Positions 1-38,811 of a stretch of 38,811 nucleotides of DNA are shown in pieces. The position numbers and the translations under genes were made by a program. Where the stretch lies: positions 1-38,811 of the forward strand of contig JAGXIO010000237.1 in NCBI GenBank assembly GCA_024635555.1, read 5' to 3'. Position 1 is the stretch's first letter. Each line of letters begins with the position of its first letter. The notes beneath the pieces were generated by a model that saw only the letters and a list, made by a program, of their open reading frames with translations, was not told the origin of the DNA and did no database searches. The DNA is from Saccharicrinis sp. Its GTDB lineage: Bacteria; Bacteroidota; Bacteroidia; Bacteroidales; Marinilabiliaceae.

Positions 1-217
1 ATTCTTTCTTATAGTCAAATTCCGAAGGTAAATCAATTACCCCACTCAAACTTTCAACAAGCGGAGTGATTGATGTTTTTGTCTCCACGTTCTGTTTAGT
101 GATGCTGTCAAGATAGGATTCAATCATTTTTGACAAACTAAGCTTATGATTGTGTGCATATATTTTAGCTCTCTCAATCACATCCTTATCTAATCTTAAT
201 ATCAACTTAGTTTTCAT
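1..217 (-). CDS. DUF6364-family antitoxin-like protein (3' end cut by window edge)
   Basis: The minus strand opens with ATG at 217-215 and stays open to base 1, giving 72 codons without a stop. The protein begins MKTKLILRLDKDVIERAKIY and continues with AHNHKLSLSKMIESYL. This is the basic N-terminal strand followed by two helices of a ribbon-helix-helix-like protein, typical of Bacteroidota DUF6364 proteins, which usually run about 75-85 residues. In known arrangements this small gene is the antitoxin and precedes a PIN-domain ribonuclease toxin. That partner would lie to the left of the window and cannot be seen. The gene is divergent from nqrA with 169 bases between the starts. The family call rests on sequence resemblance only. 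Confidence 0.7.
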   Translation of the reverse strand, partial: MKTKLILRLDKDVIERAKIYAHNHKLSLSKMIESYLDSITKQNVETKTSITPLVESLSGVIDLPSEFDYKKE

Positions 218-347
218 ATCCAATTTTTCGGTTATGTACAAATATAAAAAAAATCTTACGTCAAGCACTATTTTTTATTCATACGCTATTTAACGATTTT
301 TTTCTTTAATTGTTGGCTCAAAGGGATGGTCAAGTAAGAATTTATTG

Positions 348-355
348 TATTTTTG
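348..355 (+). promoter_or_regulatory. Candidate -7 box (TATTTTTG) for the nqr operon
   Basis: TATTTTTG fits the Bacteroidota -7 consensus TAnnTTTG and lies 31 bases before the nqrA ATG, so a transcript would have a leader of roughly 25 bases. No convincing TTG or TTTG -33 box is seen at the usual 19-21 base spacing, so this is a weak call. Confidence 0.35.
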
Positions 356-386
356 CATCGAAATTTTAAAAAACTTTTTATCAAAC

Positions 387-1736
387 ATGTCAGACGTAAT
401 CAAAATAAAAAAAGGTCTTGATATTCGGCTGGAAGGTAAGGCAGAAGCAGTATTTAGTACTGTGGAGTTACCTGAGCTCTTTGCTTTAAAGCCTGGGGAC
501 TTTCCGGGCTTGGTACCAAAGTTGGCGGTTAAGCCTGGCGACAAAGTTAAGGTGGGTTCGGTATTGTTTTACGACAAATACCGCACCGATATTAAGTTTG
601 TTTCTCCGGTTAGCGGCGAGGTTACTCTGGTAAACCGTGGCGAGCGCAGACGAATACTAGAGGTTGTGGTTAAAAATGATAACCAGAACGTGGCTGAAGA
701 GTTTGGGGCAGTTGATCCAAAGCAGGTATCAAAAGAGGAAGCAATAGAAAAAATGAAGGCAGCAGGTATGTGGCCGTTCCTTCGTCAGCGTCCTTATAAT
801 ATAATTGCTAATGCCCACGACGAGCCTAAAGGTATTTTTATTTCAGTCTTCGATTCTGCTCCCTTGGCTCCCGATTATGATTTTATCGTAGCAGGACAGG
901 AAAAAGAATTTCAGGCAGGAGTAGATGTTTTGAACAAGTTAACGCAAGGTAGTGTGCATATTGGAGTAAATCAGCAGAAGGACTCCAAATTGTTCTTATC
1001 TACCCAAAACGTTACCACACATACATTCTCTGGCCCGCATCCGGCAGGTAATGTAGGCATTCAAATTCACCATGTTTCGCCAATCAATAAGGGTGAGGTG
1101 TATTGGACCATCCAACCTCAAGAGGTTATATCCTTGGGTAAATTATTCTTAAATGGTGTTTACGATGCTACGAGGGTGATTGCCTTAACGGGTTCTGAAC
1201 TTAAAATCAGAAACTACGTTCGCACAAAAATAGGTGCCTGTATTGTGCCCTATGTTGCTAACAATGTAGCCGATGGTCATCTAAGATACATCAGCGGTAA
1301 TGTGCTCACGGGTATCAATATTGGCAAAGATGGTTATTTTAGTAGTTACCACTCTCAGCTAACTGTTATACCCGAAGGTGATACAAGTGAATTTATGGGT
1401 TGGGCAGCACCCGGCTTGGATAAATTTAGTGTTTCGCGAACTTTTTTCACATGGTTGTGCGGTAAAAAAAGATATGTGTTGGATGCCAACCTCAACGGTG
1501 GCAGACGTGCAATTATCGTGTCAGGCGAATACGACAAGGTATTGCCAATGGATATTATGCCCGAACAATTAATAAAGGGGATAATTACGCTGGATATAGA
1601 TAAAATGGAGCAACTCGGTATTTACGAAGTGGTGGAGGAAGATCTTGCCCTATGTGAATTTGTTTGTACTTCAAAGTTAGAAATTCAAAGCATCCTGCGA
1701 AAAGGCTTAGATGTGATGATTAAAGAGATGAGCTAA
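387..1736 (+). CDS. nqrA: Na+-translocating NADH:quinone reductase subunit A
   Basis: NqrA is the large cytoplasmic subunit of the Na+-NQR complex, which couples NADH oxidation and quinone reduction to sodium export. The protein has 449 residues, normal for the family, and starts MSDVIKIKKGLDIRLEGKAE, a typical NqrA opening with a lipoyl/barrel-like N-terminal half. An in-frame ATG 42 bases further upstream (345) is rejected because it adds a non-homologous leader and would overlap the candidate -7 box. It is the first gene of a six-gene operon in the canonical order A to F, with nqrB 39 bases downstream. No irregularity is seen. Identification is firm from the N-terminus, the length and the operon context. 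Confidence 0.96.
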   Translation: MSDVIKIKKGLDIRLEGKAEAVFSTVELPELFALKPGDFPGLVPKLAVKPGDKVKVGSVLFYDKYRTDIKFVSPVSGEVTLVNRGERRRILEVVVKNDNQNVAEEFGAVDPKQVSKEEAIEKMKAAGMWPFLRQRPYNIIANAHDEPKGIFISVFDSAPLAPDYDFIVAGQEKEFQAGVDVLNKLTQGSVHIGVNQQKDSKLFLSTQNVTTHTFSGPHPAGNVGIQIHHVSPINKGEVYWTIQPQEVISLGKLFLNGVYDATRVIALTGSELKIRNYVRTKIGACIVPYVANNVADGHLRYISGNVLTGINIGKDGYFSSYHSQLTVIPEGDTSEFMGWAAPGLDKFSVSRTFFTWLCGKKRYVLDANLNGGRRAIIVSGEYDKVLPMDIMPEQLIKGIITLDIDKMEQLGIYEVVEEDLALCEFVCTSKLEIQSILRKGLDVMIKEMS

Positions 1737-1775
1737 TATGTTCAGTCAATTTGTAAATATTAAAACCATAGTAAA

Positions 1776-2954
1776 TTGAAGGCATTAAGACAATATTTAG
1801 ATAACATCAAACCAAACTTCCAAAAGGGCGGAAGGTTTGAAAAATTGCACTCAACATTCGATGCTTTTGAGACCTTACTTTTTGTTCCTAATAAAACATC
1901 AAAAAGCGGTGTTCATATTCACGATGCCATTGATTCTAAAAGAACAATGTCTATTGTGGTTATGGCCTTGATACCTGCTTTGCTGTTTGGTATTTGGAAC
2001 ACAGGTTACCAGCATTTTTTGGCTTTGGGGCAACCCGATGCCGATTTTTGGCAAATGGTAGGTTACGGTGCTTTAAAAGTACTCCCTATTGTTGTGGTAG
2101 CCTACGTGGTGGGTCTTGGCATAGAGTTTATGTTTGCGCAATTTAGGGGGCACGAAGTGGCAGAGGGTTTTCTCGTTTCTGGGATGCTTATTCCTTTGGT
2201 GATGCCTGCTGATGTGCCCTTGTGGATGGTGGCCGTGGCAACTGTTTTTTCCGTAATAATTGGTAAAGAGGTGTTTGGCGGTACCGGCATGAATATTTGG
2301 AACCCGGCTTTGATAGCTAGGGCTTTCTTGTTTTTTGCCTATCCCTCAAAAATGTCGGGCGACCTTATTTGGGTTCCTGGAATGACAAATGGTGAAGGCA
2401 TTGTGGATGGTTATTCTGGAGCAACAGCATTGGGTAACGCAGCAGTTGGAAAAACAGAATTGCTAGCCAATGGAAATACTTTTGACCTGTGGCACAGCTT
2501 TATGGGGATTATACCAGGGTCAATTGGCGAAACAAGTACATTGGCCATTTTAATAGGTGCCATTGTGTTGCTGGTAACCGGAATAGGAAGTTGGAAAATT
2601 ATGGTAAGCGTTTTTGCCGGAGGCTATCTGATGGCTCTTGGGTTCAATGCCATAGGAGCTAACGCACTGATGTCGGTAGATGCTATACATCAGCTCTGTT
2701 TAGGAGGATTTGCTTTTGGTGCTGTGTTTATGGCTACCGATCCTGTATCAGGTTCGCGCACTGAAACTGGTAAGTTTATCTATGGTTTCCTCATCGGTAT
2801 TTTTGCTATGTTGATACGTGTTTTCAACCCGGCTTATCCCGAAGGCGTGATGTTGGCCATTTTATTGATGAATACTTTTGCGCCATTGATTGATAACTTA
2901 GTTGTTCAACAACACATTAAACGCCGTTTAAAACGAGTTAAAGTAAACGCTTAA
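1776..2954 (+). CDS. nqrB: Na+-translocating NADH:quinone reductase subunit B
   Basis: NqrB is the membrane subunit that carries covalent FMN and, in characterised complexes, riboflavin, and forms part of the sodium path. The 392-residue product has many hydrophobic segments and the flavinylation motif SGAT at residues 214-217 (in VDGYSGATALG), so Thr217 is the expected phosphoester-linked FMN site. The reading frame begins with TTG at 1776 (MKALRQYLDNIKPNF); no ATG in frame gives the conserved N-terminus, so a TTG start is inferred. Modification needs an ApbE-type flavin transferase, which is not encoded in this window. It is followed 12 bases later by nqrC. Confidence 0.96.
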   Translation: MKALRQYLDNIKPNFQKGGRFEKLHSTFDAFETLLFVPNKTSKSGVHIHDAIDSKRTMSIVVMALIPALLFGIWNTGYQHFLALGQPDADFWQMVGYGALKVLPIVVVAYVVGLGIEFMFAQFRGHEVAEGFLVSGMLIPLVMPADVPLWMVAVATVFSVIIGKEVFGGTGMNIWNPALIARAFLFFAYPSKMSGDLIWVPGMTNGEGIVDGYSGATALGNAAVGKTELLANGNTFDLWHSFMGIIPGSIGETSTLAILIGAIVLLVTGIGSWKIMVSVFAGGYLMALGFNAIGANALMSVDAIHQLCLGGFAFGAVFMATDPVSGSRTETGKFIYGFLIGIFAMLIRVFNPAYPEGVMLAILLMNTFAPLIDNLVVQQHIKRRLKRVKVNA

Positions 2955-2966
2955 TAAATTATAACA

Positions 2967-3662
2967 ATGGACAAACAAGGAAATTTATATACATTTCTGT
3001 ATGCATCGGCCATGGTAATTGTGGTAGCTGCGATTTTGGCCTTTGTATCGGAAACGTTAAATCCAATACAAAGCAAAAACGTTGAGGTGGCCAAAAAAAT
3101 CGACTTGTTAAAGTCGGTGGGTATCGAAAGTACGGCCAAAACAGCAGAGGCACTTTACGAGCAGCATATTGGTAGCAATACCAAGGTAATTAGCATGAGT
3201 GGCGAAGAAGTGGAAGGCAAAGCTTTTAATATTGACCTGACCAAGGAAAACCGAAAAGCAGCGGAAGAACGTAAGTATCCACTGTATATATGCACGTTGG
3301 ATAATGGGAACGAAAAGTTGATTATTCCTTTGCGAGGCGTTGGGCTATGGGGACCTATTTGGGGTTATATCTCACTTAACGAAGATAAAAAAACGGTTTT
3401 TGGGGCTACCTTCGACCATAAGGGCGAAACGCCTGGTTTGGGAGCCGAGATATCCAAGGATTTTTTTGAAGAACCTTTTAAAGGCAAAACTATTTTTGAC
3501 ACATCGGGTACTTTTACTTCTATTAAAGTGATAAAAGGTGGAGGAGCAGCCGGTAACGAACATGCTGTTGATGCCATCACTGGCGGTACTATCACCAGTA
3601 AGGGTGTGGAGGATATGTTATGGAACGGCCTTACAGGCTATAAAGAATATTTAAAAAACTAA
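2967..3662 (+). CDS. nqrC: Na+-translocating NADH:quinone reductase subunit C
   Basis: NqrC is the small periplasm-facing subunit with one N-terminal membrane helix (about residues 7-27) and a second covalently bound FMN. The 231-residue protein ends in the flavinylation region DAITGGTITSKGVEDML, where Thr208 occupies the FMN-linked position. The motif reads TGGT rather than the better-known SGAT, a tolerated variation but worth noting. The G-E-T-P-G-L-G-AEI stretch at about 153-162 is the usual conserved NqrC/RnfG block. It lies 11 bases before nqrD and is co-transcribed with it. Confidence 0.95.
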   Translation: MDKQGNLYTFLYASAMVIVVAAILAFVSETLNPIQSKNVEVAKKIDLLKSVGIESTAKTAEALYEQHIGSNTKVISMSGEEVEGKAFNIDLTKENRKAAEERKYPLYICTLDNGNEKLIIPLRGVGLWGPIWGYISLNEDKKTVFGATFDHKGETPGLGAEISKDFFEEPFKGKTIFDTSGTFTSIKVIKGGGAAGNEHAVDAITGGTITSKGVEDMLWNGLTGYKEYLKN

Positions 3663-3673
3663 ACGGTTAAAAA

Positions 3674-4330
3674 ATGAGTAGCAAAGAACCTTTGTTTTCA
3701 GCTAAAAACCGAAAACTGATAACAAACCCGCTCAACGTGCAAAACCCTATCACCATTCAGGTATTGGGTATTTGTTCGGCATTGGCGGTTACGGCTAAAT
3801 TAGAGCCGGCAATTGTAATGTCTATTTCGGTAATATTTGTGGTGGTTTTTTCCAACGTAATTATTTCATTATTACGTAACACTATCCCCGCAAGAATACG
3901 AATTATTGTTCAGCTGGTAATAGTTGCAGCTTTGGTAATTGTAGTCGACCAAATACTTAAAGCCTATGCCTACGAAGTGAGCAAGCAGTTAAGTGTATTT
4001 GTTGGATTAATTATCACCAACTGTATTATCATGGGACGCCTCGAAGCATTTGCCTTGGGCAACAAACCTTGGCAATCGGCTCTCGACGGTGTTGGTAACG
4101 GTGCCGGTTACGGTATAATCCTGATTATTGTGGCTTTCTTCCGCGAATTGTTTGGGTCGGGTACTTTAACCTTACCCGGGTTGGGCACTTTGCATATCGT
4201 TCCACAAGTGTTTTACGACTGGGGATATGCCAACAATGGTTTTATGATTTTGCCTCCAATGGCATTAATTACCGTGGGTATCATTATTTGGGTTCAACGT
4301 TCTCGTAACAAGGACTTGGTTGAATCTTAA
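3674..4330 (+). CDS. nqrD: Na+-translocating NADH:quinone reductase subunit D
   Basis: NqrD is an integral membrane subunit that, paired with NqrE, forms the inverted-repeat core of the complex. The 218-residue protein has about six hydrophobic helices. Cys34 (LGICSALAVT) and Cys117 (ITNCIIMGRLEAFA) correspond to the cysteines that, with two in NqrE, hold an intramembrane iron-sulfur centre in structurally studied complexes. The motif NCIIMGR and the GNGAGYG loop are typical. The relatives RnfE/RsxE are similar, but the operon order and the NqrF-type partner decide for NqrD. Confidence 0.95.
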   Translation: MSSKEPLFSAKNRKLITNPLNVQNPITIQVLGICSALAVTAKLEPAIVMSISVIFVVVFSNVIISLLRNTIPARIRIIVQLVIVAALVIVVDQILKAYAYEVSKQLSVFVGLIITNCIIMGRLEAFALGNKPWQSALDGVGNGAGYGIILIIVAFFRELFGSGTLTLPGLGTLHIVPQVFYDWGYANNGFMILPPMALITVGIIIWVQRSRNKDLVES

Positions 4331-4355
4331 TCATTAACGGAAAAAACTGATCTAA

Positions 4356-4973
4356 ATGGAAAATTTAATCAATATATTCGTCAAGTCTATCTTTATCGAT
4401 AACATGGTGTTTGCTTACTTCCTAGGTATGTGTTCATATCTGGCTGTATCAAAAACTGTAAAAACGTCGTTTGGGCTTGGTGTAGCGGTAGTATTTGTAT
4501 TGGCAATTACAGTGCCTGCCAACTACCTTTTAAATAAATACGTACTCGAAGAAGGTGCCCTATCTTGGTTAGGCGAAAGATTTGCAGATGTAAACCTAAG
4601 CTTTTTGAGCTTTATCATGTTTATTGCTGTAATTGCCTCCATGGTGCAATTGGTGGAGATGATTGTGGAAAAGTTTGCGCCTGCGCTATATACTTCCTTA
4701 GGTATCTTCTTGCCACTGATAGCGGTAAACTGTGCCATATTAGGTGGTTCGTTGTTTATGCAGGAACGGGAATATGCTAACTTGGCCGAAGCTACTACTT
4801 TCGGACTAGGTTCTGGTATAGGTTGGTTGCTTGCCATTGTGGGTATTGCGGCCATACGCGAAAAGTTAAAGTACTCTGATATTCCAGCTCCGTTACGCGG
4901 TTTGGGTATCACCTTTATCGTTACCGGTTTAATGGCGATAGGATTTATGAGTTTTATGGGAATTCAATTATAG
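4356..4973 (+). CDS. nqrE: Na+-translocating NADH:quinone reductase subunit E
   Basis: NqrE is the membrane partner of NqrD, of the same fold in opposite topology. The 205-residue protein has about six hydrophobic segments. Cys26 ([12 protein letters not shown]) and Cys126 ([15 protein letters not shown]) are the expected iron-ligating pair. The stop codon TAG at 4971-4973 touches the nqrF ATG at 4974 with no gap, which suggests translational coupling and equal output of the last two subunits. Length and motifs are normal for the family. Confidence 0.95.
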
Positions 4974-6239
4974 ATGAATATGATATTTTTAGCAAGTCAG
5001 GCTACTGTGATAGCCACCAGCGTGATAGTATTTTTATTGGTTATACTATTATTGGTGTCCATATTATTGTATGTAAAGAAAAAACTTACACCGGCAGGAA
5101 CAGTTACGATCAATATTAACGACGGCGAAAAGGAGCTCGTTGTTGATCCGGGTCAAACATTATTAACAGCTTTAGGAAGTAATAAGATATTTCTTCCTTC
5201 CGCTTGTGGAGGTGGTGGTACTTGTGCCATGTGCCGTTGTCAGGTACACGATGGAGCAGGAAGTATTCTGCCTACCGAAACGGACTTTTTTAACCGTAAG
5301 GAGCAAGCCAACGATTGGCGTTTGGCCTGTCAGGTAAAAGTGAAGGAAGACCTGAAAATGGAAATACCCCACGAAATACTCGGTATTAAAAAATGGGAGT
5401 GTACGGTGGTTTCCAATAATAATGTGGCCACCTTTATAAAAGAATTTGTGGTGAGGTTGCCCGAGGGCGAAACCTTAGACTTTAAATCGGGGGGGTATAT
5501 CCAAATCGATGTTCCTAAAATTACGGTTGATTTCAAGGATATGGAAATTGGTGAAAAATTCCGTGACGAGTATGTAAAGTTTGGTATGTTTGACCTACAA
5601 ATGGTGAACCCCGAAGAAACATTCCGTGCCTATTCAATGGCCAATCACCCAGCTGAGGGTAATATTGTAATGCTAAATATACGTATTGCTACTCCACCTT
5701 TCGACAGGGTAAACGGTGGTTTTGCAAAGGTTAATCCCGGCATTTGCTCTTCGTATATATTCTCACGTAAGCCAGGCGATAAAGTTGTTATTTCAGGTCC
5801 TTATGGAGAGTTCTTTATCAAGGATACCGATAGAGAGATGATGTTTATTGGTGGTGGTGCAGGTATGGCGCCTATGCGTTCGCATATCTTCCACTTATTC
5901 CACACCTTAAAATCTGGCCGTAAGGTTAGTTTCTGGTACGGAGCACGTTCTAAGAAGGAGATTTTTTATCAAGACCAGTTTGAGGCCATCGAGAAGAAAT
6001 TTCCCAACTTTACCTTTACCATCGCTTTGAGTGAGCCACATGCCGATGATAACTGGGAAGGCAGCAAAGGGTTTATCCACCAAGTAATTCACGACGAATA
6101 CCTCAATAAGCATGAGGAGCCCGAGGATATAGAGTATTACCTCTGTGGTCCCCCAATGATGAACGATGCAGTTAATAAAATGCTTTATAATCTGGGCGTG
6201 CCGGATGAAATGATTGCATTCGACGATTTTGGATCGTAA
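4974..6239 (+). CDS. nqrF: Na+-translocating NADH:quinone reductase subunit F
   Basis: NqrF is the electron entry subunit: it oxidises NADH at FAD and passes electrons through a ferredoxin-type 2Fe-2S centre. The 421-residue protein has one N-terminal membrane helix (about 12-33), a ferredoxin domain with cysteine ligands Cys78, Cys84, Cys87 and Cys119 (C-x5-C-x2-C ... C), an FAD-binding block RAYSMAN at 218-224, a pyridine-nucleotide block with GGGAGMAPMRS, and the C-terminal CGPPMM motif followed by a normal C-terminus. ATG at 4974 directly follows the nqrE stop. It is the last gene of the operon and is followed by a strong terminator. Confidence 0.97.
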   Translation: MNMIFLASQATVIATSVIVFLLVILLLVSILLYVKKKLTPAGTVTININDGEKELVVDPGQTLLTALGSNKIFLPSACGGGGTCAMCRCQVHDGAGSILPTETDFFNRKEQANDWRLACQVKVKEDLKMEIPHEILGIKKWECTVVSNNNVATFIKEFVVRLPEGETLDFKSGGYIQIDVPKITVDFKDMEIGEKFRDEYVKFGMFDLQMVNPEETFRAYSMANHPAEGNIVMLNIRIATPPFDRVNGGFAKVNPGICSSYIFSRKPGDKVVISGPYGEFFIKDTDREMMFIGGGAGMAPMRSHIFHLFHTLKSGRKVSFWYGARSKKEIFYQDQFEAIEKKFPNFTFTIALSEPHADDNWEGSKGFIHQVIHDEYLNKHEEPEDIEYYLCGPPMMNDAVNKMLYNLGVPDEMIAFDDFGS

Positions 6240-6260
6240 GATATAAATGAGATATAAGTA

Positions 6261-6287
6261 AAAAAGACTCCTTCGGGGGTCTTTTTT
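6261..6287 (+). terminator. Intrinsic terminator of the nqr operon
   Basis: An 11-bp stem of AAAAAGACTCC (6261-6271) pairs with 6276-6286 around a TTCG tetraloop, with one G-T pair, and the T run at 6282-6287 follows the GC part of the stem. It lies 21 bases after the nqrF stop. The A-run/T-run symmetry means it could also stop transcription from the other strand. Confidence 0.9.
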
Positions 6288-6308
6288 GTTTTAGGGTTTT
6301 TTCTTTTG

Positions 6309-6339
6309 TTGCTATTTATAGAAACATAGTTTACCTTTG
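6309..6339 (+). promoter_or_regulatory. Bacteroidota-type promoter of the HigBA-like pair
   Basis: TTG at 6309-6311 and TACCTTTG at 6332-6339 are 20 bases apart, matching the -33 TTG / -7 TAnnTTTG promoter of Bacteroidota. The predicted start of transcription is near 6346, about 12 bases before the toxin ATG at 6358. The promoter sits just past the nqr terminator, so the pair is transcribed independently. Confidence 0.7.
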
Positions 6340-6357
6340 TTCCTGTATTCTTAGATT

Positions 6358-6693
6358 ATGGTGGAATATTTTAAAATAGTATATTCAGATGAGGTTGAAA
6401 TATTTTTAGATACCTTAGATGATAAGGTACGCAGTAAAATTATGTATAACATTGATAAGGCAAAGTTTACACAAGATCCCGAATTATTGAAAAAACTCGA
6501 TGCTGAAATATGGGAGTTTAGAACAAAATATAGCAGAATGCAGTATCGATTACTGGCTTTCTGGGATAAAAGAGATGCCTCGAAGACGCTTGTAATTGCA
6601 ACTAATGGGTTTGTTAAAAAGACCCAAAAAACACCAATGTCTGAGCTCAATAGAGCAAGACAAATAATGGAGTTTTATTTTAAAACAACGTGA
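6358..6693 (+). CDS. higB: HigB/RelE-superfamily toxin (phage Gp49-like)
   Basis: The 111-residue protein looks like a RelE/HigB-superfamily mRNA interferase of the Gp49-like type. Visible features are DDKVRSKIMYNIDKAK (helix pair), LLKKLDAEIWEFRTKYSRMQYRLLAFW (the central beta-sheet with conserved E-FR and YR-LYF-like elements) and the C-terminal block TLVIATNGFVKKTQKTPMSELNRA, which is diagnostic for this family (basic and Thr/Pro-rich after the last strand). Toxins of the family cut ribosome-bound mRNA. The gene precedes its antitoxin by one base, the toxin-first order of HigBA systems. The product is probably repressed through antitoxin binding at the promoter upstream. Confidence 0.85.
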   Translation: MVEYFKIVYSDEVEIFLDTLDDKVRSKIMYNIDKAKFTQDPELLKKLDAEIWEFRTKYSRMQYRLLAFWDKRDASKTLVIATNGFVKKTQKTPMSELNRARQIMEFYFKTT

Positions 6694-6694
6694 T

Positions 6695-7021
6695 ATGGAA
6701 ATTAAAGAAATGAAGTTTCATGATTTTGATAAACTTAAAGATAAATATATTGGTGAAGCTGGAACTCAAAATAGAGATCAGTATGAGTTTGAGCTTAAAC
6801 TTGATATCTTAGGTGAGATGATTAAACAAACTCGTAAAGAACGAAACCTAACACAAGAACAGCTTGGTGATTTGATAGGGGTAAGGAAATCTGAAATATC
6901 CAAATTGGAGCGTAACGCAAGAAATATGACAATTAGCACTGTACTTAAAATTTTTCAGGCATTGAAAGCAAAAGTAAATTTCAAAATTGAATTGGAAAGT
7001 AACGATTGGAGCATTGCTTAA
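6695..7021 (+). CDS. higA: HigA-type antitoxin, XRE helix-turn-helix
   Basis: The 108-residue protein has an XRE/Cro helix-turn-helix at about residues 41-95: IKQTRKERNLTQEQLGDLIG followed by VRKSEISKLERNARNMTISTVLKIFQALK. The first 35 residues are polar and probably form the toxin-binding arm. It starts one base after the toxin stop (TGA-T-ATG), so translation is coupled. Family members neutralise the toxin and repress their own operon. The short region to 7169 holds no gene. Confidence 0.88.
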   Translation: MEIKEMKFHDFDKLKDKYIGEAGTQNRDQYEFELKLDILGEMIKQTRKERNLTQEQLGDLIGVRKSEISKLERNARNMTISTVLKIFQALKAKVNFKIELESNDWSIA

Positions 7022-7098
7022 GTACTATTACTATATTTTACATGACTTGGGCATCTTACCGTTTTTGTAAAATTAGCTATTCCCTAAGACACATTTGA

Positions 7099-7112
7099 GA
7101 TGACCTGTCATC
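7099..7112. repeat. Small perfect inverted repeat between higA and the UPF0175 gene
   Basis: GATGAC, CT, GTCATC form a perfect 6-bp hairpin at 7099-7112, flanked by a second outer pair (ACAT at 7091-7094, ATGT at 7115-7118). It lies 57 bases before the UPF0175 ATG and could be an operator or an RNA hairpin. No T-run follows, so a terminator is unlikely. Confidence 0.4.
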
Positions 7113-7169
7113 CATATGTAAGGAAGATTGTTATAAGTTGTGGGGTCATACCATTAATTTTATATTTTA

Positions 7170-7436
7170 ATGAAAACTATTATAATACCCGTTGAGGTTT
7201 CAAAAGATATTCTGATTTCATTAAATCAGTCAGAACAGGAGTTAAAAAGTCGATTTCAAATGGCCATTGCTATTTCGCTTTTTCACGAAGGGAAGTTAAC
7301 GCTCGGAAAGGCCATTCAGCTTTCAGGCACTTCGAGGTATGATTTTGAAAAGTCGCTGGCTAAGAGCAAAATTTCGGTATCGGATATTGATGTAGATCAA
7401 GTTCTATCTGACGTAAATAAAATTTCCAAAATTTAG
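7170..7436 (+). CDS. UPF0175-family small protein, probably an orphan antitoxin
   Basis: The 88-residue protein resembles the UPF0175 family: an N-terminal strand (MKTIIIPVEVSKDILISL), a helix (EQELKSRFQMAIAISLFHEGKLTLGKAIQL) and a helix-turn-helix-like C-terminus (LGKAIQLSGTSRYDFEKSLAKSKI). UPF0175 genes are commonly found just upstream of a PIN-fold DUF3368 toxin gene. No such partner follows here; the next gene is the unrelated AsmA-like gene 118 bases away. It may therefore be a solitary relic of a toxin-antitoxin module or a DNA-binding regulator. The neighbouring HigBA pair supports a small toxin-antitoxin island. Confidence 0.7.
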   Translation: MKTIIIPVEVSKDILISLNQSEQELKSRFQMAIAISLFHEGKLTLGKAIQLSGTSRYDFEKSLAKSKISVSDIDVDQVLSDVNKISKI

Positions 7437-7515
7437 CATAAGATACCTTTTGGGGGCTGTTTTGTTTCTTAAATTATCTTACTTGGAAATTCTTTTTTTA
7501 CATTAGTGCATCAGC

Positions 7516-7523
7516 TATCTTTG
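7516..7523 (+). promoter_or_regulatory. Candidate -7 box (TATCTTTG) upstream of the AsmA-like gene
   Basis: TATCTTTG matches TAnnTTTG and lies 31 bases before the ATG at 7555. No well-spaced -33 TTG is visible, so the assignment is tentative. Confidence 0.35.
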
Positions 7524-7554
7524 ATCTTTAGCTACATATCTTTATACTTACTGA

Positions 7555-10500
7555 ATGACAACAAAAAAGCTAATCCGAAATATATTTCTCATCGCAGTAG
7601 GTTTTGTGCTGGTGCTTGTAATATTGGCCGAAGTTTTCAAAAATGATATGGTTAAGCTTGCCCTTGAAAAAGGTGCCAAAACTTTTGATGTTCCAATCAC
7701 AGTAGGTGAGGTAGATTTTAGTTTGCTCTACCGCTTTCCGCTTGCAACCATAGAGTTCAACGATTTAGTAGCCTTTGGAAATGCGCTTGTTAAAAAGGAT
7801 GGTGTACATACCGATACCATAGCCAGTATCTCCAAGCTTTATGCATCTGTGGATATTAGGGAATTGATAAAAGGTAATATTCTGGTTCGTAAAATTGATA
7901 TCGAAAATGTAAAAGCGAATTATTTAGTTGATTCTTTAGGTCACAGTAACTTCGATTTTTTGTTGAAGGGGCAAGATGGCGATAGTCTTGTAGCCGTAGA
8001 AGATACCACCAAAGCTCAAGGTATATATACTTTGGATAAGCTTACCCTGAAAAATATTGAGTTAAAATATGTGGATGATTTTTTAAATGCATCGGCGCAA
8101 TTAAATATCCCTAAACTCATCATGAACGGTCAGGCACAATCCAGCGGATTTACTGCAGCCACACAAGGTGAAGTCATCGTGCAACAGTTGCGCTACGCCA
8201 ATTATAATATGGAATTATTAGCCAATAGTAGTGTCAACTTTGATGTTACGGCAAAAAATGATACCCTGCGTATTTCACAGTTAATGATAAAAACAGGTTC
8301 TGCAATCCTTAATCTGAATGGTAGTGCCATCTCCAAGGACAGCACACAAATTGATATTCAGTTCTCCGGTAATGAAATTGATATGGCCGAAAATATGTCT
8401 GTTCTGCCCCAAAATATGCTGGAAGAATATAAAGTTAGTCGTGTGGGAGGTCTGTTGAATATCAAGGGCAAAGCACAAGGTTATTTGACCAAAAATACGA
8501 TGCCTTTAATCGAGTTAAACCTGAACTTGATGGATGGCGCTCTTAAATACGACATCTATCCAGCGCTTAAAAACATAGGTCTGGATGCCGACTTCACCAA
8601 TGGGTATCCTCGTACCCTGTCATCTTCAGTTTTAAATATCAAAAAGTTGCACGTCCAAACAGATGTCAGCTCCGTAGATTTATCGGCAAGGATTCAAAAT
8701 TTAAATCAACCCCAATATGATGTTTCGGCCGTATTAAACACCGAATTAAGCGAGCTGTTGCCTTTTGTACAGGATTCAACCCTAAGGAAGATGAACGGAA
8801 AGGTAAAGGCAGATATTACTACCTCAGGTATATTGCCCGACTCGTTAACTGCCGACTTTGCCGATTACTTTTTGAGCAAAACTAAATTAAGTATCAGCCT
8901 TAATCAAGTGAACATCCAAATGGATTCATTACCTGCAATTAATGGTTTAGACGCTCATATGGCTTTTAACCCCGGCACCATTAAGCTGAGTGATATTAAT
9001 TTTGAAATTCCCGAGTACCATGTCGAACTTGCTCAGGGATATTTGCAAGGCAGGTACAAAGGCCAACTGAGCCAATATGAAAATCTATCGCTGCAAATAG
9101 ACAGCCTGTTGTTGGCCACGCCGTACTCGTACATTTCGACTTCGGGGTATGTGGAAGGATTGAAGAAGGTAAATTACAATTTGAATACCGCCGTAAATAT
9201 CAGTTTGTCCGAAGTAATACAATGGCTTCCCGATTCCATTGCCAATACTATGTCGGGAAGTTTGGCGGCAACTATGGCTTCAGCAGGCTCGTTTGATGCT
9301 GACTCGATAGCAGACCTTGCAATGCCCTTGCTGTTCAATAACAGTGCGTTTACTATTGCGATGAACGACATATACCTAAACATGCCCGATACCCTGATGA
9401 ACGTGAAAATGCTATCGGGCAATATGCGTTATAAAAACGATAGTGTTTGGGTGAACCAACTATCGGGTAACTACCTGGGGTTGGATTTTGCGGCTGATTC
9501 TACCACCGTATCAAATGTGTACAGCGCAGCCGTGCAAAATAAACACAAAGAAATGGAGGTGCAGGGTAACTTTGCCGTCGGCGATATGGATTATGCATGG
9601 ATAGAAAGCTTTTTGGTAGATACTGTTTTGGTTGAAAACGTGGAGCTAGATTCCAAGGTAGAACCTTACAAGATGAATTTTACCTACAAAATAAAAGGCA
9701 AAGCAAAGGCCAAGAGCTTTAAGTATGAGGATGTGATGATAGAAAATCTTGATTCTAAATTCCTAGCCAAAGTGGATGATGGCTATTATGTTGCCGATGG
9801 ACTTACTTGCAATGCCTTTGGTGGCAATGTGAGTGCTTCGGTAAAATACCAGATGTTCCCAAATTTTAGGGACGTGCTGCAATTTAAAACTGACATGAAA
9901 AATGTGGATATGCCACGTATGTTAAAGGAATTGGAGACCTATATCGATCAGGAGGATTTTACGGATAAAAACGTGCTGGGCAAGTTGACGGCACAAATGG
10001 ATGGAAAAATTATAATGAAGGATTATGCGCCCGTTTATGATTCTATGCTGTTAAAGGGAAATCTCACCTTGGTAAATGGCGCCCTCATTAATGTTAAGCC
10101 GGTGATGGATGTAGAAGATATTGCTTTTATAGGCTTAAAAAATATGAATAAGCTTTATTTTAGCACCATAGAAAGTCAATTGTTTTTATTTAAAAACAAA
10201 ATGTATTTTCCACGAACCAATATACGTAGCTCCTCGTTCGATGGTATGTTTTTTGGCATGTATAGTTTTGGCGAAGATTATGCGTACCATGTTAAAATGT
10301 ATTTGAATCAGGTTTTGTCGGGTAAAGATAGGTCCAGTTTAAAGAAAGAAGCCAAAGAAAATGGTTTCGATGAGGAAGTAGGTACGGATGGCCGCCGACC
10401 TATATATGTGGTGTCGAAAAGCGAAAAAGGAAAATCAAAAGCCGGGCTCGACAACCGAAAAGATAGATTGCGCATGGATGCCAAAGTTAACCTTCAGGAA

Positions 10501-10557
10501 CAAATGGTTAGTTTTAGGTTTGATCCACGACTGGTGATCTATAATACGGATGAATAA
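7555..10557 (+). CDS. AsmA-family protein
   Basis: This 1000-residue protein starts with one membrane helix (about 9-26, IFLIAVGFVLVLVILAEVF) followed by a long periplasmic beta-rich region. The pattern 'VDFSLLYRFPLATIEFNDL ... LVRKIDIENVKANYL ... FDFLL' is typical of AsmA-like proteins, which share the repeating beta-groove fold of bridge-like lipid transfer proteins. The C-terminal part (about 730-930, with NVDMPRMLKELETYIDQEDF and LLKGNLTLVNGALINVKPVMD) is the AsmA C-terminal region. Likely role: transport or assembly of phospholipid between inner and outer membranes, inferred from the family. A TATCTTTG -7-like box lies at 7516-7523. The DsbA-like gene begins only 3 bases after its stop, so the two are probably co-transcribed. 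Confidence 0.85.
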   Translation: MTTKKLIRNIFLIAVGFVLVLVILAEVFKNDMVKLALEKGAKTFDVPITVGEVDFSLLYRFPLATIEFNDLVAFGNALVKKDGVHTDTIASISKLYASVDIRELIKGNILVRKIDIENVKANYLVDSLGHSNFDFLLKGQDGDSLVAVEDTTKAQGIYTLDKLTLKNIELKYVDDFLNASAQLNIPKLIMNGQAQSSGFTAATQGEVIVQQLRYANYNMELLANSSVNFDVTAKNDTLRISQLMIKTGSAILNLNGSAISKDSTQIDIQFSGNEIDMAENMSVLPQNMLEEYKVSRVGGLLNIKGKAQGYLTKNTMPLIELNLNLMDGALKYDIYPALKNIGLDADFTNGYPRTLSSSVLNIKKLHVQTDVSSVDLSARIQNLNQPQYDVSAVLNTELSELLPFVQDSTLRKMNGKVKADITTSGILPDSLTADFADYFLSKTKLSISLNQVNIQMDSLPAINGLDAHMAFNPGTIKLSDINFEIPEYHVELAQGYLQGRYKGQLSQYENLSLQIDSLLLATPYSYISTSGYVEGLKKVNYNLNTAVNISLSEVIQWLPDSIANTMSGSLAATMASAGSFDADSIADLAMPLLFNNSAFTIAMNDIYLNMPDTLMNVKMLSGNMRYKNDSVWVNQLSGNYLGLDFAADSTTVSNVYSAAVQNKHKEMEVQGNFAVGDMDYAWIESFLVDTVLVENVELDSKVEPYKMNFTYKIKGKAKAKSFKYEDVMIENLDSKFLAKVDDGYYVADGLTCNAFGGNVSASVKYQMFPNFRDVLQFKTDMKNVDMPRMLKELETYIDQEDFTDKNVLGKLTAQMDGKIIMKDYAPVYDSMLLKGNLTLVNGALINVKPVMDVEDIAFIGLKNMNKLYFSTIESQLFLFKNKMYFPRTNIRSSSFDGMFFGMYSFGEDYAYHVKMYLNQVLSGKDRSSLKKEAKENGFDEEVGTDGRRPIYVVSKSEKGKSKAGLDNRKDRLRMDAKVNLQEQMVSFRFDPRLVIYNTDE

Positions 10558-10560
10558 GCG

Positions 10561-11193
10561 ATGATATTTAAAGAAAGATTTATGGTCAGGATAACTTATT
10601 GCTGCCTCGTTCTTGTGTTTGTGATTGGATGTGGAACTGGCACAAACCAGGATGTGAAAACCATTGACGGTAATGTGGTTCAAAATTCGGAGGATGTTGT
10701 ATTTGGTAACGACTCGGCGGAAAATACTATTTTTCTCTATGCCAGCTACAATTGCCAATATTGCAGGTACTTGTTTTCGAGGACCTTTTCGGAGTTAAAA
10801 CAACATTATTTAGACAAAGGCTTGGTAAAAGTGGTAGTTAAATTTGTAGATTTTGGCGAAGACCCGCAAACTAGATATGCACTTAAGGCGGCCAGTTGTA
10901 TTTACCGCTACGGGACTTATCAAAAGTTTCATGAGCTGTTGCTGGCTGACCCAGCTATTGTGGCAAGTGAAAAGTTTAGGGTGTTGGTTGATGATATTAT
11001 GGCCGAAAATCCCGATATTGCAGAGTGTTTGTTGAGCAAGACGGATACTGATTTTTTGAAAGAAAACCTTGAAGAGTTCAGGCAAAAACAGTTTACGGGA
11101 ACGCCCACCATGGTAATCAACAGCCATGTTTACACTGGTTTTGTGTCCTACGAAAAAATTGATGCAATACTAAAAGAGGAATTTGAATTATGA
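10561..11193 (+). CDS. DsbA-like thioredoxin-fold lipoprotein
   Basis: The 210-residue product has a signal sequence ending in a lipobox-like VIGC (lipid Cys24) and then a Thioredoxin_4/DsbA-like domain. The opening VFGNDSAENTIFLYASYNCQYC gives the active-site pair Cys65-Gln-Tyr-Cys68, and GTPTM at about 180-184 supplies the cis-proline loop (Pro182). A shorter start, ATG at 10582 (MVRITYCCL...), would make a more normal signal peptide and is preceded by an A/G-rich stretch, so it is a real alternative. The enzyme probably oxidises or isomerises disulfides in the periplasm while anchored to a membrane. It follows the AsmA-like gene by 3 bases and precedes a cysteine-rich lipoprotein, a plausible substrate. 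Confidence 0.82.
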   Translation: MIFKERFMVRITYCCLVLVFVIGCGTGTNQDVKTIDGNVVQNSEDVVFGNDSAENTIFLYASYNCQYCRYLFSRTFSELKQHYLDKGLVKVVVKFVDFGEDPQTRYALKAASCIYRYGTYQKFHELLLADPAIVASEKFRVLVDDIMAENPDIAECLLSKTDTDFLKENLEEFRQKQFTGTPTMVINSHVYTGFVSYEKIDAILKEEFEL

Positions 11194-11265
11194 CATACTG
11201 CGAATGGCAGTTTTAGCAAACAAGTTATCTTTTAGTCTTTTTTATAAATCTCTTATCTAAATAAT

Positions 11266-11625
11266 ATGAAAACAAAACTTTTTTTTATCATGATGCTAGC
11301 TATGTTAGCTTTTGTAGGTTGTACTGAAGAAGAATCGGATGAATTTTGTTCGAACCCTGAAGCTGCTTGTCCTGATCTTACCGCCATTAACGCAAGTGCT
11401 TGCTGTACTTCTGCGAGTTGCTATTGGACCTATCTGGGAACGGATTATCCATGCAAGGGAACGGATTGTGGATCGGTGAGGACGGTTATTATTAGCGATG
11501 CCTGCGTTGCTGGTGTCAATCTAAAATCATGGGATGGCGATTTAGCCGCTTTGGATGCACAAATGAAAGCTGTAACGGATAGGCTACTTGCCGAAGCCCG
11601 CGCTTCTTGTGCGGATTGCAAATAG
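11266..11625 (+). CDS. Cysteine-rich small lipoprotein, unknown function
   Basis: The 119-residue protein has a clear lipoprotein signal (MKTKLFFIMMLAMLAFVGC, lipid Cys19). The mature part carries ten further cysteines at 28, 35, 46, 47, 52, 63, 68, 80, 115 and 118, many in pairs (CC at 46-47, CADC at 115-118). The spacing suggests a disulfide-knotted core from 28 to 80 and a helical tail from about 87 to 119. I do not recognise a family. It lies 72 bases after the DsbA-like lipoprotein on the same strand, which makes it a candidate client of that thiol enzyme. It is a real gene on the evidence of its signal peptide and conserved-looking cysteine pattern. Confidence 0.7.
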   Translation: MKTKLFFIMMLAMLAFVGCTEEESDEFCSNPEAACPDLTAINASACCTSASCYWTYLGTDYPCKGTDCGSVRTVIISDACVAGVNLKSWDGDLAALDAQMKAVTDRLLAEARASCADCK

Positions 11626-11638
11626 AAATATATTAGAC

Positions 11639-11663
11639 CTGTCGGCGTCCTTAGACCCGACAG
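11639..11663. terminator. Hairpin between the convergent lipoprotein and LRR genes
   Basis: CTGTCGG (11639-11645) pairs with CCGACAG (11657-11663) over an 11-base loop. It lies 14 bases after the lipoprotein stop and 50 bases past the 3' end of the opposing gene. There is no clear T-run, so a terminator role is inferred from position; it may instead be a dispersed repeat. Confidence 0.4.
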
Positions 11664-11713
11664 CGTTAACTGACGTTAATATCCACCCCTGAGTAGATAG
11701 ACTCTGGAGTTGC

Positions 11714-12325
11714 TCAAATCAGCAGTTTCTTAATGTAACCTGTCACATCGGGTACGGTACTTATTTTATTCTCCGTAAGGTTCATTTCTTCAAGTTGGCC
11801 TTCCCTTAGCATATGGAAAGGAAACGAACGGAGCTTGTTATTCTTGAGGTAAATATTTTTTATCGACTTTGAGTTTAACAAATGCTCGCAGCCCTCGGCT
11901 ACGTTATTATCGCTAAAATCAATGAGCCGAAGTGCAGGACATTGTGCCACTACAGGTGGTATTTTTTTTAATCGATTATCCCCCAAATATATTTTTTCGA
12001 GTGCGGTTAACTGTGCAATAGAATCAGGCAGCGCATTTATTTCATTGTGGCGTAAATCTAAATGTTTCAATTTTTTTAAGGCAGAAATATCTTCGGGCAA
12101 GCACGTTAAATCGTTACCCTGAATATCTAAATACTCCAGATTTTCGAGCATAAAGAGTGCCTGTGGCCATTGCCCCTTTAAACGGTAATTTGCTATGCTG
12201 AGGTGCGTAACCTCACCTAAATCGTTGATTTGATAACCTTTTAAAAACCAAACAATTTTTTCAATTTGGTCTAAGCTCATGGGTAATTGGTAGCTTAGCT
12301 GTTTAATGATAATTGAATCTGCCAT
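11714..12325 (-). CDS. Leucine-rich repeat protein
   Basis: The 203-residue protein contains about five or six leucine-rich repeats of the bacterial 23-residue kind, for example LENLEYLDIQGNDLTCLP, LKKLKHLDLRHNEINALP and LTALEKIYLGDNRLKKIP. There is no signal peptide or membrane helix, so it is probably cytoplasmic and binds a protein partner. It is the last gene of the minus-strand run and starts 12 bases after the ATP-cone/nuclease gene, so the two are very likely co-transcribed and may act together. The partner is unknown. Confidence 0.85.
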   Translation of the reverse strand: MADSIIIKQLSYQLPMSLDQIEKIVWFLKGYQINDLGEVTHLSIANYRLKGQWPQALFMLENLEYLDIQGNDLTCLPEDISALKKLKHLDLRHNEINALPDSIAQLTALEKIYLGDNRLKKIPPVVAQCPALRLIDFSDNNVAEGCEHLLNSKSIKNIYLKNNKLRSFPFHMLREGQLEEMNLTENKISTVPDVTGYIKKLLI

Positions 12326-12337
12326 TGCTATCTTAGC

Positions 12338-13189
12338 TTAATTACAAATCTCGTTTATTTCTTTCCTTAAAACATCGTATTTAGTTTTGCTAAAATCAAG
12401 TTCCTGTAGCAAATCCATATTTTTGGATAATTGAGAGCATGTTACAATGCCTTGATTTAACAAGTGCTGTTGTTCAATGGGGTTAAGGCTTTCCAAAATA
12501 GTTATCGGATATATTTTTAAATCTTCAATCATATTTTTTAAGCCCTGACCAGCGGGATAGTCCCAAGCCAAAAGATTTAATCCACTACATTTTCCGTATC
12601 GGATGGAATCTGGTGAGAAACTAGTGTTTGTGACTACCCAGCCCGTAAAGGAATATCCACGATACTCTTCCAATTCTTTGCGTTTGCGTATGATGTCATC
12701 CACACGCGAACGCACATACAAAGGCACCTGAATACTTACATATTTACCTTGGTCTTTATGGTATTTACATTCCATTAAATGCTGTGCAGAATCGAGGGTG
12801 GCAATCACATCCATTTCGTGCGTTATGCAATGCCCATCTACAACTACACCAACCTCGGTAACAAAGCCCTTTAGTTTAAACAATTCCCCTATTAATGATT
12901 CAAATGGGTAACCTGTAGGGCCTAGTGCAAATATGGCCTGTTTCAATTTGTAACGTATTGCAGGTGATGCGGTATCGCGATGTAAAATTGCAAAAGCACG
13001 CCTATAAATTTCTTTGGTAGATGCACCCGGATAAATCCAATCCTGAATATCATTAACGATTTTCAAAACTGTTTCTGTTTTTGCGCCTGCATTATACAAG
13101 GAGCGCTCTAATTTTTCGGGTATAAATAATTGCTCATCACCTGAGGCTTTTTTGATTAGAATATTTTTTTTCGAAATGTTATTGTCCAT
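12338..13189 (-). CDS. ATP-cone domain fused to an Mrr-like PD-(D/E)xK nuclease
   Basis: The 283-residue protein begins with an ATP-cone (about 9-90): ILIKKASGDEQLFIPEKLERSL and later DTASPAIRYKLKQAIFALGPTG, the nucleotide-binding module known from ribonucleotide reductase regulators. It is followed by a restriction-endonuclease-like domain (about 95-210) with GYPFESLIGELF, then Asp127 (HEMDVIA) and Glu140-Cys-Lys142 (HLMECKYHK), a full D...ExK catalytic set of the Mrr type. The C-terminal tail from about 225 looks like a helix-hairpin-helix region (LNPIEQQHLLNQGIVTCSQL). This predicts a nuclease whose activity is gated by ATP/dATP. It sits 24 bases after a histidine kinase gene and 12 before an LRR gene. 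Confidence 0.8.
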   Translation of the reverse strand: MDNNISKKNILIKKASGDEQLFIPEKLERSLYNAGAKTETVLKIVNDIQDWIYPGASTKEIYRRAFAILHRDTASPAIRYKLKQAIFALGPTGYPFESLIGELFKLKGFVTEVGVVVDGHCITHEMDVIATLDSAQHLMECKYHKDQGKYVSIQVPLYVRSRVDDIIRKRKELEEYRGYSFTGWVVTNTSFSPDSIRYGKCSGLNLLAWDYPAGQGLKNMIEDLKIYPITILESLNPIEQQHLLNQGIVTCSQLSKNMDLLQELDFSKTKYDVLRKEINEICN

Positions 13190-13213
13190 ATGTTATTTTG
13201 CAATAGGTTTCAA

Positions 13214-14374
13214 TTATATGATTTGTGTTAGCGGCAAATTAATAATAAAAACACTCCCTTTTCCTATTTCACTTTTAACGGTTATTGTACCTTTGTGCAT
13301 ATCAACAAACTCTTTGATAAGTAACAAGCCAAATCCGGTTCCGTGTTCGCCATTCGTTCCTTTTTGTGATTTAGTTACGCCGATTTTAAACAATGATTCC
13401 ATGGTTTGTTCATTCATTCCTAATCCGTTGTCGGATATTGTAATCTGCACTGTTTTCCCATCTTTTTTTGCATAAACGCGTACTTCACCATTTTCGGGTG
13501 TGAATTTTATGGCATTACTTAATAAGTTACGGATTATGGTTTTTATCATCTCACGGTCTATTTCTACCTCAATTATTTGAGGAATATCTATGATTATGTT
13601 AATTTTTTTTGCCTTTGCCGAAGGATTTACTAGGGTGAATGTTTCATAAACCAAATGATATAAATTTTCAACTTTTGGATTAAATGCAGCTTTATCTCTC
13701 TGAACTACTGACCATTCCATTAAGCTATTTAACAAGTTGAATGTTTGTTCTGAAGAATCGTTAATAATACCAGCAAATTCTTTAATTGTTTTTTTATCGT
13801 AGTTGTCAATGTCTGTCAGCAATAATTCAGAAAAGCCTAATAAGGTATTGAATGGATTTTTCAAATCATGTCCCAGTATGGAAATAAAGCGATCCTTGGT
13901 GGCATTAAGTTTTTCTAAAGCATCATTGGCTCTGTTTAATTGATTCATGGTTTTATTAAGCACATTTTTTTCTTTTATTAATTCACGCTGAAGATTGTTT
14001 AAATCACGGTTCAATTTATGAACAATTTTATTCTGATCAATTAGTTGATTGGCAATTACTCCGCCAATAATTAGCAACTTGTTATCTTTTCTGAATATTT
14101 GAGCATAAATGGATGTGTTAATTGAAGAATAAGTGCCAATAGTTAGATAACCATTAAAAATAAGTGCTTGCGAATTGTCTAATAATAACAGGGTTTCAAA
14201 GGTTGGGTTAAGCAAGTTATCACATGCCTTACCTGTAAAAAGCGAAGTCATGGCTTTATTTGCAAAAATCAGTTCTTTATTTATCGAAAATAAAGCAATA
14301 GATAGTACATTACTATCTATTAAGGAACTATTAAGTTCCGTCTCCCATCCCGATAAAATTATTTTCTTCAACAT
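13214..14374 (-). CDS. PAS-domain histidine kinase
   Basis: A 386-residue cytoplasmic kinase by the ATG at 14374; an in-frame TTG at 14380 is less likely. A PAS-like sensor domain spans about 20-105 (LSIALFSINKELIFANKAMTS), followed by a coiled coil (about 115-160), a HisKA domain with the phospho-acceptor His169 in FISILGHDLKNPFN, and a HATPase_c domain with N box LLSNAIKF, G1 DNGLGM and G2 GTGFGL. There is no transmembrane segment and no receiver domain, so the phosphate must pass to a separate regulator, for instance the CheY-like protein at 18265-18714. It follows the B12-binding gene and the frameshifted small ORF on the same strand. Confidence 0.92.
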   Translation of the reverse strand: MLKKIILSGWETELNSSLIDSNVLSIALFSINKELIFANKAMTSLFTGKACDNLLNPTFETLLLLDNSQALIFNGYLTIGTYSSINTSIYAQIFRKDNKLLIIGGVIANQLIDQNKIVHKLNRDLNNLQRELIKEKNVLNKTMNQLNRANDALEKLNATKDRFISILGHDLKNPFNTLLGFSELLLTDIDNYDKKTIKEFAGIINDSSEQTFNLLNSLMEWSVVQRDKAAFNPKVENLYHLVYETFTLVNPSAKAKKINIIIDIPQIIEVEIDREMIKTIIRNLLSNAIKFTPENGEVRVYAKKDGKTVQITISDNGLGMNEQTMESLFKIGVTKSQKGTNGEHGTGFGLLLIKEFVDMHKGTITVKSEIGKGSVFIINLPLTQII

Positions 14375-14407
14375 TATCAATACATTGAATTTGGTGATTC
14401 AAGATCC

Positions 14408-14618
14408 TCATTTGAAACTTTTGCAAAAATTGGAATGATTATCCGTCATCATATTTATATTATCTTCACCAATAAGACTTTCAATGTCAGTGCGTTTCAA
14501 CATTAAAGTATTTATTTTTGAAACGAGTTGTTCTGATTTCTGATTAAACTCATTCGCTGCTTTTTTCACCCACTTGTTTTAATAGTCGTGCAGTTGCCAA
14601 AAGACTTAACTTATCCAT
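14408..14618 (-). pseudogene. Small ORF overlapping the B12 photosensor gene, frameshifted
   Basis: ATG at 14618-14616 overlaps the B12-protein stop by 8 bases (ATGGATAA), an arrangement of coupled translation. The first frame reads MDKLSLLATARLLKQ and stops after 22 codons. The +1 frame continues seamlessly as KAANEFNQKSEQLVSKINTL and onward to a TGA at 14410-14408. The total span of 211 bases is 70 codons plus one base, so removing one A from the A4 (near 14580) or A6 (near 14563) run restores one 69-residue, mainly helical, charged protein. The likely explanation is a one-base insertion in a homopolymer, either a true mutation or a sequencing error. No family is recognised. Confidence 0.6.
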
Positions 14619-15264
14619 TACAATCAATATTTTTTATAAACAATTCAATACTCTGCATATCTGGCAGGTAAGTTACATTATTATATTTCAATAGTACATC
14701 TTTCCCACCATGAAGAAATGCTTGTCCCCCAACTAAAATAGAAAGATTGGGAAACTCTTTTCTAATTTTCCGTATCAAATTTTCAAGTATTGGTAAGTTA
14801 AAATAAATACTTAAAGATAGAGCAAGAACATCAGGGTTAACTGTTTTTATTAAATGAATAAGCTCTTTTGCTGGGGTATTGGCTCCAAAAAAATAAGCGT
14901 TCCACCCATGCAGTTCAAAAGCATCAGTTATCATTTTTATTCCTATCTGATGAAATTCATTTTCAACACAAGCTCCTATCACTTTTTTGCCATTCTGTTC
15001 AGATGATATTATTTGGCCATAAAACTCATTTAAAATGGCTTCAACAATTGAAGTTGCTAAATGCTCTGTTGCTACACTAATTTTATTCGTTTCCCAAAGC
15101 ACTCCTATCTCATAAAGTGCTCTTTTTATAATATTTTCATACAGTTCTTGAAGAGTAATGTCTTTCGAATTCTTATGAATAAATTCAGAACACTTTGAAT
15201 GGTCGCCCGAAATGAGCAATTCACAAAATTCCTTATGTTTATTCTGTTCTTTAAAAATAGTCAT
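14611..15264 (-). CDS. Stand-alone B12-binding protein with CarH-type photoreceptor motif
   Basis: The 217-residue protein is a helical B12 cap domain (about 1-90) plus a Rossmann-like cobalamin-binding domain (about 93-215). Trp57 and Glu67-His68 form the W(x9)EH signature of light-sensing adenosylcobalamin proteins of the CarH/LitR family. Glu103-Phe-His105-x2-Gly108 gives the E/DxHxxG lower-ligand motif (His105), and ILVGG at 176-180 the GG motif. The MerR helix-turn-helix found in CarH is absent, so it cannot bind DNA by itself and probably signals to a protein, likely one of the adjacent kinases. Start ATG at 15264; the stop overlaps the following small ORF by 8 bases. Alternative: a B12 protein without photochemistry. 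Confidence 0.88.
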   Translation of the reverse strand: MTIFKEQNKHKEFCELLISGDHSKCSEFIHKNSKDITLQELYENIIKRALYEIGVLWETNKISVATEHLATSIVEAILNEFYGQIISSEQNGKKVIGACVENEFHQIGIKMITDAFELHGWNAYFFGANTPAKELIHLIKTVNPDVLALSLSIYFNLPILENLIRKIRKEFPNLSILVGGQAFLHGGKDVLLKYNNVTYLPDMQSIELFIKNIDCNG

Positions 15265-15349
15265 TTTTTTTCATTAAAATGAAAGTCGGCTTTCGAATGG
15301 TTTTAGGTTTATCTATAGAGATATTCCCATATTTTTGATTGTAATGATT

Positions 15350-18199
15350 CTATATGGATTTGCTTGTTTTATTAATAGAATCAATAGAGGGAATTTCAGA
15401 TAATACACTGGGGGATATTTTGTTATACGGAATCGTAAAGTGAAATATCGAACCTTTGCTTAATTCGGAGCTTACCCATATTTTACCGCCAAGTAATTCG
15501 ACATAAGCTTTTGATATGGACAGACCTAGGCCTGAGCCCCCATACAAGCGTGATGTAGTTGTTTCGACTTGGCCAAAACGTTGAAATATTCTGTCGTGCA
15601 TATCGGATGGTATGCCTATGCCGGTATCTTCAACATAAAAATTGAGATTGCTGCCTTTTAAATGATATCCAAAACGGATGAAACCCTGTTCCGTGAATTT
15701 AAGTGAATTGCTTAGTAAATTTGATAAAATCTCTATTAATTTTGTTTCATCTGTTTTAACAAGTGCTTCATTATCAGGCAAAGTAGTTTTTAGACTAAGA
15801 GAAATGTTTTGTTTTTCTGCTTTTAAAGTAAACTGTTCGTTTAACAGCCTAAGGATAGAATTCAGGTTAGTTTCTTTTTCAACAATTCTTGTTTGCCCAG
15901 CCTCAATAGTAGCTACATTTACTATATCCGTAATAATGGAAAGCAATTGGTTACTGCTTTGTAAAATTGTTTCAGTAAATTGTTTTATGTTTTCGGAAGG
16001 TAATTCAGGGGTGTTAAGTAATTCAGAAAAGCCTACAATAGCATTCAATGGTGTCCTTATCTCGTGTGATACGTTATGCAGAAAGGCCGTTTTTAAGCGA
16101 TCGCTTTCTTCGGCTTTTTCCTTAGCTCTTCGGAGTTCTTCTTCCCCCTGCTTGCGGTCGGTAATATCTTGGGCAGCTCCCCAAAGACCAATTATTTTAC
16201 CATTTGAATCAGTAATTGCTTCACCCTTTACCCATATCCAACCATTGCTGCCGTCGTTTCTAACTGATCTCAACTCTCGTTCGTATGGAATACCTGTTTC
16301 TATTATTTTTGCAACTGAAGCAGATAATAATTCCCAACTTTCAGGCGTAAATATTCTTTGATGTTCGGTATAAGTAGGCGCTGGAAGTTTAGGGTCGAAA
16401 CCATACATTTTGTATAACTCTTCTGTCCATACAACTTCATTGGTTGTCAAATCCATATGCCAACTTCCTATGCGAGTTATTTCCTGTGCTTTTTTTAATT
16501 CTCTTTCGCTTCGAAGCAATAATTTTTCATTTGCTTTGCGTTTGGTAATATCATGTAGAAAAACAAAAAACAATTTGTTATCTGGCATATAGTTTATACT
16601 AACTTCAAAATCTAAACTATTTCCATTTTTGCACCGATGTTTTGTTTCAAACCTATCTGTTCCTTGCTTAATAATTCGTTGCAATCGTTTTTCAATGTTC
16701 TCTTTTGTATCAATTAGTTCAACATCGCTTACCGACATGGTTAATAATTCATTGCGACTATAGCCAGATAATTTGCAATATGAATTATTCACTTCAATAA
16801 AGCGACCTTTTTGATCCACAATCCAGAATCCCTCGCTAGTCGTATGTAAAATAACGCTTTTTTGGTTTTCGCTGTTTTTTAATTTCTCTAATGCAGCGTT
16901 TTGAATTGTTATATCCTGAAAAACACAATGGGTTTGTTTAAAAGATCCGTCAGGGTGGTAGGAAGACATGCCATTCAACGAAATATGAATATATGATCCA
17001 TCTTTTTTTTGCAGCATAAATGGGACATCCGTTACTGAACCACACGTTTTAAGTAAAGGGAAATTTTTTACAAAAATAGCTTTAGCATTGGGGTGTAAAA
17101 AGCTACCATACCATTTGCCAATAACCTCATCAAGGGTATAGCCCAGTAATCTTAGCCAGGCAGGATTTACATCCATAATTATTCCTTCCGAATTTAATGA
17201 TTGATAAGGAAGTGGCGCATTATCATATAATGATTTGTATCTTTCTTTAGTAAATATCAACTCTTGATCCTTTTGAATCGATTCGAGTGCAAAGGAGATA
17301 TCTTCTGCAACTTCAACCAGTAAATCTATTTCTTGTTTATCGAAAAAATTAGTTTCGGTTGAACAAATGCTGAAAATTCCAATTATTTCTTTTTTGGCCT
17401 TAATAGGTAAGGAAATGATAGATCTATAATCTCTTTTAAGCGCTTCGTTGCGCCAAGGTTCGAATAATGGGTCATTCAATACATCATTAAAAACGGAGTG
17501 TTGTTTTTCTTTATATGCTTTTCCCACAGGCTCTTTTCCGGTAAGGGAATTCCCAGCTATTGGAATTTCAAAATTTGCAAGATAATTAGCTTCATGACCT
17601 GCCCAGCAAAAAGGTTTTATTGATTCTGACTCATAATCAACCAAGCCAATCCAAGCCATCCGGAAACCACCAAAATTTATTGCAATATCACAAGCCTCAC
17701 GAAAAAGTTTTTCACGGTCATTAGTTCTCACAATCAACTGATTTATCTGGCTTATTACCGCATAAACACGGTTTATTTTTACTAATTCCTTTTGAGCTTT
17801 TTCTTTTTCTAAGCGAATTTGTTTTGATGCTATTACCGTGTGAATTGTTTTAGGTAACCTATTTATATGACTTGCTGTTTTGATTACATAATCTGAGGCT
17901 CCTCGTTTCATTGCTTCAACAGCAACCTCCTCGGAGCCCGTGCCTGTAACTAAAATAACAGGCGTATTGGGTGATACTTTTTTTACAATTTCAAGCACCT
18001 GTAATCCTTCAAATCCTAAAATATTAAAATCGGACAAAACCAGATCATATACATTTTTGTGAATTAACTCCTCAAATTCATGTTGCGATTTAGCTTCTGT
18101 CAGGATAAAACCACCATGCTCTTTTTCCAAAGAATCACGCACTAAAGCCCTGTCTAATGGGTTATCGTCAATATATAAGATGTGAATATGATTGGCCAT
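15350..18199 (-). CDS. Hybrid sensor kinase: REC-GAF-PAS(x3)-HisKA-HATPase
   Basis: The 949-residue soluble protein starts with a receiver domain (1-120) that has Asp11/Asp12, phospho-Asp57 (LVLSDFN) and Lys107. A GAF domain follows (about 145-310), then three PAS domains (about 318-440, 442-555 and 565-685, the last a PAS_3 type ending in GAAQDIT). His712 lies in FLHNVSHEIRTPLNAI (HisKA), and the HATPase_c has LLSNSLKF, DTGIGI and GSGLGL. The receiver at the N-terminus suggests that this kinase is itself under phosphorelay input. It lies 65 bases after the CheY-like gene and 85 before the B12 gene, all on the minus strand. Confidence 0.93.
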   Translation of the reverse strand: MANHIHILYIDDNPLDRALVRDSLEKEHGGFILTEAKSQHEFEELIHKNVYDLVLSDFNILGFEGLQVLEIVKKVSPNTPVILVTGTGSEEVAVEAMKRGASDYVIKTASHINRLPKTIHTVIASKQIRLEKEKAQKELVKINRVYAVISQINQLIVRTNDREKLFREACDIAINFGGFRMAWIGLVDYESESIKPFCWAGHEANYLANFEIPIAGNSLTGKEPVGKAYKEKQHSVFNDVLNDPLFEPWRNEALKRDYRSIISLPIKAKKEIIGIFSICSTETNFFDKQEIDLLVEVAEDISFALESIQKDQELIFTKERYKSLYDNAPLPYQSLNSEGIIMDVNPAWLRLLGYTLDEVIGKWYGSFLHPNAKAIFVKNFPLLKTCGSVTDVPFMLQKKDGSYIHISLNGMSSYHPDGSFKQTHCVFQDITIQNAALEKLKNSENQKSVILHTTSEGFWIVDQKGRFIEVNNSYCKLSGYSRNELLTMSVSDVELIDTKENIEKRLQRIIKQGTDRFETKHRCKNGNSLDFEVSINYMPDNKLFFVFLHDITKRKANEKLLLRSERELKKAQEITRIGSWHMDLTTNEVVWTEELYKMYGFDPKLPAPTYTEHQRIFTPESWELLSASVAKIIETGIPYERELRSVRNDGSNGWIWVKGEAITDSNGKIIGLWGAAQDITDRKQGEEELRRAKEKAEESDRLKTAFLHNVSHEIRTPLNAIVGFSELLNTPELPSENIKQFTETILQSSNQLLSIITDIVNVATIEAGQTRIVEKETNLNSILRLLNEQFTLKAEKQNISLSLKTTLPDNEALVKTDETKLIEILSNLLSNSLKFTEQGFIRFGYHLKGSNLNFYVEDTGIGIPSDMHDRIFQRFGQVETTTSRLYGGSGLGLSISKAYVELLGGKIWVSSELSKGSIFHFTIPYNKISPSVLSEIPSIDSINKTSKSI

Positions 18200-18244
18200 T
18201 ATTGTTATTTTTTTTGTTTGCTACTTTAAGTTCTCAATTTTCAG

Positions 18245-18264
18245 ACCGACTGCTAACTGCTAAA
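18245..18264. repeat. Two-unit heptanucleotide repeat at the response-regulator stop codon
   Basis: Two copies of ACTGCTA lie side by side at about 18249-18262, directly past the stop codon of the CheY-like gene at 18265. It is short, but the period of seven and its position match the larger heptamer tracts elsewhere in the window. Confidence 0.35.
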
Positions 18265-18714
18265 TCAGTTCCCATTAATGGGAGGTTCAATATTTAAAGT
18301 AATCCAATAATCCATAACTTTTTTTATCACTTCCAAAAAACCATCAAAAGAAACAGGTTTTACCAAATAACTATTGGCTCCACAATCATAACTCAAAGCC
18401 CGGTCGCCTTCTTCTTTTGATGATGTTAATATAATTACTGGTATTCGTTTAATTTCATCGGTGTTTTTGGTTTTTCTAAGCACTTCAAATCCATCAATAC
18501 CGGGCATTTTTAGGTCTAAAAGAACGATGCTTGGCAGGGGATAGGTTTTGCGATTGGCAAATTCTCCTTCACCCAAAAGATATTGCAGTGCTTCTTCTCC
18601 GTTATGCGCAACCTGAATTTTGTTTGTAAGTCGTGCTTCACGAAATGCATCGAGGGTGAGTGCCACATCCATTTTATTATCCTCGACCAATAATATTAAT
18701 GCTTTCTTTTCCAT
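18265..18714 (-). CDS. CheY-like single-domain response regulator (Rcp1 type)
   Basis: A 149-residue receiver domain only, from the ATG at 18714 (MEKKALILLVEDN); an upstream TTG at 18720 adds two residues and is not preferred. Acidic residues Glu11/Asp12, phospho-acceptor Asp67 (LLDLKMPG), Thr97 and Lys119 are present. The long insertion GEGEFANRKTYPLPS before the phospho-Asp is characteristic of Rcp1-type regulators that serve phytochrome-like kinases. It has no output domain, so it relays phosphate or works by protein contact. It lies between two hybrid or PAS kinases (31 and 65 bases away) and is their natural partner. Confidence 0.94.
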   Translation of the reverse strand: MEKKALILLVEDNKMDVALTLDAFREARLTNKIQVAHNGEEALQYLLGEGEFANRKTYPLPSIVLLDLKMPGIDGFEVLRKTKNTDEIKRIPVIILTSSKEEGDRALSYDCGANSYLVKPVSFDGFLEVIKKVMDYWITLNIEPPINGN

Positions 18715-18745
18715 ACACAAAGATTGTATGTATGTATAAATACGG

Positions 18746-21172
18746 TTAAAAATACTTCAAAATTTTTGGAATTACAACCGAAAAAGTACTCCCTTTATTC
18801 AGTTCCGATTCAACTAAAATTTCCCCGCCTAAAGACGCAACTGCCTTTTTAACAATAGATAATCCGATTCCGGTTCCCGGATATTCTTCACTAGAATGCA
18901 AGCGTTGAAAAATATTAAAAATTTTTTCGTGGTGTTCTTTCGGAATTCCTTGTCCATTATCACTTATTTTAATTGTACTTGTTTCTTCATTTTCATCCAC
19001 TGATATTACTATTTCCGGATCTACTCCTTTTCGATGATATTTGATTCCATTTGAAATTAAATTGGACAAAATCTGAATAAGTAAAGATCTGTCGGCATAG
19101 ATAGTTAGCATTTTATCCGGAGCAACGATTTTGGCATTGAAAACTAAAATATCTTGATTAAGGTTTTGTAAAACCTGTTCCAGAATATCATTGAGCTCAA
19201 TGGTTTCTTTATCAACTGATTTTTTTGAAAGACGCGAAAAACGCAGAAGATCCTCAATGAGATTTGCCATGTTTTTACTTGCCTCAAGAACATATCCGAA
19301 ATACGCTTTTCCTTCTTCATTTAAACGGGGCGCATGTCTTCTCGAAATAATTTCAGAAAACCCCATAATAGATCGTAAAGGAGCTTTAAGGTCGTGCGAA
19401 ACAGAGTAAATAAAAGATTGCAGTTCTTTATTGGTGTTTTCTAACTCTTGTGTTCTTTCAGCAACTCTAAGTTCAAGTTCTTTATTGAGTTCCTGAATTT
19501 CCAATTCAGCTTTTTTTCGGTCGGTGATATCAATAATATGAGTAATAAAATAAAGCGAGTTCCCATTTGCATCCTTTAATAGGGAGGAGGATACTTCTGT
19601 CCAAATAACCTCCCCATTTTTACAGATGTATCTTTTATCAAAACGGAAAACATCTGATTGCTTATCGATTACTTTTGCAACCAATGCATTGCTTTGGGCA
19701 ATATCATCGGGGTGTGTAATTTTCCGAAATGTCGTATTAAGCAGTTCATCGTTTGAATATCCAAGCATTTGACAAAGCCTGGAATTTACTTTTAAAAATT
19801 TTCCATCGGTAGATGTTAAACACATTCCTACAGCCGAATTTTCGAAAACAGTACGAAATTGCAATTCGCTTTTTGCTATTTTCTCCTGCATCATTTTCTG
19901 TTTGGTTATGTCGGTAAATGCCGTTGCAAACATTTCTTTTTTTGGAGAAAATACGGAAATGCTAAAGTGTTTTTTTAAAGGAGGGAAGTACGTTTCAAAT
20001 TCAGTGGGTATCATTGTATCAGCCACCTTCGAATAAATATCTAAATAGGGAGCAGGGCTTGTTCCATAAAATTCACTTGCAATTTGGTTTCTCGCCTTTT
20101 CAAGCTGAATGCCGGTGTGCTTTTCAAATGCCGGATTCAATTCCAGAATTCGATAATCGCTTGCCTTATTTGTTTGGTCATATATCACTTCATGCAAGGC
20201 GACTCCTTCGCTCATTGAAGCGAAAAGAGAGGCATATTTATTTCCACTCTCCTTTAACTCATCCTCTACTTTCCTGATTCTTGTAATATCGAAGGCTGTG
20301 CCTCTTGTGCCAATTATATTTCCACTTCCGTCGCGAACAAATTTGGCGTTAAAGACCAGTTTAATTTCTTTTCCATTTTTCCCTATGTGAACTGTTTCCA
20401 ATCCTTTAACTGTACTGCCTTGCAATAGCCGTTCAAATTCTTTCGAATCGCGATTGGCCCAATATTTGGTCTGAAAATCAGAAAACTTCTTACCTAGCAT
20501 TTCACCTATTTTATAACCAAACACTTCTTCCCAAGCCGGATTTAAATAGGTATATTTTCCTTCTGCATCTACTTGCCAAATTAAATCCTGCGCCGTTTCA
20601 ACCAAATCGTGGTATAAAGCTTGCGATTCTGCTAAGGCAATGTTCGATTCCGATTGTTTCAAATTTCGTAACCCAACACTCGAAATCACCTGAATTAACT
20701 CCTTTAAAAATAGAGTCAGATCATTCAATCGTTCTTCTGTAATTACAGGAACATTGTCTAATGCCTTTAAATATTCAATTTCATCAAATCCATATTTTTT
20801 GGCTTGTGCTTTAAAAAAGTTAACATCGGGTGTTTCAAAGAAAAATTGGCCTGTAAAAAAGTTACCATAATGCGTTCCATCGATAATAATTGGGAAAGCA
20901 TAATCGTACATTCCGTTCATGCATTTATAACCTACTGCGGGATTGGCTTCGTGAATATGATCAACAATATAGGAATCGCTAATCGTACATTTTTTGCATG
21001 ATTTAGGGTTTACTCTGTGAAATTTGGTACAGATATCCTGCCATCCCGAAGCGGTGAGAATATTACCTTCGTTATCAAGTATTGCAGTTGTAAATGAATA
21101 GACCTCATTCATCATATCCTGAAGAGATTGAAACTGCTGAATGTCTATTAAATCCTGGAGTTTATATTTCAT
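18746..21172 (-). CDS. PocR-domain multi-PAS histidine kinase
   Basis: The 808-residue soluble kinase opens with a PocR sensory domain (about 5-170), with conserved cysteines Cys48, Cys59, Cys62 and Cys84 (DICTKF, SCKKC, GYKCMNG), the layout of PocR ligand-binding domains. Three PAS domains follow (about 185-300, 310-425 and 435-553). A coiled coil (555-588) leads to the HisKA box, His593 in IYSVSHDLKAPLRSI, and a phytochrome-like HATPase_c (LISNGIKYH, DNGQGI, GTGIGL). PocR domains are proposed to bind small hydrocarbon-type ligands, possibly with iron, so this kinase may sense a metabolite. It is the first gene of the minus-strand signalling run. Confidence 0.92.
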   Translation of the reverse strand: MKYKLQDLIDIQQFQSLQDMMNEVYSFTTAILDNEGNILTASGWQDICTKFHRVNPKSCKKCTISDSYIVDHIHEANPAVGYKCMNGMYDYAFPIIIDGTHYGNFFTGQFFFETPDVNFFKAQAKKYGFDEIEYLKALDNVPVITEERLNDLTLFLKELIQVISSVGLRNLKQSESNIALAESQALYHDLVETAQDLIWQVDAEGKYTYLNPAWEEVFGYKIGEMLGKKFSDFQTKYWANRDSKEFERLLQGSTVKGLETVHIGKNGKEIKLVFNAKFVRDGSGNIIGTRGTAFDITRIRKVEDELKESGNKYASLFASMSEGVALHEVIYDQTNKASDYRILELNPAFEKHTGIQLEKARNQIASEFYGTSPAPYLDIYSKVADTMIPTEFETYFPPLKKHFSISVFSPKKEMFATAFTDITKQKMMQEKIAKSELQFRTVFENSAVGMCLTSTDGKFLKVNSRLCQMLGYSNDELLNTTFRKITHPDDIAQSNALVAKVIDKQSDVFRFDKRYICKNGEVIWTEVSSSLLKDANGNSLYFITHIIDITDRKKAELEIQELNKELELRVAERTQELENTNKELQSFIYSVSHDLKAPLRSIMGFSEIISRRHAPRLNEEGKAYFGYVLEASKNMANLIEDLLRFSRLSKKSVDKETIELNDILEQVLQNLNQDILVFNAKIVAPDKMLTIYADRSLLIQILSNLISNGIKYHRKGVDPEIVISVDENEETSTIKISDNGQGIPKEHHEKIFNIFQRLHSSEEYPGTGIGLSIVKKAVASLGGEILVESELNKGSTFSVVIPKILKYF

Positions 21173-21467
21173 GCGGAAAAATTTCTTTTCAATTTTTCTT
21201 ATCGATTTGTGGATTTCACTCTGTTTAATACATTCTCTTTTAAGAAGTTGTCTTTTGATTTATAGAAGGAATCCTTATAGTCATTTACATAAAATTAAAG
21301 ATAGTAATTACTTTCCGATTTAAGCAAAATATTCTTAACATTTGTTAATGATATTTTTAAAATCAATTTTAAGGCTTGTTAGTTGGACTGATGGGTAGGA
21401 GGTGTTGTAACGGAACTTGTTGATACAGTTTAAAAGTACAAACTATCTTCATAAATAAAGGTTGTGT
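21173..21467. other. Upstream region of the PocR kinase, no gene seen
   Basis: This AT-rich 295-base stretch holds no credible coding region. It should contain the promoter of the minus-strand signalling run. No match to the full Bacteroidota consensus was found; the nearest is TATCTTTA, one base off a -7 box, on the minus strand at about 21297-21304. Confidence 0.4.
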
Positions 21468-21561
21468 AGGATTTTATCCCCGTGGAATAGCTTGCTAATA
21501 TTCCACAGGGTAAAATCCTTCCGAATCTAGTTCGGAACGACTTGTCCCGTAGAATTACGGG
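21468..21561. repeat. Three consecutive hairpins (possible structured RNA or dispersed repeat)
   Basis: A long imperfect inverted repeat pairs 21468-21489 with 21499-21519 (about 21 bp with one bulge and one mismatch, 9-base loop). It is followed directly by TCCGAA/TTCGGA (21520-21536) and CCCGTA/TACGGG (21546-21561). There is no coding potential. It could be a structured RNA, a multicopy palindromic element, or both. Confidence 0.65.
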
Positions 21562-21610
21562 AGGCTATCATGGGCGTTCCTGCAACTGGATTGAACCGTT
21601 AGTAAGTAGC

Positions 21611-21820
21611 GTTTCTTGATTCTTGAACCTCGTTTCTTTGTTCGTGAACCTTGTTTCTTGAATCTTGAACCTCGTTTATTGATTCTTGTACCTCATTAAT
21701 TGAATCATGAACCTTGTTTATTGAATCTTGAACATCATTAATTGATTCGTGAACCTCGTCTATTGATTCTTGTACCTCATTAATTGAATCACGAACCTCG
21801 TTTCTTGGGTCGCGATGCTC
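21611..21820. repeat. Ten tandem 21-bp repeats made of three heptamers each
   Basis: Ten units of exactly 21 bp run without gaps. Each is composed of three related 7-mers, for example GTTTATT, GATTCTT and GAACCTC. On the minus strand one frame is open through all ten and reads heptads such as EVQESIN, DVQDSIN and KVHDSIN, ending in ATY and a stop. Val and Ile fall at coiled-coil d and a positions. In that frame the only ATG (21847-21845) is cut off by TAA at 21829-21827, so no normal protein can be made. The units in the middle also alternate in pairs (ATT-AAT versus ATA-AAC), a 42-bp higher order. Confidence 0.85.
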
Positions 21821-21852
21821 AATTCTTTATTTCGGGTGACACAACATACTAT

Positions 21853-23673
21853 TCACTCTCCATAAAAGCTTATGGTTCCACGGTTTTCTTCATCTGCTTC
21901 GTAGCCATAAATATTACGTAGCAAGTTGGCGTATTTGTTGTACAGTACTCGCCGCTTTAGTTTTAGGGTGGGGGAGAGCTCTCCCGTTGGGGCTGACCAA
22001 GGTTCGCAGACTATCCTAAAACGTTTTATGTGTTCATGCTCGCCTAGCTTCTTGTTGGTTTTGTTCACTTCTTTCTGAAAAGTTTTTAAAACCTCGCTGT
22101 TTTTTACAAGTTCTTTATTATCCCTAAAATGTACCTTGTGCTCATGAGCCCACATATGTAGGTAATCAAAGTTGGGAGAAATCAAGGCACTGGCAAATTT
22201 TTCACTTTCGCCAACTACCATGACTTGTTCAATAAAAATAGATTCCTTTAGTTGGTTTTCGATGGTTTGTGGAGCAACGTATTTACCGCTAGATGTTTTA
22301 AACATCTCTTTTTTGCGATCCGTTATTTTCAGAAACTTGCCTTTTACTAACTGCCCAATGTCGCCCGTATGAAACCAACCATCCATATCTATAAGGTCTG
22401 CTGTTAGTTCTGGTGCTTTGTAGTAGCCCATCATTACGCATGGTCCTTTGGTCAGGATTTCACCGTCGACATCTATTTTCACTTCAATGTTTTCCAGCAC
22501 TGGGCCTACGGTGCCTATCATCAGATTGCCCGGGGCAATGCTATGGTTGGTGGCTATTACGGGGGCGGTTTCGGTTAGTCCGTAGCCTTCCATCAAATGG
22601 ATTCCGGCGGCAAAAAATAGGCGACTTAGGCGAGGCTGAAGAGCTGCACCTCCGGAAATCACAATCCCCAAGTGACCGCCAAAGGCATGGTGCCATTTAC
22701 TGAAAACCAGTTTGCGTGCTACGTTCAATTTCCAACGATAAAACGCATTGTTGTTGTTTTCAATACCGTATTTTTCGCCTAGCCGCATGGCCCAAAAGAA
22801 GATTAGCTTTTTAATGCCATTCAAATCTTCGCCCTTAGAAACGAGGCGATCGTAAATGCGCTCAATAACACGAGGAACTGTGGCAAAGGCATGTACTCTG
22901 GCCGAGGCCATGTCGGCAGCAATGGTACCTAAATTCTCGGCATAGTAAATACTACAACCTTTGGCTTGAAACAGATAATTTACCAAGCGTTCGTATACGT
23001 GGCAAAGCGGTAAAAAGCTTAAAACGCGGGTGTTGGAGTCCAGCGGAAACAAGTTCCATACCCCATGCATATTGCTCATAAAGTTACCGTGGCTTAGCAT
23101 AACGCCTTTGGGCTGCCCGGTAGTGCCCGAGGTGTAGATAATCGAAGCGATATCGGATGACGTAATCTGACTTTTTATTTGCTTATATTCAGCTTTGTAT
23201 TTTTCCATATGCTGAGCACCGGACTTGGTAACCACACTCCATTTGCTAGCTCTGGGCACATTGTTGAAGGTGAGTAAATATTCAATCGCATCAATTTTAT
23301 CTGCCAGGGGCTTAATTTTTTGGTACAAGCCCGCATCCGACACAATGACCATCTTAACTTCGGAGTGTTCAAATATATATTGAAATTCCTCATCGCTAAT
23401 GGTTGGGTAAATAGGCACATGAATAACACCCACCATGGTCATACCCATGTCAACAAAATTCCATTCGGGACGATTGTTGGAGATGGTGGCAATTTTATCG
23501 CCTTTTTTAAAACCCATGCTCAAAAGTCCCAGGGCAAATTGTTTCGCTTTGTCGTAATATTCGGCTACCGTAAATTTATACCATTCGCCATTTAATTTGG
23601 CGTATAAAATATCATTCTTAGGATTGGCTTTTTTTAGGTGCTTTAAAATATCGAAGGTTCTCTCAAAAATCAT
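21853..23673 (-). CDS. Long-chain acyl-CoA synthetase (AMP-forming)
   Basis: The 606-residue protein activates fatty acids to acyl-CoA by way of an acyl-adenylate. The AMP-binding core is complete: YTSGTTGQPKG at 180-190 (phosphate loop), MEGYGLTETAP at 361-371, GWFHTGD at 432-438 (ribose-binding Asp438) and TDRKKEMFKTSSGKYVAP at 451-468 (hinge and C-terminal domain). Length and the internal insert are those of the FadD15-like bacterial long-chain ligases. No signal peptide is present, so it is cytoplasmic or membrane-associated. It is divergent from the CapA-like gene, and its 3' end is followed by the 21-bp repeat tract. The substrate chain length cannot be read from sequence. Confidence 0.93.
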   Translation of the reverse strand: MIFERTFDILKHLKKANPKNDILYAKLNGEWYKFTVAEYYDKAKQFALGLLSMGFKKGDKIATISNNRPEWNFVDMGMTMVGVIHVPIYPTISDEEFQYIFEHSEVKMVIVSDAGLYQKIKPLADKIDAIEYLLTFNNVPRASKWSVVTKSGAQHMEKYKAEYKQIKSQITSSDIASIIYTSGTTGQPKGVMLSHGNFMSNMHGVWNLFPLDSNTRVLSFLPLCHVYERLVNYLFQAKGCSIYYAENLGTIAADMASARVHAFATVPRVIERIYDRLVSKGEDLNGIKKLIFFWAMRLGEKYGIENNNNAFYRWKLNVARKLVFSKWHHAFGGHLGIVISGGAALQPRLSRLFFAAGIHLMEGYGLTETAPVIATNHSIAPGNLMIGTVGPVLENIEVKIDVDGEILTKGPCVMMGYYKAPELTADLIDMDGWFHTGDIGQLVKGKFLKITDRKKEMFKTSSGKYVAPQTIENQLKESIFIEQVMVVGESEKFASALISPNFDYLHMWAHEHKVHFRDNKELVKNSEVLKTFQKEVNKTNKKLGEHEHIKRFRIVCEPWSAPTGELSPTLKLKRRVLYNKYANLLRNIYGYEADEENRGTISFYGE

Positions 23674-23793
23674 AATTCAATTATTACCATTTTAATGTAG
23701 TTACGGCGCACAATTTAGTATTTATTTGCGAAAATTATTCGTGTCTAATTATGGTTGTATTAATTTTCATACTCCATGCTGTTGCTTAAAAAT

Positions 23794-23814
23794 ATAACTA
23801 TTCCTATTAGTTAT
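23794..23814. promoter_or_regulatory. Inverted repeat upstream of the CapA-like gene
   Basis: ATAACTA (23794-23800) and TAGTTAT (23808-23814) form a 7-bp inverted repeat with a 7-base spacer, just upstream of a TATATTTA box (one base off the -7 consensus) and 38 bases before the ATG at 23852. It could be an operator. No known regulator is matched. Confidence 0.35.
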
Positions 23815-23851
23815 CGTTAAAGGTTATATTTACACGACAAAAAAACAAGCC

Positions 23852-24964
23852 ATGACCATTAAAAAACAAGCTCTTTTTATTTTCTTTTTAAGCATATTAT
23901 ATCCTTTGCAGGCTCAGGATACAACTTCAGTATCCTTGATTTTTGTAGGCGATGTGATGGGACATGATACTCAAATAAACAGCGCCTACGATGAAAATAC
24001 AGGAACTTACCGTTATGATGATTGCTTTAGATACGTGAGTAACATATTTACCGATGCCGATTTTGCCATTGCAAACCTCGAAGTTACCCTGGCCGGCCCA
24101 CCATTTATAGGCTATCCACAGTTTAGTTCGCCCGATGCCTTGGCCATGGCTTTACGCAATGCCGGTATCAATGCTATGGTAACGGCCAACAATCATTGTG
24201 TGGACAGAAGAAAGCAAGGGCTGGAAAGAACCGTTGATGTGCTCGATAGTTTAGGGATTCCGCGAACCGGAACGTTTAAAGATGAGGTGGATAGGGCCAA
24301 GCACAATCCAATGCTTTTGCATAAGAACGGAATTAAATTAGCCATCCTGAATTATACTTATGGCACTAATGGCATAGCGGTATCCGAACCCAATATTGTT
24401 AATTTTTTGGAGGAGGACGTTATTGTGGCCGATATAGCGAAAGCCAGAGCGATGAGCGTTGATAAAATAATTGCTTTTGTGCATTGGGGACTTGAATACC
24501 AAACCTTGCCCAATGCCGATCAGGAAAAATTTAACGCCATTTTTAAAAACAACGGGGTAGATGTTGTCATCGGTTCGCACCCCCATGTTGTGCAGCCCAT
24601 TAAATTTGAGGAGGATCATTTTGTGGTGTACTCACTGGGTAATTTTGTGTCGAACCAGCGGACAGCTCCACGCGATGGAGGGGTAGTCGTTCGTTTGGAA
24701 CTGAGCAAGACCGGCGGTAAAACATTTGTTAGTGATGCTGGATACTATCTAACTTGGGTACATACGCCTATTAAAAATGGGAAAAGAGAATTTATGGTAC
24801 TGCCGGTAGCTGCTTTCGAAAAGGATGCTTTATTTATGGATGATGCAGCTCATTCCAGATTATGCGAATATGCCGGCGAGGCCCGCGATATTTACAAACA
24901 AAACATCAATATAAAGGAATATTCTTTTGATAAAAATATACCCGGCTGGGTGAAAAGTAACTAG
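23852..24964 (+). CDS. CapA-family metallophosphoesterase-fold protein, exported
   Basis: The 370-residue protein has a signal peptide (about 1-21, ending LQAQ) and the CapA/PGA_cap fold, a calcineurin-like fold found in poly-gamma-glutamate capsule and some polysaccharide systems. Motifs are GDVMGHD (33-39), ANLEVT (74-79), ANNHCVD (112-118), a VHWGLEY block at about 210 and GSHPHVVQP at about 242-250, the expected metal-binding set. No other capsule genes are next to it, so it may act on a cell-wall or exopolysaccharide substrate; this is inference. The next gene converges on it, with the short heptamer tract between the two. Confidence 0.88.
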   Translation: MTIKKQALFIFFLSILYPLQAQDTTSVSLIFVGDVMGHDTQINSAYDENTGTYRYDDCFRYVSNIFTDADFAIANLEVTLAGPPFIGYPQFSSPDALAMALRNAGINAMVTANNHCVDRRKQGLERTVDVLDSLGIPRTGTFKDEVDRAKHNPMLLHKNGIKLAILNYTYGTNGIAVSEPNIVNFLEEDVIVADIAKARAMSVDKIIAFVHWGLEYQTLPNADQEKFNAIFKNNGVDVVIGSHPHVVQPIKFEEDHFVVYSLGNFVSNQRTAPRDGGVVVRLELSKTGGKTFVSDAGYYLTWVHTPIKNGKREFMVLPVAAFEKDALFMDDAAHSRLCEYAGEARDIYKQNINIKEYSFDKNIPGWVKSN

Positions 24965-24973
24965 CTTTTTTGC

Positions 24974-25008
24974 GCCAATAGCCAATAGCCAATAGCTATT
25001 AGCCATCC
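24974..25008. repeat. Heptanucleotide tract A, at the arcA stop codon
   Basis: Three exact copies of GCCAATA (24974-24994), then GCTATTA and GCCATCC, run in uninterrupted 7-base register up to the arcA stop codon at 25008-25010. The 7-mers are the same family as those of tract B on the other side of arcA. Confidence 0.8.
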
Positions 25009-26270
25009 TACCACTCCACTTTTTTCCGCCGTATGGGCATGGTCATGCATCGGCCACCGCCGCCACCTCGAGCCAGCTCTGCACCGTTTATAGTGATTAC
25101 ATACTTTTGGTAATCGCTCAAATTTATTTTGTTATCAATAACATCAGCAGCAGGTATTATTTCAAAGCTATTGTCGTTCATTTCCTCCAAAGTATACACA
25201 TTGCGAGCATAGCCGATAACTTTACCCGGGCCAACCGCAAAAAAATTGGCGCCGCTATGCCATTGTTCGCGTTCCTGAATCCAAATATCTTTTCGTCCGC
25301 CACAATAGAGTGGTTTTAAGGGCATGCCCAAATCGTTGAGGCATTGTACCAGGTTGGTTTGCTTTTCGATTTTTTTTACTTTGCCACCTTCAATCGAAAT
25401 TAGGATAGTTTGGTATTTGTTGGGCTGCATGATGATGGGGGCGTAAACCATACAATAATCCCTGTCTATCAAAGTAAACACCATGTCTAAATGTATGAAA
25501 CTCTCAGGCTTGGAGGGCAGCTGTTGAACCACGATGCTATGTTTTCCTTCGTTTTTTTTGATTTGCTCGATGATAAAATCAACGCCATGGGTACTTGTGC
25601 GCGTACCAGTGCCAATAATCAAAATATCTTCGCGGGCAATCAATACATCACCTCCTTCAATGGTAATTTTATCTTTATCGTGTTCGGCTGTTTCGGGGCT
25701 TATTGTTTTGGTGTTCAATTGTGCTGAGTGGCTAAAGATAGCTTCCATCACCATGGCTTCCCGAGTTCGCACCTTGCTGGCCATCTTGCCAATAAGCACC
25801 TGGTTGTACATTGCCATGGAGGCGTCGCGGGTAAAAAAGAAGTTGTGCAGAGGTCGCAGTGCATTTCTCTCGTTAGATAAAAAGCCGGTTAATGAATCTT
25901 TTTTTAAGGGTACACCTTCAATAATCTGCTTGGCTAATTCATTTACTTCTAAATGCAGCAAATGTTTCTTTAAGAAACGTACCTCTTCGAAGTTGCAAAT
26001 GTTTTTTACTAGGTTCTCCTTTACTTCGGGAATGCCAAGTATCTCGGTTAATAAATCTTTTACCTGCAAGGTTTTGGTAATTTTTGTCAACACACCATGC
26101 AATTGTCGGTACTCCTCCTTTGCAACCGATAGATTTAGAATGTCACTATACAATGCCCTCTCGGCATTTGCAGGCGTCATATTTTCCACTTCGCTACCCG
26201 GCGTGTGCAATATCAACCCTTCAATTTCACCTATCTCGGAATGTACACTTGTTTGTATGGCTTCAGTCAT
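25008..26270 (-). CDS. arcA: Arginine deiminase
   Basis: The 420-residue enzyme hydrolyses arginine to citrulline and ammonia. The start is ATG at 26270 (MTEAIQTSVHSEIG); a longer reading from 26321 adds 17 unrelated residues and is rejected. Catalytic residues of the ADI family are all present: Asp149 (FTRDAS), Glu205 (EGGDVL), His260 and Asp262 (FIHLDM) and nucleophile Cys408 in GGGGRCMTMP. The carbamoyltransferase and carbamate kinase of a classical arc operon are not adjacent, so energy generation by the full pathway would need genes elsewhere. It is flanked on both sides by heptamer tracts of the same type. A 10-bp palindrome CACAATTGTG lies upstream at 26337-26346. Confidence 0.93.
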   Translation of the reverse strand: MTEAIQTSVHSEIGEIEGLILHTPGSEVENMTPANAERALYSDILNLSVAKEEYRQLHGVLTKITKTLQVKDLLTEILGIPEVKENLVKNICNFEEVRFLKKHLLHLEVNELAKQIIEGVPLKKDSLTGFLSNERNALRPLHNFFFTRDASMAMYNQVLIGKMASKVRTREAMVMEAIFSHSAQLNTKTISPETAEHDKDKITIEGGDVLIAREDILIIGTGTRTSTHGVDFIIEQIKKNEGKHSIVVQQLPSKPESFIHLDMVFTLIDRDYCMVYAPIIMQPNKYQTILISIEGGKVKKIEKQTNLVQCLNDLGMPLKPLYCGGRKDIWIQEREQWHSGANFFAVGPGKVIGYARNVYTLEEMNDNSFEIIPAADVIDNKINLSDYQKYVITINGAELARGGGGGRCMTMPIRRKKVEW

Positions 26271-26293
26271 GTTTTTAGTAAATTTATTTTTTC

Positions 26294-26321
26294 CAAAAAT
26301 AATATTAGTGGCAAAGTACAA
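26294..26321 (-). promoter_or_regulatory. Candidate promoter of arcA
   Basis: On the minus strand TTG (26321-26319) and TATTTTTG (26301-26294) are 17 bases apart, a slightly short version of the Bacteroidota TTG / TAnnTTTG promoter. The palindrome CACAATTGTG at 26337-26346 lies just upstream and could be a regulator site. Confidence 0.4.
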
Positions 26322-26370
26322 TTATTCATTTATCTGCACAATTGTGTGCCAATCCCAAATTCTTAAGGTA

Positions 26371-26426
26371 GCCATTAGCCATCTGCCGTTGGCTATCAGC
26401 TACTAGCCATTAGCTATCAGCTATAA
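26371..26426. repeat. Heptanucleotide tract B, between arcA and the FAD oxidoreductase gene
   Basis: Eight 7-base units run in perfect register: GCCATTA, GCCATCT, GCCGTTG, GCTATCA, GCTACTA, GCCATTA, GCTATCA and GCTATAA. The last unit overlaps the stop codon of the oxidoreductase gene (26421-26423). The vocabulary is the same as in tract A. Confidence 0.85.
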
Positions 26427-27593
26427 AGGGATTTCTTTTCTTATTTTTGCTAGGCTCCATTTCTCCATTAAAGCTTGTTGATAATCTTTGGCTCTATCGC
26501 CATCATTTTTCATTAGTAACGCCTCAATTTTATCATCCTTAAAATACATGTCCCTAACTATGTCGCCCACTTTTTCTTCAATAAGCGTAAGATTGTTGGA
26601 GGATGGCAATACCGAAAAATAATACTCGCCAAACACTTCGGTTTTCATCCTAAAAGGTTTAAGTTCGAGTTTTAATTGTTTACCGCAAGCATTTAAACCG
26701 GCTAAATGGCCTTGGTGTTCTGCGGCATGCCATAGTCCGGTAATTTGTCCCAAAGGATGTTCGGCTGCGTCGCCGGCGGCATAAACATCAGGAGCCGAGG
26801 TTTCAAGATAATCATTAACCATTATACCAACATTACATTTAATATCGGCATTTTTGGCCAGTTTGGTGTTTGGTATGTAGCCGATGGAGGAAATAATAGT
26901 GTCTATTTTGTGTTCCTGTCCATCTATCCAAATCAAGGATTCTCCCGATTCAGATTCATTATAAGCTATTTTCTTGATGTCTAAAAGCAAGTGTACACCT
27001 GCTTTTTCAATCGTTTTTTTCATTAAATTAGCAAACTTAGGAGTGAAAAAGCGCTTTAATACCATACTGTTGCGTTCAACAAGTATTACCTCTTTGCCTA
27101 ATTTAACCAACTGTTCCGCTGTTTCTACACCTTCAACTCCGGCTCCTATTACTAAGTATTTTTTTGATTTAACGGTTGAGCGTATAATATTTTCGACTTG
27201 TCGTGCGGTATGCACCTGATGCACTTTTTCCGCAGGCAATCCGTCAATATTTAAAAGTCTCGGAATTTTTCCGGAAGCAATTATCAGTTTATTATAAATT
27301 AAGGTGCCTCTGTGCTTAAAGGTAAGTTCGTGTTTTTGGGTGTTTATTGTTTCTGCTGTGTCGTACAGTAATTCTATATGGTTTTCCATCAACCAATGAT
27401 GGTCAGTCAAAGCAAATTCATCCTTAGAAAATCCCGTGGCAATGTGTTTGTTTATTTTTGTTCTTTTGTAGGGCATTCTGTCCTCATCGCTTACCCAAAG
27501 AATAGAGCTAGACGTGTTCACTTCCCTAATTGCTTTGATGGCCGCAAGACCAGCAATTCCTCCACCTATTATTACAAAATTTTTTACATTCAT
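26421..27593 (-). CDS. FAD-dependent pyridine nucleotide-disulfide oxidoreductase (rubredoxin/ferredoxin reductase-like)
   Basis: The 390-residue flavoprotein has an N-terminal FAD-binding GGGIAGLAA (10-18), a second nucleotide-binding motif VIGAGVEGVETAEQL for NAD(P)H, and the FAD-contacting AAGDAAEHPLGQ near 270. There is no CxxxxC redox disulfide, so it resembles NADH-dependent rubredoxin or ferredoxin reductases and the N-terminal part of NirB rather than glutathione reductase. The electron acceptor is unknown. A palindrome ACAACA-AAT-TGTTGT lies at 27629-27643, about 35 bases upstream of the ATG, and may be an operator. Tract B covers its stop codon. Confidence 0.86.
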   Translation of the reverse strand: MNVKNFVIIGGGIAGLAAIKAIREVNTSSSILWVSDEDRMPYKRTKINKHIATGFSKDEFALTDHHWLMENHIELLYDTAETINTQKHELTFKHRGTLIYNKLIIASGKIPRLLNIDGLPAEKVHQVHTARQVENIIRSTVKSKKYLVIGAGVEGVETAEQLVKLGKEVILVERNSMVLKRFFTPKFANLMKKTIEKAGVHLLLDIKKIAYNESESGESLIWIDGQEHKIDTIISSIGYIPNTKLAKNADIKCNVGIMVNDYLETSAPDVYAAGDAAEHPLGQITGLWHAAEHQGHLAGLNACGKQLKLELKPFRMKTEVFGEYYFSVLPSSNNLTLIEEKVGDIVRDMYFKDDKIEALLMKNDGDRAKDYQQALMEKWSLAKIRKEIPL

Positions 27594-27628
27594 AATGGCT
27601 ATGTTTTAGCATAAATATAATGTTTTAT

Positions 27629-27643
27629 ACAACAAATTGTTGT
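27629..27643. promoter_or_regulatory. Palindrome between divergent oxidoreductase and PLP-enzyme genes
   Basis: ACAACA, AAT, TGTTGT is a 6-bp inverted repeat with a 3-base centre in the region between two divergent genes (27593 and 27741). The position suggests an operator acting on the oxidoreductase gene, and possibly both. Confidence 0.35.
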
Positions 27644-27684
27644 GCTTTATTCAAAAAATAGACGGATAAAAAAAGTAATTTATA

Positions 27685-27715
27685 TTTGCTAGCCCATTAA
27701 GTGTTGGTACTTTTG
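27685..27715 (+). promoter_or_regulatory. Bacteroidota-type promoter of the PLP-enzyme gene
   Basis: TTTG at 27685-27688 and TACTTTTG at 27708-27715 are 19 bases apart, a full match to the -33 TTTG / -7 TAnnTTTG form. The start of transcription would be near 27722 and the ATG is at 27741. Confidence 0.7.
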
Positions 27716-27740
27716 TTTTTTGTAAATGATATTTTAATAT

Positions 27741-28835
27741 ATGCATCAGATTTTCGAACCTACTTTATTGCTGAACAAATCTATTTGTAAAGCGAATATA
27801 AAACGGATGGCGGAGCGCGTTAAAAGTTGGAATGGTGATTTTAGACCTCATTTTAAAACGCACCAATCAGCTGAGGTGGCAGAGTGGTTCCGGGAGCAAG
27901 ATGTTGAACGTATAACCGTTTCGTCATTTAAAATGGCATTTTATTTTGCCCAAAACGGATGGAAAGATATTACGGTGGCCATAACTGCTACTAAACTTCA
28001 TGCAGGGATTATTAATGAATTGGCGGCAAAAATAAATCTACATATAATTGTTGAGGATGAACATACTATTGTGGAGTTGGAAAATTTGCTCCAACATCCG
28101 GTTGGTTTATTTATTAAGGTGGACACGGGTTATCATCGCACAGGGGTTGATGCCGATGATTTAGTAAAAATTAAAAAGTTGCTGAATGGACTTAAAGAGG
28201 CTAAGAAACTGATTTTTATCGGATTTTTGACTCATGCGGGTAATACGTATAGAACCCGAAGCAAAGAGCAACTTACCGAAACTGTTGAGCTTTCCCTACA
28301 TAGATTTCTGGCATTAAAAACTTTTTTAAAAGATCAGTTCCCCTTGATGCAATTATCGTGGGGCGACACGCCAAGTTGTTCTACGTATAACAACTTTTAT
28401 GGTATCGATGAGTTTCGACCGGGTAATTTTGTGTTTTACGATGATATGCAGGTGAAAATAGGAGCGTGCCAAATCAGAGATGTGGCGGTTTGTATGGCTG
28501 CGCCCGTGTTAGCGGTTCATCCCCAACGAAACGAAATAGTAGTTCATGCAGGTGCGGTTCATTTATCTAAAGAAAGGCTTGAGCTGGAGGATGGAACAAC
28601 CTCATATGGGAGTGTAGTTAAAATGAATGGTTTGGTTTGGGATGTGCAACAAGTAATTGGCCCGGTGATGTCTTTGTCGCAGGAACATGGTATTATTTCG
28701 GTTGCCAAACAATTTATAAACACCATTAAACCAGGCGATTTGGTTGGTGTTATACCTGTTCACTCCTGTTTGACAGCGAATTTAATGAAAAAATTTCTTT
28801 GCACTGATGGTAACTTTATTGAAATGATGAAGTAA
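27741..28835 (+). CDS. D-threonine aldolase / D-serine dehydratase-like PLP enzyme
   Basis: The 364-residue protein is a fold-type III PLP enzyme of the alanine racemase superfamily. RPHFKTHQS at 35-43 contains the PLP lysine Lys39, and KVDTGYHRTG near 126-135 belongs to the barrel. The C-terminal D-serine dehydratase-like domain ends with PVHSCLTANL, where His341-x-Cys343 is the metal (Zn2+) ligand pair of this family. It may cleave D-threonine or deaminate D-serine; the sequence does not decide. It has its own promoter and is followed 56 bases later by a lipoprotein gene on the same strand. Confidence 0.86.
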   Translation: MHQIFEPTLLLNKSICKANIKRMAERVKSWNGDFRPHFKTHQSAEVAEWFREQDVERITVSSFKMAFYFAQNGWKDITVAITATKLHAGIINELAAKINLHIIVEDEHTIVELENLLQHPVGLFIKVDTGYHRTGVDADDLVKIKKLLNGLKEAKKLIFIGFLTHAGNTYRTRSKEQLTETVELSLHRFLALKTFLKDQFPLMQLSWGDTPSCSTYNNFYGIDEFRPGNFVFYDDMQVKIGACQIRDVAVCMAAPVLAVHPQRNEIVVHAGAVHLSKERLELEDGTTSYGSVVKMNGLVWDVQQVIGPVMSLSQEHGIISVAKQFINTIKPGDLVGVIPVHSCLTANLMKKFLCTDGNFIEMMK

Positions 28836-28891
28836 AACAAGGGTAACTGAAATTTTCAACAACAAAAAATATAGTGTTTAAACGTAGTTAT

Positions 28892-30292
28892 ATGAAGCAG
28901 ATTTTATTAGCAATGTCCTTTATTTTTATGTTGGCGGGATGCGCCAGCAACCGATATGTTAAAAAAGCAGGCCTGCTTGAGGATTCTGGTTTGTATGCAG
29001 ATGCAGCCGACAACTATTTTTCGTCCTTACAAAAAAATATAAATAATATAGATGCCAAGTTGGGTCTTCAACGTACCGGTCAGTTGGTGTTGGACGATAA
29101 AATGGATAAGTTTAAAACACAATATCAAAATGGTGTCGCAAAAGATGCGGTATACGCCTATAGAGCAGGCGATGAGTATTATAAAAAATTACAAGGTGTA
29201 GGAATCAAATTAATATTTCCAGACGAGCAGGCTAGCTATTACCGTGAAGTAGAGGAAACTTTTTTAAGTAGTTTGTATCAGGATGCATCAAAAGCATTGG
29301 ATTTGGAGCAGTTTAGTACTGCGGAAGCGTATTTTGCCGAGATATTGTCCATCGATGATAGTTATAAGGATGCTAAAAATAAGTGGACTGTTGCCAAGTA
29401 TGAGCCGTTGTATCGAAACGGTAAGCAGTTAATGTCGAATAGTATGTATCGATCTGCCTATCTGGAATTTAAAAACATTGTGGGTAAAGTTAAAGTGTAT
29501 CAAAATAGCTTGGATTTGATGAATGAATCGTTGGAGCAGGCCAAACTGACTATTTATGTACCTTCGATAAATACCAATTTTTCGTCCTATAGAATGCTTG
29601 CGAGTCAACTTACCAGTAAGGTTGCCAAAGGTATTAACGGAATCAACTCACCTTTGTACGAAGTGGTGGGTATGGGAGCTACTAATGCCTCAGCTACAAA
29701 TTCTGCTACAAATTCAGCTTCAAAGGCTTTTCAATTTGATAGAACAAAGGGTGTGGTTAATAGTCAACCCATACCAGCTGCTAAGGCTATTTTTAATGGA
29801 GAGGTGCAGAAATACGTTACAAGTCCTGGTACTTTGAAAAAAACGGAAAACAAGGGATACATTAAAAGGGTTGAAAAGTACGTAGATGAGGTAACGAAGT
29901 TAACCAAGGAGAGAACCGTTTATGATAAAGTGGTTTATTACGAGTGTATAATGGAGAATCGGGTAAGTTTATCGGTGGCCTATTCAATGAAACGTACCGA
30001 TAGAGACGAGCTGCCCATAACCGATGTTTTTAACCAGGAAAAGGTGGATAGAATACATTATGCCGAGTTTAAAGGTGATTATAAGGAGATTGTGCCGGGC
30101 ACTTGGAAATATTTGGCTAAGGATAGCGATGAAGATAAGGTTTACGATAGCGCTTCGTCCGTTCAAAGTTTGCGAATGCTTTTTGAAAGTAATAAGACAA
30201 TCCAGAGCATTACAGAGATGGAAAATGCCTTGACGGATGCTTGTGTAGAACAAATTACGGAGCAGGTTAAAAAATATCAACCCGAAAATTAG
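28892..30292 (+). CDS. Large lipoprotein with tetratricopeptide-like helices, unknown function
   Basis: A 466-residue lipoprotein from ATG 28892 (MKQILLAMSFIFMLAGC, lipid Cys17); a GTG 18 bases upstream is less likely. The first half shows helical repeats of about 35 residues that resemble TPRs, for example AGLLEDSGLYADAADNYFSSLQ and later QFSTAEAYFAEILSIDDSYKDAK. An Ala/Asn/Ser/Thr-rich linker (about 255-272) separates a C-terminal domain with YVDEVTKLTKERTVYDKVVYYE. No enzyme motif is seen. It is followed after 27 bases by the LPP20-like lipoprotein gene, so the two very likely form one operon and one envelope complex. Similar pairs are known in Bacteroidota only as hypothetical proteins to my knowledge. 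Confidence 0.8.
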   Translation: MKQILLAMSFIFMLAGCASNRYVKKAGLLEDSGLYADAADNYFSSLQKNINNIDAKLGLQRTGQLVLDDKMDKFKTQYQNGVAKDAVYAYRAGDEYYKKLQGVGIKLIFPDEQASYYREVEETFLSSLYQDASKALDLEQFSTAEAYFAEILSIDDSYKDAKNKWTVAKYEPLYRNGKQLMSNSMYRSAYLEFKNIVGKVKVYQNSLDLMNESLEQAKLTIYVPSINTNFSSYRMLASQLTSKVAKGINGINSPLYEVVGMGATNASATNSATNSASKAFQFDRTKGVVNSQPIPAAKAIFNGEVQKYVTSPGTLKKTENKGYIKRVEKYVDEVTKLTKERTVYDKVVYYECIMENRVSLSVAYSMKRTDRDELPITDVFNQEKVDRIHYAEFKGDYKEIVPGTWKYLAKDSDEDKVYDSASSVQSLRMLFESNKTIQSITEMENALTDACVEQITEQVKKYQPEN

Positions 30293-30319
30293 TAGCGACT
30301 TATTAAAGACAATATAAAA

Positions 30320-31285
30320 ATGCGAAACAGTTTATTTTTACTGGTATTGGCTATTTTGCTTTTTGCTTGTTCGAGCAAAAAAAAGCAAGCCGAATTGCTG
30401 GAACAAAGCAAACCTTTGTGGTTGAAACAGCGCCCCGTAAATGCAGATTATTATTATGGAATAGGTATCGCACGTAAGATGGGTGCTGCCATGTTGTTCG
30501 AAGACAAAGCAAAGGAGAGAGCTCTGGCCGATATTTCCGGTCAGATCAACTCGACTATTAAAGCAGAGGCTATCTTTTATCAGGTGGAAGACAAGCAAGG
30601 GGTGAAAGAATATTTGCAAAACAGAATCAAATCCACATCGTCAGAATATCTGGAGGGCTATGAGTATATCGATAAATGGGAAGATTTATCCAATACCTAT
30701 GCTTTTTATCGCCTCTCGAAACAAAAATACCAGGAGGTAAAGACCCGGAGAAAAAATGAGGCATTCAAACTAGCCAGTGAAAAATATTTGACAGGTATAA
30801 GCATGTCAAATGAGGGACAGCACATTCCGGCTATTGAACATTTTGCCCTTGTTATTGATGCGCTGAGTGGTTATTTAAACGGATCTACAGTGACAAATGT
30901 GCAAGGAAAACAGATTGACTTGGTGTCGGAGTCCACCAAGGAAATAAATGCAATCGTTCAAGGATTAAATTTTGTTTCAGATGTAGAATCTACTAATCCG
31001 TTTGGTTGTTTTGTTGTGTGTGATGCCCAAAAAAAGTCGGTAAGTAATATGCCGGTGCAATTAAAGTATTCGGGTGGATATTTGGTAAACGACAAGATAA
31101 AAACGGATGATACCGGAAGAGTAATTTTACCCAAACTATCCCCCACAAATAACGATGCCGATAATGCATTGATAGTTCAAATAGACTTGGTGAACTTGGG
31201 TCGTCAGGTAACACGAAATTTATACGTCCGAAAGATTATTGAACAACAAAGGGCAAATGATGTAGTGGTTAAAAGTACAAAGTAG
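30320..31285 (+). CDS. LPP20-family lipoprotein
   Basis: The 321-residue lipoprotein (signal ending LLFAC, lipid Cys17) has at about 30-125 the LPP20-like domain: WLKQRPVNADYYYGIGIARK, then EDKAKERALADISGQINSTI and YRLSKQKYQEVKTRRK, the pattern of the LPP20/LpoB-like envelope family. The second half carries helices and a small beta domain with FGCFVVCDAQKKSVSNMPVQL. LPP20 members are outer-membrane lipoproteins, some implicated in peptidoglycan or surface assembly. It is the second gene of a two-lipoprotein operon. The downstream region contains the nested repeat at 31318-31383. Confidence 0.85.
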   Translation: MRNSLFLLVLAILLFACSSKKKQAELLEQSKPLWLKQRPVNADYYYGIGIARKMGAAMLFEDKAKERALADISGQINSTIKAEAIFYQVEDKQGVKEYLQNRIKSTSSEYLEGYEYIDKWEDLSNTYAFYRLSKQKYQEVKTRRKNEAFKLASEKYLTGISMSNEGQHIPAIEHFALVIDALSGYLNGSTVTNVQGKQIDLVSESTKEINAIVQGLNFVSDVESTNPFGCFVVCDAQKKSVSNMPVQLKYSGGYLVNDKIKTDDTGRVILPKLSPTNNDADNALIVQIDLVNLGRQVTRNLYVRKIIEQQRANDVVVKSTK

Positions 31286-31317
31286 ATAGTTAGTACCTTT
31301 AAGAAAACGCAACAATT

Positions 31318-31383
31318 CCCCTTAAAAACCCTCTAACTCCCTAAAGGGAAATCGGGACTCCCCAGAGAGAGCCAGTTTAGGGG
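31318..31383. repeat. Nested inverted repeats downstream of the LPP20 gene
   Basis: CCCCTTAAA (31318-31326) and TTTAGGGG (31376-31383) form an outer pair, and TCCCTAAAGGGA (31338-31349) is a perfect inner palindrome. C/A-rich wording of this kind (CCCTCTAACTCCCTAAAGGG) is common in intergenic DNA of Bacteroidota. It may be a dispersed repeat that also serves as a terminator of the lipoprotein operon. Confidence 0.5.
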
Positions 31384-31434
31384 TAATCACGAAGGAGTAT
31401 TATTCATGTAGAGGGTTTTCTTAGAGCACTGATT

Positions 31435-31489
31435 AGCTAATATTACATATATAATCGTAAAATATTCGATTATGTATGTAATATTAGCT
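31435..31489. repeat. 55-bp palindromic element, copy 1, downstream of the AbiE pair
   Basis: A 23-bp inverted repeat with one mismatch: 31435-31457 pairs with 31467-31489 around a 9-base loop. It shares 40 of 55 positions with copy 2 at 33042-33096 in the same orientation and with no gaps, including AGCTA, TTACATA, TTCGATTAT, TATGTAAT and the final AGCT. Confidence 0.8.
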
Positions 31490-31564
31490 GTTTGTGAAAG
31501 CAAATATGATAAGAAGTTGTCTCATCTGGGTTTAGCCTACAATAAATGCTTTATTAAAGGTAGA

Positions 31565-32398
31565 TTATTCAATTTTCACCATATCAGCAATTTGTAAAAA
31601 ATAATCGGTGCTCCAAATATTTAATTCATTGGGGTTTATAATAAAAGGATATACATCGGCCTTAACACTATCAATTTTGGTGTTTGAAATTTTTTGTTTC
31701 AGTATTTTATAAAATTCAGGATGGCTTAAGTTGCCATATTCCGAACCTTCGCTTTGGGTTGCTCGTTCTTTAAAATGGTTAAAGTCGAGGGGGATGTTGT
31801 TTCGTACATACCATTCAAAATCGTACCAATCTCGTCCTTTTATGCGGTTCTTCCATTTTCTAAAAAGCAGCGCGTGCATCTTTCCGGCAAACAGTCCGGG
31901 TAGAGTAAAGCACCTAGTCATAAACGAATAGGGAAGCAGGAGTAGTTTGTATTCGGTTTTAAATTTAAGCGGCGGCAGTTTATCTACCTCAATTTTAATC
32001 TTTATGGATGGTTCTGTTTGAAATTTGATATTAACAATGTCGGTATTATCCTTTAAAAATGCCGATTCGATATGAGTGTATTGCTTCTTTATTTTTTTGT
32101 CTATAGAAACATCTCGCCCGATTGACGAAAACTCATGTTCAATTGCTTCAAAATAGTTTTCCAGGTTAAAGTCTATATCGTTTTGCATTAACGAAAAATC
32201 CATGTCTTCCGAAAATCGATTTAGCCCTTGGAATATGCGTAAACAAGTGCCACCATAAAAGGCGGCCTTTTCAAAAAAGCCCGCCCTTTGTAATCCTGCC
32301 AGACACACTTGTTGCATTACTTCGTGCGTTGCATTTTGTTTTTCCTCCTTCGTTGTTATGTTGTAGCGCAACATCATTTCGTTAAAGATATCAGCCAT
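31565..32398 (-). CDS. abiEii: AbiEii/MenT-type nucleotidyltransferase toxin
   Basis: The 277-residue protein has the nucleotidyltransferase signature of the AbiEii family: YGGTCLRIFQGLNRFSEDMDFSL (48-70), with Gly49/Gly50, Ser63 and Asp65/Asp67 as the metal ligands, and downstream KMHALLFRKWKNRIKGRDWYDFEWYV, the second conserved block with KGRDWYD. AbiEii toxins act as type IV toxin-antitoxin components and defend against phages by abortive infection; related MenT enzymes modify tRNA 3' ends. The gene overlaps the end of its antitoxin gene by 8 bases (ATGGCTGA region), the usual coupled order antitoxin-toxin. It ends 75 bases before the copy-1 palindrome. Confidence 0.9.
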   Translation of the reverse strand: MADIFNEMMLRYNITTKEEKQNATHEVMQQVCLAGLQRAGFFEKAAFYGGTCLRIFQGLNRFSEDMDFSLMQNDIDFNLENYFEAIEHEFSSIGRDVSIDKKIKKQYTHIESAFLKDNTDIVNIKFQTEPSIKIKIEVDKLPPLKFKTEYKLLLLPYSFMTRCFTLPGLFAGKMHALLFRKWKNRIKGRDWYDFEWYVRNNIPLDFNHFKERATQSEGSEYGNLSHPEFYKILKQKISNTKIDSVKADVYPFIINPNELNIWSTDYFLQIADMVKIE

Positions 32399-33017
32399 CT
32401 TGTAATGTGTTAATTAAAAAATTGAGCTCGCGCGTTTTTCTGTTGTGCTGGGCACATTGTTGTATTATCTCAACATCCCAGTTCGGGTGTTCTTCGAAAT
32501 TAATGCGTAAATCAAAAAGAAGATATTCAGAAGCGGCTTTTGCCGATTGAAACCGTAACCCGGCAGTACTGATGATTAAATCGCACAATGCTTTTTCGGG
32601 TGATGCCATTAAAAAGGCGTATTGGTTTTCAATAATAACTTGGGTTACACCTATCGGATAATAAGCCAAAGGCATGGTGATATACTGAAACAAACCCAAG
32701 GGTGTTGAATAACTTTTTGCTCTTTTGGTTGTGGCAGATATTACGGCACGTACTCTTTCGGGAATTAGGCCATGATACGAAAGGGCACTTTGGAACGATA
32801 CGTATGAGGGGCCGTACAAATTATTGGCAATTAGCTCTCGCGATATTTCCTGACCTTTTTCAGTGGGATTGGCAATATACATCCCTTTTTTTAGTCTTAT
32901 CAACTCTCCTTCTTTTTGCATACGACTGATTTTATCGTTTGGAGAGCGATATTCGCCTATGGCTTCTCTAAGCACATAGGTGTTAAGGGGTACGTTATAT
33001 GGTATTGATCTTGCCAT
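32391..33017 (-). CDS. abiEi: AbiEi-type antitoxin
   Basis: The 208-residue protein has an N-terminal winged-helix-like part (RSPNDKISRMQKEGELIRLKKGMYIANP) and the C-terminal AbiEi domain (LYGPSYVSFQSALSYHGLIPERVRAVISATTKRAK, and YAFLMASPEKALCDLI). Characterised AbiEi proteins both repress the operon by binding inverted repeats in the promoter and neutralise AbiEii. A candidate -7 box, TACATTTG on the minus strand (33042-33035), overlaps the first base of the 55-bp palindrome copy 2, which would place the operator across the promoter. The 8-base overlap with the toxin gene supports co-expression. Confidence 0.88.
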   Translation of the reverse strand: MARSIPYNVPLNTYVLREAIGEYRSPNDKISRMQKEGELIRLKKGMYIANPTEKGQEISRELIANNLYGPSYVSFQSALSYHGLIPERVRAVISATTKRAKSYSTPLGLFQYITMPLAYYPIGVTQVIIENQYAFLMASPEKALCDLIISTAGLRFQSAKAASEYLLFDLRINFEEHPNWDVEIIQQCAQHNRKTRELNFLINTLQDG

Positions 33018-33034
33018 CTTTTAAAAATCTACCT

Positions 33035-33042
33035 CAAATGTA
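33035..33042 (-). promoter_or_regulatory. Candidate -7 box (TACATTTG) of the AbiE operon
   Basis: TACATTTG on the minus strand matches TAnnTTTG and is 17 bases upstream of the antitoxin ATG. It touches the palindromic element 33042-33096, consistent with autorepression. No clear -33 box was found. Confidence 0.5.
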
Positions 33043-33096
33043 GCTATTTTTACATATGAAGCCTAATTTTTTTCGATTATTTATGTAATTTCAGCT
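33042..33096. repeat. 55-bp palindromic element, copy 2, upstream of the AbiE pair
   Basis: Same length and orientation as copy 1 at 31435-31489, 40 of 55 positions identical, less perfect as a palindrome (AGCT...TTACATA against TATGTAAT...AGCT). It lies 25 bases upstream of the antitoxin ATG, the expected place for an AbiEi operator. Confidence 0.75.
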
Positions 33097-33188
33097 ATAT
33101 TTTTCGTGATGAACAAATTAAGGTGTGCAAAATCAAGCTTTTATTTCCTCAATAGTCAAGGTGAATTTTGGTAGGGGTTTAAAATAAA

Positions 33189-33217
33189 CGAGGGCTTCGC
33201 TTTAGGCGAAACCCTCG
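33189..33217 (-). terminator. Intrinsic terminator of pepD
   Basis: A 12-bp hairpin with one mismatch (33189-33200 against 33206-33217, 5-base loop) lies 23 bases past the pepD stop. Read in the pepD direction it is followed by TTTATTTT, so it is a plausible rho-independent terminator. Confidence 0.75.
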
Positions 33218-33239
33218 GTAACAATAGTGGCAATAGGAT

Positions 33240-34700
33240 TTACTTTGTCGGTACTGCTTTTAGTGTTTCTATCAGATAATTCCAAAATTTCTCCACGGTT
33301 TCAATATTAACTTTTTCGTCGGGTGAGTGCGGAAAACGAATGGTGGGGCCAAAGGAAATCATGTCCCAGTTAGGGTAAACGGCACCAAGGATTCCACATT
33401 CTAATCCGGCATGAATACCTTTAACTTCGGGGATTTTACCAAACTGTTTATTGTAAACATCTTTCATTACGGTTAGTATTTCCGAATTGGGATTTGGTTT
33501 CCAACCGGGATATTGACCATTGAATTCAACGTTTGCGCCAGCCAATCGGAATATACTTTCTAAGGTTGATTCTACGTCTTCTTTTGCTGTGTCAACCGAG
33601 CTGCGTATTAGGCACATGGCTTTTGTTTCTCCTCCTTCTGATTTTACAATAGCTAGGTTTAACGAGGTTTCTACAAGGCCGGCCATTGTGTCGCTCATGC
33701 GAATAACGCCATTGGGACAAGCTTGTATGGCATTTATCAAATCATCCTGCGATAGCTCGTCCATCAATGCGGCAGGCATATCGCATTTTTCGGCAAGCAG
33801 TTTAAGGTTTGGTTCGGTGGCCGCCAATTCGCTTTGGTAAATGGTAGCAAATTCATCTACCGTTTCGGTAAATTCAATTACATTATTGGTAGGTACCGTG
33901 ACTATGGCAAATGCTTCGCGCGGAATGGCGTTACGCAAGCTTCCTCCGTTGATGGAGGATAGGCGCACACCATATGCCGATATTATTTCTTTGAGCAAAC
34001 GGAACATCAGTTTGTTGGCGTTGCCGCGTCCTAAAACAATGTCCATGCCCGAGTGCCCACCTTTTAAACCGGATAGCGATATTTTGAATGCAATGGAATT
34101 GGCATCTGGCTTTACTTCATCGTATTTAAATGTAAAGTTGGCATTCGAACCTCCGGCGCAGCCCACATAGAGTTCTCCTTCATCTTCGGAGTCCAAATTC
34201 AAAAGTATATCTGCGTTCAAAATTCCCGCTTCAAGTCCAAAAGCACCTGTCATGCCGGTTTCTTCATCAATAGTAAAAAGGGCTTCTATGGGACCATGTT
34301 GTAGGTCGGTGGCTTGCAGAATGGCCATGGCAGCCGCTACACCAATACCATTATCGGCTCCTAAGGTTGTTCCATCGGCTTTTACCCAACCGTCTTCAAT
34401 ATAAGTTTGTATGGGGTCTTTTGCAAAATCGTGGACTTTATCGCTATTTTTTTGTGGAACCATGTCCACATGTCCTTGTAAAACAATTGTTTTCCTGTCT
34501 TCCATGCCCTTGGTGGCAGGTTTTTTTATAATCACATTACCAATGCGGTCTACAATAGTTTCCAAACCAAGCTTTTTGCCAAAAGCAACAACGTGGTCGG
34601 CTGCTTTCTTTTCCTTTTTACTAGGGCGTGGTATCTGGGTTAAAGCATAAAAATTCTCCCATAATAAGGTGGGCTTTAGTTTTGCTATTTCGTTGTTCAT
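33240..34700 (-). CDS. pepD: Aminoacyl-histidine dipeptidase (M20 family)
   Basis: The 486-residue zinc metallopeptidase cleaves Xaa-His dipeptides such as carnosine and broader dipeptides. Metal and catalytic residues are His77 and Asp79 (LQGHVDMVPQ), Asp116 (GADNGIG), Glu146/Glu147 (IDEETGMTGAFG) and Asp170 (NLDSED), with a late His in FPHSPDE near residue 463. Length is typical of PepD. No signal peptide is seen, so it is cytoplasmic. It ends in a hairpin terminator; its 5' side is separated by 263 bases, including heptamer tract C, from the DUF4831 gene on the same strand. Confidence 0.95.
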   Translation of the reverse strand: MNNEIAKLKPTLLWENFYALTQIPRPSKKEKKAADHVVAFGKKLGLETIVDRIGNVIIKKPATKGMEDRKTIVLQGHVDMVPQKNSDKVHDFAKDPIQTYIEDGWVKADGTTLGADNGIGVAAAMAILQATDLQHGPIEALFTIDEETGMTGAFGLEAGILNADILLNLDSEDEGELYVGCAGGSNANFTFKYDEVKPDANSIAFKISLSGLKGGHSGMDIVLGRGNANKLMFRLLKEIISAYGVRLSSINGGSLRNAIPREAFAIVTVPTNNVIEFTETVDEFATIYQSELAATEPNLKLLAEKCDMPAALMDELSQDDLINAIQACPNGVIRMSDTMAGLVETSLNLAIVKSEGGETKAMCLIRSSVDTAKEDVESTLESIFRLAGANVEFNGQYPGWKPNPNSEILTVMKDVYNKQFGKIPEVKGIHAGLECGILGAVYPNWDMISFGPTIRFPHSPDEKVNIETVEKFWNYLIETLKAVPTK

Positions 34701-34825
34701 AATTTGTATGTTTAATTTTTGATGAATCTATACCAATAAAAATATTTAAAAATGAAGGTTAATGCTTATTGTCTAAGCTAGATAATATCTGTCGCAATGT
34801 TTGTGATATCTGTCAGTGAAATAAA

Positions 34826-34958
34826 CTTTACGTTCTACGTTTATTTCTCTCCGCTTTACGCTTTATGCTTTTTTCACGTAAGTCCCAAGCCCCTTGCTCC
34901 TTGCCCCTTGCTCCTTGCCCCTTGCTCCTTGCCTCTCGCTCCACGCCCCTCGCAATCT
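34826..34958. repeat. Heptanucleotide tract C, next to the DUF4831 gene 3' end
   Basis: About nineteen 7-base units run from 34826 to 34958. The first part uses CTTTACG, CTCTCCG and CTTTATG. After a single one-base slip near 34882 it alternates CCCCTTG and CTCCTTG three times and degrades to CCTCTCG, CTCCACG, CCCCTCG. It lies 5 bases from the DUF4831 stop codon at 34964-34966. The same 7-mers are found in tract D on the other side of that gene. Confidence 0.85.
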
Positions 34959-34963
34959 ACCCA

Positions 34964-36073
34964 TTACTTGCTTCCTACCGAAATTAGTGCTCCCGTAGCT
35001 GGAGATATTTCAATTACAACACCTTCTTTTTCTAGAACCGACGCCGGCATTGAAACCACTTGTCCGTACTGTGCTAAGCCTACTTTTTCGGTAATGAGCG
35101 TTATGTTTTTATCCAGAATCTGCACGGTGCCCCAAGAAGGAACAGTATAGAATAATCCGTTTTTTGGAGCATTTCTTGAGGATTCTATCTGTATGTTTTT
35201 TAAGTTGTCTTTATTAAACACATCGAGTTTTAAATAAATAGGGGTGCCGGTCATATCCATGGCATCCACCAAACCTTTTTGTTTGTTAAAACGGCAAAGT
35301 ACATGATTGGGGTAACTACTCAATGGATCTGGAGTAAGCTCAAAACGTTGTGTTTGAGTTATGGTGACGGTTTTTCCGGAAAAAAGGGAAACAAAGTCTT
35401 GTTCTTGCTTTTCTATTTCTTGTAATACAGTTTTATAAGCTTCACCGTCGGGAGGTAAATTCTCCAATTCTCCACTTAGAATATCAATTCTACTTTTACG
35501 TAATTTATACACCATGTTAGCAGCCTCCTGGGCCATGGCCGCAGAGGATGTTTTGTACAATAAATCTTCGTTTAAAGCTACATTATCAAAATTAACATTT
35601 GCCAGTAAAGGTCCCAAACTTGGCTTTGATGTGGGAAGTTCGGTTGTGAAAACAGGAGCATTGTTTATACCCATAAGTACACCGTCGGAGCTTAGGGTAA
35701 GCATATTAGCCGAGGTGTTGCCTGTGGCTAAAATACTAAATTGTTTATTCTCATCGGCCTTGCCTGCAGTGCTTATGCGTATGTCTTTTATAAACCACTC
35801 CTCGCGGTCCTCTGTAATGGCCTCGCTAAGATTTAAAAAGCGCTGTGAGTACCGATAATAAGGGCCGGCTTTCATAATCTGTTTTTCCATGGTGATATCT
35901 ACCTGTATAATGGTTTGTGGTAATAAATAAGTCAGCGATTGTGAACGCGCATCCCCAATTTGGCTGGTGGGCTTTACTTCTACCTGAGCAGACCCTTTTT
36001 TCTGTGAAAATAGAACTGACGACACACAAAGTACTGCCATCAAAACAAAAATTAATCTTCGTGAATTATTCAT
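34964..36073 (-). CDS. DUF4831 family exported protein
   Basis: The 369-residue protein has a signal peptide (about 1-23, ending LFSQ) and a body that is largely beta-rich, with the DUF4831 pattern LTYLLPQTIIQVDITMEKQI, AGPYYRYSQRFL and the middle DREEWFIKDIRI. DUF4831 proteins are restricted mostly to Bacteroidota and have no assigned role; the secretion signal places it in the periplasm or outer membrane. It is bracketed by heptamer tracts C and D of the same vocabulary. Neighbours are pepD and nnr on the same strand, but long repeat-filled gaps argue against a single transcript. Confidence 0.85.
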   Translation of the reverse strand: MNNSRRLIFVLMAVLCVSSVLFSQKKGSAQVEVKPTSQIGDARSQSLTYLLPQTIIQVDITMEKQIMKAGPYYRYSQRFLNLSEAITEDREEWFIKDIRISTAGKADENKQFSILATGNTSANMLTLSSDGVLMGINNAPVFTTELPTSKPSLGPLLANVNFDNVALNEDLLYKTSSAAMAQEAANMVYKLRKSRIDILSGELENLPPDGEAYKTVLQEIEKQEQDFVSLFSGKTVTITQTQRFELTPDPLSSYPNHVLCRFNKQKGLVDAMDMTGTPIYLKLDVFNKDNLKNIQIESSRNAPKNGLFYTVPSWGTVQILDKNITLITEKVGLAQYGQVVSMPASVLEKEGVVIEISPATGALISVGSK

Positions 36074-36132
36074 AAGTATGTTGTTTTACAATGTTTTTAT
36101 AATTTATATTCTCTTACCTGCCGTTCTTTCCA

Positions 36133-36300
36133 CTTTACGCTCTCCACTTTACGCTCTCCGCTTTCTTCTTTCTCCTCTCCGCTTTACGTTCTCCGCTATT
36201 TCCTGTAGGCCCTTCGCCCCATGCTCCACGCTCCTTGCCCTGTGCTCCTTGCCCCATGCTCCTTGCCCCATGCTCCAAGCCCCAAGCTCCTAACCCTTCA
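36133..36300. repeat. Heptanucleotide tract D, between DUF4831 and nnr
   Basis: Twenty-four 7-base units stay in one register over 168 bases: CTTTACG, CTCTCCA/G and CTTTCTT in the first half, then CCCCATG, CTCCTTG, CTCCACG, CTCCAAG and CCCCAAG in the second. The last unit overlaps the nnr stop codon at 36298-36300. Units conform to CYYYNNG, and several are identical with those of tract C. Confidence 0.9.
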
Positions 36301-37809
36301 CCTTTTGAACGCAGCACCTAAGTAACTTATTATATCCGATGCAATCAATGATTCTTGTGATTCCTTTTTTAAGGCCATGTCGCCTGCTTTACCGTGTAGA
36401 TAAACTCCAAATATAGCAGCATCTTTAGAGCTATAACCCTGTGCCAACAGCGCCAGAATAACCCCGGTTAGCGCATCGCCACTTCCAGCAGTGGCCATTC
36501 CAGGGTTGCCTGTGGTATTAAAATAACAAGTGCCATTCACAAGGCAGCTTATGGTGTGGGCTCCTTTTAAAACCGTGATTACCCCATATTGTTGACAAAA
36601 TTCTTTTAATAGGGCCAATTTCTGCATGTCGTTTTTCCACGAGCCTGCCAAACGCTCAAACTCTTTGGGATGCGGGGTGAGAATGGCATTTTTAGGGAGT
36701 TTTTTTAGTAGATGCTTGTTTTCGCTTATTATATTCAATCCGTCGGCGTCAATAACGATAGCTTGACCATTTATTTTGTCGAGCAAATTTTCAAAGGCCA
36801 AAATGGAGTTCCTCTTTTTATTCAAACCAGGACCAATGCCGATGGCGTTAAATCCTTTTAAATCGGGAAATTCGGTAAAAATAATTTCGGAGCGGTCAAT
36901 GCTAGTCATGGCCTCTGGCACAGCTGTTTGAATAATATTATAGCCCAATTGTGGAATATGTAGCGTGAGTAGTCCAACCCCCGAGCGCAGACAAGCTTTA
37001 GAAGCTATGATGGCGGCTCCCATCATGCCATAGGAGCCGGCTATAAGCAGCGCGTGACCGTAGTTCCCTTTGTGACTATGCAGTGCCCGTTTTTTACGCG
37101 TCTTCCGCATTTGTTTTTTACGGACCATACGATACGGACATTCTTGATTCAGGATAAATTTACGAGATAAACCGATGTTGAGTACGTGCCAATTTCCTAC
37201 ATAATGGCTGCTTTCGGGTAAAAAGAAAGAAAGCTTTGGCATTTGAAAAGTCAATGTGGTATGTGCTTTTATAATGCACTGCCCTTGGCTGCTAACTTTA
37301 TCGTACTCAGCAAACAGGCCCGATGGAATATCGATGGAAACGACCTTGTTTCGCAATTGATTTATTTGCTCTACCACTAATTTGTACAAACCTTCCAAGG
37401 GTCGGTTTAAACCTGAGCCAAATAGGGCATCAATGACAATGGTATCCTTTTCTATCACATTAAAATCAATATCATTAATGTTTTCCACAATGGTAAGGCA
37501 TGATGAATCAGTTTGTTTTAATCGCTCTAAATTTATTTCGGCATCTTTGCTTAATTTGTTTGAGGTTTTTATCAGAAATACTTTTTTCTTGTACGGAAAA
37601 TCGTTCAATATCCTGGCAATGGCTAATCCATCGCCACCATTATTACCTGTTCCTGCAAAAATGTAAAATGATTTCTGTTTGATGTTAGTCAACAGCCAAT
37701 CAATGCAGCTTTGAGCCGCACGCTCCATTAAGTCTATGGACGATATAGGTTCGTTTTGTATGGTGTATTGATCGAGTGCTCTGGTTTGTTCGGGATTTAA
37801 TAGCTTCAT
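36298..37809 (-). CDS. nnr: Bifunctional NAD(P)HX epimerase / ADP-dependent NAD(P)HX dehydratase
   Basis: The 503-residue protein repairs hydrated NADH and NADPH. The N-terminal YjeF_N domain (about 1-215) is the epimerase, with GTGNNGGDGLAIAR at 53-66 and VIDALFGSGLNRP. The C-terminal ribokinase-like domain (about 240-500) is the dehydratase, with GIGPGLNKK near 322 and NTTGNPGMATAGSGDALTG at 431-449, where GSGD (442-445) is the catalytic anion hole. This fusion is the usual arrangement in bacteria. It ends inside the last unit of tract D. Confidence 0.95.
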   Translation of the reverse strand: MKLLNPEQTRALDQYTIQNEPISSIDLMERAAQSCIDWLLTNIKQKSFYIFAGTGNNGGDGLAIARILNDFPYKKKVFLIKTSNKLSKDAEINLERLKQTDSSCLTIVENINDIDFNVIEKDTIVIDALFGSGLNRPLEGLYKLVVEQINQLRNKVVSIDIPSGLFAEYDKVSSQGQCIIKAHTTLTFQMPKLSFFLPESSHYVGNWHVLNIGLSRKFILNQECPYRMVRKKQMRKTRKKRALHSHKGNYGHALLIAGSYGMMGAAIIASKACLRSGVGLLTLHIPQLGYNIIQTAVPEAMTSIDRSEIIFTEFPDLKGFNAIGIGPGLNKKRNSILAFENLLDKINGQAIVIDADGLNIISENKHLLKKLPKNAILTPHPKEFERLAGSWKNDMQKLALLKEFCQQYGVITVLKGAHTISCLVNGTCYFNTTGNPGMATAGSGDALTGVILALLAQGYSSKDAAIFGVYLHGKAGDMALKKESQESLIASDIISYLGAAFKR

Positions 37810-37908
37810 TTCTACAATAAAAATTAAAAGTGTACTAATTTTAGCTGCAAAAAAACGATAAACACAACTAACATTTTAAAAAATAGTATAATTGCTACCT
37901 CATTTTTT

Positions 37909-37916
37909 TACATTTG
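37909..37916 (+). promoter_or_regulatory. Candidate -7 box (TACATTTG) of the peptide transporter gene
   Basis: TACATTTG matches TAnnTTTG and is 74 bases before the ATG. An upstream TTG at 37892-37894 is only 14 bases away, shorter than normal, so the pair is not a confident promoter. Confidence 0.35.
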
Positions 37917-37989
37917 TACATATATCACAAATATAACTAACAATAAGGTTTCATACATACACAATATACAATAATTAGAACTAATAAAG

Positions 37990-38811
37990 ATGAGTAACGA
38001 AGACAGAGGATTTTTTGGCCACCCGATGGGGTTGTCCACTCTTTTTGCCACGGAAATGTGGGAGCGATTCAGTTATTATGGAATGCGCGCCTTATTGGTG
38101 CTTTTTTTAACTGCTTCATTTGCTAATGGTGGATTTGGACTGGATAGAGAGGCCGCTTTTACCATTTACGGAATATTTACCGGTTTGGTATTTGTAACCC
38201 CCATGTTGGGTGGAATATTGGCCGATAAGATTTTCGGACAGAGGATGACCATTTATATTGGCGGATTGACTATGGCTGTGGGACAGTTTATGTTATCCGC
38301 AGCAGCCATTGGTGGCGATGACCTGGAATCGCGCCAGTTCTGGTTTTATGCAGGCTTGGGCGTGCTCATTCTGGGTAACGGGTTCTTTAAGCCAAATATC
38401 TCCACCATGGTGGGCGATTTGTACGAGAATAACGATCCGCGTAAAGATGGTGGTTTTACTATTTTTTACATGGGTATTAACCTTGGGGCATTTATTGCTC
38501 CCTTTGTGGCTGGTTATCTGGGCGAGAAAGTCAGCTGGGAATATGGTTACTTGGCATCAGGTATAGGAATGCTTATTGGCGTTTTATGGCTTATACTGCG
38601 CTCCGAAAAAACTTTGGGGCATATAGGTTTACCGCCAAAAAATAAGATGGACAGAACACACCTCACCAGAATGGAGTGGGGAAAGATTGTTGCCGTTACT
38701 GCTGTTTTAATATTTGGAGTTATAGGTTTCTTGCAAGGATGGGCATCCCTGTCCGAAGGAGCCCAAAGTACAATTCCTAAAGTAGTAGGCATTGTTGGTG
38801 GACTTTATTTG
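37990..38811 (+). CDS. POT/PTR2-family proton-coupled peptide transporter (3' end cut by window edge)
   Basis: Open from ATG 37990 to the right edge, 274 codons without a stop. The start MSNEDRGFFGHPMGLSTLFA and the block EMWERFSYYGMRALLVLFL form the E-x-x-E-R-like N-terminal proton-coupling motif of POT transporters. GNGFFKPNIST and FYMGINLGAFIAP are the PTR2 signatures. At least six or seven membrane helices are visible in this part. It imports di- and tripeptides with protons. The ATG is preceded by a 180-base upstream region that contains a -7-like TACATTTG at 37909-37916. Confidence 0.93.
   Translation, partial: MSNEDRGFFGHPMGLSTLFATEMWERFSYYGMRALLVLFLTASFANGGFGLDREAAFTIYGIFTGLVFVTPMLGGILADKIFGQRMTIYIGGLTMAVGQFMLSAAAIGGDDLESRQFWFYAGLGVLILGNGFFKPNISTMVGDLYENNDPRKDGGFTIFYMGINLGAFIAPFVAGYLGEKVSWEYGYLASGIGMLIGVLWLILRSEKTLGHIGLPPKNKMDRTHLTRMEWGKIVAVTAVLIFGVIGFLQGWASLSEGAQSTIPKVVGIVGGLYL

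What the first reader, a model, noticed from the sequence alone, without database searches (positions are those of the whole stretch)
14611..15264. DNA-binding-free B12 photosensor with the full W(x9)EH signature beside histidine kinases
Trp57 and Glu67-His68 are exactly nine residues apart, as in CarH/LitR light-sensing adenosylcobalamin regulators, and the lower ligand motif E-x-His105-x2-Gly is present. Yet there is no MerR domain. Known outputs of such photoreceptors are direct DNA binding, or antirepression in AerR-type proteins. A stand-alone module placed between a REC-GAF-PAS hybrid kinase and a PAS kinase suggests a phosphorelay controlled by light through B12, which I do not know to be described in this group.
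Basis: partly seen in the sequence, partly recalled or inferred. Interest (0 to 1): 0.75.

Follow-up and report, generated by a model that had tools for sequence, protein, structure and literature searches.

The report
Split B12 light-sensor kinase cassette
A vitamin-B12 protein with the signature of known light sensors belongs to a conserved gene trio with a globin-like protein and a signalling kinase, so these bacteria probably read light (or B12 itself) through a split receptor, although in this genome the middle gene is broken.

Summary
In detail: 14611-15264 (minus strand) encodes a 217-aa stand-alone B12-binding protein with W57-x9-E67H68 and E103-x-H105-x2-G108 and no MerR domain. The interpretation needs correcting. 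Its nearest kin are the B12 domains of photocobilin-type globin-B12 proteins, not MerR-type CarH. It belongs to a gene trio: B12 protein, a ~150-aa protein unnamed in Pfam/NCBIfam with a phycobilisome-globin-like model, and a soluble histidine kinase with a PAS-like N-domain. In the window's family 12 of 71 genomes have the B12 gene and all 12 have the same kinase downstream; the globin gene is intact in 9, absent in 2, broken in the window. Of 80 loci found through the globin, 76 have the B12 gene and 74 a kinase catalytic domain nearby. In one lineage clearly (a second weakly) the N-domain carries a diguanylate cyclase instead. So the downstream kinase is the conserved partner; the upstream REC-GAF-PAS kinase is not in the closest relative. 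Likely mechanism: AdoCbl photolysis changes the B12(+globin) assembly, which regulates the kinase. Biliverdin is doubtful (PF01126 heme oxygenase in 2 of 49 cassette genomes, 0 of 71 family genomes). New variant of a known kind; light response is inferred, not shown.

The parts
14611..15264 (-). Stand-alone B12-binding protein, 217 aa: helical cap (B12-binding_2, residues 12-79) with W57-x9-E67H68; Rossmann part (B12-binding, 94-183) with E103-x-H105-x2-G108, S150xS152 and G179G180.
   Evidence: conservation.
14377..14618 (-). Remnant of the middle (photoglobin-like) gene: early frameshift and an internal deletion of 221 bp relative to the intact copy in G005. The deleted part holds, among others, the counterparts of W86, W101 and W130.
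   Evidence: (match at 14363-14569, E 1.4e-17). Single assembled contig; reads not available, so an assembly error is not excluded.
13214..14374 (-). Soluble histidine kinase, 386 aa from the ATG at 14374 (the ORF list starts at a TTG at 14380): PAS-like N-domain plus long helix (about 1-160), HisKA (H171-D172) and HATPase_c. The conserved partner of the B12 gene.
   Evidence: H171 invariant in 12 of 12; no 19-residue stretch above Kyte-Doolittle 1.15.
15350..18199 (-). Upstream REC-GAF-PAS(x3)-HisKA-HATPase protein, 949 aa. Possible relay member, not a conserved part of the unit.
   Evidence: absent beside the B12 gene in G005; related HisKA-HATPase-REC upstream in G065.
18265..18720 (-). Single-domain response regulator. 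Possible phosphate acceptor (inference only).

Best explanation
The protein is the cobalamin subunit of a split photocobilin-type receptor that works through a histidine kinase. Inferred steps: in the dark AdoCbl holds the B12 protein as a dimer through the W57/E67/H68 pocket; light breaks the Co-C bond, the pocket helix moves and the assembly changes; the B12 protein, in most relatives together with the separate globin docked on the corrin face, touches the PAS-like N-domain of the kinase encoded next door and changes its activity. In the window's genome the globin gene is broken, so the B12 protein would act on the kinase alone, as seems to be the case in two relatives without the globin gene. 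Shown by sequence: gene trio, motif conservation, kinship, broken middle gene. Inferred: AdoCbl binding, light response, protein contacts, sign and target of the output.
For: W(x9)EH in 73 of 74 and lower-ligand His in 73 of 74 cassette B12 proteins. Closest solved structure is the photocobilin SasPcob, 4.6e-19; in a tree cassette B12 domains lie with the globin-B12 fusions, apart from MerR-type and corrinoid domains (SH-like support 0.836 for that split, 1.000 for the MerR stem). Kinase orthologue downstream in 12 of 12; B12 gene within 3.5 kb of the globin in 76 of 80, kinase catalytic domain in 74 of 80, cassette-type N-domain in 70 of 80 (66 at 60 bits or more). Two family genomes (G014, G065) have B12 gene and kinase without the globin. 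Same N-domain joined to PAS-GGDEF in L140 (89 bits), weakly to GGDEF in L143 (25 bits over 93-144). Distance correlation B12-globin 0.80, B12-N-domain 0.79, B12-kinase catalytic part 0.62, over 58 loci. Photocobilins act in trans on a cyclase (PMC10979010). The genome has a PduO-type cobalamin adenosyltransferase.
Against: No spectroscopic or genetic evidence. Several bearers belong, by general knowledge, to anaerobic, often dark habitats (Desulfobulbus, Desulfotignum). Canonical heme oxygenase is mostly missing (0 of 71, 2 of 49), so the biliverdin half of the photocobilin model is doubtful. SignatureFinder's GxxH motif is not met (N102; G in 9 of 74 cassette proteins). The globin match rests on fold (Foldseek E not below 0.013) and on a profile match of probability 45.7%. 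dN/dS of the B12 gene (0.25) and kinase (0.24) against G005 is at the high end of the six genes compared (0.10-0.25), so relaxed constraint in the window is not excluded. The trio is rare in the class draw (globin in 1 of 395, the window's own remnant; B12 in 5 of 395).
Confidence: 0.58

Rival explanations
1. Cobalamin sensor rather than light sensor: the B12 subunit reports AdoCbl supply (or cobalt redox state) to the kinase, and photolysis is a side reaction.
For: Bearers include Desulfobacterota and other lineages of habitats that are often dark (taxa; habitat is general knowledge); heme oxygenase mostly missing; the genome has its own AdoCbl chemistry (PF01923; MetH- and mutase-like proteins L002, L003).
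Against: The adenosyl-pocket residues W/E/H, which in SasPcob undergo the light-driven change (PMC10979010), are kept in 73 of 74, while five other B12-binding places of the genome lack them.
Confidence: 0.25
2. In the window the cassette is decaying: with the globin gene broken, B12 protein and kinase no longer form a working receptor.
For: Frameshift plus 221-bp deletion in the middle gene; dN/dS of B12 gene and kinase at the high end of six genes; only 2 of 9 same-genus genomes have the B12 orthologue.
Against: B12 gene and kinase are full length with all motif residues; G014 and G065 keep both without the globin; dN/dS is still well below 1.
Confidence: 0.14
3. Corrinoid methyl-carrier protein of a methyltransferase system, not a sensor.
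For: Weak NCBIfam similarity to MtbC (6.6e-10) and MtgC (3.5e-8), far below their cut-offs.
Against: CarH is the better NCBIfam match (1.4e-14, also far below cut-off); the genome's corrinoid-type protein L001 lacks W(x9)EH; no methyltransferase domain among the 17 window proteins scanned with Pfam; tree position; recurring kinase partner.
Confidence: 0.03

Closest known systems
Photocobilins (SasPcob, AbDPcob; PDB 8J2W, 8J2X, 8J2Y; PMC10979010)
   Same: B12 domain with W, EH and lower His, best solved match, tree neighbours; globin-like partner with the corrin-contacting Trp apparently kept (W86 in 65 of 66); output by protein contacts, including a diguanylate cyclase.
   Different: Globin and B12 domain are separate genes and the globin is dispensable; the biliverdin-binding Asp270 falls on an invariant Asn60 (one off from Asp59) and SasPcob His137 aligns with Glu134; the usual output is a PAS-like histidine kinase.
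BBAG-2 globins with B12-binding proteins and pre-2 bilin reductases (PMC10151467, passages seen)
   Same: A stand-alone globin encoded beside a B12-binding protein in a stereotyped three-gene cluster.
   Different: There the third gene is a bilin reductase and heme oxygenase is present; here the third gene is a kinase and PF01126 is mostly missing. BBAG-2 has an RGMC motif; in the 66 globins here no column near the pocket is Cys in more than 10. BBAG-2 sequences were not fetched for direct comparison.
CarH/LitR
   Same: W(x9)EH, lower-ligand His.
   Different: No MerR domain; separate clade. The same genome has a separate MerR-type protein with W(x9)EH, L006.
AerR/PpaA (stand-alone B12 co-regulators; abstract beginnings in the listing)
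   Same: B12-binding protein without DNA-binding domain that acts through a partner protein.
   Different: Partner is the transcription factor CrtJ/PpsR, not a kinase; no AerR sequence was compared here.

Membership tests
CarH/LitR | MerR-type DNA-binding domain fused to the B12 domain | tested here: not met
   Pfam: only B12-binding and B12-binding_2; NCBIfam CarH model 54 of 400 bits.
CarH/LitR | W(x9)EH and ExHxxG | tested here: met
   conserved in 73 of 74 relatives each.
CarH/LitR | AdoCbl-dependent, light-reversible oligomer | not testable with these tools
   Needs purified protein.
Photocobilin | Light-type B12 domain (W, EH, E/DxH) | tested here: met
   tree neighbour of globin-B12 fusions, support 0.836.
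Photocobilin | Globin domain in the same chain | tested here: not met
   217 aa, no further domain; the globin-like protein is a separate gene in relatives and broken in the window.
Photocobilin | Partner has the photoglobin fold | tested here: inconclusive
   Model pLDDT 91.8; phycobilisome-type top matches at prob 1.00, TM about 0.6, but E 0.013 or worse; profile match score 31.2 with 0 of 150 shuffles reaching it, hhalign probability 45.7%. No sequence-level match to PDB.
Photocobilin | Biliverdin binding | not testable with these tools
   Indirect signs are against: Asp270 counterpart is Asn60 by ungapped profile alignment; PF01126 in 0 of 71 and 2 of 49 genomes. But genomes with fused globins or other W(x9)EH relatives mostly lack PF01126 too (1 of 18).
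SignatureFinder light-responsive CBD signature (PMC11796333) | GxxW, EH, GxxH, GxxxP | tested here: not met
   GxxW (G54, W57), EH and GxxxP (G127, P131) met; GxxH not (N102). G at this place in 9 of 74 cassette, 9 of 15 fusion and 4 of 14 MerR-type proteins, so it is not kept in this genome's relatives of CarH either.
Histidine kinase (output) | HisKA with phospho-accepting His and HATPase_c | tested here: met
   13214-14374: HisKA 8.1e-9, HATPase_c 4e-25; H171 invariant in 12 of 12.
Corrinoid methyltransferase protein (MtbC/MtgC/MtaC) | Model cut-off reached, methyltransferase partner | tested here: not met
   38.9 of 350 and 33.2 of 370 bits; no methyltransferase among 17 window proteins scanned.
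AerR/PpaA | CrtJ/PpsR partner and AerR sequence type | not tested
   No AerR sequence was fetched.

The most novel reading that the evidence does not exclude
A widespread, so far unnamed class of split B12 photoreceptor kinases: a cobalamin subunit, a globin subunit that has given up its bilin and works as a protein modulator on the corrin face, and a dedicated PAS-like input domain that can carry a histidine kinase or a diguanylate cyclase. The globin is dispensable, lost or broken in 3 of 12 family genomes including the window.
Probability: 0.42. Interest if true: 0.8.

Novelty: new variant of a known kind. Interest (0 to 1): 0.6.

Why it matters
If true, it is a modular B12 light input for two-component signalling in bacteria not usually regarded as light-responsive (sediment Bacteroidota, Desulfobacterota). 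It is easy to test, because the subunits are separate genes and nature has already made versions without the globin and with a cyclase output. It also gives a context to a conserved ~150-aa family for which searches of Pfam, NCBIfam and PHROGs gave no credible match.

Tried and rejected
(1) Upstream REC-GAF-PAS kinase as dedicated partner: rejected as a conserved feature because G005 has a CotH-like gene there; kept as possible relay member (G065 has a related kinase upstream).

(2) Kinase-B12 fusion in G056 (Geofilum rubicundum; L054, L081) as fusion evidence: not used. In the ATPase region the reading turns into a Pro/Ala/Ser/Cys-rich stretch, which looks like a frameshift or sequencing error; this is my reading by eye.

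(3) Naming the middle protein by sequence alone: failed; fold and profile comparison were needed.

(4) Heme oxygenase as a marker: not discriminating. 0 of 71 family genomes, 2 of 49 cassette genomes (G427 = L137, G428 = L140), 1 of 18 genomes with fused globins or other W(x9)EH relatives (G714, about 2 kb from its B12 gene). Only PF01126 was searched; other biliverdin routes were not.

(5) CarH-type bis-His light state: not pursued. The residue after W57 is Glu in 71 of 74, and SasPcob's light state is water/hydroxide ligated; that CarH uses a His next to its Trp is recalled.

(6) Rotated profiles are not a useful control (the aligned stretch stays whole in most of them and scores 31); column shuffles, reversal and unrelated profiles are.

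A4 used 66 of the 73 complete globins (left out: L075, L081, L085, L088, L090, L110, L133). The fusion profile used 8 of 15 loci; the script read only the + strand (4 missed) and 3 had too short an N-part. The tree used 20 of 58 cassette B12 domains and holds the window twice, also as L004. Distance correlations used 58 of 80 loci and are raised by shared ancestry. The figure '79 of 80 with a kinase' counted the N-domain alone; recounted with the catalytic domain it is 74 of 80, and 3 of the 6 misses (L073, L088, L112) end at the end of the held sequence inside the N-domain.

Full report
OBSERVATION. The gene is on the minus strand, 15264..14611, 217 aa. W57, E67-H68, E103 and H105 are as stated. 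Pfam gives B12-binding_2 (12-79) and B12-binding (94-183) and no DNA-binding domain. The closest solved proteins are the photocobilin SasPcob (8j2w/8j2x, 4.6e-19), then 8jbs (1.8e-14) and AbPcob 8j2y (2.5e-13); CarH structures follow at about 5e-7. In the same genome 7 places match B12-binding; only this one and a MerR-type protein (L006) have W(x9)EH.

THE MISSING GENE. Orthologues were found in 12 of 71 family genomes at E<=1e-20. Nine of the 12 carry an intact ~150-aa gene between the B12 gene and a histidine kinase. In the window this gene is broken: a remnant at 14377-14618 with an early frameshift and a 221-bp internal deletion relative to G005. In G065 and G014 no globin was found and the B12 gene is followed directly by the kinase. 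All 12 have an orthologue of the 13214-14374 kinase downstream.

WHAT THE MIDDLE PROTEIN IS. Pfam, NCBIfam, PHROGs and sequence searches of the PDB give nothing credible. An AlphaFold model (mean pLDDT 91.8, all helical) matches phycobilisome chains best: of the 50 rows shown, 47 are phycobilisome/phycobiliprotein entries, 2 smURFP and 1 the DosC globin, at prob 1.00 and TM about 0.6, but E only 0.013-0.091, and none of 731 matches reaches 0.001. A profile of 66 relatives matches the N-terminal domain of globin-B12 fusions (hhalign score 31.2, probability 45.7%, pairwise E 2e-4); the best of 150 column shuffles gave 24.8, the reversed profile 14.6, unrelated profiles 12.6-16.4. One of those fusions, L016, hits Pfam Phycobilisome at 1.1e-8. 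I read the protein as a stand-alone photoglobin-like subunit. Transferring residue numbers through L016 by hand, the SasPcob Trp296 that hydrogen-bonds the corrin is W86 (65 of 66), while the biliverdin-binding Asp270 falls on N60 (66 of 66), one place after D59 (65 of 66); a shift of one residue cannot be excluded. On the B12 side SasPcob His137, which pairs with biliverdin, aligns with E134 (E 51, D 17 of 74; among 15 fusion or similar proteins H 5, S 4). PF01126 heme oxygenase was found in 0 of 71 family genomes and 2 of 49 cassette genomes; the control rings in 3 of 14 known genomes. So the docking surface seems kept, but biliverdin is doubtful. Caveat: 18 genomes with fused globins or other W(x9)EH relatives also mostly lack PF01126 (1 of 18), so its absence is weak evidence.

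HOW GENERAL. A scan of named genomes with the globin profile gave 138 relatives, 80 returned: by record title mostly Bacteroidota, also Desulfobacterota, Spirochaetaceae, Planctomycetota, Competibacteraceae, Magnetococcales, SAR324 and Oligosphaera. Within 3.5 kb of the globin on the same strand, 76 of 80 have the B12 gene, 74 a kinase catalytic domain, 71 both, and 70 the cassette-type N-domain (66 at 60 bits or more). The strict order B12-globin-cassette kinase is found in 59 of 80; the rest are variants (kinase between B12 and globin, globin first) or are cut by the end of the held sequence. W(x9)EH is in 73 of 74 B12 proteins (the miss is a cut gene) and the lower His in 73 of 74 (L139, the same contig as family genome G022, has Pro). 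Distances between 58 loci correlate best for B12-globin (0.80) and B12-N-domain (0.79), less for B12-kinase catalytic part (0.62). In L140 the N-domain (89 bits) is joined to PAS-GGDEF, and in L143 a weak partial match (25 bits, residues 93-144) precedes GGDEF. The N-domain model (pLDDT 82.9, pTM 0.61) matches PAS domains best, E 0.003-0.03 and TM below 0.5. This points to the N-domain as receiver of the signal. In a tree of B12 domains the cassette proteins lie with the globin-B12 fusions, away from MerR-type and corrinoid domains (support 0.836; midpoint rooting). The only neighbour group present in more than 5 of 80 loci is further kinase-like ORFs (44 loci; 62 of its 72 ORFs have the catalytic domain). 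In the class at large the trio is rare: globin in 1 of 395 genomes (the window's remnant) at 1e-10, B12 orthologue in 5 of 395 at 1e-20.

MECHANISM. In SasPcob AdoCbl photolysis moves the Glu/His helix, breaks the dimer and leaves a water/hydroxide-ligated cobalamin, and stand-alone photocobilin domains change diguanylate cyclase activity in trans, with a sign that depended on biliverdin for SasPcob. By analogy, photolysis in the window's protein would alter its dimer and its contact with the kinase's PAS-like domain. It would have to act without the globin, as in G065 and G014. dN/dS against G005 is 0.25 (B12) and 0.24 (kinase), against 0.10-0.23 for four flanking genes: compatible with constraint, but not excluding some relaxation, and unable to separate the times before and after the globin broke. 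Whether the trigger is light or AdoCbl supply cannot be decided from sequence.

UPSTREAM KINASES. The PocR-PAS kinase, response regulator and REC-GAF-PAS kinase at 15350-21172 lie on the same strand. In G005 a CotH-like gene and a 259-aa ORF stand in their place, before a 606-aa gene that has the same length and position as the window's AMP-binding gene at 21853-23673 (these two were not aligned). They may join a relay but are not part of the conserved unit.

PRIOR WORK. Closest papers: photocobilins (PMC10979010: abstract, introduction, first results paragraphs and sections 7, 8, 9 read); SignatureFinder (PMC11796333: abstract, sections 8 and 12, term passages); BBAG-2 clusters (PMC10151467: passages only); CarH review (PMC8156234: passages only). 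The term 'kinase' (SignatureFinder) and 'histidine kinase' (BBAG paper; photocobilin paper, listing) do not occur in the three main texts. Among the papers listed by searches none shows, by title or abstract start, a B12-globin-kinase cassette; several of these listings were capped (for example 15 of 4,695 and 20 of 2,211), and subscription papers are mostly not held. The photoglobin paper of Schneider et al. 2022 (PMC8717448) is not held; its title speaks of prokaryotic signal transduction systems, so it may already note such neighbourhoods. Hence 'new variant of a known kind'.

Noticed in passing
window 15350-21172: A block of PocR-PAS kinase, response regulator and REC-GAF-PAS kinase sits upstream of the B12 gene where the near relative G005 has a CotH-like gene and a 259-aa ORF; it looks like a cargo swap at one site.
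   Followed up: partly
window 11714-15264 against L053: dS to G005 is low for the B12 gene (0.15), LRR gene (0.16) and kinase (0.29) but 0.76-0.95 for three other flanking genes, as if part of this region was exchanged recently between the two species.
   Followed up: partly
L006 (G000:C70:4091-7232), ORF 931-1830: The same genome has a separate MerR-type, CarH/LitR-like protein with W(x9)EH and ELHEIG, so the organism may have two B12 light inputs.
   Followed up: no
L063 (G022) and L139 (same contig by length), B12 gene: The lower-ligand His is Pro although W(x9)EH is kept.
   Followed up: no
L098, L099, L100, L103, L106, L107, L108, L117, L120, L121, L127, L130, L131, L141: A subgroup has a cassette kinase of about 405-440 aa with a different H-box context (AHE(I/L)NNP), in most of these loci followed by a further kinase ORF on the same strand, which suggests a fixed kinase pair.
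   Followed up: no
L166 (G714:C1:2476058-2476612) and L162: One genome with a 555-aa W(x9)EH B12 protein encodes a heme oxygenase about 2 kb away, a possible biliverdin-using relative.
   Followed up: no
L054 (G056), 9973-11955: An apparent kinase-B12 fusion of 660 aa that is probably a frameshift artefact in a draft genome (by eye).
   Followed up: partly
window 345-6239: NqrA at 345-1736 and an Fer2/FAD/NAD reductase (NqrF-like) at 4974-6239, with ORFs between them on the same strand: probably the Nqr sodium-pump operon; ordinary.
   Followed up: no
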